Origin: Nesterenkonia xinjiangensis
GTDB taxonomy: Bacteria > Actinomycetota > Actinomycetes > Actinomycetales > Micrococcaceae
NCBI RefSeq assembly: GCF_013410745.1
Contig: NZ_JACCFY010000001.1
Span: 1,116,001-1,180,000 of the forward strand
DNA: 64,000 bases
Direction of reading: 5' to 3'
Below are positions 1 to 64,000 of this stretch, piece after piece; the first letter of the stretch is position 1, and every line of letters starts with the position of its first letter. A program made the position numbers and the translations under genes. The notes below the pieces were generated by a model. It saw only the letters and a list, made by a program, of their open reading frames with translations. It was not told the origin of the DNA and searched no databases.

Positions 1-254
<254 letters not shown>

Positions 255-404
255 TCAGACGTGTTCGCGTCAATCGGGTCGAACCTTGAGAGGTGCCCGC
301 GACGGACGGCCACGCCCCCGCGTCACCGGGGTCGTAGGAAAATTGGCCTCACCTGTTCAGGTTCATCCCACTCGCCGCCGCAGGAGGCTGCTCCCGAGAT
401 CGGG

Positions 405-466
405 CTGGCAGTCTCTGGGGGAGAGTGCTAGCTCAATATTTAGCACTCAGAGCAGGCGAGTGCAAA
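405..466 (-). promoter_or_regulatory. groEL promoter with two tandem CIRCE operators
   Basis: A near-perfect CIRCE element, TTAGCACTC-N9-GAGTGCAAA, spans 440-466 (one mismatch to consensus). A second, degenerate one, CTGGCAGTC-N9-GAGTGCTAG, spans 405-431. On the minus strand a -35 TTGCAC (460-465) and -10 TAAATA (437-442) with 17 bp between them overlap the first CIRCE, so HrcA binding would cover the promoter. The 216-542 gap holds this and nothing else I can recognise. Confidence 0.88.
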
Positions 467-542
467 CCCTTTCGAGTGCCCCGGGGAGCCTCTGCGCCCC
501 GCATCCGCGGGCCTTCTGCACCGTGACCGGCCTCCGCTGATC

Positions 543-1145
543 TCACTCGGCGAAATCGGGCCCGACCACCACGGCCACGGAGGACCATGCTCCGCTCTCC
601 TCGACCTGTTCGATGCCGAGGTTCTCCGCGAGGTCCTGGGCGTGGGCCTCGGCGTTCGGCGGATAGTAGATCACGGGAGTGTCGACGTCGTCGTAGGTCC
701 ACTCCGCCGCGTAGGTGACGTTGTAGTCCAGCTCCGTGAGCTGCTCGGCGATGTCGTCCTCCAGGCCGGCCGGGCCTCCGTAATTGAGGATCTGCACCGG
801 GGACTCGGTGTCGGCGGCAGCCTCCGTGGGCTGGCCGCCGCCCTGCTCCGTGTCCTCCTCGCCGTCCTCGGCCCCGTCCTCCCCGTTCTCTTCGCCGTCC
901 TCGGGGGCCTCACCCTGCTCCTGATCACCGGTGCCGGCCTCGGGGGAGTCCTCACGCAGGGTGGGCAGCACGAAGTAGCTGGCGACGCCCACCAGCAGCG
1001 CCAGCACGGCGAACAGACCGATCCACTTCAGGCCGCCTCCGCCGCGGGAGGAGCCGGCCGCGGCCGTCGGGGCGCGGTGCTTGCCCGCCTCGCCCTGCTG
1101 GTACGGGGGAACGTCGTCGAACTCATCGTGCGGGAACTTGCTCAT
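543..1145 (-). CDS. LytR C-terminal domain protein, membrane anchored
   Basis: A 200-residue protein with a charged cytosolic N-terminus, one membrane helix at about residues 40-60, a very acidic Glu/Asp/Gly linker (about 65-110) and a C-terminal LytR_C-type domain (about 112-200; VQILNYGGPAGLEDDIAEQL). The domain occurs at the end of LytR-CpsA-Psr cell-wall ligases and as stand-alone actinobacterial membrane proteins, so a cell-envelope role is likely but the activity is unknown. The DUF3263 gene lies 73 bp upstream on the same strand, a common pairing in actinobacteria. Confidence 0.85.
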   Translation of the reverse strand: MSKFPHDEFDDVPPYQQGEAGKHRAPTAAAGSSRGGGGLKWIGLFAVLALLVGVASYFVLPTLREDSPEAGTGDQEQGEAPEDGEENGEDGAEDGEEDTEQGGGQPTEAAADTESPVQILNYGGPAGLEDDIAEQLTELDYNVTYAAEWTYDDVDTPVIYYPPNAEAHAQDLAENLGIEQVEESGAWSSVAVVVGPDFAE

Positions 1146-1218
1146 GATGTGGAGATCCTCAGGCTCTGCGCATGCTGCGGACGGACGGTGGGGCGGGCCG
1201 CGATGCCCTGCCGGGGGC

Positions 1219-1521
1219 TCATCGGCGCGAGGCCCGAGCCCGCTGCCGCGCCTCGCGCTGACGGCGCAGACGCTTGACGAGCATGGGGTCGTGCACGAGG
1301 GCGGCTTCGGAATCGATGAGCTGGTTGAGCAGCTGGTAGTAGGCGACCGCAGAGATCTGCAGCTCGTCGCTGATCGCCTGGTCCTTGGCGCCGGCGTACT
1401 TCCACCATTGGCGTTCCATGGCCAGGATCTGCTTCTGCTGTTCGCTCAGCTGGCCGGCCATGCCGGCCGCGGCGTCGACTGCGTCAGAGGTGACGGTGTC
1501 GGCCGAGCTGGCAGAGCTCAT
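1219..1521 (-). CDS. DUF3263 family protein
   Basis: A 100-residue protein with the DUF3263 signature [26 protein letters not shown] followed by a helical [15 protein letters not shown] segment and a basic Arg-rich tail. The family is small, actinobacterial and of unknown function; the fold resembles a helix-turn-helix and the basic tail would suit nucleic-acid binding, which is inference. A strong AGGAGG site sits 5 nt before the ATG. It probably forms a transcription unit with the LytR-C gene downstream and is divergent from ung. Confidence 0.85.
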
Positions 1522-1697
1522 CGATGCCTCCTGATGTCGACTCGGACCGGTGCGTCCGGACCGCTGTTCCTGCGCCCATCCTAAGGCCCGGGGACGGCAC
1601 GACGGCGCATATGGCCCCTTGTGTGTTCGCCGCCACGGCAGCCGGAGCGGCCCGGCAGGGAGCGGAATGCCGGCGAAGATGTCTAGGGTGGTGGGTC

Positions 1698-2393
1698 ATG
1701 GACCTCTCCGCGGACCTCATCGCACCTCTGGAACCTGGATGGCGACGGGCGCTGGCCCCGCAGCAGGAGCAGTTCGCCCGCCTGCAGGAGGAGCTCACCC
1801 GCCGCCGGGACGCCGGTGAGCACATCCTGCCCGCCCCCGCATCCGTGCTGCGCGCCTTCCGGCAGCCCTTCGACCAGGTCAAGGTGCTGGTGCTGGGCCA
1901 GGACCCCTACCCCACTCCCGGGCACCCGATCGGGATGTCCTTCGCCGTGGCCCCCGACGTGCGGCCGCTGCCGCGCAGCCTGCAGAACATCTTCCGTGAG
2001 CTCCACGAGGATCTCGGGATCGGGCCGGCGCCCCACGGGGACCTCTCCGCCTGGTCTGCGCAGGGGGTGCTGATGCTCAACAGGGTGCTCACCGTGACAG
2101 CGGGCAGCCCCGGCTCGCACCACGGCATCGGCTGGGAAGAGATCACCGAGGCCGCGATCCGCGCCCTGGCGGCGCGCGGGACACCGCTGGTCTCGATCCT
2201 CTGGGGCGCCGACGCCCGGCGCATGCAGCCGCTGTGCGAGGCCGGGGACCACACCGCCGCGATCACCAGCCCGCACCCCTCCCCGCTGTCCGCGCACCGG
2301 GGCTTCTTCGGCTCTCAGCCGTTCTCCCGGACGAACGAGGCGCTGCAACGTCTGGGCGCAGCACCGGTGGACTGGCGGCTGGCCCCGGCCTGA
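1698..2393 (+). CDS. ung: Uracil-DNA glycosylase, family 1
   Basis: A 231-residue enzyme that excises uracil from DNA in base-excision repair. The water-activating motif GQDPYP is at residues 67-72 (catalytic Asp69) and the HPSPLS intercalation motif at 193-198; length and motif spacing match Ung. The frame stays open upstream, but ATG 1698 is preferred because homology starts there and an AGGGTGG site precedes it. The gene converges on the ThrE-type gene with only 3 nt between the two stop codons, so no separate terminator fits. Confidence 0.96.
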
Positions 2394-2396
2394 ACC

Positions 2397-4541
2397 TCAG
2401 CGGCGGCGGCCGCGGGAGCGCTCGTTGGACTGCAGCCCGGCGGTGATCGGCCGCATCAGTACGTCACCGAGCACGATGCCCGAGGCGATGCCCAGAATGA
2501 TGATCAGCGCGCTGAACAGCTCGGTCAGCCCGCCCATCATGGAGGCCACCAGATTGGTGTCCGGGTTCTCGAGGGCGATCTGGTACATGCCGCGGAACAC
2601 CATGAGCCCCGGCAGCATGAACATCATGCCCGGCACAGCGATGACCAGCTGCGGGGCCCCCATTCGCAGCGCCACCACTCGTCCCAGCGCCCCCACCACG
2701 GTGGCCCCGAGGATCGGAGTCATCCGCTCCCCCAGTCCGATCGACTCACCGGCGTAGAAGAGCAGGAACCCCAGCGCGGAGACCAGCCCCGTGGGCAGCA
2801 GCATCTTCCACCGGGCCTGCTCGACGACGGCGGCGGCCATCGCGGCCACGAAGACGATCGCCACCAGGACGGCGGGATGATAGATGCGGGTCAGCCCCAC
2901 GGCGATCTCCATCTGCGGGGCGCCGAGCAGGTCTGCCAGCACCACGCCGGCCATGATGCCCGCCGTCATGCCGGCGAAGGCGATCATCGCCGAGACCAGT
3001 CGCCCCGCTGAGGTGAGCGGGAAGCCGTTGATCGCATCCTGGATGGCGGAGACCACCCGGGCCGAGGGCAGCAGGATCATCAGCCCGCCGGCGACGACCA
3101 TCGACGGGGTGATCGGGACCCCCAGCATGAACGCCCCCATGGCGATGAAGGTGGCCACGAAGCCCCCGGTGGCCAGGGTGAAGAACTCCGGAACCCTCCA
3201 CACCGCGAGCTGACGGTTGATGCCCAGCACCACCAGGGTGGCAGCGAATCCGATCGAAGCGTCCAGAATCGGTGCCCCCAGGAAGCTGGCGAACAGGCTC
3301 GCGAAGACGGCACCGGCCAAGGTGACCATCCACCGCGGATACGGCTTGGGCTCCCGCGTGATCTCCTGGAGTCGCTCCGCAGACTCGGTGCGGGTCAGCC
3401 GCCCAGAGATGATGTCGGTCACGAGCTCGTGCACGGCGGCGAGCGCCTTGTAGTTCCGGGACCAGGACCGCACCACACGCACTCGCGAGTATGGGATCTT
3501 GTCATCGGGTGCCCAGTTGAGGCTGATCGACTGGTTGGTGATGTCGACGTCGGTGTTCTTCATCCCGAAGGCGGCGGTGACCGCGATGATCGAGGTCTCC
3601 ACCTCCAGCGCGCCGGCCCCGTAGCGGAAGAGGGCCTCGCCGAGGTCCAGCACGAAGGCGATGGTGGCGAGCTCGTCGGAGTCCACCGGCTGCTCGGCCT
3701 GCCGGGGGTTCGCGTACGGGGTGCCGGCCAGGTGGTCCACCAGCGGGACGGACTGGGTGTGGGTGGTCTCGAGGCGCATGATGCGGCGCAGCACATCCTG
3801 CGGGCGCACCTTCTGCTCGAAGACGGAGCGGTCGAACAGCGGGGCGCGCCGAAGCGGCCCGGGGAGCTTCGCACCGGTGGGGCGCAGCACCGAACGCCGC
3901 CGGATCGGCTCACTGAGCGGCGAGACGGCCACCTCGTACGGGTCCGCCACAGGGGTCCGGTCGGTCGGGATCTGCGGGCCCAGCGCCTCGGTCTGTGCCC
4001 AGTCGCCGGAGGGCGTCCATTCGCCTGCGGCCAGCTCATCGGGCTGACGGTCGGCGGGAGGCTCGCGGAGCGCGGCGAAGCTGTGCGTGTGCGGGCGCGG
4101 GATCGGGGAGGTCGGCGAGGTGGCGGAGCCGACGTCGTGCTGGCCCGAATGCTGGCCCGGATGCTGGCCGGGGTCGGGTAGGTCCGCCGCCGGGGTGTCG
4201 TAGAAGGCGTCAGGGACGTACTCGTGACGCACTGCCTCGGCCTCGGCCTGGGCGGCCTCCTCCTGAGCACGTTCGACGGCCTCGGTGTCGAACTCCTCCC
4301 ACTCCAGAGTGGCCTCCGCCTCACGGGCGGCCTGCCAGGACGAGGCGATGCTGCCGGTCAGGGCACGCATGAAGCCGGTGGAGGTGTCCTCGACGTCACC
4401 GTCGGCGGTGGGTCGGACCACCGGGATGAGGGTCACCTCGGCGTCCGGCTCGGAGATGACGGGGTCGATGGCCTCGACGGCGGCGTCGGCGGCCACCTGG
4501 CCCCCGGTGTGCTCCTGGCGTCGAGTCTCCTCGGCAGTCAT
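2397..4541 (-). CDS. Threonine/serine exporter ThrE family, with a long N-terminal extension
   Basis: A 714-residue membrane protein. The first ~230 residues are acidic, Pro/Gln/His-rich and probably disordered (a repetitive GQHPGQHSGQHD stretch). They are followed by the ThrE domain (FRYGAGALEVETSIIAVTAAFG) and about ten membrane helices covering the two halves of the family (DUF1212 and DUF3815). ThrE exports threonine and serine by proton antiport in Corynebacterium. ATG 4541 was chosen because GGAGGGAGG lies 4 nt upstream; an earlier in-frame start 12 codons further out lacks this. Substrate is inferred from the family. Confidence 0.9.
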   Translation of the reverse strand: MTAEETRRQEHTGGQVAADAAVEAIDPVISEPDAEVTLIPVVRPTADGDVEDTSTGFMRALTGSIASSWQAAREAEATLEWEEFDTEAVERAQEEAAQAEAEAVRHEYVPDAFYDTPAADLPDPGQHPGQHSGQHDVGSATSPTSPIPRPHTHSFAALREPPADRQPDELAAGEWTPSGDWAQTEALGPQIPTDRTPVADPYEVAVSPLSEPIRRRSVLRPTGAKLPGPLRRAPLFDRSVFEQKVRPQDVLRRIMRLETTHTQSVPLVDHLAGTPYANPRQAEQPVDSDELATIAFVLDLGEALFRYGAGALEVETSIIAVTAAFGMKNTDVDITNQSISLNWAPDDKIPYSRVRVVRSWSRNYKALAAVHELVTDIISGRLTRTESAERLQEITREPKPYPRWMVTLAGAVFASLFASFLGAPILDASIGFAATLVVLGINRQLAVWRVPEFFTLATGGFVATFIAMGAFMLGVPITPSMVVAGGLMILLPSARVVSAIQDAINGFPLTSAGRLVSAMIAFAGMTAGIMAGVVLADLLGAPQMEIAVGLTRIYHPAVLVAIVFVAAMAAAVVEQARWKMLLPTGLVSALGFLLFYAGESIGLGERMTPILGATVVGALGRVVALRMGAPQLVIAVPGMMFMLPGLMVFRGMYQIALENPDTNLVASMMGGLTELFSALIIILGIASGIVLGDVLMRPITAGLQSNERSRGRRR

Positions 4542-4723
4542 TGACCCTCCCTCCGGGTGCGTCGTGGCGTCTCTCAATCTACGAGGCGCGGCCGCGCCTC
4601 GATGGTGGCATGGGGACTCGGATCAGCTGCCGGCGTCGAGCCCGCGGCGGGGGATGGGACAGCTCCGCCCCGCCGGAGGCTGGCCATGCAGGCCGCATCC
4701 CGACAGGGCGGTGACGTGTGGAG

Positions 4724-4800
4724 TGGTGGATCCGAATGGACTCGAACCATCGACCTCTCGCGTGTGAAGCGAGCGCTCTAACCATCTGAGCTACGGATCC
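4724..4800 (-). tRNA. tRNA-Val (CAC)
   Basis: A complete cloverleaf reads on the minus strand. The acceptor GGATCCG pairs with CGGATCC, the anticodon stem is CTCGC/GCGAG with loop TTCACAC (anticodon CAC, valine), the T-loop is GGTTCGAGTCC, and CCA is encoded. It stands alone between the ThrE-type gene and the oxidoreductase. Confidence 0.97.
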
Positions 4801-4841
4801 GGGGCGACCACGCGGGCATGAAATCTGCCTGCGAGCGCCAG

Positions 4842-4864
4842 AAAAGATTAGCACCTCGGGTGCT
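4842..4864 (-). terminator. Rho-independent terminator after the oxidoreductase gene
   Basis: A 6-bp stem AGCACC/GGTGCT with a 3-nt loop (4850-4864) is followed on the minus strand by AATCTTTTC. It lies 25 bp past the stop codon of the oxidoreductase and just before tRNA-Val. Confidence 0.6.
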
Positions 4865-4888
4865 GATTCGGAAAACCGATGGCCGAAC

Positions 4889-5575
4889 TCAGGCCAGGGC
4901 CTCCTCGAGGGGAGTCTCGCCGTCGTAGAAGTTGACGGTCCGGCGCACCACCGCGCCGGCGGTCAGCACGTGGGTGATCGCCTCGGCCACGTTCTCCCGC
5001 GACGTGCCGACCTCTTCCCGCGCAGGCTGACGCCCATCGATCAGTCCGGCGCCGTCGACCACCTGCAGTGCGCGTGTGGCCGGCTCCCGGGTGAGCGAGC
5101 CCGGCCCGAGGATCGTCCAGTCCAGGCCGGTACCGCGCAGGTGGGCGTCGGCGTGATGCTTGGCTTCGGCATAGGGATAGAAGGAGCTGGACCGATCCAG
5201 GGTGTCCACATCGGTCTCGGCGCGCACATACGAGACCATCACATAGCGGCTCACTCCGGCCTTCTCGGCGGCGTCCATGGTTCGCACGGCCGCGTCTCGG
5301 TCCACGGCCCTGGTGCGATCCGGATTGCCGCCGCCGGCACCCGCGGCGAAGACCACCGCTGCGGCCCCGGAGAAGGTCTCGGCCAGCTGATCGACGTCAG
5401 CCTGCTCGATGTCCAGCACCACCGGATTCGCGCCTGCCGCGTCGATGTCGTCGCGCTGGCCGGGATCCCGGATCAGCGAGTCGACGCTCCAGCCGGCCGC
5501 CGCCAGCTTCGGTGCGGCGAGCAGCGCCACCTTGCCGTGGCCGCCCACGATGACGACGCGCTTGTTCTCTGCCAT
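4889..5575 (-). CDS. NAD(P)H-binding atypical SDR oxidoreductase
   Basis: A 228-residue single-domain Rossmann protein. The dinucleotide-binding turn is near the start (RVVIVGGHGKVALLAAP, residues 5-21), followed by the atypical-SDR pattern with AAAVVFAAGAGGG after strand four and YVMVSYVRA later. Such YwnB/NmrA-like proteins are cytosolic and often linked to redox or xenobiotic stress; the substrate cannot be told. The AAGGAGA ribosome site fixes ATG 5575. The gene is divergent from an XRE-cupin regulator, with a perfect palindrome between them, so it is a likely target of that regulator. Confidence 0.82.
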   Translation of the reverse strand: MAENKRVVIVGGHGKVALLAAPKLAAAGWSVDSLIRDPGQRDDIDAAGANPVVLDIEQADVDQLAETFSGAAAVVFAAGAGGGNPDRTRAVDRDAAVRTMDAAEKAGVSRYVMVSYVRAETDVDTLDRSSSFYPYAEAKHHADAHLRGTGLDWTILGPGSLTREPATRALQVVDGAGLIDGRQPAREEVGTSRENVAEAITHVLTAGAVVRRTVNFYDGETPLEEALA

Positions 5576-5689
5576 GACAGTCTCCTTCGGTTCGCCTCGA
5601 TGCTCCCCGGTGCCGAGCTCCGCGCCCTGCACCCTCGTGAGGGCACAACGCCTGAAGCAGCCTGCTATTCCTGGGCAGCGCGACGGGCC

Positions 5690-5709
5690 TCGTTCGATGA
5701 ATCGAACGA
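5690..5709. promoter_or_regulatory. Perfect inverted repeat, probable operator
   Basis: TCGTTCGAT and ATCGAACGA form 9-bp arms separated by GA. The palindrome lies 33 bp before the XRE regulator start and is followed by a TACTAT -10-like box (about 5713-5718). The position between divergent genes suggests autoregulation by the XRE protein and control of the oxidoreductase. Confidence 0.6.
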
Positions 5710-5742
5710 CTGGTACTATATGGCGAACGAATGGAGGTGCCC

Positions 5743-6336
5743 GTGACCACGAAGGACCATCACGCGCTGCTGGCACAGATCGCCGCCGCTGTCCGGGAGG
5801 AGCGCCTGCGCGCAGGCCTGTCGCTCAGTGAACTGGCTCGCAGAGTGGGCATCTCGAAGTCCACAGTGTCCCAGCTGGAGACCGCCCAGGGGAATCCGAG
5901 CGTGGAGACGCTGTGGTCGATCGCCTCCACGCTGGGCATCCCCTTCGCGCGCCTGGTCGCCGCCCCCAGCCCTCGGCCGCAGATCATCCGCGCCGATGAG
6001 CGCGCCGCAGTGCCCTCCGCCACGGCGGACTTCCACGCCGCCCTCCTCCACAGCGGAAGCTCTCCGGCGCAGCGCGATCTCTATGTGGTGAGCCTGGAGC
6101 CCGGTGAGGTCCGAGAGGCAGAACCGCACCCGCCGGGCTCGACCGAGCATGTGCTCATCAGCTCCGGACGCGTCCGCCTGGGGCCCGCCGACGCCCCCTT
6201 CCTCCTCCATCCCGGCGACTACGCCGTCTTCCCCGGGGACACCCCGCACTCCTACGAGGCGCTCACCCCCGGCGCATGGTTCACCCTGCTCATGGAGCAC
6301 CCCTCAGCAGAGCCCCGCTGGGGCGGCCACCGATGA
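5743..6336 (+). CDS. XRE-family regulator with C-terminal cupin domain
   Basis: A 197-residue DNA-binding regulator: an HTH_3 domain at about residues 11-67 (LSELARRVGISKSTVSQLETAQGNPS) and a small cupin at about 115-190 (GSTEHVLISSGRVRLG...LHPGDYAVFPGDTPHSYEA). This class senses small ligands through the cupin. GTG 5743 is preferred over ATG 5731 because GGAGG sits 6 nt upstream of it. The stop codon overlaps the azlC start by ATGA, so regulator and branched-chain amino-acid exporter are one operon, suggesting the regulator controls azlCD in response to an amino acid or azaleucine-like compound. Confidence 0.9.
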   Translation: MTTKDHHALLAQIAAAVREERLRAGLSLSELARRVGISKSTVSQLETAQGNPSVETLWSIASTLGIPFARLVAAPSPRPQIIRADERAAVPSATADFHAALLHSGSSPAQRDLYVVSLEPGEVREAEPHPPGSTEHVLISSGRVRLGPADAPFLLHPGDYAVFPGDTPHSYEALTPGAWFTLLMEHPSAEPRWGGHR

Positions 6337-7082
6337 CCGCCTCCTCCGATCGCCAAGCACTTGGGCGCTCCCGCCTGACCCCCGCCACCCGCACGGGGCT
6401 CTCAATCGCCGCCGCCGTCTCCCTCTACGGCATCTCCTTCGGCGCCTTGTCCGTGGCCTCCGGCCTGACTCTGTGGCAGACCGTGGCACTGTCGGCGCTG
6501 CTGTTCTCCGGCGGCTCGCAGTTCGCGTTCATCGGGGTCCTCGCGGCCGGAGGGACCGGCGCCGCCGCGCTGGGCGCCTCGACCCTGCTGAGCGCGCGCA
6601 ACACGATCTATGCGGTGCAGATGAAGGCGATGTTCGACCCGACCGGCTGGCGGCGGCTGGTCAGCGCCCAGCTGACCATCGATGAGTCCGCCGCCAATGC
6701 GATGAGCCAGACCGATCCGGCGGAGCGCCGCCGCGGATTCTGGGTCACCGGGATCGCCGTCTACCTCGGCTGGAACCTGGCGACGGTGGTCGGCGCCCTG
6801 CTGGGCGACTTCGTGGCCGAACCGGAGGCACTGGGGCTCGACGGCGCGGTCGTCGCCGCCTTCCTGGGGCTGCTGTGGCCGCGGCTGCGCGCGCGTGAGC
6901 CGTGGGCGTTGGCGGTGCTGGCCGCCCTGGTGACGGTGCTGACCATGCCGCTGCTGCCGGCCGGAGTCCCGGTGCTGCTGGCAGCCGTCGTCGCAGCGGC
7001 CTGGGGACTGCTCTGGCGACCCCGGTCCTCCGGGACGAGGACCGAAGTCCCCACCGCGGAGGCCGAGGGGGCCCGCCGATGA
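6333..7082 (+). CDS. azlC: AzlC family branched-chain amino acid exporter, large subunit
   Basis: A 249-residue membrane protein with the AzlC signature (SGGSQFAFIGVLAAGG near residue 50) and about seven membrane helices. With AzlD it forms a two-part exporter of branched-chain amino acids. ATG 6333 overlaps the stop of the XRE-cupin gene by 4 nt, and its own stop overlaps azlD, implying translational coupling of all three genes. Substrate is inferred from the family. Confidence 0.92.
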   Translation: MTASSDRQALGRSRLTPATRTGLSIAAAVSLYGISFGALSVASGLTLWQTVALSALLFSGGSQFAFIGVLAAGGTGAAALGASTLLSARNTIYAVQMKAMFDPTGWRRLVSAQLTIDESAANAMSQTDPAERRRGFWVTGIAVYLGWNLATVVGALLGDFVAEPEALGLDGAVVAAFLGLLWPRLRAREPWALAVLAALVTVLTMPLLPAGVPVLLAAVVAAAWGLLWRPRSSGTRTEVPTAEAEGARR

Positions 7083-7390
7083 CGCTCTGGACATGGGTGC
7101 TGATCGCCTGTGCTGCGGTGTACCTGACGAAGATCGCCGGCTATCTGGTGCCGGGCTCCTGGTTGGAGCACCCTCTGGTGGGGCGCATCTCCGGACTGAT
7201 GACCGTGGCGCTGCTGGCCTCCCTGGTGGCGATGAACACCGCCTCCGGCGACGACGGCGTCGTCCTCGACGCCCGCCTCGGCGCCCTGGCGGCCGCCGCC
7301 GTCGCCCTGCTGCTGCGGGCCCCGTTCCTCGTGGTGGTTCTCGCCGGAGCAGGTGCGGCCGCCGGCCTGCGCGCCTTCGGTCTGGGCTGA
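7079..7390 (+). CDS. azlD: AzlD family branched-chain amino acid exporter, small subunit
   Basis: A 103-residue protein with three to four membrane helices, starting MTLWTWVLIACAAVYLTKIAGYLVPG as AzlD proteins do. Its start overlaps the azlC stop (ATGA). It is the small partner of AzlC and the last gene of the XRE-azlC-azlD operon; a 9-bp hairpin at 7479-7505 and a 24-bp one at 7582-7636 follow. Confidence 0.92.
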   Translation: MTLWTWVLIACAAVYLTKIAGYLVPGSWLEHPLVGRISGLMTVALLASLVAMNTASGDDGVVLDARLGALAAAAVALLLRAPFLVVVLAGAGAAAGLRAFGLG

Positions 7391-7428
7391 GCCGGACAGG
7401 CTCGACGACACGTTACGTCAGACGCGTA

Positions 7429-7468
7429 TTGCGTAATCCAGGACCTGACTGTAAGGTTGTCCTCACTT
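7429..7468 (+). promoter_or_regulatory. Orphan promoter overlapped by a DtxR/IdeR/DmdR-like iron box
   Basis: A -35 TTGCGT (7429-7434) and -10 TAAGGT (7452-7457) are 17 bp apart. Over the -10 lies AAGGTTGTCCTCACTT (7453-7468), which shares the AGGTT-N3-CTCAC core of actinobacterial iron boxes. No ORF with a start codon and ribosome site follows; two hairpins do. It could drive a short RNA or be the remnant of a lost iron gene. Confidence 0.45.
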
Positions 7469-7478
7469 GGGTGCGACA

Positions 7479-7505
7479 GGGGCCCGCTCGGTGCGGGCGG
7501 GCCCC
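7479..7505 (+). terminator. GC-rich hairpin after azlCD
   Basis: GGGGCCCGC and GCGGGCCCC form a 9-bp stem with a 9-nt loop, without a T tract. It is a probable terminator of the azl operon, or of a transcript from the 7429 promoter. Confidence 0.5.
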
Positions 7506-7581
7506 GCTTCCCACCCAGGGAGACCAGACACGACGCAGCACACGGCCGCACCAGACGGCGGCCGGACCTCACGCAGACACA

Positions 7582-7636
7582 GAGACGCCGGGCTCGGCAG
7601 GGATGATCAGTGCATCCCTGCCGAGCCCGGCGTCTC
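7582..7636. terminator. 24-bp perfect hairpin, bidirectional terminator
   Basis: A perfect inverted repeat with 24-bp arms and a 7-nt loop (ATCAGTG) lies between the convergent azlCD operon and the DHA2 exporter gene, 31 bp past the latter's stop. No T tract is present, as is usual in high-GC actinobacteria. Confidence 0.8.
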
Positions 7637-7667
7637 GTGCTGTGCGGCGCCGGTCAGCGCCACCCCG

Positions 7668-9239
7668 TCAGCGCGTGGTGGACGTGGCGGCCTCCTCCTG
7701 GCCGGAACGACCTTCGTCGGCGCCCTCGGCATCAGGCTCCGCGACGGGGTCGGACTCACCGGCCGGGGTGGCACGCAGCGTCAGCCCCAGCAGAAGAGTG
7801 CCCACGCTCATCGCGGCGGCAGTGCGGAAGGCGGTGCGGAAGCCCTCTACGGCGGCGGCTTCCGGGTCCAGGCCGTTCGACGCCGCGGCGGCGGCGCCCA
7901 GCCCCATCACGGTGACCAGCAGTGCGGTTCCGACGGCGGCGGCCAGCTGCTGCAGGGTGTTGAGCACTGCCGAGCCGTGCGAATACAGCGGCTGCGGCAG
8001 CGGGTTCATCGCCGTGGTGAAGGCCGGAGTGAACAGGCAGGCCAGGCCGAAGCTGAGCACCAGGTGCAGCGTCAGCACGGACCACACGCTGCTGTCCGGG
8101 CCGAGCAGGCTCATCAGGAACAGGGCCACGATCAGCAGCGCCGCGCCCGGGACCACCAGGGGCTTCGGGCCGATGCGGTCGTAGAGCCGACCGACGATCG
8201 GGGCCAGCAGCGCCATGAGCACACCGCCTGGCAGCATCAGCAGACCGGTCGTCAAGGTGTCCAGGCCGCGGACCTGCTGGAGGAACAGCGGCAGCATGAT
8301 GATCGCACCGAAGAGGGCGATCATCATCAGCAGCATCATCAGCAGGGAGCGGGTGAACATCGTGTACCGGAACGGCTGGAGGTTCAGCAACGGGTTGCCG
8401 CCCTTCTGCAGGCGCAGCTGCAGCCATGTGAAGGCCGCCAGGAACAGCACCCCGATCACGAGCACCACGAGGGCGACGACGTCGACGCCGGCCTCCGCGG
8501 CCTCATCCACGCCCGCTCCCTCGCCGTGGCCGCCGCCCAGCTGGCTAATGCCGTAGACGACGCCGGAGAATCCGGGCACGGAGAGCAGCAGGGACGGCAC
8601 GGAGAGCCCTCCGCCCTTGACCCCCGGGGAGTCGTCCAGGCGAGGCCGGCCCAGCACCATGGCGGCCAGGGCGATGGGCAGGATGAGGAGGAACAGGAAG
8701 CGCCAGTCGGCGATGTGCAGGATGAGCCCGGACAGCGCGGGCCCGGTGGCCGGGGCCACGGAGATGACGATGGAGATGTTCCCCATGACCACGCCGCGGC
8801 GCTGCAGCGGCACCAGGGTCAGCGTGGTGGTCATCAGCAGCGGCAGCATCATCGCCGTGCCGGCGGCCTGGATGATGCGGCCCACCAGCAGCATCGGGAA
8901 GCCGAAGGCGGCCGCGGCGATCGCGGTGCCGGCACAGAAGAGCACCAGGGAGATGGTGAACACCGCACGCAGGCTGAACCGCTGCATCAGGTAGCCGGTG
9001 GTGGGGATGATCGTGGCCAGGGTGAGCATGAAGGCGGTGGTCAGCCATTGGATGGTGGTCTCGTCGACCTGGAACTCGACCATGAGCGGCTGCAGCGCCA
9101 CGTTCATGATGGTCTCGTTGAGGATCATGATGAACGCGGCCAGGAGCAGCGCACCGATGGTGAGCTTGTCCCCCCTGGGCATCTTGGGCGCCTCGACCCC
9201 GACAGAGGAGGCGGACGGTGGTGTGGGATGAGCGCTCAT
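7668..9239 (-). CDS. DHA2-type MFS multidrug exporter (EmrB/QacA family)
   Basis: A 523-residue protein with about 14 membrane helices. The first half carries MFS hallmarks (LNETIMNVALQPLMVEF, then WLTTAFMLTLATIIPTTGYLMQRF), the loop-4 LVGRIIQAAGTAMMLPL segment and the motif-C-like VAPATGPALSGLI segment expected of drug:H+ antiporters. A non-membrane Gly/Glu-rich insert sits mid-protein (about residue 230) and the C-terminus is acidic. It exports drugs or hydrophobic compounds at the cytoplasmic membrane; the substrate is unknown. ATG 9239 is supported by CCGGAG upstream. The gene is monocistronic; no regulator adjoins it. Confidence 0.9.
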   Translation of the reverse strand: MSAHPTPPSASSVGVEAPKMPRGDKLTIGALLLAAFIMILNETIMNVALQPLMVEFQVDETTIQWLTTAFMLTLATIIPTTGYLMQRFSLRAVFTISLVLFCAGTAIAAAAFGFPMLLVGRIIQAAGTAMMLPLLMTTTLTLVPLQRRGVVMGNISIVISVAPATGPALSGLILHIADWRFLFLLILPIALAAMVLGRPRLDDSPGVKGGGLSVPSLLLSVPGFSGVVYGISQLGGGHGEGAGVDEAAEAGVDVVALVVLVIGVLFLAAFTWLQLRLQKGGNPLLNLQPFRYTMFTRSLLMMLLMMIALFGAIIMLPLFLQQVRGLDTLTTGLLMLPGGVLMALLAPIVGRLYDRIGPKPLVVPGAALLIVALFLMSLLGPDSSVWSVLTLHLVLSFGLACLFTPAFTTAMNPLPQPLYSHGSAVLNTLQQLAAAVGTALLVTVMGLGAAAAASNGLDPEAAAVEGFRTAFRTAAAMSVGTLLLGLTLRATPAGESDPVAEPDAEGADEGRSGQEEAATSTTR

Positions 9240-9523
9240 GGATACTCCGGAGACGATGACGGCCCTGCACCTCCCGATGCGAGGAGCACGGGCGTGACAG
9301 GGCTGGGCGGGCTGATTGATCAGGCGGCGACATCGCCCGCGCTGTGCTGAGGACGTGTCGGCCGCACGACATTCCCGCAGCGACGACGCCGACCGGGCAG
9401 GAATGCGCACTAGTTCGCTTCAGCCAACCGGCGGCCGAGCGGAAGTATTCCCCCGCAACGAAAAAATGTGGCGCCCCGCTGTGGCGAGTCCGGCACCGCA
9501 CTGAGGGCGATGCCGGGCAGACG

Positions 9524-9599
9524 TGGAGCCCCCTGCCGGGTTCGAACCGACGACCTGCTGTTTACAAGACAGCTGCTCTACCAGCTGAGCTAAGGAGGC
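9524..9599 (-). tRNA. tRNA-Thr (TGT)
   Basis: On the minus strand, acceptor GCCTCCT pairs with AGGGGGC (one G-U pair). The anticodon stem GCTGT/ACAGC encloses CTTGTAA with anticodon TGT (threonine), the T-arm is GGTTCGAACCC, and CCA is encoded. Confidence 0.96.
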
Positions 9600-9673
9600 G
9601 TGGCGCCGAAGCGCCGGAGGCCCATCCTACCGGCGGACCTCCCTGAGTGACCAGTTGGTGGTCGGGCGGCCTC

Positions 9674-9696
9674 GCGGGCGGACGGCTGACGCCCGC
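9674..9696 (-). terminator. Short hairpin after the DsbA-like gene
   Basis: GCGGGCG/CGCCCGC arms with a 9-nt loop lie 16-38 bp beyond the stop codon on the minus strand. The stem is GC-rich and no T tract follows. Confidence 0.4.
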
Positions 9697-9711
9697 CCGC
9701 GGGCCACGGGA

Positions 9712-10599
9712 TCAGGACTCGTCGTCAGCGTCCTCGTCTTCTGCATCCTGATCGTCGCCGTCCTCACCGATGGCGGCTTCGACGAACTCACGGAAGCCCA
9801 TCTCGGACGCGCCCCAGTCCTGGTCGTCCAGGTAGACGGTCGGGGTGCCCTGAACACCGTGGCCGGTGGCCTGGCGTGAGGTGTAGGTGACGAACGGACG
9901 GTAGGTGCCGTCCTCCACGCAGGACTCGATGTCGACGTCGTAGGCCTCGGCCCTCGCCACGAGCTCGTCGTTGGACAGCTCACCCTGCGGCTGGTGGCCG
10001 ACGACCTCGGCAAGATAGTCGAGGTAGTTCTCCGGAGACTCCTCGGCTATGCAGACCGTGGCGTTGGCCGCCCGCGAGGAGTAGTTGGTGTTGGAGTTGC
10101 CGTCCAGGAAGCCGACCATGCGGTACTCGACGGTGATCTCACCGGCATCGGCCCATTCCTTGATCTGCTCCCCATGCTGATTCTCGAAGCTGGCGCAGTG
10201 CACGCAGTTCGCGTCGGCATAGACGATCAGATGCGGGGGCTCCCCGTCCTCCCCCGGCTCCACACCGAGGGGCAGCTCGGAATCAGATTCGGGCACTTCC
10301 GAGGCGTCGATCGTGCCGAGGTCGTCACCGTCGACGATCTCCGTGGCAGAGGTCAGCGTGATGCCTCCCTGCTCGTTCGCAGACGCCGGGGCCGGGCCCT
10401 CCGTCGCGGCGACGCGATCCTCGCCGGAGCGCTGGTTGACGATGAAGAGGGTGAGCGCCAGCACGACGACGAGCGCCACGACCACCACGCCGACGCGCAG
10501 CAGCACGGAGGTCCGACGCTGCTTGGCCTCCTCCTCCTGCTGGATCCGGCGGGCCTTGTCGCGGGCGTTGCCGCCCGAGGTCTGGGGGTTCTGAGCCAT
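9712..10599 (-). CDS. Membrane-anchored DsbA-family thiol oxidoreductase
   Basis: A 295-residue protein: a basic cytosolic N-terminus, one membrane helix (about 32-54), an acidic linker and an extracytoplasmic thioredoxin-fold domain (about 120-275). The active site CVHC is at residues 132-135 and the cis-proline loop GTPTVY lies near 255. The C-terminus is an Asp/Glu tail. Such proteins introduce or shuffle disulfides in secreted proteins in actinobacteria. CGGAGA precedes ATG 10599. It is divergent from otsA. Confidence 0.9.
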   Translation of the reverse strand: MAQNPQTSGGNARDKARRIQQEEEAKQRRTSVLLRVGVVVVALVVVLALTLFIVNQRSGEDRVAATEGPAPASANEQGGITLTSATEIVDGDDLGTIDASEVPESDSELPLGVEPGEDGEPPHLIVYADANCVHCASFENQHGEQIKEWADAGEITVEYRMVGFLDGNSNTNYSSRAANATVCIAEESPENYLDYLAEVVGHQPQGELSNDELVARAEAYDVDIESCVEDGTYRPFVTYTSRQATGHGVQGTPTVYLDDQDWGASEMGFREFVEAAIGEDGDDQDAEDEDADDES

Positions 10600-10873
10600 C
10601 AAGTCTCCGAAAGTGTCGTCAGGGGGATCCTCTGGCGGATCCGACGGGCAGAGTCTCATCCAGGGTAATCCCTCCCGGCTGGGTGTTTCCTGAAGGTCCG
10701 GCACACGACCGCGGCGCGTCAGGTCCGCACGCGGAGCCGGGAGTTCGACCTTCCTCACATTCCGGCCCGCCGGTGCGATGCTCCGGGTAGAGTTGCGAGA
10801 CAACTGATGCGACGGGCGTCACAGGCCGATGCCGCCACGGACGCCGTCCTCGAGAGGAAAGGGGTTGGCGCTG

Positions 10874-12376
<1,503 letters not shown>

Positions 12377-12394
12377 TCAGGAGATACTCGTCCC

Positions 12395-13231
12395 ATGACC
12401 ACTGACCACGTCCCTCAGGACGCCTCCGTGGCACCCCTGCTCGATGACGATCTGCTCGCCGCCCTGCGAGGCTTCGCCGCGCTGCCCCGGCTGCTGGTGT
12501 GCTTGGACTTCGACGGCTGCGTCTCCGAGCTGGTGGCTGATGCCTCCGAGGCCCGCCCCGTGCCGGCCAATGCGGAGGCAATCCGACGGCTGGCGGGGCT
12601 CGACGGCGTCCGCGTCGCCTATGTCTCAGGCCGTCCGCTGGAGTCTCTCCGGGAGCTGGCGGCCCCGCCGTCGGGAGCCCTGCTGATCGGCTCCCACGGC
12701 GCGGAGCGCGACGTCGCAGACCTGGCCCCGCACAGCCGTGGACTGACGCTGACCCCGGGCCAGCAGGCCGCACGGCGCGAGCTCCTGGAGGTCTTCGAGT
12801 CCATCGCCGCCGGCGCCGAGGGCGCCTGGGTGGAGCACAAGCCCGCGGGAGCGGCCATCCATGTGCGCAAGGTCCCCGACGCCGGCGAGGCCGAGCAGGT
12901 GCTCGTGGAGTCCCGTGCCGCCGTCGCGACCCTGGACGAGGTGCACCCCAAGGAGGGCAAGATGGTCCTGGAGGCCGTCGTCGTGCAGGCGGACAAGGGC
13001 GAGGGCATCAGTGAGCTGCGCCGGTTGGTCTCCCCGGATGCGGTGCTCTTCGCCGGCGACGACGTCACCGACGAGTTCGGCTTCGCGGTGCTGGCCGGGG
13101 ATGACCTCGGCGTGAAGGTCGGCGAGGGCGAAACCCGCGCCGCACACCGGATCGAGGCTCCGGCGCAGCTGGCCGCGGTGCTGAACACGATCGCTGAGGC
13201 CCGCGAGGCCCGAGATGAGGAGCAGCAGTGA
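12395..13231 (+). CDS. otsB: Trehalose-6-phosphate phosphatase
   Basis: A 278-residue HAD-superfamily phosphatase completing trehalose synthesis. The HAD motif I reads DFDGCVSEL (residues 38-46; nucleophile Asp38, acid/base Asp40), where DYDGTL is more usual. YVSGRPLESL, GSHGAE and GDDVTDE (motif IV, near residue 220) follow. AGGAGA precedes the ATG. The stop overlaps the GTG start of the DUF4032 gene by 4 nt, so all three genes are coupled. Confidence 0.95.
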   Translation: MTTDHVPQDASVAPLLDDDLLAALRGFAALPRLLVCLDFDGCVSELVADASEARPVPANAEAIRRLAGLDGVRVAYVSGRPLESLRELAAPPSGALLIGSHGAERDVADLAPHSRGLTLTPGQQAARRELLEVFESIAAGAEGAWVEHKPAGAAIHVRKVPDAGEAEQVLVESRAAVATLDEVHPKEGKMVLEAVVVQADKGEGISELRRLVSPDAVLFAGDDVTDEFGFAVLAGDDLGVKVGEGETRAAHRIEAPAQLAAVLNTIAEAREARDEEQQ

Positions 13232-14553
13232 GCCCAGCACCAGGCCTGAGCCTGACCGCCTCCGGCACGATCCCCCAGGAGCTGCTTGACCTGCCCTGGC
13301 ATCTGCCGCTGGTCGAGTGGCCCGAGCATGTCATCGCCGCGCTGCCGCGAGGCATCTCCCGACACATCGTGCGGTTCGCCTATCTGGGCGGCTCGGTGAT
13401 CGCGATCAAGGAGACCTCCGAACGGGCCGCCCGGCATGAGTACCGGATGCTGCGGCAGCTGGGACGCCTCGGCGCACCGTGTGTGAAGCCGGTGGCGGAG
13501 GTGACCGGGCGCTCCCGAGAGGACGGCACGGAGCTGTCCCCCGCGCTGATCACCCGGCATCTGCGCTTCTCGCTGCCCTACCGTGCGGTGTTCAACCAGA
13601 TGATGCGCAAGGAGACGCTGCACCGGCTCATCGACGCGCAGGCGCTGCTGATGGTGGAGCTGCACCTGATCGGCTTCTACTGGGGCGACGTCTCCTTGTC
13701 GAACACGCTGTTCCGACGCGACGCCGGCAAGTTCGCCGCCTACCTGGTGGACGCCGAGACCGGGGAGATCCATCCGACGCTCTCCGTCGGGCAGCGCGAA
13801 TATGACCTGGAGCTGGCGCAGGTGAACATCGCCGGCGAGCTGATGGACCTCATGGAGGGCGGCATGGTGGACGAGGAGGTCGACCCAATCGCCACCAGCC
13901 ACCAGTTCATCGACTCCTACCGCGGCCTGTGGCAGGAGCTCACCGGGGACACGGCTTTCAAACCGGATCAGCAGTGGCTCATCGAGGAGCGGATCCGGCG
14001 GCTCAACGAGCTGGGCTTCGACGTCGAGGAGTATGACATCCGCTCGGCGAGCGCGGAGGAGAAGCTGCTGCTGCGCCCCAAGGTGGTGGACCCGGGACAT
14101 CACCAGCGCCGCCTGATGAACCTCACCGGCCTGGACGTCCAGGAGAACCAGGCCCGCCGGCTGCTCGGCGCGATCGACGCCTACCGGGCGCAGACGGATC
14201 CGCATGGGGACGAGTCCATCGCCGCGCACATGTGGACCCAGGAGGTCTTCCAGCCGATGATCCGGCAGATCCCGCGGGAGCTGCGCGACAAGCTGGAGCC
14301 CGCAGAGATCATGCACCAGATGATCGACCACCGGTGGAAGCTCTCGGAGCGGGAGGGCCGCGACGTCGAGCTGACGGACGCGCTGCCCAGCTTCATCGAG
14401 GAGGAGCTGCGCGGCAAACGCGACGAGGCGATCCTGATGATCAACCCGCCCACCGATGTGATCGAGCAGCTGGAGCGCAGCGAGCGGGATGATGACGACG
14501 ACGGCCCGGTCAGCGAGGACGACTCCGTCTGGGCGGCGGACCCGGAACCGTGA
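13228..14553 (+). CDS. DUF4032 protein with a kinase-like fold
   Basis: A 441-residue cytosolic protein. The first half resembles a lipopolysaccharide-kinase/ABC1-like fold: a VIAIKE lysine motif, GFYWGDVSLSNTLF as a possible catalytic loop, and YLVDAETGE as a possible metal-binding loop. The second half is the DUF4032 region. The biological role is unknown. It starts with GTG, overlapping the otsB stop, so it is translated with trehalose-phosphate phosphatase; a link to trehalose or stress is inferred only from this context. The C-terminus is acidic. Confidence 0.82.
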   Translation: MSPAPGLSLTASGTIPQELLDLPWHLPLVEWPEHVIAALPRGISRHIVRFAYLGGSVIAIKETSERAARHEYRMLRQLGRLGAPCVKPVAEVTGRSREDGTELSPALITRHLRFSLPYRAVFNQMMRKETLHRLIDAQALLMVELHLIGFYWGDVSLSNTLFRRDAGKFAAYLVDAETGEIHPTLSVGQREYDLELAQVNIAGELMDLMEGGMVDEEVDPIATSHQFIDSYRGLWQELTGDTAFKPDQQWLIEERIRRLNELGFDVEEYDIRSASAEEKLLLRPKVVDPGHHQRRLMNLTGLDVQENQARRLLGAIDAYRAQTDPHGDESIAAHMWTQEVFQPMIRQIPRELRDKLEPAEIMHQMIDHRWKLSEREGRDVELTDALPSFIEEELRGKRDEAILMINPPTDVIEQLERSERDDDDDGPVSEDDSVWAADPEP

Positions 14554-14635
14554 TTATCCATATATCGGATGACATTTTCCGCATCACGATAGACTGGTGC
14601 GGTCCCTGACCCCTTCACGAGGAGACCTCATCACC

Positions 14636-15094
14636 ATGCTGCAGGTCGGCCAGCAGGCCCCCACCTTCACTCTGTCCGACGCCCACGGCCACCAGGTCAG
14701 CTCGGCCGACTACGCCGGCCGTCACCTGGTCGTCTACTTCTACCCCAGGGCCTCCACCCCCGGCTGCACCACCCAGGCCTGCGACTTCCGCGACAACCTG
14801 GCCTCGCTTGAGGCGGCCGGCTACGCCGTCGTCGGGATCTCTCCCGATGAGCCGGAGGCGCTGCGTGAGTTCAGCGACGCCGAGCAGCTGACCTTCCCCC
14901 TGCTCTCCGACGTCGGCCAGGCGGTGGCCCGGGCCTACGGCACCTACGGGACCAAGACCCTGGGCGAACGCACCATGAAGGGCACACTGCGCTCCACCTT
15001 CGTCATCGACCCCGAGGGCCGGCTCTCCCACGCCGCCTACGACGTCAAGGCCCAGGGCCACGTCGCCGAGCTGCGCAGCACCCTCGGCGTCTGA
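14636..15094 (+). CDS. bcp: Thiol peroxidase, Bcp/PrxQ type
   Basis: A 152-residue peroxiredoxin. The peroxidatic Cys44 sits in YPRASTPGCTTQACDFRD, with the PrxQ-type resolving Cys49 five residues later; the fold then follows the Bcp pattern to a short C-terminus. It reduces H2O2 and organic peroxides using thioredoxin. AGGAG lies 11 nt before ATG 14636; a frame extending further upstream lacks homology. An AT-rich stretch at 14555-14595, with TAGACT at 14590-14595, is a possible promoter. Confidence 0.93.
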   Translation: MLQVGQQAPTFTLSDAHGHQVSSADYAGRHLVVYFYPRASTPGCTTQACDFRDNLASLEAAGYAVVGISPDEPEALREFSDAEQLTFPLLSDVGQAVARAYGTYGTKTLGERTMKGTLRSTFVIDPEGRLSHAAYDVKAQGHVAELRSTLGV

Positions 15095-15117
15095 CCCGGG
15101 CACACGGACTGCGGGAT

Positions 15118-15167
15118 CACAGACGGCGGGGCCCCGACCAGATCTGGTCGGGGCCCCGCCGTCTGTG
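15118..15167. terminator. 50-bp perfect palindrome, bidirectional terminator
   Basis: Two 25-bp arms meet without a spacer (centre AGATCT). The palindrome lies between the convergent bcp and allB genes. It would fold to a very stable hairpin in either transcript. Confidence 0.85.
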
Positions 15168-15203
15168 CCGGCGCTGAGCACCGGCGAGCTCAGAGCCGGG
15201 AGC

Positions 15204-16553
15204 TCAGGCTCCTGCCGGCTTCGCGCCCACCCGGCTGATCAGCCGCCCGCGCGGGGTCTCGAAGTCGATCTGCTCACCGCGCAGCAGGGTCGTCTCCACG
15301 ACGCCGACCAGATCACGGCCGTCATAGGCACTGACCTTGTTGCGGTGCCAGAGGCTGTCGACCTCCACGCTCCAGGACTGCTCCGGGGAGAAGATCACCA
15401 TGTCCGCGCTCATCCCCTCGGCCAGACGGCCCTTGTCCGACAGCCCGGCCAGGTCCGCCGGCGCGGAGGACATCCAGCCCACCACCTGCTCCAGCTCCAG
15501 GCCGCGGGCCTTCGCCTCGCTCCAGACCAGCGGCAGCCCCAGCTGCAGGGAGGAGATCCCTCCCCAGGCGGCGCCGAAGTCGCCGACGTCGAGCAGCTTC
15601 AGCTCCGCGGTCGAGGGCGAGTGGTCCGAGACCACGCAGTCGATGAGCCCTTCGCGCAGACCCTCCCAGAGCGCATGCTGGTTGGAGGCTTCCCGGATCG
15701 GCGGACAGCACTTATGGGTGGTGGCGCCGTCGCCGATCTCCTCGGCAGCCAGGACCAGGTAGTGCGGGCAGGTCTCCACGGTCAGCTTCACCCCCTCGGC
15801 TCGGGCCTGCCGGATCTCCGGCAGGGCGTCGGCCGAGGAGAGGTGCAGGATGTGCGCCCGGGCTCCGGTGCGCCGGGCGGCGTCGATGACCGCGCGGATG
15901 GCGACGTTCTCCGCCTCCCGGGGCCGGGAACGTAGGAAGTCCTCATACCGGCGGCCCTGAGCCCCGGGCGCCTGGGCCAGGGTGTCGTGATCTTCGGCGT
16001 GGACGATCATCATCGATCCCAGCTCCGCCAGGATCGCCATGTCCGCCTCCATCTCCGCCGGCTCCAGGGGCGGGAACTCCTCGACCCCGGAGTCCTCCAG
16101 GAAGCATTTGAAGCCGAAGACTCCGCGCTCGTGCAGGGGACGCAGCTGCTCGCCGTTGCCGGGCACCGCCCCGCCCCAGAAGCCCACATCCACGTGGGCG
16201 GAGGCAGCGGCGGCGGCCTGCTTGATCTCAAGCGCCTCCGGGTCCACCGTCGGCGGGATCGAGTTCAGCGGCATGTCCACGATCGTGGTGACCCCGCCGG
16301 CCGCGGCGGCACGGGTGGCCGAGGCGAATCCCTCCCACTCGGTCCGGCCCGGCTCGTTGACGTGGACGTGGGTGTCCACCAGGCCGGGGAGCAGCACCTG
16401 CCCCTCTCTCAGCTCACGTGTCTGCCGCCCCTGCAGCCCGGTGCCGTACGGGGCCAGGGCGGTGATCGTCCCGTCGTCGACGCCGATCTCCACGGCCTGC
16501 CATCCCTCGGGCAGCAGGGCCCTCCGGGCTGTCACCACGAGTTCATGGACCAT
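15204..16553 (-). CDS. allB: Allantoinase
   Basis: A 449-residue cyclic amidohydrolase hydrolysing allantoin to allantoate. The binuclear-metal ligands are visible: His62 and His64 in THVHVNEPGR, the carbamylated Lys149 in FGFKCFLEDSG, His in VHAEDHD, His in ILHLSSAD and Asp in VVSDHSPS. The length matches AllB. It is the last gene of the operon hyi-glxR-gcl-glycerate kinase-allB, 23 bp after the kinase. The operator pair at 21543-21578 should control it. Confidence 0.96.
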   Translation of the reverse strand: MVHELVVTARRALLPEGWQAVEIGVDDGTITALAPYGTGLQGRQTRELREGQVLLPGLVDTHVHVNEPGRTEWEGFASATRAAAAGGVTTIVDMPLNSIPPTVDPEALEIKQAAAAASAHVDVGFWGGAVPGNGEQLRPLHERGVFGFKCFLEDSGVEEFPPLEPAEMEADMAILAELGSMMIVHAEDHDTLAQAPGAQGRRYEDFLRSRPREAENVAIRAVIDAARRTGARAHILHLSSADALPEIRQARAEGVKLTVETCPHYLVLAAEEIGDGATTHKCCPPIREASNQHALWEGLREGLIDCVVSDHSPSTAELKLLDVGDFGAAWGGISSLQLGLPLVWSEAKARGLELEQVVGWMSSAPADLAGLSDKGRLAEGMSADMVIFSPEQSWSVEVDSLWHRNKVSAYDGRDLVGVVETTLLRGEQIDFETPRGRLISRVGAKPAGA

Positions 16554-16576
16554 GTCTGTGTCTTTCCTCTCTGGCT

Positions 16577-17809
16577 TCAGCGTGCCGGCCGGTCGGCCCG
16601 GCGGCGGCGTCCTGCGGGGTCGATCGCGAGACGACTTCCCACAGTGTGCAGCAGGTCACGCGCCTGCGTCATGGATTCTCTCTCATCGGCGGCCAGATCG
16701 CGCAACGCCCAGACCTGCTCCAGTCCGGCCGCCGCCCACTGATCCCTGTCCAGGCTGTTGCGTCCGCAGACCGCGATCACCGGCACCCCGTGGCGGGAGG
16801 CGCAGGCGGCCACCCCGACGGGCACCTTGCCCGCCAGGGACTGGGTGTCGAGGCTGCCCTCACCGGTGATCACCAGATCGGCGGAGGCGATCGTCGCCTC
16901 GAGCCCGACCAGGTCCATCACCACCTCCACCCCCGGGCGACGTGCAGCCCTGAGCAGGCCCAGCGCGGCGAAGCCGACACCGCCGGCCGCTCCGGCACCC
17001 GGCTGGTCCGCGGCCGCGACGACTCGCTCCGAGGCGGCGGCGCCCCCGCGCCGATAGGCGGCCTCGGCGAGGATCGGCACAGCGGATCGCAGCGCGGCAG
17101 CGGCCTGCCGCACCTGTCGCTCATCCAGGCCTTTCTGGGGCCCGAAGACCTCTGCGGCGCCTCGCGGGCCGATGAGCGGCGAGTCGACGTCGGCGGCGAT
17201 GACCAGGCGCACCCGGCCCAGCCGTGGATCGAGGCCGCTCAGGTCTGCTGCGGCGAGCCCGGCCAGCCCGGCCGCACCGTCGGGGATCCGCCGGCCTGCT
17301 CGGTCCAGCAGCCGGGCCCCGAGCGCCGAGAGCATGCCTGCCCCGGCATCGGTGCAGGCACTGCCTCCCAGAGCCAGCACCACTTCCCGGGCCCCGCGGT
17401 CCAGCGCCGCGCGCAGCAGCTCCCCGGTGCCTCGGCTGGTCGCCCGGAGGGGGTCGGCGCACGGGTCCATGTCCCCCAGCCCGGAGGCCTCGGCCAGCTC
17501 CACCAGAGCCACCGGCCCGGCGTCACCGGGGCGGGTGCCCAGTCTGGCGCCCACCGGCCGGCCGTCCGGGCCGGTGACCTCCAGCACCTCGATCGTCCAG
17601 TCCCCGGCCGCACCACCCTCCGCGACCGCGTCGAGCGTCCCCTCTCCGCCGTCCGCCATCGGCACCTGCTCGATGACGTCCCCCGAACCCTGCTCACGTA
17701 AGCCTGCGGCCAGCGCGGCGGCCACCTCCCGGGCGGACACCGACCCCTTGAACGTGTCCGGCGCGATCACGATCCTCTCGCCGACGCCCCCGGCTGACAT
17801 CTGAGCCAT
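16577..17809 (-). CDS. glxK: Glycerate 2-kinase (GarK/GlxK family)
   Basis: A 410-residue kinase phosphorylating D-glycerate to 2-phosphoglycerate, the exit step of the glyoxylate-to-glycerate route. Family segments: IVIAPDTFKGSVSAREVAAAL at the start, MADGGEGTLDA, LALGGSACTDAGAGML and DLVITGEGSLDTQS. The start lies 4 nt after the gcl stop, so the two are translationally coupled; an alternative ATG is 3 codons later. It sits between gcl and allB in the ureide operon. The extreme C-terminus is Arg-rich. Confidence 0.93.
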   Translation of the reverse strand: MAQMSAGGVGERIVIAPDTFKGSVSAREVAAALAAGLREQGSGDVIEQVPMADGGEGTLDAVAEGGAAGDWTIEVLEVTGPDGRPVGARLGTRPGDAGPVALVELAEASGLGDMDPCADPLRATSRGTGELLRAALDRGAREVVLALGGSACTDAGAGMLSALGARLLDRAGRRIPDGAAGLAGLAAADLSGLDPRLGRVRLVIAADVDSPLIGPRGAAEVFGPQKGLDERQVRQAAAALRSAVPILAEAAYRRGGAAASERVVAAADQPGAGAAGGVGFAALGLLRAARRPGVEVVMDLVGLEATIASADLVITGEGSLDTQSLAGKVPVGVAACASRHGVPVIAVCGRNSLDRDQWAAAGLEQVWALRDLAADERESMTQARDLLHTVGSRLAIDPAGRRRRADRPAR

Positions 17810-17813
17810 CGAG

Positions 17814-19595
17814 TCACTCGGAGACCACGAGCGGGGTCAGCGACGTCGGGGCGTCCTCGGAGCTCTCCGCCAGGGGCTCGAACTCGTTGACTGCGTCCAG
17901 GGCGGCGCCCATGGAGATGTTGGTGACCCGCTCGAGGATGACCTCGACGACCACCGGCACCTGATGCTCCTCGGCCTGCCGCACCGCGTCCTCCAGGGCG
18001 CCGCGGATATCCTCCGGGTCCTCCACCCGGACCGCCTGGCAGCCGAGTCCCTTCGCCACCGCCACGTGATCCACTCCGTAGCCGGCGCTCTCCCCGGTGG
18101 CGTTGATGTTGTCGAAGGCCAGCGAGACCTCATAGTCCATCTCGAAGGGCCGCTGCGCCTGACGGATCAGCCCCAGGTAGGAGTTGTTGACCACCACGTG
18201 GACATAGGGCAGACGGTGCTGAGCGCCCACCGCCAGCTCTTCGACCATGAACTGGAAGTCATAGTCGCCCGAGAGCGCGACGACGGTTGTGTCCGGGCGC
18301 GCCCGCACCACACCCAGCGCGGCCGGCCCGGTCCAGCCCAGGGGCCCCGCCTGGCCGGCGTTGATCCAGGAACGCGGGTGGTAGGCGTGAAGCATCTGCG
18401 CACCGGCGATCTGGCTGAGCCCGATCGTGGTCACATAGGTGACGTCCCTGCCGAAGACCGCGTTCATCTCCTGGTAGACCCGCTGCGGCTTGATCGGCCG
18501 CTCGGTGAAGTTCGTCTTGCGGTGCATCGTGCCCTTGCGGGCGGCGCAGGCGCGGGCCCAGGTCGAGAAGTCCGGGAGTCGGTCCTTCCGCGCCCGGGCC
18601 GCCTCAAGGAGCGCGGCGATCGCCGCGCCGGCGTCGGAGACCACGCTGTAGTCCGGCGCGAAGACCCGGCCGATCTGCGTGGGCTCGATGTCGATGTGGA
18701 TGAACCTCCGACCGCGCCGGTAGGTCTCCAGGTCTCCGGTGTGCCGGTTGGCCCATCGGTTGCCGATGCCCAGAACCAGGTCAGACTCCAGGAAGCTGGC
18801 GTTGCCGTAGCGGGTGTGGGTCTGGATCCCGACCATCCCCGCCATCAACGGGTGATCGTCAGGGATCGCGCCCCAGGCCATCAACGTGGGAGTGACCGGG
18901 ATGTCGAGCAGCTCGGCGAGCTCGACCAGCTGGTCGGTGGCGTCGGCGTTGACGATGCCGCCACCGGCGACGATGATCGGGCGCTCCGCCTCGGCGATCA
19001 TGTCCAGCACCCGGTCGGCCTGGGCGCGGGTGGCCGCCGGACCCACGACCGGCAGCGGCTCGTAGGTGTCGATGTCGAACTCGATCTCGGCCTGCTGGAC
19101 GTCCACCGGCAGATCGATGAGCACCGGGCCGGGGCGCGCGGAGCGCATCAGCTGGAAGGCCTTCTGGAAGGTTCCGGGGACCTGGGCGGCCTCCAGCACC
19201 GTCTTGGCCATCTTCGTCAGGGGTGCGGCGATGGAGGCGATGTCCACCGCCTGGAAGTCCTCCTTGTCCAGGACGGCCACCGGGGCCTGACCGGTGATGC
19301 ACAGGATCGGCTGGGAGTCCGCCTGGGCGGCGTAGAGTCCGGTGATCATGTCGGTGCCGGCCGGGCCGGAGGTCCCCAGGCAGACGCCGATGTTGCCGGC
19401 GGCGGCTCGGGTGTATCCGTCGGCCATGTGGGACGCCCCCTCCACGTGACGGGCCAGCGTGTGCCGGATCCCTCCGTGGGCCCGCAGGGCCGAATAGAGC
19501 GGATTGATCGCCGCTCCGGGGAGCCCGAAGGCTTCGGTGGCTCCTTCCTTCTCCAGGATCAGGGCGACCGCATCAACAGCGCGCATCCTCGTCAT
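17814..19595 (-). CDS. gcl: Glyoxylate carboligase (tartronate-semialdehyde synthase)
   Basis: A 593-residue thiamine-diphosphate enzyme that condenses two glyoxylates to tartronate semialdehyde and CO2. Val51 in [14 protein letters not shown] replaces the near-universal catalytic Glu, the hallmark of Gcl among ThDP enzymes. The ThDP/Mg segment is [28 protein letters not shown] precedes ATG 19595. It follows glxR by 73 bp in the same operon. Confidence 0.97.
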
Positions 19596-19668
19596 GGCGC
19601 TTCTCCTTCATCTCGTCGTGTCTGGTGAGGCGGTCCGAACTCCGGGCCGCCGAATCTGGGCGGCGGCG

Positions 19669-20568
19669 TCACCGGGCTGAGGGGTCCGACGATCCGCCGG
19701 AGAGCTCCTCCAGGACGGTGAGCAGCCCGGAGTGGTCCAGCCCGCCGTCGCCCCGCTGCACGGTGGAGGCGATCAGCTGCGCCACGGTGGAGGCCAGCGG
19801 CGTCACGACGCCGGCCTCGCGGGCGGCCGCGGTGACGATCCCCATGTCCTTGTGATGCAGGTTCAGCCGGAAGCCGGGTTCGAAGGCGCGGTCCAGCATC
19901 TTCTGGCCCTTCTGGTCCAGGACCTTGGAGCCGGCCAGCCCGCCGCCGAGCACTGTCAGCGCGGAGTCGGTGTCCACGCCGTAGGCCTCGAGGAACAGGA
20001 CGGCCTCGGCGAGCAGCCCGATGTTGCCGGCGACGATGAGCTGGTTGGCCGCCTTGACGGTCTGCCCGGAGCCGGAGGGGCCCACCAGCACGATGGTCTT
20101 CCCGACCCCCTCGAGGACGTCACGGACGGCGTCGAACTCCTCCTGCTCCCCGCCGACCATGATGGAGAGCACACCGTCTATCGCGCCCTGCTCCCCGCCG
20201 GAGACCGGGGCGTCCAGCGGCTTGAGCCCTGCCTCGCGGGCCTTCTGCGCGACCTCGGCGGCCACGTCGGGGCGGATGGTGGAGTGGTCGATCCAGGTGG
20301 CCCCGGGCTGGGCGTGGGCGAGGACGCCGTCCTCCCCCAGCATCACCGACTCCACGTCCGGGGAGTCCGGCACCATGGTGATGATGACCTCGGCGTCACG
20401 GACCGCCTCAGCCACAGACGACGCCGCGGTCCCGCCGGCCTGCGCGAGCTCCTGGCTCTTCTCGGGCGAACGGTTGAAGCCGGCCACGGTGTGTCCGGCG
20501 GCGACGAGGTTCTTGGCCATGGGCAGTCCCATGATTCCCAGGCCGATGAATGCGATCTTCGTGCTCAT
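19669..20568 (-). CDS. glxR: Tartronate-semialdehyde reductase (2-hydroxy-3-oxopropionate reductase)
   Basis: A 299-residue beta-hydroxyacid dehydrogenase reducing tartronate semialdehyde to D-glycerate. The Rossmann motif FIGLGIMGLPMAKNL is at the N-terminus, the substrate loop DAPVSGGEQGA near 120 and the catalytic Lys172 in GQTVKAANQL. ATG 20568 starts the homology and has AGAGGAC upstream. It lies between hyi and gcl, which supply its substrate. Confidence 0.95.
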   Translation of the reverse strand: MSTKIAFIGLGIMGLPMAKNLVAAGHTVAGFNRSPEKSQELAQAGGTAASSVAEAVRDAEVIITMVPDSPDVESVMLGEDGVLAHAQPGATWIDHSTIRPDVAAEVAQKAREAGLKPLDAPVSGGEQGAIDGVLSIMVGGEQEEFDAVRDVLEGVGKTIVLVGPSGSGQTVKAANQLIVAGNIGLLAEAVLFLEAYGVDTDSALTVLGGGLAGSKVLDQKGQKMLDRAFEPGFRLNLHHKDMGIVTAAAREAGVVTPLASTVAQLIASTVQRGDGGLDHSGLLTVLEELSGGSSDPSAR

Positions 20569-20641
20569 GTCCTCTGGTCCTCTCGTGTGGGGCGGTCGCC
20601 TCAGACCGATCCCGGTGTCTGTGTGCTGCGTGGGCAGCTGG

Positions 20642-21484
20642 TCAGCGGCTCGCGTCCGCAGCAGGGGCGGTGGCCGCGAGCCAGTCGAAGGCGGTCGCGG
20701 TGTCCTGCTTGTACTCCAGGGCCACCGAGCCGGGATAGCCGAGCTCACGGCTGCGGTCGATCCACGCCTGCAGGGGGAGCGCACCGGTGCCGGGGGCTCC
20801 GCGGCCGGGTGCGTCGGCGATCTGGATGTGGCCGAAGGACGCGGCGTGGGCCTCGATGACGGCGGCGACGTCGTCGCCGTTGACCGCCAGGTGGTAGAAG
20901 TCGGCCAGCAGAGCGACGTTCTGTGCACCGGCGGCGCGGGCCGCCTCGACCACGGCGAGCGCCTCGACGGCCGTCTTCAGCGGGTACCCCTCGGCGCCGG
21001 AGACCGGCTCCACGAGCACCACGCCCTCGATGACGGCGACGGCCTCGGCGGCGTGGACCAGGTTCTTCACGGCGAGCGCGTCCTGGGCCTGCTCGTCCTG
21101 CCCGTCCTGCCGCAGTCCGTAGAGGGCGTTGAAGGCTCGGCAGCCGGTGCGGCGGCCGATCTCGACGACGACCTCGACGTTGCGCTCGAACTCGTCCTGG
21201 CGGCCGAGGACGGAGACCATCCCGCGATCGCCCTGAGCCATGTCGCCGGCCCAGAAGTTCAGCCCGGCCAGGGAGACCCCGGCCTCGTCCAACGAGGCCA
21301 CGAACGCATCGACCTCGGCCCCGGAAGGCGCGGGGTCACCGTCGAAGGGCCACCAGAACTCCACCGCGGTGAAGCCTCGGTCAGCTGCGGCGCGGGCCCT
21401 CTCCAGCACGGGCAGCTCGGTGAGCAGCGTGGAGCAGTTCAGCACGTAGGACTGCGGGGAACGGTGATCGGATGTGCCAGTCAT
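20642..21484 (-). CDS. hyi: Hydroxypyruvate isomerase
   Basis: A 280-residue TIM-barrel enzyme interconverting hydroxypyruvate and tartronate semialdehyde. It starts with YVLNCSTLLTELP and contains the family segments FTAVEFWWPF, LNFWAGDMAQGDRGM, VEPVS, ADFYHLAVNGDD and HIQIADAPGRGAPGTG, with metal/catalytic Glu residues in VEPVS and LEYK. It is the first gene of the hyi-glxR-gcl-kinase-allB operon and is divergent from the NCS2 permease. Confidence 0.93.
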   Translation of the reverse strand: MTGTSDHRSPQSYVLNCSTLLTELPVLERARAAADRGFTAVEFWWPFDGDPAPSGAEVDAFVASLDEAGVSLAGLNFWAGDMAQGDRGMVSVLGRQDEFERNVEVVVEIGRRTGCRAFNALYGLRQDGQDEQAQDALAVKNLVHAAEAVAVIEGVVLVEPVSGAEGYPLKTAVEALAVVEAARAAGAQNVALLADFYHLAVNGDDVAAVIEAHAASFGHIQIADAPGRGAPGTGALPLQAWIDRSRELGYPGSVALEYKQDTATAFDWLAATAPAADASR

Positions 21485-21542
21485 CTGGTCCTCCTGTCGG
21501 TGGGCGGATGCGTGGCGAAGCTCCCGTCACCACGCCGCATGA

Positions 21543-21612
21543 TTCCGTAAAGCGGAAACATGAATCCATCTTGTGGAAGATCAGCGTACGACGCCGCGGA
21601 AGGTCTCGTCAA
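21543..21612 (-). promoter_or_regulatory. hyi operon promoter with paired IclR-type operators
   Basis: On the minus strand -35 TTGACG (21607-21612) and -10 TACGCT (21583-21588) are 18 bp apart. Two palindromes follow: ATCCATCTTGTGGAA (21564-21578) at the expected start site and TTCCGTAAAGCGGAA (21543-21557), with starts 21 bp apart. Both fit WTCCR-N5-YGGAW without mismatch. Repressor binding would block initiation. Confidence 0.78.
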
Positions 21613-21701
21613 CGCCCAGGCCCACCGAGATCCTGCATGCACCCCAGAATCCCGGGTGCCCGAAGCCGACACGACGACGCATGGACTGCCGGAGGGCGAG
21701 C

Positions 21702-21787
21702 TTGACGGAACGTCTGTGATCGGGGTTACACTCATTCACGATGCGGAATATCGATGCCATATCCCGAAATAGTTCCGCATTGCGAAA
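21702..21787 (+). promoter_or_regulatory. NCS2 permease promoter with IclR-type operators
   Basis: -35 TTGACG (21702-21707) and -10 TACACT (21727-21732) are 19 bp apart, slightly long. Operator-like 15-mers lie at 21734-21748 (ATTCACGATGCGGAA, one mismatch), 21755-21769 (two mismatches, 21 bp on) and 21773-21787 (TTCCGCATTGCGAAA, one mismatch). They cover the expected start site. The whole 21485-21895 gap is this divergent control region. Confidence 0.68.
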
Positions 21788-21895
21788 AGCCACGCAGGAC
21801 GCCGGGCGCAGCGGAGGACTGCCCCGCCATGACCTGGGTGCGGCCGCCACGGGCCGCACCCCGCCCCAGAGAGGCAGAATGAGGTGAGCTCCACC

Positions 21896-23590
21896 ATGAA
21901 GAAGGCCACTGGTGACAGCGTGAAGAAACGCCGATCCATCCCCGCCGGCTCAGACCGGCCAGAAGACGAATGGCTCCCGATCAGCAAGCTGCTGACCTTC
22001 GGCCTGCAGCATGTGCTGACGATGTACGGCGGCATCATCGCCGTCCCCCTGATCATCGGCAGCGCGGCCGGGCTCCCCGCCGAGCAGACGGCGCTGCTGG
22101 TCACCGCCAGCCTCTTCATCGGCGGTCTGGCGACCGTCCTGCAGAGCGTCGGGCTCCCGATGCTCGGCTCGAAGCTGCCGATCGTGCAGGGCGTGTCCTT
22201 CGCCGCCGTCGGCACTATGCTGGCGATCCTCACCGGCCCCGGAGGCGACCTGAACACCGTCTTCGGCGCGATCATCGCCGCCAGCGTGATCGGCTTCATC
22301 ATCGCGCCGTTCTTCGCCCGCATCATCCGGTTCTTCCCACCTGTGGTCACCGGCGTGGTCATCACCGCCATCGGGCTCACCCTCATCCCCGTGGCCGCCA
22401 ACTGGTCGATGGGAGGCGACGCCGAGACCGACGACTACGGCTCACTCGCCAACATCGGCCTGGCCTTCCTCACCCTGGCCATCATCCTGCTCTTCTCCAA
22501 GGTCGGCTCCGCCACGCTGTCCCGCCTCTCGATCCTGCTGGGACTTGTCGTGGGCACCGCAGTGGCGGCCGCGCTGGGAATGGCCGACTTCTCCGACGTC
22601 GGCGGCGGCAGCGCCTGGGTGGCCGCGCCCTCGTTCCTGGGCTTCGGAGTCCCGACCTTCGACCTGGCCGCGATCATCTCCATGACGATCGTGATCCTGG
22701 TGATCAAGACCGAGACGGCCGCTGACATCATCGCCATCGGCGAGATCATCGACACACCGGTGGACCGTCGCCGCATCGCCAACGGCCTGCGTGCCGACAT
22801 GCTCTCCTCCGCCGTCGCCCCGCTGTTCGGCTCCTTCACCCAGTCCGCCTTCGCACAGAACGTCGGTCTGGTGGCGCTGACCGGCGTGAAGAGCCGGTTC
22901 GTGGTGGCCGGCGGCGGCATCATCATGGTCGCCCTGGGCCTGCTGCCGATCCTCGGGCAGGTGATCGCCGCCATCCCCATGCCGGTCCTCGGCGGAGCCG
23001 GCATCGTCCTCTTCGGCACGGTGGCGGGCTCCGGGATCCGCAACCTGAAGAGCGTGTCCTACGAAGGGAACATGAATCTGATCATCGTCTCGGCCTCCCT
23101 GGCCTTCGCGATGATCCCTGTGGTGCGCGAGGACTTCTACCACGCCTTCCCCTCCTGGTTCCAGACCATCTTCCACTCGGGCATCTCCTCCGCCGCGATC
23201 ATGGCTGTGCTCCTGAACCTGCTGTTCAACGAGCTGAAGCTGGGCAACTCGGAGAACCCCTCCGTCTTCGCGGCGAAGCCGATCCGCATCCTGTCCCCCA
23301 CCGACCTGCGGGACCTCCGAGAGGGCGACGTGTACATCGACGGCCGATTCGTGGACTGCGACGGGGAGGAGATCCCCCTCGTGCCCGAGGACAAGGTCGA
23401 GGAGGTCCGAGACGCCATCGACCGAGGCGAGGTCACCGACACCAGTCAGGTGCAGATGATCATCGCCGGCCAGGATCCCCGCCAGGCGGCCGACCCCCGT
23501 GAACGGGAGCCCGACGCCGATGCGGAGCCCGGCAGTCCCGCGGAGCCCCAGGCACCGGCCGGCGTCCACAACGGGCAGCCACCGCGCTGA
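21896..23590 (+). CDS. NCS2 family purine (xanthine/urate) permease
   Basis: A 564-residue transporter with about 14 membrane helices. It carries the NCS2 N-terminal FGLQHVLTMYGG motif, the substrate-site segments KTETAADIIAIGEI and SAFAQNVGLVALTGVKSR, and a long acidic C-terminal tail. The QNVGLVALTGVKSR form belongs to the xanthine/urate branch rather than uracil. ATG 21896 is supported by GAGGTGAG 7 nt upstream; a GTG 12 nt earlier overlaps that site. It imports the purine for the catabolic operon divergently encoded next to it. Confidence 0.93.
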   Translation: MKKATGDSVKKRRSIPAGSDRPEDEWLPISKLLTFGLQHVLTMYGGIIAVPLIIGSAAGLPAEQTALLVTASLFIGGLATVLQSVGLPMLGSKLPIVQGVSFAAVGTMLAILTGPGGDLNTVFGAIIAASVIGFIIAPFFARIIRFFPPVVTGVVITAIGLTLIPVAANWSMGGDAETDDYGSLANIGLAFLTLAIILLFSKVGSATLSRLSILLGLVVGTAVAAALGMADFSDVGGGSAWVAAPSFLGFGVPTFDLAAIISMTIVILVIKTETAADIIAIGEIIDTPVDRRRIANGLRADMLSSAVAPLFGSFTQSAFAQNVGLVALTGVKSRFVVAGGGIIMVALGLLPILGQVIAAIPMPVLGGAGIVLFGTVAGSGIRNLKSVSYEGNMNLIIVSASLAFAMIPVVREDFYHAFPSWFQTIFHSGISSAAIMAVLLNLLFNELKLGNSENPSVFAAKPIRILSPTDLRDLREGDVYIDGRFVDCDGEEIPLVPEDKVEEVRDAIDRGEVTDTSQVQMIIAGQDPRQAADPREREPDADAEPGSPAEPQAPAGVHNGQPPR

Positions 23591-23617
23591 CCGCCGTGCC
23601 CCGTCGGCACAGTGACA

Positions 23618-23663
23618 GAGAGGACCCCTGGACGCTTCTGCGGAGGCGTCCAGGGGCCCTCTC
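23618..23663 (+). terminator. Hairpin terminator after the permease
   Basis: An 11-bp stem CCCCTGGACGC/GCGTCCAGGGG with a 10-nt loop is extended by GAGAGG/CCTCTC after one mismatch. It begins 27 bp after the permease stop. Confidence 0.75.
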
Positions 23664-23846
23664 TCCTGCTGGAGCGCAGCCGACGTCCTGGACGCACCCC
23701 GCGACCCATCCCCACGCGCGGCCGAAACTCCCCGTGGGAATGCGTTCCCCCACCCCTGGGGAGCGGAAGAATCGGCCGAACGTCGCACCCAGCACGCTGC
23801 GACGGGCACGTGGGGCCGGGGCAGCGAGGTCGCACCTGACACGTCG

Positions 23847-23899
23847 CGCACACGACGACGCCGCCACAGTCCGGGACTGTGGCGGCGTCGTCGTGTGCG
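23847..23899. terminator. 26-bp perfect hairpin, bidirectional terminator
   Basis: 26-bp arms with a single central G lie between the convergent permease and allE genes. The rest of the 23591-23950 gap holds only the permease terminator; I see nothing else in it. Confidence 0.8.
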
Positions 23900-23950
23900 G
23901 TCGGCCCCGCCGATCAGCAGGATCGTCACCGGGGCCTCATCCGGGTCGGC

Positions 23951-24772
23951 TCAGAGCACGACCTGACGGTTGACGTCCTTGTAGAGCAGGTAGCGGAACG
24001 GGCCGGGCCCGCCCGCGTAGCAGGCCTGCGGGCAGAAGGCCCGCAGCGAGAGATAGTCGCCCTCCTGGACCTCGACCCAGTCGGTGTTCAGCCGATACAC
24101 GGCCTTGCCTTCGAGCACGTAGAGCCCGTGCTCCATCTCGTGGGTCTCGGCGAAGGGGATCGAGGCGCCCGGCTCGAAGGTCACGATGTTGACATGCATG
24201 TCATAGGCCAGGTCCTGCGGGTCGAGGATGCGCGTGGTGCGCCACCGCCCGTCGGTGTCCGGCATCGGGCTCGGCTCGATCTCCTGCTCCTGGCCCACCA
24301 CGGGCCGGGGGGTGTGCCCGGCGAGCGCCTGGTGGCGTTTGCGGATCCAGTGCAGCCGGGCGGCCTCCTCCCCGACGGAGCGGAGCGACCACTGCTCCCC
24401 CGCCGGGACGAAGCCGTATCCTCCCGGAGTCAGTCGGTGAGCCTCTCCGGCGATCACCAGCTCCACCTCTCCCTCCATGAGGAAGAGGAATCCTTCGACC
24501 TCGGGCTGCGGCTCGGGGGCATCGGATCCGCCGCCGGGGGCGACCTCCAGGATGGTCTGGGAGAAGGTCACCGCCCCGCCGGCCACCGGACGGTGCAGCA
24601 CCCACGAGCGGGTGTCCCGCCACTCAGGGAGCACTGTGGTGACGATGTCGCGCAGGACTCCCCGCGGGATCACCGTATAGGCCTCGGTGACCATCGCGCG
24701 GTCGGTGAGGAGATCGGTCTGCGGCGGGTGGCCGCCGTGCGGCGCGTAGTAGGGGGTCCTGCTGGTCGTCAT
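23951..24772 (-). CDS. allE: (S)-ureidoglycine aminohydrolase
   Basis: A 273-residue bicupin releasing ammonia from (S)-ureidoglycine to give ureidoglycolate. N-terminal YYAPHGGHPPQTDLLTDRA and the first cupin (EGFLFLMEGEVELVIAG) are typical. The second cupin holds the likely Mn ligands in PFAETHEMEHGLYVLEG and Gln in AFCPQACYAGG. It is the third gene after the malic enzyme and the DUF6986 aldolase, 90 bp beyond the latter, and should share their operator-controlled promoter. Confidence 0.95.
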   Translation of the reverse strand: MTTSRTPYYAPHGGHPPQTDLLTDRAMVTEAYTVIPRGVLRDIVTTVLPEWRDTRSWVLHRPVAGGAVTFSQTILEVAPGGGSDAPEPQPEVEGFLFLMEGEVELVIAGEAHRLTPGGYGFVPAGEQWSLRSVGEEAARLHWIRKRHQALAGHTPRPVVGQEQEIEPSPMPDTDGRWRTTRILDPQDLAYDMHVNIVTFEPGASIPFAETHEMEHGLYVLEGKAVYRLNTDWVEVQEGDYLSLRAFCPQACYAGGPGPFRYLLYKDVNRQVVL

Positions 24773-24862
24773 CGTTCAGCTCCTCTGTGGTCTTCTCGAC
24801 GTGTCTTCATCATGCACCGGCCGCGGGCCGCTCGGCCCTTCTGGTGGGCCGACCGGCTCGCC

Positions 24863-26155
24863 TCACGCAGGTCGCCCGGTGCGGGCGAGGCTCGCCAGGC
24901 CCACGGCGTCGAGGCCGGTGGCCGCGACGACGTCGTCCGGCGTGACGGCCCCGCAGGTCAGCCCGCGCTGCAGATACCCTGCCAGCGCCTTCGCCGTCGC
25001 CGGCTCATCCAGCACGGCACCGGACTCCCCGGCCACATAGTCGCGGATGCGTCGGGCCGCGGCCTCGAATCCCTCCCGATAGAACAGGAAGGTCGCCAGA
25101 AAGCGCGTGGGCAGCTGGTGGGGGTGAAGGTCCCAGCCCTGATATATCCCGCGCTGCAGGTGCCGCCGTACGAGCCGACTGTGCAGGTCCCAGGCCGCGA
25201 ACACGCTCTCGGCCTCGCCCACGGGGAGGATGTTGGTGGACCCGTCCGAGACATGGACTCCGGTCTCGGCGGCGGCCAACAGCATCTGCTGCTTGGCGAA
25301 GTCCGCGACCGGATGGTCCATGGACTGGTGCGCCGCGGCGATGCCCAACGAGGCGGAGTAGTCATAGGTCCCGTAGTGCAGGGAGGTCACCCTCCCCTCA
25401 CCGGCGTGCACGGCCGCGGCCAGCGGGACGGTGCCGTCGGCGCCGAGGATCAGCTGCGGAGTCTCCACCTGGACCTCGAAGCCGATCCGGCCCGGCGGCA
25501 GTCCCAGGCCCTCCTCGAGGGCACCGGCCGCCAGCACCATGGCCCGCACCTGGTCCGCCGAGGTCACCTTCGGCAGGGTCAGCACCAGTCCCTCGGGAAG
25601 GCCGCCGGCGGCGTGCAGCTCGGTCAGGAACAGGTCCAGGGTGCGCAGCCCTCGACGGCGGGAGTCCGCCTCCAGGCATCGGAACCGGATGCCGATCCAG
25701 GCCGGTGCGACCCCGTCGGTCAGCGCCCGGGCCACCTGATGCGCGGACTGCACTGCCCAGGCGTCCTCCTCGGCGTCGTCGCGGAGGCCGAATCCGTCCT
25801 CGAAGTCGAGCCGGAGGTCCTCGATCGGCTCGTGCCGCAGCTTGGCAGTGACCACCCCGGCGAGGCCGGCGACGTCGCCGGCCAGCCCGATCCCGACCGT
25901 CCCGCCCGCCTGCTGGATGACCCGCTGGGCCAGCTGCTCCATGCCGCCGTGGGCCTCGACGGCGTCCAGGGCCTGGGAGCCCCAGTCTGCTGAAAGCGCG
26001 GGGGTCCACGCATCGGCCGGGACGTAGACGGTGTGCACGGGCTGTCGCACACCGCGGTCACCGGGATAGAGCCGCTCGAGAGCCTGGTCCGCGTCCTGCA
26101 GGAGCTCGTCGACGGCGCGGTGGAGCTCGGCGCCGAACACGGGGTGTCGGCTCAT
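24863..26155 (-). CDS. DUF6986 protein, HpcH/HpaI aldolase/citrate lyase-like
   Basis: A 430-residue TIM-barrel protein of the CitE/HpcH superfamily. Visible segments: LRLDFEDGFG (metal-ligand Asp/Glu), GIRFRCLEADSRRRGLRTLD, LTLPKV, FEVQVETPQ, and LHYGTYDYSASLGI, matching the strands that bind metal and acyl-CoA in CitE-like enzymes. The family recurs in actinobacterial ureide clusters but its reaction is not known to me. It overlaps the malic-enzyme stop by ATGA and precedes allE, so it is in one operon with both. A glyoxylate- or malate-handling role is inference. Confidence 0.8.
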   Translation of the reverse strand: MSRHPVFGAELHRAVDELLQDADQALERLYPGDRGVRQPVHTVYVPADAWTPALSADWGSQALDAVEAHGGMEQLAQRVIQQAGGTVGIGLAGDVAGLAGVVTAKLRHEPIEDLRLDFEDGFGLRDDAEEDAWAVQSAHQVARALTDGVAPAWIGIRFRCLEADSRRRGLRTLDLFLTELHAAGGLPEGLVLTLPKVTSADQVRAMVLAAGALEEGLGLPPGRIGFEVQVETPQLILGADGTVPLAAAVHAGEGRVTSLHYGTYDYSASLGIAAAHQSMDHPVADFAKQQMLLAAAETGVHVSDGSTNILPVGEAESVFAAWDLHSRLVRRHLQRGIYQGWDLHPHQLPTRFLATFLFYREGFEAAARRIRDYVAGESGAVLDEPATAKALAGYLQRGLTCGAVTPDDVVAATGLDAVGLASLARTGRPA

Positions 26156-27591
26156 CGGTGCGCCTCCGCTCCGACGAGCGCCTCAGCAGCCCCGTTCCGG
26201 CTCGCGGTCTGCGCAGCGGCGGTCGCGGCGACCGCCTCGGCGACGTTGCTCGCCACTCGGGGGTCGAAGACCGAGGGGATGATGTAGCCCGGATTGAGCT
26301 CGTCGTCGCCGAGGGTCCCAGCGATCGCCTCCGCGGCGGCACGCAGCATCTCGTCGGTGATGTCGTGGCACTGTGCGTCGAGCAGGCCGCGGAAGAAACC
26401 GGGGAAGGCCAGCACGTTGTTGATCTGGTTGGGGTAGTCGCTGCGTCCTGTCGCGATGACCGCAGCGGTCCGGCCGGCGGCCACCGGGTCGACCTCGGGG
26501 TCAGGGTTGGACATGGCGAACACGATCGACTCGTCGGCCATGGCCGCGACGTCGTTCCCGTCGAGCAGGTTCGGCGCGGAGACCCCGATGAAGACGTCGG
26601 CGTCGACCACGGCCTCCTTCAGCGTCCCGCTGACCCCGCGCGGGTTGGTGTGCTCGGCGAGCCAGGCACGGTGCGGGTCGGAGTGGGTGCCGGCAGGGCT
26701 GAGCACCCCGTCGCGGCCGCAGACGACGACGTCGTGCGCTCCGGCAGCGAGCAGCAGCTTCACGATGGCGTGGCCGGCGGCACCGGCGCCGGAGACCACG
26801 ATCCGCACCTCCCCCATGTCCTTGTCCACGACCTTCAGGGCGTTGGTCAGCGCCGCCAGAGTGACGATGGCGGTGCCGTGCTGGTCATCGTGGAAGACGG
26901 GGATGTCCAGCTCCTCGCGCAGGCGGGCTTCGATCTCGAAGCAGCGCGGAGCGGAGATGTCTTCCAGGTTGATCCCGCCGTAGGCCGGCGCGATGGCCTT
27001 GCAGACGGCGATGATCTCCTCGGTGTCCTGGGTGTCGAGCGCGACGGGCCAGGCGTCGACGCCGGCGAACTGCTTGAACAGCACGGCCTTGCCCTCCATG
27101 ACGGGCATCGCGGCCTCAGGACCGATGTTGCCCAGGCCCAGGACTGCGGAGCCGTCGGTGACGACCGCGACGGTGTTGCGCTTGATGGTGAGCCGCCGGG
27201 CGTCCTCGGGGTTCTCGGCGATGGCCTGGCAGACGCGAGCCACTCCGGGGGTGTAGGCACGGGAGAGGTCGTCGCGGTTCTTCAACGTCACCTTGGAGAC
27301 GGATTCGAGCTTGCCTCCCAGGTGCAGCAGGAAGGTGCGGTCCGAGCTCTTCTGCATCTCCACTCCCTCGAGTGCGGCCAGCGCGCCGCCGATCTCTTCA
27401 GCGTGGTCGACCCCCCGGGTGTCGCAGGAGACGTCGACGACGAGCCCTCCGCGGGTCGATTCGATGACGTCCAGAGCCGTCAGGGCAGCGCCCCACTCAG
27501 CGACGACGGCGGCGAGATCGGTGGACGCGGTGAAGCTGGCGGGCGTGGAGACGCGGTACGTGATGGAGTACCCGGGGCTGGGGGTTGCCAT
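26152..27591 (-). CDS. NAD-dependent malic enzyme (malate oxidoreductase, decarboxylating)
   Basis: A 479-residue enzyme converting malate to pyruvate and CO2. An ACT-like domain (about residues 1-80) precedes the catalytic core: [47 protein letters not shown] region, [16 protein letters not shown], the Rossmann loop [11 protein letters not shown] and [13 protein letters not shown] 27591 begins the homology; an AAAGG site is present but weak. It heads the malic-aldolase-allE operon and is divergent from iclR. Its job here is probably to turn malate from malate synthase into pyruvate. Confidence 0.93.
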
Positions 27592-27612
27592 GGCTCTGCC
27601 TTTCGGTCGATA

Positions 27613-27648
27613 TTCCGCAATGCGGACTACTTTGTCTACTATACGAAA
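27613..27648 (-). promoter_or_regulatory. Malic enzyme promoter with IclR-type operators
   Basis: TTCCGCAATGCGGAC (27613-27627) fits the operator consensus with one end mismatch. A weaker 15-mer (27634-27648, three mismatches) starts 21 bp away and overlaps the minus-strand -10 TATAGT (27638-27643). On the plus strand TACTAT (27637-27642) could serve iclR, giving shared control. Confidence 0.66.
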
Positions 27649-27778
27649 CTTTGGGCGTCGCGTCGACAGCCTCCCTCTCCCTGTGCCCTCCCGTGCCTGA
27701 TCAGGCTTGGAGCCGACTACACTCAAGGGCGAGAGGGTCGCAGGCTGATGCTGCGGCCGGAGGAGGACTGACCGCGAC

Positions 27779-28603
27779 ATGGAAGGCCCCGAGACCATGA
27801 CCACCGATCCCGCGGAGGCTCCGGACGCCGTCGAGAAGGACAGCACCGCACGCCGGCCCACCAAGGGTGGCGTCCAGTCCGTGGAGCGCACCTTCGACCT
27901 CCTCTCGGTCATCGCGGCCTCCGGAGGGCAGACGACGCTCAGCGAGCTGGCCGTCGCCGTCAACCTGCCGATGCCGACGATCCACCGCCTGCTCAAGACG
28001 CTGCTCGGCCTCGGCATCGTCCGCCAGCTCCCCGATCGAGGGTACGCCCTCGGCCCGGGGCTGATCCGCCTGGGCGACCTGGCGAGCCGCCAGCTGGGCG
28101 CGGTGGCACGCCCCCATCTGCGCACACTCGTGGACGAGCTCGGCGAGAGCGCCAACGTCGCCACCCTCGACGGCGACATGGTCGTCTACGTGGACCAGGT
28201 CCCCTCCCCACACCAGATGCGCATGTTCACTGAGGTCGGACGCCGCGCCCACACCCATGACACCGGCGTGGGCAAGGCCATCCTGGCCACCCTTGAGGCC
28301 GACCAGGTGCGCCGGATCGTGACGACGGCAGGGATGCCCGCCCACACCGAGCACAGCATCACCACCCCCGAGGCGCTCGAGGACGAGCTGCACACCATCC
28401 GGACTCAGGGCTATTCCGTGGACGAGCAGGAGCAGGAGCTCGGCGTCCGCTGCTTCGCCGTGTCCGTGCCGGAGGCGCCCGCACCGCTGGCCATCTCCGT
28501 CTCTGGCCCCACAAGCCGAGTGGACACGGCCTTCGCCGATCGCGCAGTACCCCTGCTGCGCCAGGTCGCCGCACGGATCTCCCGGGAACTGCGCAGCTCC
28601 TAG
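27779..28603 (+). CDS. IclR-family regulator, probable AllR-like repressor of purine/glyoxylate genes
   Basis: A 274-residue regulator: winged HTH at about residues 31-95 (VQSVERTFDLLSVIAASGG...LAVAVNLPMPTIHRLLKTL) and an IclR effector domain at about 110-270 (TGVGKAILATL, GYSVDEQEQELGVRCFAVSV). GGAGGAGG lies about 12 nt before ATG 27779; a second ATG is 6 codons on. Related AllR proteins repress allantoin genes and respond to allantoate or glyoxylate; its location among the operator-bearing promoters makes it the best candidate for binding WTCCR-N5-YGGAW boxes. Confidence 0.9.
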   Translation: MEGPETMTTDPAEAPDAVEKDSTARRPTKGGVQSVERTFDLLSVIAASGGQTTLSELAVAVNLPMPTIHRLLKTLLGLGIVRQLPDRGYALGPGLIRLGDLASRQLGAVARPHLRTLVDELGESANVATLDGDMVVYVDQVPSPHQMRMFTEVGRRAHTHDTGVGKAILATLEADQVRRIVTTAGMPAHTEHSITTPEALEDELHTIRTQGYSVDEQEQELGVRCFAVSVPEAPAPLAISVSGPTSRVDTAFADRAVPLLRQVAARISRELRSS

Positions 28604-28672
28604 CGGGTGACGACGGCCGGCCGCACACCCGCACAGAGCCGCGGCGAGGCGATGCCCCTGGTTCACCGACCC

Positions 28673-28739
28673 TTGACTCGACCCACCTCACTGGCGATAC
28701 TGATATCACTCCGTGGAAGCATTTTTCCGTATTGTGGAC
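28673..28739 (+). promoter_or_regulatory. Strong promoter with paired IclR-type operators, before the small ORF
   Basis: -35 TTGACT (28673-28678) and -10 GATACT (28696-28701) are 17 bp apart, one of the best sigma-70 matches in the window. Operators TATCACTCCGTGGAA (28704-28718, two mismatches) and TTCCGTATTGTGGAC (28725-28739, one) start 21 bp apart at and after the expected start site near 28708. Confidence 0.75.
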
Positions 28740-28775
28740 TTCCTGGGGGATCACTCAGAGCCGAAGGAGCGTGTC

Positions 28776-28967
28776 ATGGGTGCTCACCGACCGACCGACG
28801 ACGCACGGCCCCTCCCTCTCCCCTCACCGGCCGCCGAGGACGACGCCGCGTGGGACTTCGAGGGCGGGGACGACCCGGACTTCTTCATCCCGCCTCGACC
28901 TCTCGCGGAGACGCCCCTGATCTGCAGGATCCCGGGGCTCGGCAGCAGACTGCCGCAGTGCCGCTGA
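28776..28967 (+). CDS. Unrecognised 63-residue protein in the IclR-type regulon
   Basis: I do not recognise this protein. It starts at ATG with AAGGAG 6 nt upstream, is acidic in the middle (WDFEGGDDPDFF), Pro-rich, and ends with a Cys-containing basic segment (PLICRIPGLGSRLPQCR). No signal peptide or membrane helix is visible. It is preceded by a strong promoter with paired operators and followed by a 12-bp hairpin at 28982-29030, so it looks like a complete, regulated single-gene unit. It could also be a leader for a regulatory RNA. Confidence 0.6.
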   Translation: MGAHRPTDDARPLPLPSPAAEDDAAWDFEGGDDPDFFIPPRPLAETPLICRIPGLGSRLPQCR

Positions 28968-28981
28968 CTCTGGTTCAGGGA

Positions 28982-29030
28982 CACAGAGAAGGGGCCGCCA
29001 TCCCGTCAGGACGGCGGCCCCTTCGCTGTG
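28982..29030. terminator. Hairpin between the small ORF and aceE
   Basis: A 12-bp stem GAAGGGGCCGCC/GGCGGCCCCTTC (28988-28999, 29013-29024) is extended by CACAG/CTGTG after one mismatch. It lies 14 bp after the small ORF and 57 bp beyond the aceE stop, so it can end both. Confidence 0.8.
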
Positions 29031-29087
29031 AGGCAGCGGCAGAAGCTCACCGGAGCGGCTGCCGCTGTTCAGTGGTGGTGGTGTGGT

Positions 29088-31880
29088 TCAGGCGTCTCCA
29101 CCAGTGCTTCCAGTACTGCCCGCATTGACATCAGCAAGGCGATACTTGCGGATCGCGTCCTCAGGGACCCCGGCATCGATCTGGCCCTGCTGGACCAGCA
29201 TCTGCAGCCCACGAATCACCATGGAATGAGCATCAATCCGGAAATGCCTGCGCGCGGCAGCCCGGGTATCAGAGATCCCGAAATCATCAGCACCTAGCGT
29301 GGCGAAGTCATGAGGCAGGAACTGCCGGATCTGGTCCGGGACCTGAGTAGAGAAATCAGTAGTCGCGATGATCGGACCCCGCGCCCCAGCCAGCTGCCGG
29401 GCCACAAAGGGCTCCCCAGGCTCACGATCGGGATCCAGCATCGCTGATTCCTGGACCCGCAGAGCCTCACGACGCAGCTCATTCCAAGAGGTCACCGACC
29501 ACACATCAGCCCCGACACCCCAATCAGTGGCCAAGAGCCGCTGAGCCTCCAACGCCCACGGCACCGCCACCCCCGAGGCCAGCAGCTGAACCACCGGACC
29601 CTGATCAGCCGGACCCTCCGGGTCTTGGTTGTTGAGGTGTTCTCCCAGCCCGGCCGATTCCGCAGTGGCCAATCGATAGATGCCCCCGATGACACCTTCA
29701 ACATCGAGGTCCTCAGGTTCGGGCAGATGAGTGACCGGCTCGTTATAGACCGTGAGGTAATACATCAGGTCATGATCACCGTCATGATCGCCATACATCT
29801 CGAAGAGTCCATGTTCGATGATATGAGCGATCTCGTAGCCAAAGGCTGGATCATAATGCTTCACCGCGGGATTGGTCCCGGCCAGGATCGGGGAATGCCC
29901 ATCCAGATGCTGCAGCCCTTCCCCTGCCAGAGTGGTCCGACCCGCGGTCGCACCGATGATGAATCCTCTGGTCAACTGATCCGCTGCCGCCCAGAACGAG
30001 TCCCCAGTGCGCTGGAAGCCGAACATCGAATAGAACACATAGACCGGGATCATCGGCTCCCCATGAGTGGCATAAGAAGTCCCTGCCGCAGTGAACGCCG
30101 CAGTAGCACCGGCCTCATTGATCCCGGGATGAAGCATCTGACCCTGGGCAGACTCCTTATAGGCCAGCATCAGCTCACGATCCACTGCCAGATAGTTCTG
30201 CCCCTTGGGGTTATAGATCTTCGCGGTGGGGAAGAAGGAATCCATCCCGAAGGTCCTGGACTCATCGGGCACGATCGGCACGATCCGAGCCCCGATGTTC
30301 TTATCACGCATCAGATCCTTGAGCAGCCGCACAAAAGCCATCGTGGTCGCAGCCTGCTGCTTGCCCGAGCCCTTCTTAGCCTGGGCATATGCCTTCTCCC
30401 CGGGCAGCTCCAGAGTGTTCTTAGCCACCCTGCGTGCCGGCAGAGGCCCACCCAGAGCAGCCCGACGAGCCCGCAGATAGGTGATCTCCTCAGAGTCCTC
30501 ACCAGGATGGTAATAGGGCACCTGATAGGGATCAGCCTCGATCTGTTCATCACTGATCGGGATCCGCAGGGTATCGCGGAAACGCTTGAGGTCCTCGATG
30601 GTCAGCTTCTTCATCTGATGGGTGGCATTACGACCCTCGAAGCTAGGACCCAGCCCATAGCCCTTGACCGTCTGGGCCAGGATCACCGTGGGCTTACCGC
30701 TGGTCTGCACTGCGGCCTGATAGGCCGAGTAGACCTTCTGATAATCATGACCACCACGCTTGAGTCCCCAGATGTCATCATCGGAGAGATCAGCGACCAT
30801 CTCTTTGGTCTTGGCCGAACGCCCGAAGAAATGCTCCCGCACGAAGGACCCAGACTCGGCCTTATAGGTCTGATAGTCCCCATCCAGGGTCTCGTTCATG
30901 ATCCGGACCAGCTCGCCATCCTCATCAGCGGCCAGCAGATCATCCCATTCCCGACCCCAGAGGACCTTGATCACGTTCCAGCCCGCACCCCGGAAGAAGG
31001 CCTCCAGCTCCTGGACGATCTTGCCATTGCCACGCACCGGACCATCGAGGCGCTGCAGATTGCAGTTGATCACGAAATGCAGGTTATCCAGCTTCTCATT
31101 GGCCGCGTGCTGCAACAGCCCCCGGGACTCGGGCTCGTCCATCTCGCCATCACCGAGGAAGGCCCACACGTTCTGATCACTGGTGTCTTTGATGCCTCGA
31201 TGTTCCAGATACCGGTTGAACTGGGCCTGATAGATCGCGTTCATCGGTCCGATGCCCATCGAGACCGTGGGGAACTGCCAGAAATCAGGCATCAGCCGTG
31301 GATGCGGATACGAGCTCAGCCCCTCTGGGGCCTTAGAGATCTCTTGACGGAATCCATCCAGCTGCGCCTGACTCAGCCGACCCTCCAGATAGGCCCGGGC
31401 ATAGTTGCCCGGCGAGGAATGGCCCTGGAAGAAGACCTGGTCCCCACCCCCGGGATGATCCGCGCCCCGGAAGAAATGATTGAACCCGACTTCATAGAGC
31501 GTCGCTGCTCCGGCATAGGAGGAGATATGCCCACCCACTGCTACACCATCACGCTGAGCACGATGGACCATCACCGCAGCATTCCAGCGCAGAATCCGGC
31601 GGAACCTGCGCTCGATGGCTTCATCACCAGGAAACTCTGGCTCCTGATCCACCGGGATCGTGTTCACATAATCAGTAGTGGTCACCATCGGGACCTCGAT
31701 GGACTTCGCCCCTGCCCGCTGCAGCAGAGTCCGGATGATGTATTCCGCTCGCTCGGTGCCATGAGCCTGGACCAACTGATCAAAAGACTCCAACCATTCC
31801 TGAGTCTCTTCAGGATCACGATCCGGAAGCTGATTGGTCAGACCACTGCGAATATGCGAGATCTCTTCACCAGCGCTCAC
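29088..31880 (-). CDS. aceE: Pyruvate dehydrogenase E1 component, homodimeric type
   Basis: A 930-residue ThDP enzyme decarboxylating pyruvate for acetyl-CoA formation. It has the alpha-like half with [20 protein letters not shown] and the ThDP/Mg motif [12 protein letters not shown], a transketolase-like middle ([24 protein letters not shown]) and a C-terminal domain. GTG 31880 is chosen since GAGAGAGG lies 5 nt upstream. No E2 or E3 adjoins it. GC content is visibly lower than in its neighbours (three 60-nt stretches counted: 50, 55, 65%) with many GAT and TAT codons, suggesting a different history or distinct codon selection. No IclR-type box was found upstream. Confidence 0.96.
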
Positions 31881-31973
31881 AAGCACCTCTCTCAAAAATC
31901 GAAGGACAACGCCGACACGCTGGAGCCGCAGCGATCAGCTCGGTGCGAGGCCAGTCGCCGGCGTCGCACATGG

Positions 31974-32016
31974 TGACGGCCCGGAAGGCGCCCACCCAGC
32001 ACCCTCCGGGCCGTCA
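31974..32016 (-). terminator. Hairpin terminator after uricase
   Basis: TGACGGCCCGGA/TCCGGGCCGTCA form a 12-bp stem with a 19-nt loop, 42 bp past the uricase stop codon and before aceE on the same strand. Confidence 0.72.
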
Positions 32017-32057
32017 TCCCGGCGGAGGCAGCACGGTCTCGCCCGCCCCCGTCAGGT

Positions 32058-32945
32058 TCAGCAGTATCCCGCGATGCCCGCCCAGGCGGACGGCGAGTCC
32101 GCCACGTCGTCGCGGGCCACAGTGGCTTCGATGAGGCCATAGGGGCGGTCGGCGGCGTAGAACACCTCGTTCGGGTTCTCCAGGCCGAACCGCTCGAGGT
32201 CATAGGCGAAGTGGTGCTTGTTCGGACAGGAGAACCGGATCTCCGCGATCTCCGGCACCTCCGCGAGGACCCGCTCCCCCATCTGGTACAGCGTGTGCTG
32301 CAACGCGTAGGAGTAGTGGTCGGTGAAGGTCGAGAGGATGATCTTCTTGACCTTCACGTACGTCGCCTCGAAGTCGACGCCGGTGGTGGTGGAGTATCGC
32401 CACCGCGTGGCGATGTCGGTGGCCAGGATCCGATCCTCCGTCTCAGGGAGGGTCGTGTACTGGTCCTTGGGATAGCCCACGAAACCGGACTCGGTGGTCT
32501 TCAGGACGGTGAGTCCGTGGAAGCCCGAGAGCAGGTGGTCCTGATCTCCCTCACGCTGGAGGACCGCAGTGCGCACCTCAGGCGCCGAACGGTAGAAGGA
32601 GTGGTCGTGGTCCTCGATCCTGGACCAGCCGTACTCCTCGGCCGCCCAGCGCCCCCCGGTGACCCAGTCGAACTCGGAGGTGAAGTGGTCGGCCAGAGCG
32701 AGCAGGAACTGCTCCGGCGATCTGATGCCCACCTCCTTGGCCTTGGCGAAGATGGTGTTCTTCTGGGTGTCGGTCGCCACCACATGCCCGTTGTCTCCTC
32801 GGGTGTGGGCAGCGTCGAAGTCTCCCCGCAGCTGTGAGGTGACGTTGAGGTCCCTCAGCTCGTGACGGGCCGTGTCCCGATAGACACGCACTACGCGGTT
32901 CTCCGCCTTGCCGTACTGGTTGGACGAGAGCCTCACTGCACTCAT
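32058..32945 (-). CDS. Uricase (urate oxidase)
   Basis: A 295-residue cofactor-free enzyme oxidising urate to 5-hydroxyisourate. Both T-fold repeats are present; the catalytic residues appear as Lys in NQYGKAENRV, Thr in VVATDTQKNTIFAKA and His in SCPNKHHFAYD. The length matches bacterial uricases (PucL oxidase domain). It is the last gene of the OHCU decarboxylase-HIU hydrolase-uricase operon, 94 bp after the hydrolase, and ends in an AGYC C-terminus with no peroxisomal signal. Confidence 0.97.
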   Translation of the reverse strand: MSAVRLSSNQYGKAENRVVRVYRDTARHELRDLNVTSQLRGDFDAAHTRGDNGHVVATDTQKNTIFAKAKEVGIRSPEQFLLALADHFTSEFDWVTGGRWAAEEYGWSRIEDHDHSFYRSAPEVRTAVLQREGDQDHLLSGFHGLTVLKTTESGFVGYPKDQYTTLPETEDRILATDIATRWRYSTTTGVDFEATYVKVKKIILSTFTDHYSYALQHTLYQMGERVLAEVPEIAEIRFSCPNKHHFAYDLERFGLENPNEVFYAADRPYGLIEATVARDDVADSPSAWAGIAGYC

Positions 32946-33039
32946 GGTCGCCTCCTTGTGATCGAGATGCCTGTTCGGCAGCCGCCGGTTCCCGCAGGTC
33001 GCCGCCGACTGGCGACACCCGGCGTCCCCGACTCCTGGG

Positions 33040-33366
33040 TCAGCTGCCGCGGTAGGTGGAATAGGCGAACGGGCTCAGCAGCAGCGGGATGTGATAGTGC
33101 TTCTCCCCCGCCTGGACGGTGAAGTCCACCGTCACGACGGGATGGAAGCTCTGCTGCCCCCGTGCTGTGAAATAGTCTCCCGTTCCGAAGGTGACCCGGT
33201 AGGCACCGGGCTCCAGGGTCTCTGGTCCGAGGTCCCCGACGCGGCCGTCATCATCGGTGATCCCGGTGGCCAGCTGCTCGCCGTCGGGGGTCAGCAGCTG
33301 GATCTCCACGCCGCGGGCGGGGACGCCCGCAGTGGCGTCCAGGACGTGGGCGGTGATATAGCTCAT
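33040..33366 (-). CDS. 5-Hydroxyisourate hydrolase
   Basis: A 108-residue transthyretin-related protein hydrolysing 5-hydroxyisourate to OHCU. The family markers are the N-terminal HVLDATAGVPA (catalytic His7), FHPVVTVDF, HYHIPLLLSPFAYSTYRGS and the C-terminal YRGS tetrapeptide. ATG 33366 overlaps the OHCU decarboxylase stop (ATGA), so the two are coupled. Confidence 0.97.
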   Translation of the reverse strand: MSYITAHVLDATAGVPARGVEIQLLTPDGEQLATGITDDDGRVGDLGPETLEPGAYRVTFGTGDYFTARGQQSFHPVVTVDFTVQAGEKHYHIPLLLSPFAYSTYRGS

Positions 33367-33863
33367 CGGAGGAGTCCTTCCAGTCTCAGGGCGGCGATCT
33401 GTTCGAGCTGCTCTCCGGCGATCTCGAGTTCCTCGGCGGAGTCGAGCTGGAGTCGGCGTTCCAGCTCGGCGAGGATCTCTTCGTGGCTGCGCCCCGCGGC
33501 GCGGATGAGGAAGACGCGGCCGAAGCGCTGCTCGTAGGCGAGGTTGCCGGCGGCGAGACGCTGCTCGACACTGGCGTCAGCCTCACCCAGTCCGGCCTGC
33601 TCACGGCGGGAGAACTCCGCTTCTGCGGATTCGGCCTGGGTGCGTTCGCCGATGCGGGGGTGATCGGCCAAGGCCTGATCGATCTCGCCGGGCGTGAGAG
33701 GGTGCGCAGCGTGGTGCGCCGCCTCCACGGCAGCGTCCACGGAGGGGAAGGGCCTAGCCTCGAGCAGGCGCTCGATCCATCGTGCGACGTTGAGGCATGA
33801 ACGCAGCTGCGCCCTGGCCTGCTCATCGGGCGCCGAGTTGAATTCCGCCAGGGCCACGCTCAT
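33363..33863 (-). CDS. OHCU decarboxylase
   Basis: About 166 residues from ATG 33863 (in-frame ATGs at 33872 and 33881 would add 3 or 6). The enzyme decarboxylates 2-oxo-4-hydroxy-4-carboxy-5-ureidoimidazoline to (S)-allantoin. Family marks: LNVARWIERLLEARPF, the ADHPRIGE loop with the catalytic His, and FGRVFLIRAAGRSHEEILAELERRL. The second operator (33874-33888) covers the earliest ATG, which favours the later start, though GGAGG then lies only 2 nt before it. First gene of the urate operon. Confidence 0.92.
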   Translation of the reverse strand: MSVALAEFNSAPDEQARAQLRSCLNVARWIERLLEARPFPSVDAAVEAAHHAAHPLTPGEIDQALADHPRIGERTQAESAEAEFSRREQAGLGEADASVEQRLAAGNLAYEQRFGRVFLIRAAGRSHEEILAELERRLQLDSAEELEIAGEQLEQIAALRLEGLLR

Positions 33864-33873
33864 CGCCTCCATA

Positions 33874-33938
33874 TTCCACATCGTGGATAGACTATTCCGT
33901 CTAGTGCAAGTGTGGCCTGCGCCTCAGGAGAATGTCAA
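33874..33938 (-). promoter_or_regulatory. Urate operon promoter with paired IclR-type operators
   Basis: On the minus strand -35 TTGACA (33933-33938) and a weak -10 CACACT (33909-33914) are 18 bp apart. TTCCGTCTAGTGCAA (33895-33909, one mismatch) abuts the -10 and TTCCACATCGTGGAT (33874-33888, none) follows, starts 21 bp apart. Confidence 0.7.
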
Positions 33939-33972
33939 GTGGCGAAGAGAGCGCCCCTTGCCTCCCCCGTGA

Positions 33973-34011
33973 GTCCACAATCTGGACAGTAGTTTTCGTT
34001 ACGTGGATACT
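33973..34011 (+). promoter_or_regulatory. Malate synthase promoter with paired IclR-type operators
   Basis: -35 TGGACA (33983-33988) and -10 GATACT (34006-34011) are 17 bp apart. GTCCACAATCTGGAC (33973-33987; perfect 5-bp arms) overlaps the -35 and TTTCGTTACGTGGAT (33994-34008, one mismatch) overlaps the -10; starts are 21 bp apart. Confidence 0.7.
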
Positions 34012-34062
34012 AAGGGGTACAACGGAATCGGAGACACCGTAGAGCGCAGAGGAGCAGCTCGC

Positions 34063-35667
34063 ATGACGATCACCATCACAGAGCCGTACATGGTTGACGG
34101 AGCCACGGAGATCCTCTCCGACGAGGCGCTTGCCTTCGTCGAGGAGCTCCATCGCCGCTTCGTCGGCACCCGGGATGGGCTGCTGGAGGCTCGCCGCACT
34201 GCCCAGCGGGATGCCGCGGCATCCGGGCGGCTCGACTTCCTGCCCGACACTCAGGAGATCCGCGACGGCGACTGGACCGTCGCCGAGCACCCCGACTCCC
34301 TGCAGGATCGCCGCGTGGAGATCACCGGCCCTCCGGCACCGGCCAAGATGGCCATCAACGCCCTCAACTCCGGCGCGAAGGTCTGGCTCGCCTGCCTGGA
34401 GGACGCTCTGTCCCCCACCTGGTTCAACCTGGTGGACGCCCAGAAGAACCTCTACGAGGCGGCGCGCGGCACCCTGCGGTTCACCTCCCCCGAAGGCAAG
34501 GAGTACACCCTCCGCGACGACGTGACCCTGCCCACCGTCGTCGTGCGGCCCCGAGGCTGGCATCTGCCTGAGAAGCACCTCCAGATCGACGGCTCCCCTG
34601 CCGTGGGGGCGCTGGTGGACTTCGGACTGCACTTCTTCCACAACGCGAAGCTGCTCCACGATCAGGGTGCCGGACCCTACTACTACCTGCCGAAGATCGA
34701 GCACCACCAGGAGGCCAAGCTCTGGGACGACGTGTTCAGCTTCGCCGAGGAGCGCCTGGCCCTGCCGCACGGCAGTGTGAGGGCGACCGTGCTGATCGAG
34801 ACCATCCCGGCGGGGTTCCAGATGGACGAGATCCTCTACGCACTCCGTGATCACGCATCGGGCCTCAACGCCGGCCGCTGGGACTACCTGTTCTCCCTCA
34901 TCAAGTACTTCCGCGCCTCCGGTCATGAGTTCGTACTGCCGGACCGCGCCGAGGTGGGGATGACCCAGCCGTTCATGCGCGCCTACACCGAGCTGCTGGT
35001 CAAGACCTGCCACCGCCGGGGCGCCTTCGCCATGGGTGGCATGGCGGCGTTCATCCCGAACCGCCGCGAGCCCGACGTCACGCAGAAGGCCATCGGCAAG
35101 GTCCGTGACGACAAGTCCCGCGAGGCCGGCGATGGCTTCGACGGCTCCTGGGTGGCGCATCCCGACCTGGTGGAGATCTGCCGGGAGGAGTTCGACAAGG
35201 TCCTCGGCGACAGGCCCAACCAGGTGGACCGCCAGCGCGACGACGTCCAGGTGAGCCCCGAGGATCTGCTCGCGGTGGAGAAGGCCGAAGGCGATGTCAC
35301 TGAGGCTGGCGTGCGCATGAACCTCTATGTGGCGGTCTACTACACGGCGATCTGGCTCTCCGGCAACGGGGCGGTGGCGATCCACAACCTCATGGAGGAC
35401 GCCGCCACCGCGGAGATCTCCCGATCGCAGGTGTGGCAGCAGATCCGCAACAGCACCGTCACCGCAGACACCGGGGTCACCGTGACCGCAGAGCTGGTGG
35501 AGCGGCTGCTCGGCGAGGAGGTGGAACGGCTGCGCGGAGAGATCGGTGATGCCGACACCTTCGCCAAGTACTTCGAGCCCGCCGCCGGCGTCGTGCGTGA
35601 GCTGGTGCTCGACGCCGACCACTATGAGGACTTCCTCACGACGCCGGCCTACGAACTGCTGGACTGA
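34063..35667 (+). CDS. aceB: Malate synthase A
   Basis: A 534-residue enzyme condensing glyoxylate with acetyl-CoA to malate. The type-A signature RPRGWHLPEKHLQIDG carries the catalytic Arg; KIEHHQEAKLWDD, IETIPAGFQMDEILYALRDH (metal Glu) and HNLMEDAATAEISRSQ (catalytic Asp) follow in order. AGAGGAG precedes ATG 34063. It is divergent from the urate operon with separate operator pairs, and here assimilates glyoxylate from ureides; no isocitrate lyase is in the window. Confidence 0.96.
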   Translation: MTITITEPYMVDGATEILSDEALAFVEELHRRFVGTRDGLLEARRTAQRDAAASGRLDFLPDTQEIRDGDWTVAEHPDSLQDRRVEITGPPAPAKMAINALNSGAKVWLACLEDALSPTWFNLVDAQKNLYEAARGTLRFTSPEGKEYTLRDDVTLPTVVVRPRGWHLPEKHLQIDGSPAVGALVDFGLHFFHNAKLLHDQGAGPYYYLPKIEHHQEAKLWDDVFSFAEERLALPHGSVRATVLIETIPAGFQMDEILYALRDHASGLNAGRWDYLFSLIKYFRASGHEFVLPDRAEVGMTQPFMRAYTELLVKTCHRRGAFAMGGMAAFIPNRREPDVTQKAIGKVRDDKSREAGDGFDGSWVAHPDLVEICREEFDKVLGDRPNQVDRQRDDVQVSPEDLLAVEKAEGDVTEAGVRMNLYVAVYYTAIWLSGNGAVAIHNLMEDAATAEISRSQVWQQIRNSTVTADTGVTVTAELVERLLGEEVERLRGEIGDADTFAKYFEPAAGVVRELVLDADHYEDFLTTPAYELLD

Positions 35668-35682
35668 CTCCGTCCGGTCTGC

Positions 35683-36219
35683 TCAGCGCGCGATCTCACA
35701 CAGGAGGCGCAGCCCCTCGTCATAGAGGGCTGCGCCTCCTGTCGTGTCCGGCCCCTGGCTCGGAGATTCCTGGGCGGCATGCAGCAGGGTGGCGTTCTGT
35801 TCGGCCGCGACAGCACCCAGGGCGAAGCGCATGAGGATATGTGCCCGCTGATCCGCCGACTCCTGTGTCAGGCCGCGCTCCTGGAGGCGGGTGCTCAGCG
35901 CGGGCACGGGGGGCAGGTCTGGATCCAGTCCGAAGGCGATGAGCATCAGATCCCCTCCATCCCGGATGGGCAGCACCGCGCGCCGGAAGCTGCGCATCAG
36001 GTCTTCGGCGGACGTGCTCTCTGCCGGGGCGGCGAGTGGGGCGAGGATCTCGGCGGCCACTCGAGCCAGAAGCTGCTGCTTATTGGGCACGTGATAGTAG
36101 AGCGCGCCAGGCCGCACGTCGAGCTCAGAGGCCAGCCGACGCATCGAGACGTCCTGGAGTCCGTACTCGAGCAGCAGACGCTGAGCGGCCTGGACGATGA
36201 CGGGGGCTGAGAGCGGCAT
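35683..36219 (-). CDS. TetR-family transcriptional regulator
   Basis: A 178-residue regulator: an N-terminal TetR HTH (residues ~5-50: VIVQAAQRLLLEYGLQDVSMRRLASELDVRPGALYYHVPNKQQLL pattern) and an all-helical ligand domain. ATG 36219 has CGGAG upstream; the longer open frame is not homologous. Its 3' end converges on aceB with 15 bp between stops, and a hairpin acting on the aceB transcript lies within its coding sequence. It overlaps no neighbour and its target is unknown; the membrane protein gene 26 bp upstream may be co-transcribed. Confidence 0.88.
   Translation of the reverse strand: MPLSAPVIVQAAQRLLLEYGLQDVSMRRLASELDVRPGALYYHVPNKQQLLARVAAEILAPLAAPAESTSAEDLMRSFRRAVLPIRDGGDLMLIAFGLDPDLPPVPALSTRLQERGLTQESADQRAHILMRFALGAVAAEQNATLLHAAQESPSQGPDTTGGAALYDEGLRLLCEIAR
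35702..35740 (+). terminator. aceB terminator hairpin embedded in the TetR coding sequence
   Basis: AGGAGGCGCAGCCC/GGGCTGCGCCTCCT make a 14-bp stem with an 11-nt loop starting 34 bp after the aceB stop. On the other strand the same bases encode the TetR C-terminus (around GGAALYDEGLRLL). Confidence 0.7.
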
Positions 36220-36245
36220 GGCGGAGTCTCCGGGTCCGGGACGGC

Positions 36246-36890
36246 TCAGAGGCCGTGATCGCGGAAAAGCTTCTCGTCGGGATCGGTGAGGGACTCTTCC
36301 AGCAGCCACCGGTTGGTGCGCAGAGCCTGCAGATTCTTCGCGACGACGGTGTCCCGCGTCTTGGCCACAGCTTCTGCCAACAGCCCGATCTGCTCCTTGA
36401 ACTCCCCGGCGTGGGTGGGCTTGGCACTGTCCGGAAGCTCCAGGAACAGCTCGAGGGTGCGCGGCAGATGGCGGGTGATGGTCCGGCGCACGGCGTCCTG
36501 CTGCTCGGGCAGGCGTTCGAGGGTGGACCATCGGTCCACGATCTCCTCCAGACCCACGACCATCATGCGAAGCTGCCCCTGGGTAGAGGGCGGAAGCTTC
36601 GCGGCCCTGCTGCGAATCGTGGACTCCAGCTCTGCCAGGGATTCACGCAGCGAGCTCTGGTCATCGCTCAGGAGGCGGGTGCGCCGCTGCGAGGACTGGG
36701 CCATGCCGCTCATGGTCCCGTAGGTGGCGGCGGCTCCTGCTCCCCCGAACACGACACCGGCCAGCACAGCCCAGGCATTGGGCAGCATGATGATCAGAAG
36801 CGCGGTGAAGAGCAGGACGAAGACGCTCGCAGAGACGGCCACCTGGGCACGTCGACGGCGGTCCTCTCCCCCAGCCGGCGGGCCGATCAT
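36246..36890 (-). CDS. Hypothetical membrane-anchored helical protein
   Basis: A 214-residue protein with a short basic N-terminus, two closely spaced membrane helices (about residues 17-60), then a cytosolic helical region with likely coiled coils (ESTIRSRAAKL, LEEIVDRWSTLERLPEQQDAVRRTITRHLPRTL). Layout and size resemble the XpaC (5-bromo-4-chloroindolyl phosphate hydrolysis) family, but I cannot confirm it. It lies upstream of the TetR gene on the same strand and after tRNA-Pro. Confidence 0.7.
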   Translation of the reverse strand: MIGPPAGGEDRRRRAQVAVSASVFVLLFTALLIIMLPNAWAVLAGVVFGGAGAAATYGTMSGMAQSSQRRTRLLSDDQSSLRESLAELESTIRSRAAKLPPSTQGQLRMMVVGLEEIVDRWSTLERLPEQQDAVRRTITRHLPRTLELFLELPDSAKPTHAGEFKEQIGLLAEAVAKTRDTVVAKNLQALRTNRWLLEESLTDPDEKLFRDHGL

Positions 36891-36960
36891 CTCGGAGCCG
36901 ATGGCTTCCTCCTCCTCGTCGGGGATCGTCCGTGGAGTCCAGCATATCCAGAGACGACAA

Positions 36961-36988
36961 AGGGGCCCGATCTGGCGATCGAGCCCCT
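36961..36988 (-). terminator. Terminator after tRNA-Pro
   Basis: AGGGGC/GCCCCT and CGATC/GATCG form a two-part stem with a TGGC loop 8 nt past the tRNA 3' end, followed on the minus strand by TTTGT. Confidence 0.6.
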
Positions 36989-36995
36989 CATCTGG

Positions 36996-37072
<77 letters not shown>

Positions 37073-37175
37073 GTGCTCTGCGACAAGCCGACACGCGACT
37101 TTCACAGGAGACCATACTAGCCAAGACGCCCACCACCTGCCAAAACGGCATAGTGAAGCTGCCAGGACTGGACAC

Positions 37176-37224
37176 AGCTGACGCCCGTCACGTCGGCGCC
37201 ATTGCCGTCGTGCGGGCGTCAGCT
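37176..37224 (-). terminator. rRNA operon terminator
   Basis: AGCTGACGCCCG/CGGGCGTCAGCT (12 bp) is extended inside by CACG/CGTG after a one-base bulge. It begins about 12 nt past the 5S 3' end on the minus strand. Confidence 0.75.
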
Positions 37225-37236
37225 CTGTGAAGTGGT

Positions 37237-37353
37237 GTCCGGCGGTGACCTACTCTCCCACACACTCCCGTGTGCAGTACCATCGGCGCTGTGGGTCTTA
37301 GCTTCCGGGTTCGGGATGGGACCGGGCGTTTCCCCCACGCTATGACCGCCGTA
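37237..37353 (-). rRNA. 5S ribosomal RNA
   Basis: About 117 nt. The terminal helix ACGGCGGT...ACCGCC closes the molecule, and the conserved CCCGAACCCGGAAGCTAAG loop and GGGAGAGTAGGTC segment are present. Ends may be off by a few bases. Confidence 0.93.
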
Positions 37354-37501
37354 ACTCTCTCAACCCAACCACACACCACCACAAGCATGGCGTATGACGG
37401 GTAAACCTGTTACGAAACACTGTTCAATTCTCACCACCCACCCACACCACAACAAACATCGTCCATGTGGGGGGGGTAGGGCTTATTGGTCAGGGACCGC
37501 C

Positions 37502-37516
37502 TAGTGGACGCGAGCA
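37502..37516. repeat. 3' half of the 23S rRNA processing stem
   Basis: TAGTGGACGCGAGCA here is the exact reverse complement of 40831-40845 on the other side of 23S. In the transcript the two pair as a 15-bp precursor stem enclosing 23S, the usual RNase III substrate. Confidence 0.75.
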
Positions 37517-37592
37517 CGCTAGTGTTCTCAAATGATTCTTGCAGAGCACCCATACCAGACACACGAAGCATGCGTATCAAGTATGTAGGTGG

Positions 37593-42777
<5,185 letters not shown>

Positions 42778-42990
42778 AAATGAGAAGAAACCAGAACACA
42801 CACCGCACCAGTCCCCAAGACACTGATGGACGATCATGCCGGAAAAACACGATCACCACAGCATCCCTCACAGGAACCAGCCAGGCATGCGATCCAGATA
42901 AAACGATCCTTAGCTGATACGTGACACCACCACGGGGGTGGCAGCATCACGCCAACCAAATAATCAATACTTTGGTATCAACAAACTTGG

Positions 42991-43015
42991 CACACTATTG
43001 AGTTCTCAAACAACA
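42991..43015 (-). promoter_or_regulatory. Conserved rRNA leader element (BoxA-like)
   Basis: The minus strand reads TGTTGTTTGAGAACTC then AATAGTGTG, a segment conserved before actinobacterial 16S genes and thought to belong to the antitermination leader. A related copy occurs before 23S in the spacer. Confidence 0.65.
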
Positions 43016-43117
43016 GGCGCTCCCGGCACCACCGGAAGAAAACCACTTACCTAGAATATCATATCATATTCTGTGTTCTTAGTTTTCGTTTCCGGATCGC
43101 TCCGAAGCAACTTTTCC

Positions 43118-43214
43118 ATCCTAGAACATTTCGTTTCCGGCTGTCAAACCCGGTCCCGATCCATCCTCTGGACGGCAACTTCTCTATCTTACCTGGCCGA
43201 TCCTGCCTTGTCAA
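43118..43214 (-). promoter_or_regulatory. Two tandem rRNA operon promoters
   Basis: P1: -35 TTGACA (43209-43214), -10 TAAGAT (43186-43191), 17 bp apart. P2: -35 TTGACA (43142-43147), -10 TAGGAT (43118-43123), 18 bp apart. Both are near-consensus. An AT-rich palindrome, GAATAT/ATATTC, sits at 43054-43071 in the leader. The remaining stretch 43215-43544, up to the end of the maltokinase-like gene, shows nothing I recognise. Confidence 0.82.
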
Positions 43215-43544
43215 AACCACTCTGTGCGAGCTATTCGATCCAGCAGCATGACCTCAAGGACTTCGAAGTCTGCGCCTGGCCTCTCGGCTGTGCCGGTCAC
43301 CCTGGCGCGGAATGAAACTCTAGCACCATCTCTGAGCGAATGTAAACTTCGCGTGAAGTCGGCCTCGGATCCTTCTCCTGACTGGGATCCAGGCGGTTCG
43401 AGCCCTTTGTCCTCGGGCTCTGTCCCATGTCTCTGCGCTCACATCTTGACGATGGCCTTCGGCCCTCAGAAGGACCGGCCAGCACTCAACTTCACCGGAG
43501 ACGATTCCCTCGCGCCCACCTCACCCCTCAAGGGTGACCACGTA

Positions 43545-45020
43545 TTAGGACTCAGCCTGCAGAAGCATCGAAGGTCGGAAGACCCACTGTCCCTGCCAGC
43601 GAGAGAAGAGCTCGAGCGCCTCCGCGAGCATGGCCGCACGGAAGAACACCGAATCGATCGCGGTGACATCGGCGTCGCTCTGCCGGTACCCCTCCAGGAA
43701 CACCTCGGAGACGTCCTCGTACCACTGCCCCAAGTTCACCGGGCCGGCCTCGGAAGTCTTCCCTGCGGCGGGGTCCTCACTGGCCACCTCCATGACCAGA
43801 TTCGCGAAGGACATCAACATGGTGACCACATCGCGAAGCGGCAGAGCATGATCGGACATCCCACCGTCCTCGTTGAAGATCCAGCGCTCCTCGTCACCTC
43901 CGGCCTGATGCGCATGTGCCAGGCCCAGCCCACCATGGACGCGCTGCAGCATCATCGGTTCGTCGACCTCGCGCAGCTGAGACCGCATCACGTCGATGAC
44001 CTCACTCATGTCCGTGCGCTCGTCATCGTCGAACTCCTCGCGCACCTGCTCCCACTGCTCACCGAGCGCGGCCTTGGCGTTGCCGGACATCTCCCTGAGC
44101 TGATCGCGGGTCTGCGGGTGCGCGCCGAAGGCACCGGCGAGATCCGCATGGAATGTTCCCAGAGCAAGGCCCATCTGGCGGGCCAGACGTTTGAAGGTCT
44201 TCCCCTCGGTCATCGCCCTCTTCGCCAGGCTTCTGCCGTCGGGCGCCTGTCCGGTCGCATCACGGATGATCGCCAGGTCCCCGGTGATCCAGGTCTCCTC
44301 GCCGCCGTCTGCCAGAGCTGCCGCCCGGTCCTCCCAGGAACAGCTGACGATCCCCAGCACCTGCGAGATCGACGTCGCGTGGGCATCGGTCAGGGTCAGG
44401 GCGGTGTCCAGCTCCACGCCCCGTTCCGCGTGCGGCCGCCGCTGGAACTCGACCACCACACGCTGATCCAGGCGTGCGTCCTCGGCCACACCCTCCGGAG
44501 TGATCATAGTTCGCGTGACGGGGCGCAGCTTCGACTCGCTCGCGGTCCGCCGGAGCTGCACCGTGAAAGGTGCCCACTGGTCGAAGCCGCCGTAGGCCTC
44601 CCCGCGCGACCGACCGTTGCGACTGCCCTGGCGCCGTCGTGCCATCTCCAGCCAGGCCGCGAGGAATGCACGGTCCCGGGCGCCGTCGTAGAGCCAGACC
44701 TCATCACCGTGGGCCGCGGTCAGGCGTCCGATGAAGGCGTTCTTGCCCGCCAGCGCGGACGGGCGACTGCGGACAGCCACCGGCACCGCGACCCGGTCAC
44801 GATGCCTCTCCCGGCGGCTGGCGACGTGGTCCACGTCGAAGATGTGCATCTCGAGGAAGAGCTGGGGGTCGGAATCCCCCGCAGGAGTGGGAAGGCGAAG
44901 TCCACCGACACGAGTCAGGCTGCGACGGCCGCGACGAGCCGGGAACCAGGGCTGATGGACCAACCAGCTCTCCATGACCTCCAGAAAGCCAGGCTGTTCC
45001 TCGCCGCGCACTCGCGTCAT
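43545..45020 (-). CDS. Maltokinase-like protein with degenerate catalytic motifs
   Basis: A 491-residue protein with the maltokinase layout: an N-cap region (HQPWFPARRGRRSLTRVG) and a two-lobed kinase-like domain. Active maltokinases have HGDxHLGQ and DFEGE; here the first reads VHGGLGLAHAH (near residue 361) and the second FNEDGGM (near 381), while the following PLRDVVTMLMSF helix is conserved. The catalytic and metal-binding Asp therefore look lost. ATG 45020 has GGAGGAGG 5 nt upstream. It may be a pseudokinase with a structural or sensing role. It lies just upstream of the rRNA promoters. Confidence 0.75.
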   Translation of the reverse strand: MTRVRGEEQPGFLEVMESWLVHQPWFPARRGRRSLTRVGGLRLPTPAGDSDPQLFLEMHIFDVDHVASRRERHRDRVAVPVAVRSRPSALAGKNAFIGRLTAAHGDEVWLYDGARDRAFLAAWLEMARRRQGSRNGRSRGEAYGGFDQWAPFTVQLRRTASESKLRPVTRTMITPEGVAEDARLDQRVVVEFQRRPHAERGVELDTALTLTDAHATSISQVLGIVSCSWEDRAAALADGGEETWITGDLAIIRDATGQAPDGRSLAKRAMTEGKTFKRLARQMGLALGTFHADLAGAFGAHPQTRDQLREMSGNAKAALGEQWEQVREEFDDDERTDMSEVIDVMRSQLREVDEPMMLQRVHGGLGLAHAHQAGGDEERWIFNEDGGMSDHALPLRDVVTMLMSFANLVMEVASEDPAAGKTSEAGPVNLGQWYEDVSEVFLEGYRQSDADVTAIDSVFFRAAMLAEALELFSRWQGQWVFRPSMLLQAES

Positions 45021-45152
45021 CCACGCCTCCTCCGCCACTGATCCGACTGCCGCTCTGCGTCTTCTCCGACGGTACCGCAGGACGCCGGCGATCCGGCGCT
45101 GATCCGACCCATCAGCCGTGAATCGCTCCGGCGGACCGCCAGAGAGACGGGA

Positions 45153-46148
45153 TCACCCCTGACTGCGGCGGAGCCTCGCCACTTCATAGAGCGAGATCCC
45201 CACGGCCATGGAGGCGTTGAGAGACTCCGTGGAGGAGGCGATGGGGATCGAGACGATCTGATCGCAGGTCTCCCTGACCAGGCGCGAAAGCCCTCGACCC
45301 TCGGAGCCGACCACCAGCACGAGGGGTTCCCCCGCGAGTGCGAGCCCCGGCAGATCCACATCACCGTCACCGTCCAGCCCCAGCACGAAGTACCCCTGCG
45401 CCTTCGCCTCACGCAGCGCGACGGTCAGGTTCGTCGCCCGGGCGACCGGAATGCGCGCGGCGGCCCCGGCAGAGGTCTTCCAGGCGGTGGCCGTCACCCC
45501 GGCACTGCGCCGTTCGGGGACGAGCACGCCATCGGCGTCGAAGGCCGACGCCGCACGCAGGATCGCCCCCAGATTGCGGGGGTCCGTGATGGAGTCACAG
45601 GCGACCAGCAGCGGCTGATGCGGGATGTGGCCCTTCTGCGCCTTCTGCAGGAGAGACTCGATGAGCTCCACGGCGTCGGCGTAGTCATAGGGCTCCAGGA
45701 CCAGAGCGATGCCCTGATGCACGGCGTCGCCGGTGGTGTTGTCCAGCTGACGACGCGAGACCTCCTTGATGCGCACGCCCTGCTCCGCGGCATGGCCCAG
45801 CGCCTCACGGACCCGCCCATCGGAGTCGACGTCGGTGGCCACGTGCATCTCTCGAGCGGGGACACGCTCCACGAGTGCCTCCAGCACCGCGTTGCGTCCG
45901 GCCACGACATCATCGGTGCCGTGACCTGAGCCCCGGCGCCCCCTCGAATGCTGCCCCTGCTGCTTCGACTGGGCGCGCTCGGCCAGCATCTTCTGCCGGT
46001 GCGCCTTGTGGTAGACGCGGTCCTCAGCCTTGGGAGTCGGGCCCTTGCCTTCGAGCTTCCGACGGCCCTGCCCGCCGGAGCCTGCGCTGGCCCCCTTCTT
46101 CTGCTTCTTCCGCACTGCGGCGGAACGGGGGCGAGAATCCTTAGCCAT
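45153..46148 (-). CDS. rlmB: 23S rRNA (guanosine-2'-O-)-methyltransferase, TrmH/RlmB family
   Basis: A 331-residue SPOUT methyltransferase. A basic 75-residue N-terminal extension precedes the L30e-like substrate domain ([14 protein letters not shown]) and the SPOUT domain with motif 1 [12 protein letters not shown], motif 2 [10 protein letters not shown] and motif 3 [15 protein letters not shown]. It should methylate the 2'-O of a 23S guanosine (Gm2251 in E. coli). Its start overlaps the cysS stop by 8 nt, a usual actinobacterial pairing. Confidence 0.93.
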
Positions 46149-47607
46149 GAACGGCCTCCTTCTGGGACGCGCGAGTCAGCACCCAACGGGCGCCGTCGCG
46201 GGAGTCCTCGATCTGCACGCCGACCTCGGTCAGCTGGTCACGGATGGCATCCGCACGGGCAAAGTCCTTCTGCGCCTTGGCCTCGGCCCGCTCCGCGAGA
46301 AGCGTCTCCACCAGAGAGGACAGCGCCGCGTGGGCCGGGCCGCCTTCCGCAGCCTCCGGCTCGGGAACATCCAGGAGTCCCAGGACCGAGCTCATCGCGG
46401 CGACCTCCTGCGCCCGGGCGGTGGCCGCCTCGCCGTCCCCTGAGTCCAAGGCCGTGTTGCCGGCGCGGACCGTCTCATGGAGCACGGCCAGGGCGGCCGG
46501 GACGTTGAGGTCGTCATCCATGGCGGCGGTGAACGCCTGCGGCACGATGCCCTCATGGGTGATGCCCGCTCCTCCATCGGCACGCGCCAGGAAGGTCTCC
46601 ACACGTTCGACCGCGGCCTCCGCCTCGACGAGGGAGCTCGGGCGGTAGTCCAGCTGGGAGCGGTACTGCGCCTGGCCCAGGAAGTACCGGACCGCCACCG
46701 GCCGGGCCGCGGCGAGCATCTCCTCCGGGGAGACCGTGTTGCCGAGGGACTTCGACATCTTCTCGCCCTGAAAGGTCACCATGCCGTTGTGCAGCCAGTA
46801 TCGAGCGAAGCCGTCACCGGCGGCCGCAGACTGGGCGAGCTCGTTCTCGTGGTGCGGGAAACGCAGGTCCAGCCCGCCGCCATGGATGTCAAAGGTGGAG
46901 CCCAGGTACTTGGTGGACATCGCCGAGCACTCCAGGTGCCAGCCTGGACGGCCTCGGCCCCAGGGCGAGTCCCAGGAGGCCGTCTCCGGCTCACCGTCCT
47001 TGTGGCCCTTCCACAGTGCGAAGTCCCGCGGATCACGCTTGCCGCGCGGATCGGCGTCGGGCGCATCCTGCATGTCCTCCACCCGCTGCCGGGTCAGCTC
47101 CCCATAGGAGGGCCAGGACCGGACGTCGAAGTAGACGTCGCCGGAGCCGTCGGCCGCCGGATAGGCGTGCCCGGCGTCCAGGAGCCGCTGGACCAGGGTG
47201 AACATCTCGGTCATATGACCGGTCGCACGGGGCTCATAGCGCGGACGGCGCACCCCGAGGGCGTCATAGGCCTCATGGAATGCCTGCTCGAAGCGGTAGG
47301 CCAGGGCGAACCACGGCTCCTGCTCCGGGTAGTCCGGCTCCGCCGCGAAGTCAGGTGCAAAGGAGGCCGCCGACTTCTCCAGGATCTTGTCATCGATGTC
47401 GGTGACATTGCGGACCGAGAGGACGTCGTAGCCGCTGTGCTCGAGCCAGCGGACCAGGATGTCGAAGGCGACGGCGGAGCGCACATGTCCCACATGGGGG
47501 CGACCCTGGACGGTGGCGCCACAGTAGTACAGCGAGACCCGGCCCTCTTCGAGAGGCTCGAAGTCGCGGACGGTCGCCGTCTTGGTGTCATAGAGTCGCA
47601 GTGCCAC
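46141..47607 (-). CDS. cysS: Cysteinyl-tRNA synthetase
   Basis: A 488-residue class I synthetase. HIGH motif as HVGH at 38-41, zinc-ligand Cys29 in LYYCG with further Cys/His downstream ([17 protein letters not shown]), and KMSKS in [10 protein letters not shown] near 280. The C-terminal helical domain has the usual length. It charges tRNA-Cys. It lies 9 bp downstream of ispDF and overlaps rlmB, forming the carD-ispDF-cysS-rlmB run. Confidence 0.97.
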
Positions 47608-47616
47608 GGGGAAAGC

Positions 47617-49074
47617 CTATCCGACCTGTGCCGTCAGGGTCCGTGCCCCTTCGTGCCGGGGGATCAGCACTGCGGTGGCGGTGGCCAGCACACCCTCGCC
47701 GCGGCCGGTGAATCCCAGCCCGTCCGACGTGGTCGCGCTCAGCGCCACCGGAGCTCCTGCCGCCTCAGTCAGCACCCGTTGGGCCTCCACGCGCCGCGGG
47801 CCGAACTTGGGCCGTTTGGCCACGAACTGCACGGAGATGCTGCCGATCTCGAAACCGGCATCCCGGACGATGCGGGCAGCCTCCTGCAGCAGCCGGGCTC
47901 CGGAGGCGCCTTCCAGCTCGGGGCGATCCGTGCCCAGAGTGTCCGCGCCGAAATGCACGCCCAGGTCTCCGACCCCCGCCGCGCTGAACAGCGCGTCGCA
48001 GGCTGCATGGGCCACGGCGTCACCGTCAGAATGACCGGTCAGCCCCTGCTCGCCCGGCCAGTGCAGTCCGGCCAGCCACATCTCGCGCGGTTCGGAGGCC
48101 GGGGCGACGGCGTGGACGTCGTGGCCGATGCCCACCCGCGGGGTGAGCACCATCGGGACACCCGGCCCCGTCTCAGCAGGGGCGGGCGCCGACACCGGCG
48201 CGAGGTCATCGTGAGCAGCTCCCGACGCCTCGGCGACAAGAGCCTCCGCGGCGAGCAGATCCGCAGGCGTGGTGATCTTCAGGGCCCGCGCATCCCCCGG
48301 CACCACGACGACGTCGACCCCGAGAGCCTCGGCGATCATCGCCTCATCAGTCAGTGCCTCGGCCTCTGCGTCAGCGATGTCCCCCAGGTGGGCGAAGGCC
48401 CGCTGCAGGAACGCCAGAGTGAACCCCTGCGGAGTCTGGACCGCGCGCAGCTCAGCGCGCGGCACGGTCTCGCGAACCTGCTCAGCCTGCAGCTCGACGC
48501 CTGCAGCGCGGGACTCCGTCTCCTCGACAGGAAGGACCCGCTTGATCGTGTCGGTGACCGGGAGCGCGGGCACTACGGCCTCCGAGCCCGCCTCGACCTG
48601 GCGGGCGACCCGGTGGGCGACATCCCCAGGGGTCAGCGGACGCGCGGCGTCGTGGACCAGCACCGTCAGCCTCTCCGCATCCCAGCCGTGCCGGCGGGCA
48701 TGGTCGGTGACGGCGTCCATGCCCCGCGCCACCGAGACCGGTCGTGAGCTCCCGCCTTCGCAGACCACGACCTCCACCCCGGTCCGGCGAGCATGATCGG
48801 CGCCGAGGGCGGCGAGCTTCTCACGCGCCTCCGGCTCTCCGGGGAGCACCAGCACCAGCAGCTCGAGCTCCAGTCCGGGCGCGGCCTGGGGGCTCATCGC
48901 CTCCAGGGCGTGCGCCAGCAGGGGGCGTCCGCCGAGGTCCACGAGTGCCTTCGGCATCCCCTGCCCCAGACGCTGTCCGCTCCCGGCCGCCACCACGACG
49001 AGCGCCCGGTGCTGTTCAGCATCCGGGCGCTTCGTCTCAGCCGGTGCGACCTGGGGCCCCACCTGATGATTCAC
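47617..49074 (-). CDS. ispDF: Bifunctional IspD-IspF (MEP isoprenoid pathway)
   Basis: A 485-residue fusion. The IspD half (about 20-275) carries [24 protein letters not shown] and VLVHDAARP; it makes CDP-methylerythritol. An Ala/Pro linker (~280-310) joins the IspF half (about 315-475) with [10 protein letters not shown] and the zinc loop [19 protein letters not shown], forming the 2,4-cyclodiphosphate. GTG 49074 was chosen for its GAGGC site; an upstream open frame runs into carD without homology. The intervening IspE is not in the window. Confidence 0.95.
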
Positions 49075-49111
49075 CTGTTCTGTGCCTCGCTGTGTGTTCG
49101 GGGCCGCAGGG

Positions 49112-49636
49112 TCATTTCTTCGCGGACGCCGGCTCGGCGTCCTTGGGCTTCGGAGCTTCGTCCAGGACGTCATCCAGAAGCTTCTCAGCCGCATCCTCCT
49201 CGAGCTTCTTCGCCAGTGCCAGCTCCGAGACCAGGATCTGCCGTGCCTTGGCCAGCATCCGCTTCTCTCCAGCGGAGAGGCCTCGATCGTTCTCCCGACG
49301 CCACAGGTCTCGAACGACCTCGGCGACCTTGTTCACGTCGCCGGAGGCCAGCTTCTCCAGGTTGGCCTTGTACCGACGCGACCAGTTCGTCGGCTCCTCG
49401 GTGTACTCAGCCCGCAGGACGTCGAAGACGTGCTCGAGGCCCTCCTTGCCGACCACATCCCGCACGCCGACCAGGTCGACGTTCTCTGCAGGAACCTCGA
49501 TGGTCAGGTCACCCTGGGAGACTCGGAGCTTCAGATACATCTTCTCCTCGCCCCGGATCGTGCGCATCTTGACTTCCTCGATGGTCGCCGCGCCGTGGTG
49601 CGGGTATACAACTGTCTCGCCGACCTCAAAAATCAT
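49112..49636 (-). CDS. carD: CarD-type RNA polymerase-binding transcription factor
   Basis: A 174-residue regulator that binds the RNA polymerase beta subunit and stabilises open complexes, notably at rRNA promoters. The N-terminal Tudor-like RNAP-interaction domain is [22 protein letters not shown]..., and the helical C-terminal domain includes the promoter-contacting Trp in [25 protein letters not shown] 49636 begins the homology, with AAAGGGG upstream. It heads the isoprenoid/cysS run. Confidence 0.96.
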
Positions 49637-49955
49637 GTAATTGTTCCCCTTTCCCGCAGACAAGTTTATCACGGATCACACATGAGACAGCGTGTCGAAG
49701 CACACCTCTGTCGTCACGCGGCATAAGGTATGCCGCCGCAGTTCTTCGACAACGTGTAGAATCGCCGCAGACACCCGCCCACCGCGCGGGCCCGAGGTTG
49801 ACGTCGATCTCGGGCCAGGTCAGCACCCTCCCCGGGGCGCCGACCCCCTTGTCCCCGCGCGGTCACCCTGCGGCGTGACGACTCCTGGCTCGGTCTGCGA
49901 TGACGTAGTCTGGAATCGATCACCGTCGCACCGACATCGTGAGGAGACTCTCGAC
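49637..49955. promoter_or_regulatory. carD / lipoprotein divergent control region
   Basis: For carD (minus strand) a -35 TTGTCG (49747-49752) and -10 TACCTT (49725-49730) are 16 bp apart. A perfect 7-bp inverted repeat GCGGCAT-AAGGT-ATGCCGC (49718-49736) is centred on the -10 and may be an operator. For the lipoprotein only a weak -10 TAGTCT (49906-49911) is visible. Confidence 0.45.
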
Positions 49956-50516
49956 GTGAAGCTCGCCCCCTCCCAGGTCCGCCGTGCGGCCACGGCCTCC
50001 CTGGCGGCCATCGCCGTCATCGGCGTCACCGGCTGCAGCGCCGTCAACTATCAGGCGACCACGCACCAGTACTCCGGCTCCGACGGCGTGCGCGCGGAGA
50101 TCGACGACGTGAAGTTCCGCCACATCGCCTTCGTGGGCGCCGAGGCAGGCTCGCCCGCCCGTGCCATCGGCACGGTGAACAACGGCGGCACCGAGGACGT
50201 CGAGATCGCGATCAGCGCCGACGGAGAGTCCCACTCCTTCACCGTCCCGGCCGGCGACGCCGTCTCCCTGGAGCACGATGAGGAGTTCATCATCGAGAAC
50301 TTCCGCGGCGCCCCGGGCGACGTGCACGAGATCACCGTGAGCGTGGACGGAGAGGGCAAGGAGGTCGGCGCCTCCGTGCTCGACGGCGTCCTTCCCGAGT
50401 ACCGCGCCCTGCTCCCCGACGGCTACGACGAGGCCGTGGTGGAGCACCTCGAGCACGGCCCCGACACCTGGGGCAGCGGCGCCGCGCACCACGACCCGGA
50501 CGACGACGGCCACTGA
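49956..50516 (+). CDS. Putative lipoprotein of unknown function
   Basis: A 186-residue protein starting at GTG with GAGGAGA 8 nt upstream. A lipoprotein signal peptide ends in the lipobox VTGC (Cys27), so it should be anchored on the outer face of the membrane. The mature part looks beta-rich (VRAEIDDVKFRHIAFVG, ARAIGTVNNGGTEDVEIAI), resembling a small Ig-like or DUF461/PCuAC-like fold found in actinobacterial lipoproteins. The tail is His/Asp-rich (HHDPDDDGH), which might bind metal. Function unknown. Confidence 0.85.
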   Translation: MKLAPSQVRRAATASLAAIAVIGVTGCSAVNYQATTHQYSGSDGVRAEIDDVKFRHIAFVGAEAGSPARAIGTVNNGGTEDVEIAISADGESHSFTVPAGDAVSLEHDEEFIIENFRGAPGDVHEITVSVDGEGKEVGASVLDGVLPEYRALLPDGYDEAVVEHLEHGPDTWGSGAAHHDPDDDGH

Positions 50517-50548
50517 CCCGCCACCGGACGGAGCACGCCGCCACGACG

Positions 50549-50607
50549 GCCCAGACACCAGGGAGGGCCCAGCCGATCATCGGCTGGGCCCTCCCTGGTG
50601 TCTGGGC
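50549..50607. terminator. 29-bp perfect hairpin, bidirectional terminator
   Basis: 29-bp arms separated by one base lie between the convergent lipoprotein gene and the glutaredoxin-like gene, 5 bp past the latter's stop. Confidence 0.85.
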
Positions 50608-50612
50608 ACTGT

Positions 50613-50900
50613 TCAGGCCTTCAGGGCCTCACCCAGCAGACGGCGCAGGCGCACCGGATCCACTCGCCAGAAGTCGCGCACCTGGCCGTCGATCCGCAGC
50701 ACCGGGATCTCCTCGGCATGACGCGCCAACGTCTCGGGGTCCTCGGTCAGATCCACCTCCACAGGCTGGACGCCGAACTCCGCGCACACCTCGACGGTGA
50801 CCGCCACAGCCTCCTCACACAGGTGACACCCCTGCTTGGTGAGCACCTCGACGAGCACCGACCGGTCGTGCTGCTGCCCCGGGGACGTCTTCTGGACCAT
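50613..50900 (-). CDS. Glutaredoxin-like (DUF836) family protein
   Basis: A 95-residue thioredoxin-fold protein with a CHLC redox motif (VLTKQGCHLCEEA), the cis-proline segment EEIPVLRIDG and a short C-terminal helix. It is a cytosolic dithiol protein of the glutaredoxin-related DUF836 family; the partner is unknown. ATG 50900 is supported by AGGAGG 5 nt upstream. It lies downstream of the bS22 gene and its terminator on the same strand. Confidence 0.87.
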   Translation of the reverse strand: MVQKTSPGQQHDRSVLVEVLTKQGCHLCEEAVAVTVEVCAEFGVQPVEVDLTEDPETLARHAEEIPVLRIDGQVRDFWRVDPVRLRRLLGEALKA

Positions 50901-51005
50901 CCAGTCCTCCTGCCACGATGAACGGATCTGCCGCGACTGCGCGCGGCGGGTACGGTCGGTCCGGAACCCTCTCAGGCCCGGACTGACATGCGTCGGAGAC
51001 GACAA

Positions 51006-51035
51006 GACCCCGGGAGCGAAATCGCTGCCGGGGTC
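51006..51035 (-). terminator. Terminator after the bS22 gene
   Basis: GACCCCGG/CCGGGGTC (8 bp) with an inner AGCG/CGCT pair around an AAAT loop, starting 20 bp past the stop codon. Confidence 0.75.
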
Positions 51036-51054
51036 CATGTCAGCTCAGCGGAGC

Positions 51055-51153
51055 TCACTTCTTGTTGCGCCGCTGGTGACGAGTCTTGCGCAGGCGCTTG
51101 CGGTGCTTCTTCTTCGCCATACGCTTGCGGCGCTTCTTGATCACTGAGCCCAT
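51055..51153 (-). CDS. 30S ribosomal protein bS22 (AURKAIP1/COX24 domain)
   Basis: A 32-residue, extremely basic protein beginning MGSVIKKRRKRMAKKKHRK and ending RRNKK, nearly identical in plan to the small-subunit protein bS22 first seen in mycobacterial ribosomes. It sits near the decoding region of the 30S subunit. AAGGA precedes ATG 51153 and a strong hairpin follows the stop, so it is a single-gene unit. It is easy to miss because of its size. Confidence 0.92.
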   Translation of the reverse strand: MGSVIKKRRKRMAKKKHRKRLRKTRHQRRNKK

Positions 51154-51252
51154 AGGGTGCAGATCCTTGTCTGTCGGTGAATAGTCGAAAGGTCTCGGAA
51201 CAGTGTAGCGGTTCCGGGGCCCATGACTGGAATCGAGGGCAGCGCCCGGCCC

Positions 51253-52470
51253 TCAGTCGAACCAGGGGTCCAGGCCGTAGAGCGGGAAGAGCTCCCGGCG
51301 CGTCTGCATCACCGCGCGGTCCACCGCATCCGAGGGGTCGTAGCCCAGCTCCCAGGACCGCCACCACAGCTCGGCGTCGTCGTTCATCCGCTCCGGGGCC
51401 TCCACCCCGCAGGTGCGCCGGACATGCTCGCGCCACGGCTCCGGGACCAGGGTGCGCAGGGGAATCGGGTCCCCGGCGGCGATCGCCGTCAGATGGGTCC
51501 AGCTGCGCGGCACCACCCGGTGCACCGAGTATCCGCCGCCTCCGGTGGCGATCCAGCGGTCCCCACAGGCCTCCTCGGCCAGCTGAGCGATGTCGAGGGC
51601 CAGCTGCCGCTGCCCGTCGATGCTCAGCCGCAGATCCGTCAGCGGGTCTTCCTCATGGGTGTCACAGCCGTGCTGGGACACCATGGCATCGGGTTCGAAG
51701 GCCCGCACCAGCGCCGGGACCACCGCATGGAAGGCCCGCAGCCAGCCGGCGTCACCGGTCTGCGGCGGCAGCGCCACGTTCACCACGGTGCCCTCTGCGC
51801 TGGTGCCGTCCGGGGCCCGTCCGCCGATCTCTGCGGGGAATCCCGTGCCCGGATACAGCGAGACGCCGGTCTGGTGCAGTGAGATCGTCATGACCCGGGG
51901 ATCGTCGTAGAAGATGTCCTGAGTGCCGTCCCCATGGTGGGCGTCCACGTCAAGGTAGACCACCTTGGACAGCCCTCCGTCCAGCAGCCGCTGGGTCGCG
52001 ACGGCGGCGTCGTTGTACACGCAGAACCCTCCGGCCCTGGCGCGCGCCGCATGATGCAGGCCCCCGGCGAAGTTCACTGCGTGCACCGCCTCCCCGGCGA
52101 GGATCGCCTCGGCGCATTCCAGACTCCCCTGCGCGATGCGGGCGGCCCCGAGATGCATCTCCGGGAAGACCGGAGTGTCCTCGGTGCCCAGTCCGTGCAC
52201 CGCGGAGGCCTGTCCACCGGAGGCGGCGGTCTTCACCGCGTCGACGTAGCCGGCGTCGTGCACGCTGAGCAGGGTCTCGTCCTCAGCGATGCCCGGGGAG
52301 ATCATCCGGACCAGAGGATCATCGAGGATCCCGAACTCCCGACACAGCCGCTGGGTCAGGTCCAGCCGCACGGGATCCATCGGGTGGGTAGCGTGGAAGC
52401 GGTACTCCAGCAGCGCCGGATCCCAGACCACGGCGGTGGGCACGGCAGCTCGGAACGAGGTCGGCGTCAC
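51253..52470 (-). CDS. acuC: Acetoin utilization protein AcuC, class I histone-deacetylase family
   Basis: A 405-residue zinc deacetylase. The active-site features are present in order: GGLHHAARARAGGFCVYND (paired His), YLDVDAHHGDGTQDIF (metal Asp and His), SLHQTGVSLYPGTGF and QHGCDTHEEDPL (metal Asp), then ATGGGGYS. In Bacillus AcuC deacetylates acetyl-CoA synthetase. The GTG start at 52470 lacks a clear ribosome site and may be slightly misplaced. Confidence 0.92.
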   Translation of the reverse strand: MTPTSFRAAVPTAVVWDPALLEYRFHATHPMDPVRLDLTQRLCREFGILDDPLVRMISPGIAEDETLLSVHDAGYVDAVKTAASGGQASAVHGLGTEDTPVFPEMHLGAARIAQGSLECAEAILAGEAVHAVNFAGGLHHAARARAGGFCVYNDAAVATQRLLDGGLSKVVYLDVDAHHGDGTQDIFYDDPRVMTISLHQTGVSLYPGTGFPAEIGGRAPDGTSAEGTVVNVALPPQTGDAGWLRAFHAVVPALVRAFEPDAMVSQHGCDTHEEDPLTDLRLSIDGQRQLALDIAQLAEEACGDRWIATGGGGYSVHRVVPRSWTHLTAIAAGDPIPLRTLVPEPWREHVRRTCGVEAPERMNDDAELWWRSWELGYDPSDAVDRAVMQTRRELFPLYGLDPWFD

Positions 52471-52528
52471 ACCGCGAGCCTACGCCAGGGGCACCCGGCC
52501 CGGCGATCCGGGACGGGATGTGTCACGC

Positions 52529-53200
52529 TCAGGCGCTCTCTGCGAAATGCTCCAGCTTCGTGACGTCACCGGAGACGATGATGGTGTCCCCCGGAGAGAC
52601 CAGGGTGTCCGGCTGAGCATAGACGAACTCGCGGCCCGGGGACTTCACCCCCACCACGTTCACGCCATGGCGGCGTCGCGGCTGGCACTGGTCGATGGTC
52701 TTGCCCTGCAGGTCCTTCGGGGGGCGCATCTTGACGATGGCGAAGTCGTCGTCGAACTTGATGAAGTCCATCATCTGCCCGGACACCAGGTGCGCCGCAC
52801 GCACCCCGGCGTCATGCTCCGGGTAGATCACATGGTGGCAGCCGATCCGTTTGAGGATCTTCCCATGGGTCGGGTTGATGGCCTTGGCCCAGACATGCTT
52901 CACACCCAGGTCGACCAGGTTCACAGCGATCAGCACCGAGGACTCGATGGAGGTACCCACCCCCACCACCGCCGAGTCGAACTCGTCGGCACCGATCTGG
53001 CGCAGCGCCTCGATGTCGGTCGCATCGGCCTCCAGGACATGGGTCAGAGTGTCCGAGTACTTCTGCACCAGCCCGCGGTGCCGCTCGACGGCCAGCACCT
53101 CCTTGCCCTGCGCGATGAGCTGCTCGGCCAGGGCTATGCCGAACCTGCCCAGCCCGACGACCAGGACCGGTCGGTTACGTTGTTGGCGGCGATCACCCAA
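52529..53200 (-). CDS. TrkA/KtrA-type K+ channel regulatory subunit
   Basis: A 223-residue cytosolic RCK protein: an N-terminal RCK_N domain with the nucleotide-binding GLGRFGIALAEQL and acidic EADATDIEAL strand end, and a C-terminal RCK_C domain (about 140-223; VSPGDTIIVSGD). It gates the partner K+ transporter in response to ATP/ADP or NAD(H). Its start overlaps the transporter gene by 8 nt. Confidence 0.93.
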   Translation of the reverse strand: MGDRRQQRNRPVLVVGLGRFGIALAEQLIAQGKEVLAVERHRGLVQKYSDTLTHVLEADATDIEALRQIGADEFDSAVVGVGTSIESSVLIAVNLVDLGVKHVWAKAINPTHGKILKRIGCHHVIYPEHDAGVRAAHLVSGQMMDFIKFDDDFAIVKMRPPKDLQGKTIDQCQPRRRHGVNVVGVKSPGREFVYAQPDTLVSPGDTIIVSGDVTKLEHFAESA

Positions 53201-54584
53201 GGATCGGCCTCCCCTCCGGATAGCGGTAGCGCGTGCTGCGCTGACGCACGGTCAGCGCAGCCGCGAATGAAATGATGCCCACACGGCCGGCGAACATCAA
53301 GGCGGCGAGGATGTACAGGCCCGAGGGCGGCAGCTCCGAGGTCAGCCCTGAGGTCAGCCCCACCGTCCCGAACGCCGATATCGACTCATACAACGGCCGC
53401 TCCATGTCCAGCCCTGAGATGCTCATCAGCGCCAGCGTGGAGAGGAGCACCATGGTCGCACCCATCGCCACCACAGAGACTGCCACACGGACCGTCGAGG
53501 ACGGGATGGTCCGGGCATGCGCCACCGATTCCTTGTGCCCCCGCGCCTCAGCCAGGAACGCCAGCCAGATCACCGCGATGGTGGTGACCTTGATGCCGCC
53601 TGCCGTGGACACCGAGCCCCCACCGGCGAACATCAGGGCGTCGGAGATGAGCATGGTGGTGGAGTTCTCCTCGTTGGAGGTCACCACCGAGAACCCTCCG
53701 GAACGCATGTTCACCGAGGCGAACAGCGAGCTCTGCAACTTCTCCCACATCGGCATGTCACCGATCGTGGCGTTGTTGTTCCACTCCATGAACGCGTAGA
53801 TCGCCGCCCCCGCCACCATCAGCAGCGTGGTGACCTCCACGGTGAGCTTGGCGTGGATGTTCCAGCTGCGGAAGTGCCAGCGGAAGCGCCACAGCACATA
53901 GAGCACCGGGAAGCCCAGGCTGCCCAGGAAGACACCGATCATGATCGTCCACACCGAGATGGGGTCATAGCCGATGCCGGCCAGGCCGTCAGAATGGATC
54001 ACGAATCCGGCGTTGTTGAACGCGGAGATGGCATAGAAGACCCCGTGCCAGAGGCCGGTGAGCACGTCACCCTCGATGGCGATCAGCCGCGGCACCAGCA
54101 CCGCGGCCAGCGCCGCCTCGATCGCCAGAGAGATGATGATGACGATGCGGATCAGACTGGCGACCTCGCCGAGCTGGTCAGTCTTCCAGCCCTCCTGCGC
54201 CACCAGCTTGGTGCGCACGCCCAAGCTCCGCGAGACGCTGGCTGCCAGCACCGACGCCACCGTGAGGATCCCCAGCCCGCCGAGCTGGATGGCCACGATG
54301 ATGATGATCTGCCCGGCCAGGGACCAGTGGTCCGCGGTGTTGACCGGGGTCAGCCCTGTCACCGAGACGGCGGAGGTCGCCACGAACAGCGCCTCGGGCA
54401 ACGACGCGGACCGTCCGCTGGAGGTCGCCCACGGCAGCATGAGCAGGGAGGTGAAGACGGCGATCGCGAAGGCGAAGATCAGCAGCGCCGCGCGCGCCGG
54501 GGAAGCCCCGGCGATGCCCTTGAGCCAGCCCACGAAATCGGTCCGCAGGCCTCCCCCGGCCTGCGGCTGTGCGTCCCTCTTCAT
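53193..54584 (-). CDS. TrkH/KtrB-type K+ transporter
   Basis: A 463-residue membrane protein of four M1-P-M2 repeats. Selectivity-loop segments resembling the filter are seen after SAVSVTGLTPVNT, ISAFNNAGFVIH, VNMRSGGFSV and ISAFGTVGLTSG. It takes up K+ at the cytoplasmic membrane together with the RCK subunit encoded immediately downstream. The length suits KtrB. Confidence 0.94.
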   Translation of the reverse strand: MKRDAQPQAGGGLRTDFVGWLKGIAGASPARAALLIFAFAIAVFTSLLMLPWATSSGRSASLPEALFVATSAVSVTGLTPVNTADHWSLAGQIIIIVAIQLGGLGILTVASVLAASVSRSLGVRTKLVAQEGWKTDQLGEVASLIRIVIIISLAIEAALAAVLVPRLIAIEGDVLTGLWHGVFYAISAFNNAGFVIHSDGLAGIGYDPISVWTIMIGVFLGSLGFPVLYVLWRFRWHFRSWNIHAKLTVEVTTLLMVAGAAIYAFMEWNNNATIGDMPMWEKLQSSLFASVNMRSGGFSVVTSNEENSTTMLISDALMFAGGGSVSTAGGIKVTTIAVIWLAFLAEARGHKESVAHARTIPSSTVRVAVSVVAMGATMVLLSTLALMSISGLDMERPLYESISAFGTVGLTSGLTSELPPSGLYILAALMFAGRVGIISFAAALTVRQRSTRYRYPEGRPILG

Positions 54585-54594
54585 GGGTGAAAGC

Positions 54595-55440
54595 CTAGAC
54601 CTGTTCGTTCAGTTCCGCGGTCATCTCTGCGGAGCGGTGCGCGCTGGCCTTCACTGCCGCCACCACTGCGGCGGCGACGCCGTGTTCGTCCAGCCGACCG
54701 ATGGCCCGCTCGGTGGTGCCGTTGGGCGAGCAGACGGCCTTCCGCAGCGCCGCAGCGTCGGCCGCTCCGGTGTCATGGTTCTCCACCAGCATCCGGCCTG
54801 CCCCGTGGACCGTGTGGGCGGCCAGGTCGGCGGCCAGGGCAGGGTCCAGTCCGAGCTCGACCCCGGCGGCCGCCATGTGCTCGGCCAGATAGAAGGCATA
54901 GGCCGGCCCCGAACCGGAGATGCCGGTGAGGGCGTCGATCTGCGCCTCCTCGATCACGTGGACGGCACCGCAGGCCTCCAGCAGGCCCTGGACTGCGGCG
55001 ACCTGCTGCTCCGTAGCATGGGCGCCGGGCACCAGCCCGACGACGCCGATCCCCACCGAGAGCGGTGTGTTCGGCATCGAGCGGATCACCGGCTGGTCCG
55101 CGCGCAGGGCCCCCTGGATCATCTGCAGGTCCACAGCGGCGGCCACCGAGACCACCACCGCCTCGGGCTTCACCGCCTCGCGGATCTCCTCGCACAGCGC
55201 CACGATCCCATGCGGCTTCACGCCCAGGAAGACGACGTCGGCCTCGGCCACCGCACGCCGGTTCGCCTCGGCGTCATCCTCCTCCGCGAGCACGGTGATG
55301 CCGTGCTGCTCGGCCCGCACCTGCGCGGAGGCCGCCGATCGGGAGGTCGCGACGACATGGTCACGGGCCACTCCCGAGGCGAGGAAGCCGGCCAGGATGG
55401 CTCCATTCATAGAACCGAGTCCGAGCATGGCGATGCGCAT
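54595..55440 (-). CDS. proC: Pyrroline-5-carboxylate reductase
   Basis: A 281-residue Rossmann enzyme completing proline synthesis. [20 protein letters not shown] carries the NAD(P) motif, VVFLGVKPHGI the strand-four loop, and LTGISGSGPAYAFYLAEHM with GAGRMLVE the substrate and dimer region. ATG 55440 overlaps the stop of the upstream isomerase gene by one base (TGATG). The gene runs with the isomerase and ppx/gppA, also its usual actinobacterial neighbours. Confidence 0.95.
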   Translation of the reverse strand: MRIAMLGLGSMNGAILAGFLASGVARDHVVATSRSAASAQVRAEQHGITVLAEEDDAEANRRAVAEADVVFLGVKPHGIVALCEEIREAVKPEAVVVSVAAAVDLQMIQGALRADQPVIRSMPNTPLSVGIGVVGLVPGAHATEQQVAAVQGLLEACGAVHVIEEAQIDALTGISGSGPAYAFYLAEHMAAAGVELGLDPALAADLAAHTVHGAGRMLVENHDTGAADAAALRKAVCSPNGTTERAIGRLDEHGVAAAVVAAVKASAHRSAEMTAELNEQV

Positions 55441-56309
55441 CAATGGGTCTCCTCATCCGTGTCATGGGCACTCCCCGAGACCTCGGCCCGGGACGCCCCT
55501 CGTGCCAGGTGGTGCCGGGCGAACTCCAGAGATTCTGCCAGCCATCGTTCCTTCTCGCCCACCTGCTTCGCTCCGCGGGTGGCCACCTCGACCGCGACGA
55601 CGCCCCGGAAGCCCTCGCCGTCGGCGAAGTCCGGAGAGGCGATGAGCTCCAAGGTCTCGGCCACCGGCTGCTCCCCGTGGCCCGGGATGAGGTGATCGTC
55701 CTTGAACCCGTTGGACCAGCCGTCGGTGAGGTGGACGTGCTTGAGCCGACCGCCGAGCCGTCGGCAGGACTCCAGGGAGTCCGCCTCCGCCGTGGCCGCA
55801 TGGGAGAAGTCCCAGGTCACATGGGGGTAGTTCTGATCCACCGGGTCCCAGTGCGGCAGGTACATCGCGGCAGTCCGTCCGCCGGCCCTCCACGGGTACA
55901 TGTTCTCCACCGCGAAGCGGACGCCGGTGTCCTCCTCCAGCGTGGCGATGCCTTCGGCGAAACGCTCCGCGTAGCCCGCCTGCCAGCGGAAGGGCGGATG
56001 CGCCACCACCGTGTCGCACCCGACGGCGGCCGCGAGCTTGGCGCTGCGCCGCAGCTTCTCCCAGGCAGAGCCCCATACCTGCTGGGTGAGGAGCAGCGTC
56101 GGCGCGTGGATCGCCGTCACCGGCAGCCCGAAGCGCCAGGAGAGCTCGTTGAGCACCGCAGACTGCTGGGTCTCGGCGCGATGTGTGACCATCACCTCCA
56201 TGGCGTCGTAGCCGAGGTCCTCCGCGATGGAGAATCCCTCGGCCACCCCGAGCGGGTAAATCGAGGAGGTCGACAGGGCCACCGGAATGCGATGCTCAGC
56301 GGTGGGCAT
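55440..56309 (-). CDS. Sugar phosphate isomerase/epimerase family protein (TIM barrel, AP endonuclease 2-like)
   Basis: A 289-residue xylose-isomerase-like TIM barrel. [20 protein letters not shown] begins it; [10 protein letters not shown] and VTWDFSHA hold likely metal-ligand Glu and Asp, and KHVHLTDGW a His, with VAVEV carrying the last Glu. The substrate is not known. ATG 56309 was preferred over 56342 because the homology starts there; either start overlaps the ppx/gppA stop. It is coupled to proC downstream. Confidence 0.85.
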
Positions 56310-57348
56310 GCTCGACCGCCGCTCGTGAGGCCGCGACGTCATCCCGCCTCGGCCGGTTCAGTTCACGGGCGAGGTCCACATGCCCCACTCCGGGAGCATG
56401 GGAGACCTCCACCGCGTTCTCCCGCACCAGCGCGTCCAGCCGACGCAGGATGAGCCCCTCGCGCAGGGCCCAGGGACAGATCTGCAGCTCCTCGACGCCG
56501 AACGCCCGCATCGCCGTCTCGGCCACCAGAGCTCCTGCGAAGACCTGCCGGGCACGGATCGTGGAGACGCCGGGCAGCTCCGCCCGCTCGGCCGCGCTCA
56601 TCAGCCCCAGCCGCTTGACCAGCGCCTTGAGATCCTTGTGCGTCAGGACACGCGGTTCGTACGGACCGGCCGCCGAGGGGGCCGCGCCGGTCATCCGGGC
56701 CAGGGAGCGGAACGTCTTGGAGGTGGCGAGCACTTCGGTGTGCGAGTTGGGCGTCGGGAACTCCAGACGGGCCGCCTCGACCTCCTCCCGCACATAGGTC
56801 TTCAGCGCCTTGATCTGATCCTTGGTGGGCGGATCATCAGGCAGCCAGTCTCGCGTCAGCCGACCGGCCCCCAGCGGCACCGACATCGCGGAGGTGGGCA
56901 GCTCGTCCTGCCCGTAGGCGATCTCGAAGGAGCCGCCGCCGATGTCGAAGTTCAGGATGTGCCCCGCGCTCCACCCGCGCCAGCGGCGCGCCGCCAGGAA
57001 GGTCATCGCTGACTCCTGGGCACCGGTGAGCTCCATGAGCTCCACATCGGTCTGCGCGGCCACCCGGGCCAGCACCTCGTCTCCGTTGGTGGCCTCCCGG
57101 ATCGCCGAGGTGCAGAACGACAGCAGGTCCTCGGCCCGATGACGGGCCGCGAAGCGGGCGGCCTCATCGATGAAGCCGATCAGCTCCTCCTGCCCCTGAA
57201 CGGTGATCGCACCGTCGGAGTCCAGATGCCTGACCAGGGAGAGCGGGCGCTTGTGCGAGGCGAAGGCCTCCGGCTTGGCCCCGATATGGGCGTCCACCAG
57301 AAGCAGATGGACAGTGTTGGAACCGATGTCGAGCACGCCCAGACGCAT
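56296..57348 (-). CDS. Ppx/GppA family exopolyphosphatase / pppGpp phosphohydrolase
   Basis: A 350-residue actin-fold (ASKHA) phosphatase. Phosphate-1 loop [14 protein letters not shown] at the start, catalytic Glu in [11 protein letters not shown], phosphate-2 loop [14 protein letters not shown]. Short one-domain Ppx type as in mycobacteria, with a C-terminal [11 protein letters not shown] motif. It hydrolyses polyphosphate or pppGpp; which one cannot be told. It lies 6 bp downstream of topA and overlaps the isomerase gene. Confidence 0.9.
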
Positions 57349-57354
57349 GGTCCC

Positions 57355-60174
57355 CTACTTCCCCGAACCGGCGGTGGCCGCCTTCTTGGTGGAGGCCTTC
57401 TTCGCTGAGGAGCTCTTCTTCGCCGACGAGGCCTTCGAGCCGGAGCCCGCCGTGCGACCGCCCTTCTTCGCCGGCGCCTTGGCCCGCTTCTCGGCCAACA
57501 GCTCGAAGGCCCGATCCTTGGTCAGCGACTCCACCGAGGTGCCCCGCGGGACCGTCATGTTGGTCTCGCCGTCGGTGACATAGGGCCCGAAACGACCGTC
57601 CTTGACCACGACGGGCTTCTCCGACGTCGGGTCCTGCCCGAACTCGGCCAGCGGCTTCGCCGCCTGACGCCGTCCACGCTGCTTGGGCTGGGCATAGATC
57701 GCCTGGGCCTGCTCCAGCGTGACCGTGAACAGCTGCTCCTCGGACTCCAGCGAGCGAGAGTCGGTGCCCTTCTTCAGGTACGGGCCGAATCGGCCGTTCT
57801 GCGCGGTGATCTCCTCGCCGTCGGCGTCGACGCCGACCACCCGCGGCAGCGAGAGCAGCTTCAGCGCATCCTCCAGCGTCACCGTCTCCAGGGACATGTC
57901 CTTGAGCAGCGAGCCGGTGCGCGGCTTCACCTTCGCCGGCTTCTTCTTCGGCTTGGGCTTGCCGTTCTTGTAATACTCGGTCGGCTGCGCGTCCATGTGC
58001 GCCTGGACCTGCTCCTCGGTCATCTCCTCGACGACCTCAGTCACATAGGGGCCGTAGCGACCGTCCTTGGCGACGATCTCCCGGCCTGTCTCCGGATCAT
58101 GGCCGAGCACCCGTCCAGAATGCTGGGCCTGCTCGAAGAGTTCCTCAGCGCGTGCGGCAGTCAGCTCGTCCGGGGCCAGCTCCTCCGGGATGTTCGCCCG
58201 CAGCGGCTGTGCCGCCTCGTCGCCCTCAGCGGCCGGACGCTCCAGATAGGGTCCGTAGCGACCCACTCGCAGCGTGACGCCCTCGGCGATCTCCATGGAG
58301 TTGATCGCCCGGGCGTCGATCTCGCCGAGGTTGTCGACGACATGTCGCAGGCCCTCTACGCCGCTGTCGGCACCGAAGTAGAAGCCCTGCAGCCAGGCCT
58401 CACGCTCGATCTCCCCGCGGGCGATCTGGTCCAGGTCGTCCTCCATCCGGGCGGTGAAGTCGTAGTCCACGTAGCGACCGAAGTGCTCCTCCAGCAGACG
58501 GATCACCGAGAAGGCGGTCCAGGAGGGCACCAGTGCGGAGCCGCGCTTCGTGACATAGCCACGGTCCATGATGGTGGAGATGGTGGGCGCATAGGTGGAG
58601 GGGCGGCCGATCTCCCGCTTCTCGAGCTCTGCGACGATGCTCGCCTCCGTATAGCGAGCCGGCGGTGTGGTCTCGTGCCCCTTGGCCCGGACGTCCTCGC
58701 CGGTGATGGACTCGCCCTTCTCCAGCTTCGGCAGGCGCTTGTCCCCGGATCCGGAGGCGTCGTCCTTCTCCTCGCCGTCACCGGCGGTCTTCTCCCGGAT
58801 CTCCTCATAGGCGGCGAAGAAGCCCGGAAAGGTGATGACCGTGCCGGAGGCACCGAAGGTGGCCCTGCGCCCGTCCACGGCCTGCCCGGTGAGCCGCACT
58901 GAGGCGGTGAAGCCCTTGGCGTCGGCCATCTGCGAAGCGACCGTGCGCTTCCAGACCAGCTCGTAGAGGCGGAACTCCTCCTTGGACAGCTCCCCGGCCA
59001 CCTGGCCGGGCGTGCGGAAGTGGTCACCGGCCGGGCGGATGGCCTCGTGTGCCTCCTGGGCCGAGTCGCTCTTCTTCGCGTAGTGGCGCGGCTTCTCCGG
59101 CACCGACTCCGGCCCGTACAGCTCGGCGGCCTGACGACGCGCGGCGGTGATCGCCTCCGTGGACAGCGTCACCGAGTCGGTACGCATATAGGTGATGTAG
59201 CCGTTCTCGTACAGCCGCTGGGCCACCTGCATGGTGACCTTGGAGGAGAAGCGCAGGCGCCGGGAGGCCTCCTGCTGCAGCGTGGAGGTGGTGAACGCCG
59301 GTGAAGGACGGCGGCTGTAGGGCTTCTCCTCGAGGGAGTCGACCTCGAAACTGGCCTTCGTCAGACCCTCGGCCAGCGACTCTGCCGCCTCTCGGTCCAG
59401 CACCGTGACCTCGGACTTCGAGCGGGTGGACTTCAGCTGCCCTCGATCATCGAAGTCGGAGCCGGAGGCCACGCGGGCGCCGTCGACGGCATACAGCTTC
59501 GCGGAGAAGGACTCGTCACCCTCCGTGGTGAAGGTGCCCGAGAGGTCCCAGTAGGAGGCTGGGATGAACGCCATGCGCTCGCGCTCACGTTCCACGACCA
59601 GGCGGGTGGCCACCGACTGCACACGGCCCGCGGAGAGTCCGCGGCCGATCTTGCGCCACAGCACCGGCGAGATCTCATAGCCGTAGAGGCGGTCCAGGAT
59701 CCGACGGGTCTCCTGTGCGTCGACCAGGTCCTCGTCGATCTGGCGGACGTTGTCCAGGGCCCGGGTGATGCCCTCTCTGGTGATCTCGGTGAAGGTCATC
59801 CGGTAGACCGGGACCTTGGGCTTGAGCACCTCGAGCAGGTGCCACGCGATGGCCTCGCCCTCGCGGTCGGCGTCCGTGGCGAGATAGAGCTCGCTGGCCT
59901 CCTTGAGCGCGCGCTTGAGCTCGGCGACCTTCTTCTTCTTCGACTCGGAGATCACGTAATAGGGCTCGAACCCGCCCTCCGGATTGACCGCGAACTTCCC
60001 GAACGGACCCTTCTTCATCTCCGCAGGAAGGTCCGAGGGCTGCGGCAGGTCACGGATGTGTCCGGCCGAGGCGTCGACGATGAAGTCGTCACCCAGGTAC
60101 TTGGCGATCGACCTGCTCTTGGCGGGCGACTCGACGATCACCAGCTTCTTGCCTGCTGCGGCCTTGGGGGGCAC
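57355..60174 (-). CDS. topA: DNA topoisomerase I
   Basis: A 939-residue type IA topoisomerase relaxing negative supercoils. TOPRIM domain at the N-terminus (KKLVIVESPAKSRSIAKYL; ATDADREGEAIAWHL), catalytic Tyr in NGYITYMRTDS near 330. Instead of zinc fingers the C-terminus has actinobacterial repeats of the DGRFGPYV type, then a Lys/Ala/Ser tail like those of mycobacterial TopA. GTG 60174 has GAGGAG 4 nt upstream. A TATATT -10-like box is at 60214-60219. Confidence 0.97.
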   Translation of the reverse strand: MPPKAAAGKKLVIVESPAKSRSIAKYLGDDFIVDASAGHIRDLPQPSDLPAEMKKGPFGKFAVNPEGGFEPYYVISESKKKKVAELKRALKEASELYLATDADREGEAIAWHLLEVLKPKVPVYRMTFTEITREGITRALDNVRQIDEDLVDAQETRRILDRLYGYEISPVLWRKIGRGLSAGRVQSVATRLVVERERERMAFIPASYWDLSGTFTTEGDESFSAKLYAVDGARVASGSDFDDRGQLKSTRSKSEVTVLDREAAESLAEGLTKASFEVDSLEEKPYSRRPSPAFTTSTLQQEASRRLRFSSKVTMQVAQRLYENGYITYMRTDSVTLSTEAITAARRQAAELYGPESVPEKPRHYAKKSDSAQEAHEAIRPAGDHFRTPGQVAGELSKEEFRLYELVWKRTVASQMADAKGFTASVRLTGQAVDGRRATFGASGTVITFPGFFAAYEEIREKTAGDGEEKDDASGSGDKRLPKLEKGESITGEDVRAKGHETTPPARYTEASIVAELEKREIGRPSTYAPTISTIMDRGYVTKRGSALVPSWTAFSVIRLLEEHFGRYVDYDFTARMEDDLDQIARGEIEREAWLQGFYFGADSGVEGLRHVVDNLGEIDARAINSMEIAEGVTLRVGRYGPYLERPAAEGDEAAQPLRANIPEELAPDELTAARAEELFEQAQHSGRVLGHDPETGREIVAKDGRYGPYVTEVVEEMTEEQVQAHMDAQPTEYYKNGKPKPKKKPAKVKPRTGSLLKDMSLETVTLEDALKLLSLPRVVGVDADGEEITAQNGRFGPYLKKGTDSRSLESEEQLFTVTLEQAQAIYAQPKQRGRRQAAKPLAEFGQDPTSEKPVVVKDGRFGPYVTDGETNMTVPRGTSVESLTKDRAFELLAEKRAKAPAKKGGRTAGSGSKASSAKKSSSAKKASTKKAATAGSGK

Positions 60175-60267
60175 TGCTCTCCTCGACGTCGGGTTGGGTG
60201 GGCGGCGGTGCTCAATATATCAGTGCCCCGGATCGGTGCCCCCGCCCCCGTCCAGGGCCCCTCCGGC

Positions 60268-61077
60268 CTACGGGGACGAGGCGTCGGCCGGAGCGACGGG
60301 GGAAGCACCGAACTCAGGTGCCGCCCCGGAGTGTCCCCCGGAATCTGCCCCGGTGTCTTCCCCGGCATCTTCCCCGGCGTCTTCCGCGGCGTCTTCCCCG
60401 GAGCCCGCCTGGGCAGGCGTCGCGGCGGCGGAACGGACAGGCTCCTCGATGGCGGAGACGAAATAGTGCAGCCGCATGTCCGGGTCCTCCTCGGGATGCT
60501 CGTTGCAGGCCTGCTCGTACTCGGCCACCAACGCATACAGACGCTGTTTGAACTCCTGGGCCCGATCCCCGTCCAGCGAGAGGATCCCCGAAGAGAGGAT
60601 CGGATGCAGCTCTTCCGAAGAGGGGCCGCGCTGCTCGCGGCGCAGGATCTCGTCACTGATGCGCCGTTGCAGCGACTTGATCTGCGCGTTCGCATAGGCG
60701 TTCTTGGCATGCGCCGAGGAGTCGAAGCCCGAGATCCGCAGCCGCCGGGCGGCCGCCTGCCAGTAGCGGTTCCTGCCGTCGCCGTGGCGTTCCACGCGGC
60801 GGATGTAGCCGTACTTCTCCAGGGCCCGCAGGTGGTAGCTCATCGCGGAGGGGGTGACGTCGCACTGCTCGGCCAGCTCAGTGGCCGTATAGACCCGGTG
60901 GGTGCCGAAGAGCTCGTCCAGGGCCGTCAGACGCGCCTCATGGGCGAGCGCCCGGATCGCCTGCACATCCTTGATGACGACCGCGGGCGGCAGATCAGCA
61001 TGGTCGTGCCCTGCCTCCGGGGCAGGCGCACCCGTCGACACGTCGTCCTGATCTGCGAATGCGGCGCGAGGTGACAT
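60268..61077 (-). CDS. ArsR-type winged-helix regulator with acidic C-terminus
   Basis: A 269-residue protein. The wHTH covers about residues 33-110 (VQAIRALAHEARLTALDELF...YTATELAEQCDVTPSAMSYHLRALEKYGYI), followed by a helical region and an acidic Gly/Glu/Asp tail encoded by 12-nt tandem repeats. No metal-site Cys pair is visible, so it is not a classic metal sensor. A TAGACT -10 lies 6 nt before ATG 61077, suggesting a leaderless mRNA, and an inverted repeat at 61098-61114 may be its own operator. Confidence 0.85.
   Translation of the reverse strand: MSPRAAFADQDDVSTGAPAPEAGHDHADLPPAVVIKDVQAIRALAHEARLTALDELFGTHRVYTATELAEQCDVTPSAMSYHLRALEKYGYIRRVERHGDGRNRYWQAAARRLRISGFDSSAHAKNAYANAQIKSLQRRISDEILRREQRGPSSEELHPILSSGILSLDGDRAQEFKQRLYALVAEYEQACNEHPEEDPDMRLHYFVSAIEEPVRSAAATPAQAGSGEDAAEDAGEDAGEDTGADSGGHSGAAPEFGASPVAPADASSP
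60353..60400 (-). repeat. Four 12-nt tandem repeats within the ArsR-type gene
   Basis: Four 12-nt copies (consensus on the plus strand GCGTCTTCCCCG) encode the repeated GEDA/AEDA/GEDT tetrapeptides of the acidic tail. Copies differ by one to three bases, so slippage could change the length. Confidence 0.8.
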
Positions 61078-61083
61078 GCAGGA

Positions 61084-61114
61084 AGTCTAGACGAGCAGAT
61101 GTGACGCACACATC
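61084..61114 (-). promoter_or_regulatory. Promoter and inverted repeat before the ArsR-type gene
   Basis: Minus-strand -10 TAGACT (61084-61089) is 6 nt before the ATG. GATGTG-ACGCA-CACATC (61098-61114) is a perfect 6-bp inverted repeat over the -35 position. Confidence 0.55.
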
Positions 61115-61191
61115 ACGGGACGTCACGGAACACCCCTGGACCACCTGTGAGGAGCGGCGGATCGACACGGCCGACCCTCTCGGGAGCACCC

Positions 61192-62841
61192 TCAGAAACG
61201 CCCCGCGCCCTCCCCAGACGCCTCGGTCAGGAACCCGTCCACATAAAGGTCCCGGATCTCGCCGCGCAGACCGGCGGTGAGCTCGGCGACGTCGACCGTG
61301 CCGTCGTCGAGCAGCGCACCCACTGCGGTGATCAGCTGCCCCACGGCGAACTCGCCATCGGCCGCCCCCAGCACCCCCGCCGCCCCGGAGGAGACCGGCC
61401 GGATGCGACGCAGCCCTCCGCCCTGCCGGGCGAGGATGACCTCCGGATCGGCGGCGCCGAAACGCTGGTGCCGCTCTTCGGTGACATCTTCGGCGACGAC
61501 GAGCCTGAGGTCCAGCACGGCGTCCGGCTCCCGCGCCACGGCGAGCGCACGCTGGGTGGTGCACCCCAGCGCCGGGCCCAGCGGCTGGTCGACCGGGTGG
61601 GTGATCTCCTCCGCCCGGCACCAGGTCACCGAGGAGGAGCCATCGTCGCCCACCTCCGGACGATGCAGCCAGACCATGCCGAAGCCCACGGCGGAGACAC
61701 CCCGGGCGGCGAAGTCCTCCACATAGTCGGAGTACCGGCCGCGGTAGTCGTCGAGATCTCGCTGCTCGGAGGCGTCGCGAAGCCATGTCTCCGCGTAGCC
61801 GGGGCCGTCCTGCAGATCCCGTTGGATGAACCAGGCGTCCAGTCCGGCCTCCTCTGCCCAGCGACGCGGCCGCTGCTGCCAGTCGACCTCGCCGTGGACC
61901 TCCCAGTTGCCCAGCATCTGGGCCGTCCCGCCGGGTGCCAGCACCGCCGGAAGCCCAGCGACCAGCTCTGCCATCAGCTCGTCCCCGGTGCGGCCTCCGT
62001 CGCGATAGGTATACCGCTCCCCCACCCTGGCCTCGGTGGCGCGCGGGGTGATGACGAACGGCGGATTGGAGACGACCAGGTCGAAGCGCTCGTCGGCCAC
62101 CGGCTCCAGGAGGCTGCCCTCACGCAGCTCCACGCGAGCGTCCAACCGAGCGGGGTCCAGCCTCAGCGCCTCGGCGTTGAGCAGCAGGTTGAAGCGGGCG
62201 AAGCCCAGCGCACGCGAGGAGATGTCGGTGGCGACCACATGCTCGGCGTGGTCCAGCAGCTGGAAGAGCTGGATGCCGCAGCCGGTGCCGATGTCCAGGG
62301 CCCGCCGCACGGGCCGCCGGTGAGTGATCGAGGCCAGTGTCAGACTGGCCTGCCCGATCCCGAGCACATGCTCGGCAGGCAGCGCGCCGTCCACCTGATG
62401 CGAGGACAGATCAGAGGCGACCCAGAGGTCCTCGGTCGAGGACCCGCCCGCCACCTGGAAGGGGCGCAGGTCCACCGACGGCCGACACAGCGGACCGTCC
62501 CGGTGGGCCAGGCCCAGCCGGACCAGCCCCGCGGCACCGACGCCGGGCAGCGCAGAGTCGACGACGACGGCGGGCACCTCCACGTCCAGCAGCCACAGCG
62601 CGGCCAGCACCGCCCCGGGATCCGGCCGCTGAGCGGCGAGCAGCCGACCCACCTGCAGCTGCCCCGGGGCGATCTGCTCCCGACTCAGGGCCGCCACCGC
62701 GTCCTCGCCGAGCAGCTCGGCCACGTGCAGGTTGGTGAAGCCGGCGGCGAGCAGGTCGCCGCGCAGCGCGGCCACCAGGTCCAGATCTGCGGAGGAGGGG
62801 GCGGGCAGCGCCGCGGCGGACTCGCGGGACAGGCGGGGCAT
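61192..62841 (-). CDS. Class I SAM methyltransferase with HemK-type NPPF motif
   Basis: A 549-residue two-part protein. The first ~150 residues are an actinobacterial N-terminal domain (DUF7059-like). The middle is a Rossmann methyltransferase with ALDIGTGCGIQLFQLL (about 180) and VVSNPPFVITP (about 258), the N6-adenine/N5-glutamine type signature. The last ~150 residues are a separate domain. The substrate may be a glutamine, adenine or rRNA base; unknown. The gene is 5 bp downstream of trhO. Confidence 0.85.
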   Translation of the reverse strand: MPRLSRESAAALPAPSSADLDLVAALRGDLLAAGFTNLHVAELLGEDAVAALSREQIAPGQLQVGRLLAAQRPDPGAVLAALWLLDVEVPAVVVDSALPGVGAAGLVRLGLAHRDGPLCRPSVDLRPFQVAGGSSTEDLWVASDLSSHQVDGALPAEHVLGIGQASLTLASITHRRPVRRALDIGTGCGIQLFQLLDHAEHVVATDISSRALGFARFNLLLNAEALRLDPARLDARVELREGSLLEPVADERFDLVVSNPPFVITPRATEARVGERYTYRDGGRTGDELMAELVAGLPAVLAPGGTAQMLGNWEVHGEVDWQQRPRRWAEEAGLDAWFIQRDLQDGPGYAETWLRDASEQRDLDDYRGRYSDYVEDFAARGVSAVGFGMVWLHRPEVGDDGSSSVTWCRAEEITHPVDQPLGPALGCTTQRALAVAREPDAVLDLRLVVAEDVTEERHQRFGAADPEVILARQGGGLRRIRPVSSGAAGVLGAADGEFAVGQLITAVGALLDDGTVDVAELTAGLRGEIRDLYVDGFLTEASGEGAGRF

Positions 62842-62846
62842 CGGTG

Positions 62847-63788
62847 TCAGGACCTCTCCAGGGGCACGGGAGCAGGGAGCTGCGAGGGCCGGGAGAGCCG
62901 GTCCTCACACGCCGCGCAGCGGGTCGTCTCAGGGATGTGGCGGCAGTCCTCGCAGTACAGCTGAAGAGTCGAGCAGCCGCGGTCGAGGCAGTTGTGGAGG
63001 GTGCTGGTGGGAGCCGCACAGCGCGTGCACTCTCCCACGGTGACGGAGTCCTGGCTGAATCGGGTGTTCATCCGCCCGTCGAACACGTACAGCTCGCCCT
63101 CCCAGAGGCCGGAGTCCCCGTAGGTCTCCCCGTAGCGCACGATGCCGCCGTCGAGCTGGTAGACCTCTTCGAAACCGCGGTTGCGCATCAGCGAGGAGAG
63201 CACCTCGCAGCGGATGCCCCCGGTGCAGTAGGTGACCACCGGCTGGTCCTTCAGATGGTCGTACTTGCCGGAGTCCAGCTCTGCGACGAAGTCTCGCGTG
63301 GTCTCGGTCTCCGGGACCACGGCGTCCTTGAACCGGCCGATCCGGGCCTCCACCGCATTGCGTCCGTCGAAGAAGGCGACCTCCACACCCTCGGCCCGGC
63401 GAGCGTCGACCAGCTCATGGACCTCATGCGGCGTCAGGTGCTGACCCCCGCCGATCACCCCGGACTCATCGACCTGCACCTCGTCCGGGACGCCGAAGGC
63501 GACCAGCTCCGGGCGGACCTTCACCGAGAGCCGGGGAAAGTCCTCTGCGCCGCCGTCGGACCATTTGAACTCCATGTCCCGGAACGGGCCGTAGGTGCGG
63601 GTCTGCTTCACATACTGCTTCACCGCGGAGAGCTCGCCGCCGACCGTGCCGTTGAGACCATGGGGAGACACGATGATGCGCCCCTTGAGCCCCAGTTCGC
63701 GGCACAGGGTGTGCTGCCACAGCCGCACGGCCTCAGGATCCGAGAGCGGGGTGAAGGTGTAGTAGAGGACGATCCGGGAGATGCTCAC
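62847..63788 (-). CDS. trhO: tRNA uridine(34) hydroxylase TrhO, rhodanese family
   Basis: A 313-residue enzyme for prephenate-independent 5-hydroxyuridine formation at tRNA position 34. N-terminal ferredoxin-like domain ([24 protein letters not shown]), rhodanese domain with active Cys188 in [10 protein letters not shown], and a C-terminal Cys-rich zinc region ([27 protein letters not shown]). GTG 63788 begins the homology; no good ribosome site is seen. Confidence 0.93.
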
Positions 63789-63880
63789 GGCAACCCAGGA
63801 TACCGATCGGAGAGGCCTCCATCGGCGCAACTTTATGAACTCGTTGCCTCATCCCCTCCCACGGGCAGGCGTTTTATTCA

Positions 63881-63886
63881 TATAGT
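63881..63886 (+). promoter_or_regulatory. -10 box of the GNAT gene, probably leaderless
   Basis: TATAGT lies 6 nt before ATG 63893, so the expected start site is the A of the start codon. No ribosome site is present. No clear -35 is seen. Confidence 0.5.
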
Positions 63887-63892
63887 CGTGAC

Positions 63893-64000
63893 ATGACTTC
63901 CGAGCTGAACGACGCACTCGTCCGCACCTGGGTGACCGGCTGGGCCAGGACCCACGACTATGACGTGGACCATGCCGGGTCGGTCCACTCGGCCCTGCGC
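63893..64000 (+). CDS. Probable GNAT-family acetyltransferase, N-terminus only
   Basis: Only 36 codons are in the window (MTSELNDALVRTWVTGWART...). The opening resembles actinobacterial GNAT acetyltransferases that start with a VRTWVxGWA segment, but the acetyl-CoA motif lies beyond the edge, so the call is tentative. It is divergent from trhO. A TATAGT box immediately upstream and no Shine-Dalgarno suggest leaderless translation. Confidence 0.5.
   Translation, partial: MTSELNDALVRTWVTGWARTHDYDVDHAGSVHSALR

Follow-up and report, generated by a model that had tools for sequence, protein, structure and literature searches.

The window, a 64,000-nucleotide stretch of the Nesterenkonia xinjiangensis genome, contains genes for urate and glyoxylate breakdown together with seven pairs of 15-bp palindromic sites (Table 1). 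The hyi operon encodes a hydroxypyruvate isomerase-like protein, 2-hydroxy-3-oxopropionate reductase, glyoxylate carboligase, glycerate kinase and an allantoinase-like amidohydrolase; the hyi match reached 225 bits, below the curated cut-off of 353, and allB was assigned from the general Pfam amidohydrolase family only.

Table 1. Genes and paired operator sites in the window (profiles R1 and R2 are described in the text)
Feature	Position	Strand	Basis or context
Operator pair 1 (sites 14556, 14577)	14556..14591		Precedes peroxiredoxin; consensus (total 5 mismatches), R1 and R2 genome matches
Peroxiredoxin, thioredoxin-dependent thiol peroxidase type	14636..15094	+	NF006960, 146.6 bits (cut-off 140); AhpC-TSA
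hyi-glxR-gcl-glxK-allB operon	15204..21484	-	Profile matches
Operator pair 2	21543..21578		hyi operon; consensus, R1, R2
Operator pair 3 (21734, 21755) and third site 21773	21734..21787		Permease promoter; consensus, R1; weakest under R2
pbuX-type xanthine permease family	21896..23590	+	TIGR03173, 488 bits, above cut-off
Operon encoding a malic enzyme-like protein, an aldolase-like DUF6986 protein and ureidoglycine aminohydrolase	23951..27591	-	Profile matches
Operator pair 4	27613..27648		Between malic enzyme operon and iclR; consensus, R1, R2
IclR-family regulator, predicted to own the sites	27779..28603	+	IclR_C and HTH_IclR
Operator pair 5	28704..28739		Small ORF promoter; consensus, R1, R2
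Small protein, 63 aa, DPDF-motif family	28776..28967	+	
aceE (pyruvate dehydrogenase E1; the genome has a second, near-identical copy)	29088..31895	-	
uraD-hiuH-uox urate operon	32058..33872	-	uraD start 33881, 33872 or 33863
Operator pair 6	33874..33909		Urate operon; consensus, R1, R2
Operator pair 7	33973..34008		Malate synthase; consensus, R1; weak under R2
aceB, malate synthase A	34063..35667	+	TIGR01344, 705 bits, above cut-off

Tandem operator sites in the window, the genome and relatives

A sequence-only reading of this DNA had listed 13 copies of a 15-mer, WTCCR-N5-YGGAW, among them six pairs with starts 21 bp apart. All 13 sites and all six offsets were recovered; the consensus itself fared worse, being exact at only three of the 13 sites (21543, 21564 and 33874), whereas six further sites carry one mismatch and those at 21755, 27634, 28704 and 33973 require at least two. 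Exact matches to this consensus numbered 6, against 1.0 expected, and matches with one mismatch 31, against 20.4. Because these statistics are weaker, a published IclR subgroup consensus was used, which is independent of the window sites and from which each site departs at 0–3 of 15 positions. With a threshold of five mismatches in total per pair, seven pairs were found at offset 21, compared with 0–1 at each other offset from 15 to 60. No pair at offset 21 occurred in any of 150 null windows, resampled in 1-kb blocks with local dinucleotide frequencies. The pairs in the window are real. The constant period had been presented as the strongest sign against chance; offset 21 alone is indeed enriched, but its surprise was overstated, as tandem sites some two turns apart have been described for many groups of the IclR family (PMC8222616). 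All six pairs of the regulon first proposed were found, but that regulon was drawn too small: a seventh pair at 14556/14577 had been overlooked, and aceE is likely to be another member.

A strict pair pattern recovered only one pair across the genome, and because the sites are degenerate it was replaced by two profiles, R1, trained on the window pairs themselves, and R2, for which 24 pairs were taken from other genera only. Against the 3.57-Mb genome, R2 gave 13 matches at E ≤ 10, all of which lie inside the cluster and which together cover all seven pairs, with weak scores at 33973 (E 1.2) and 21734 (E 4.3). As the earlier reading had expected, 21-bp pairs are not commonplace elsewhere in the genome: neither profile found one outside the cluster below E 9.9, in searches that score only first-look candidates and that very weak pairs could escape. 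A single-site pattern gave 26 matches across the genome, and since most of them fall outside the cluster, single sites are uninformative.

In the surroundings of 53 genes related to iclR, a strict search found 29 pairs at offset 21, two at 20 and one at 43; two loci have offset 20 only, and 12 have no pair at five mismatches or fewer (five from Arthrobacter, two from Bordetella, Garicola and others, with L011 incomplete). Garicola keeps iclR and malE and, judged by eye, a single site between them. Several genera share the pairs at the malE/iclR, hyi and uraD promoters, and the equivalent of pair 4 is identically placed in loci from Nesterenkonia, Brevibacterium, Prauserella and Arthrobacter rhombi. 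In the locus comparison around IclR relatives, the pairs at the peroxiredoxin gene (prx) and the small ORF recur within the genus, the one before prx in genomes L092 and L085. When 30 genomes of the genus were searched at E ≤ 0.1, a threshold that should admit about 3 false matches, a pair was present in 20 of the 27 with an IclR homologue (and absent from 7) and in none of the 3 without one. Among 149 genomes of the family, 39 have a strong pair, and uricase is present in 39/39 of these versus 82/149 overall; with strict filtering at E ≤ 0.003, a pair is missing from 43 of the 82 genomes that carry uricase. In this family test, 25 of 60 pairs are separated from uox by more than 20 kb or are found on a different contig. 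The earlier proposal of one regulon is supported by this conservation at orthologous promoters and by the co-occurrence with the IclR gene and uricase.

Promoters were taken as the best −35/−10-like match by a simple score, the hexamers being predicted and not mapped start sites. The placement claimed earlier, on or just after the −10 box, is roughly right: the pair begins 4 bp (hyi), 1 bp (pbuX) or 2 bp (small ORF) after the −10-like hexamer and overlaps it by one base at uraD. It needs qualification at malE, where the pair covers the −10-like box, at aceB, where it starts upstream of the −35 element and runs into the −10, and at the peroxiredoxin gene, whose promoter is ambiguous by this score. 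Because the pairs overlap promoters or follow them closely, repression in the absence of substrate is the most likely mode of control.

The DPDF-motif small protein and the second aceE copy

The small protein belongs to a family of 53–69 aa (22 sequences), with a DPDF motif after glycines and a C-terminal (L/I)P segment. Four members gave no match in Pfam or NCBIfam, and structure prediction for the small protein returned no fold (mean pLDDT 60.9, pTM 0.13, from only four sequences); these proteins are probably disordered. The idea of a non-coding ORF was rejected on omega values of 0.06–0.48 in the 10 comparisons, out of 11, that allowed omega to be computed; these involve few codons and share sequences with one another, and the family is under purifying selection. 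DPDF genes are often neighbours of those for malic enzyme or for the pyruvate dehydrogenase branch, and these enzymes are possible targets for post-translational action. A 21-bp pair is located upstream of the small ORF in 24 of 37 examined loci; the other 13 comprise six second-branch loci, one urate-locus ORF and six doubtful matches. The switch of the regulon seems to control the small protein as well, with a similar switch kept in many related bacteria. Tentatively, and with somewhat less than even confidence, the small ORF may represent an undescribed family that forms a constant part of the urate regulon across Micrococcales and closely related lineages and that may act post-translationally on a pathway enzyme. 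Literature searches covering few subscription papers returned no description of the regulon or the small protein.

The aceE gene follows the urate genes and shares their strand, and a pair directly before it was looked for in the window and not found. In all seven other loci with a near-full-length aceE (L132, L134, L135, L137, L139, L140 and L141), at least four of which come from one genus, a pair precedes the gene, as a consensus pair in five loci and as an R2 match in L134 (E 0.0065) and L132 (E 0.083). The view of aceE as merely a neighbour is weakened by these pairs of its own in the clusters of other genera, and the second copy probably belongs to the regulon.

The IclR-family regulator and its proposed mode of action

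The regulator matches HTH_IclR with 47.2 bits (cut-off 22) and IclR_C with 138.2 bits (cut-off 24). The closest curated model is BhcR (NCBIfam NF045644; 192.3 bits, below the cut-off of 350); the curated IclR model scored 163 bits, below its cut-off, and the E. coli-type AllR model (NCBIfam PRK10163) 105.7 bits, below the equivalog cut-off of 406. In E. coli IclR, the glyoxylate oxygens are contacted by G160, A161, D212, S239 and S241 (PMC11323563, Table 1); in an alignment numbered by counting from the residues of that table, the window protein keeps four of these five (G160, D212, S239 and S241) and has Val for A161. Within the pyruvate-methyl patch, M146 is kept and L143, L154 and L220 are replaced by Gln, Ala and Val, while all four are changed in BhcR.

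As a whole explanation, it is highly probable that the IclR protein represses seven urate and glyoxylate units via the tandem pairs and is released from them by an effector. Two dimers, forming a tetramer, would sit on one face of the DNA at each pair of palindromes, with 21 bp or two helical turns from centre to centre, and would block transcription at the promoters when substrate is absent. An effector from purine breakdown, either glyoxylate or a compound further up the route, for instance allantoate, would weaken binding and release all units together. The released functions would be uptake (pbuX), conversion of urate to allantoin (uox, hiuH, uraD), the route from allantoin towards glyoxylate (allB, ureidoglycine aminohydrolase and perhaps the DUF6986 protein), conversion of glyoxylate to glycerate (gcl, hyi, glxR, glxK) and glyoxylate oxidation via malate, pyruvate and acetyl-CoA (aceB, malic enzyme, aceE); the peroxidase could clear H2O2 produced by uricase, and the small protein would be co-released. 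A single regulator very probably controls the whole pathway of uric acid and glyoxylate breakdown through paired sites.

Repression is uncertain because BhcR, the closest curated model, activates in vivo: glyoxylate weakens its binding in vitro, yet the mutant fails to induce the operon, as described in PMC11323563. The window protein might similarly bind the pairs as an activator or in a dual role, with the genes needing it for induction, which appears unlikely given that the pairs overlap or follow the −10-like boxes, as fits repression, and that the protein scores below the BhcR cut-off. The IclR protein is the predicted owner of the pairs. The gene for a TetR-family protein (35683–36531) adjoins aceB here and in several congeners; nevertheless, it is very improbable that this protein or a second IclR-family protein owns the pairs and that iclR is a mere neighbour, as the motif fits the published WTT-11-AAW subgroup consensus of the IclR family, pairs lie beside iclR in Brevibacterium, Prauserella and Leucobacter, where the TetR query gives no match or, in L037, only one of 30% identity, and pairs are missing from the 3 congeners that lack this IclR. 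That the pairs are chance matches in promoter DNA, the sites being AT-richer than the 67% GC window, can be practically discounted in view of the resampling with local composition, the enrichment at offset 21 alone and the conservation across genera.

The IclR regulon is well supported and offers a nearly complete, testable map of urate and glyoxylate control in an actinobacterium, with the sharp prediction that glyoxylate releases a 21-bp tandem operator. Its members would also include an unnamed but conserved small protein and a copy of pyruvate dehydrogenase dedicated to this pathway, both of which are easily missed when genes are annotated one by one.

Comparison with known systems

AllR of the actinobacterium Streptomyces coelicolor is reportedly an IclR-family repressor of allantoin genes and a malate synthase gene; the window regulon extends to urate oxidation, uptake, peroxiredoxin, aceE and the small protein. 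In E. coli, AllR represses allantoin and glyoxylate genes and its DNA binding is lowered by glyoxylate (PMC11323563), but its operator, KTTGGAAWAWTWTTCCAAC, is unlike the window sites (PMC8222616, Table 1). BhcR of Paracoccus denitrificans is glyoxylate-responsive (PMC11323563) and has a changed pyruvate-methyl patch, as does the window IclR; unlike the window system, it controls the beta-hydroxyaspartate cycle and acts as an activator.

Among the regulons of Suvorova and Gelfand (2021; PMC8222616), the palindrome subgroup WTTYCRYW3RYGRAAW is common to the window sites; the abstract, the section on regulog content and further passages of that paper mention neither this lineage, this gene set nor the small protein. 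The paper reports tandem sites with centres 18–22 nt apart, mainly 19–21, across 94 orthologous groups and proposes tetramer binding, so that the 21-bp period is not new. Paired sites two helix turns apart are ordinary for the IclR family, and the seven window pairs, of the form WTT-11-AAW with centres 21 nt apart and conserved in relatives, fall within this published range.

Operator pairs in the purine–glyoxylate cluster

The window spans positions 1116001-1180000 in a genome of 3.57 Mb that forms one contig, and its 14.6-35.7 kb interval carries genes for purine uptake and breakdown: those for a permease, urate oxidase, hydroxyisourate hydrolase and OHCU decarboxylase (uptake and urate), an allantoinase-like amidohydrolase and ureidoglycine aminohydrolase (allantoin), and a glycerate branch, malate synthase, a malic enzyme-like protein and pyruvate dehydrogenase E1 (glyoxylate). 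A separate ureidoglycolate-cleaving gene was not recognised among the scanned window genes. A DUF6986 protein, which is HpcH/HpaI aldolase-like, adjoins ureidoglycine aminohydrolase in the window and in many relatives. The closest named records of the IclR protein encoded in the cluster are from Nesterenkonia, with a best-segment identity of up to 90%. The best explanation of the data is that this protein is, very probably, a urate/glyoxylate regulator acting on seven candidate tandem pairs, and the grouping of the window IclR and the paired sites into one regulon is well supported.

All 13 sites of the sequence-only reading are present in the window, which was rescored with TTYCRYWWWRYGRAA, a consensus independent of the window's own sites and derived from the WTTYCRYW3RYGRAAW subgroup of Suvorova and Gelfand (2021; PMC8222616). 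With this published consensus, seven pairs at an offset of 21 bp between starts were found in the window at a total mismatch of ≤5, any other offset from 15 to 60 yielded 0 or 1, and no pair at offset 21 occurred across 150 windows resampled in 1-kb blocks. That reading had placed six such pairs in one purine/glyoxylate regulon repressed by the IclR protein; all six were recovered, but its count was too low, a seventh lying upstream of peroxiredoxin. The 21-bp period is likewise real but not distinctive, since tandem sites 18–22 nt apart, proposed to be bound by tetramers on one DNA face, are published for IclR-family proteins (PMC8222616).

Coordinates of the features discussed (window coordinates unless stated)
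Feature	Position	Strand	Remark
Pair upstream of peroxiredoxin	14556/14577		seventh pair
Pair at 21734	21734		weak under R2 (E 4.3)
Third site	21773		covered by R2
DUF6986 gene	24863-26155		
iclR	27779-28603	+	proposed regulator
Pair 5	28704/28725		upstream of small ORF
Small ORF	28776-28967	+	63 aa
aceE, cluster copy	29088-31895		
Pair at 33973	33973		weak under R2 (E 1.2)
Stretch holding DUF4032, the purine cluster and aceB	13228-36531		
aceE, second copy (L101)	3503973-3506681		genome coordinates
Garicola koreensis iclR and malE (L084)	7559-9900		locus coordinates

Conservation in relatives and across genomes

One scan turned up 53 loci that encode a relative of the IclR protein (1.03 Mb in total). 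They hold 29 pairs at offset 21, 2 at 20, 1 at 43 and none at the remaining offsets from 13 to 59 at a total mismatch of ≤3; at ≤5 there are 71 at offset 21, and no other offset exceeds 9. These counts are not independent, many of the loci being of one genus (Brevibacterium). A pair at 21 was present in 39 of the 53 loci, and two loci, both of Actinocatenispora (L049, L051), had a pair at 20 only. The 12 loci without a pair at offsets 18–23 (L011, L030, L032, L033, L035, L040, L041, L045, L059-L062) include two of Bordetella (L061 and L062), where IclR identity is 34%. Among the 36 loci listed, pairs stand at matching positions in several genera for the malE/iclR, hyi and uraD promoters, and at least in congeners for the pbuX, aceB, prx and small ORF promoters.

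In Garicola koreensis (L084, L045), iclR and malE are kept with a single site between them, as judged by eye, and the corresponding genome, G010 (79% complete), yielded no uricase; this may be a decayed regulon. In several congeners (L093-L098), DUF4032 adjoins aceB and an IclR gene of the more distant type, and an operator pair mostly separates that iclR from aceB. In the window, DUF4032 and aceB instead flank the entire purine cluster. The IclR of the window type is nearer to Prauserella (76–78%) than to the IclR of these congeners (51–57%), and its closeness to Prauserella suggests transfer or replacement.

Pairs are not common elsewhere in the genome: the profile built from the window's seven pairs (R1) recovers all seven at E ≤0.011 and one further place at E 9.99, a partly circular test because the same pairs made the profile. 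For a second profile (R2), 24 pairs from other genera, entered in both orientations, were hand-chosen among consensus matches at relatives' loci, so that the published consensus and the 21-bp offset had guided their selection; its 13 matches at E ≤10 all fall within the cluster and cover all seven pairs and the third site. Both searches score first-look candidates only, and very weak pairs elsewhere could escape.

Among 30 genomes of the genus, including the window's own, an IclR homologue (E ≤1e-30) was found in 27, and an R1 pair (E ≤0.1, a cut-off expected to let through about 3 false matches) in 20 of these 27 and in none of the three without the homologue. In the family, 39 of 149 genomes have an R2 pair (E ≤0.003), and uricase is present in all 39 versus 82 of 149 overall (hypergeometric P 3e-13, uncorrected for kinship); 43 of the genomes with uricase lack a pair at this cut-off, and none of 67 uricase-less genomes has one, provided that both screens drew the same 149, as shared handles suggest. 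Relative to uox, 35 of the 60 distinct family pairs lie within 20 kb, 12 share its contig but at a greater distance, and 13 are on a different contig.

A small protein family downstream of the pairs

The part of the regulon most worth pursuing is the small protein. Its ORF carries a ribosome-binding site, and the protein has GGDDPDFF and a C-terminal LPQCR in common with three genus relatives. A profile of these four matched in 38 of 395 family genomes (E ≤0.01), and a 15-member profile in 19 of 396 genomes of the order, two convincing matches among them being in a second family; Pfam and NCBIfam gave no family match for four members. Of 11 comparisons, 10 allowed the nonsynonymous/synonymous ratio to be computed, with values of 0.06-0.48. 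Among 37 loci (20 from the family search and 18 from the order search, own copy L143 omitted and edge locus L158 skipped), 24 have a tandem pair ≤300 bp upstream of the small ORF, one of these being the window's own and two (L118, L144) coming from the same genome, against a background of 0.023 pairs per 300 bp in cluster-rich DNA; the best offset was 21 in all 24, though 19–22 was permitted. The 13 pairless loci comprise L111-L116, which belong to one genus and form a second branch of the family; L147, which adjoins urate genes; and L151, L152, L156 and L159-L161, weak matches with no purine neighbour within the fetched flanks. In all five fetched surroundings of the second branch (L126-L130) the small-protein gene adjoins a malic enzyme gene, and neither urate genes nor an operator pair were detected in these stretches. 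Our guess is that the protein might serve as a short, disordered adaptor with an enzyme as its target.

Metabolic role, mode of action and effector

The regulon's gene set would give glyoxylate two fates. One is conversion along the glycerate route through gcl, hyi, glxR and glxK; in the other, malate synthase, malic enzyme and pyruvate dehydrogenase would oxidise it, reportedly Kornberg and Sadler's dicarboxylic acid cycle. The cluster aceE is one of two genome copies, which are 99.9% identical over 2847 bp (protein identity 100%), with identity stopping about 20 bp or less from the ORF ends; judged by these sequences, the copies are apparently the product of a recent duplication or gene conversion. 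Within the window, aceE has no pair immediately upstream, so its transcription would have to come from the urate promoter; in the seven loci of other genera with a near-full-length aceE, a consensus pair (five) or an R2 match (two, one weak) lies upstream.

The candidate pairs follow or cover -10-like boxes, which fits repression. In view of work on Streptomyces AllR, allantoate is a possible effector; the best candidate, as predicted from an alignment with E. coli IclR, is glyoxylate. The residues contacting the glyoxylate oxygens in the E. coli pocket are kept at four of five places in the window IclR (Table 1 of PMC11323563), whereas the patch for the pyruvate methyl group is changed at three of four, a combination that favours glyoxylate. 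The nearest curated model to the window IclR is BhcR, which activates in vivo, and therefore both repression and activation are possible modes of action for the window protein.
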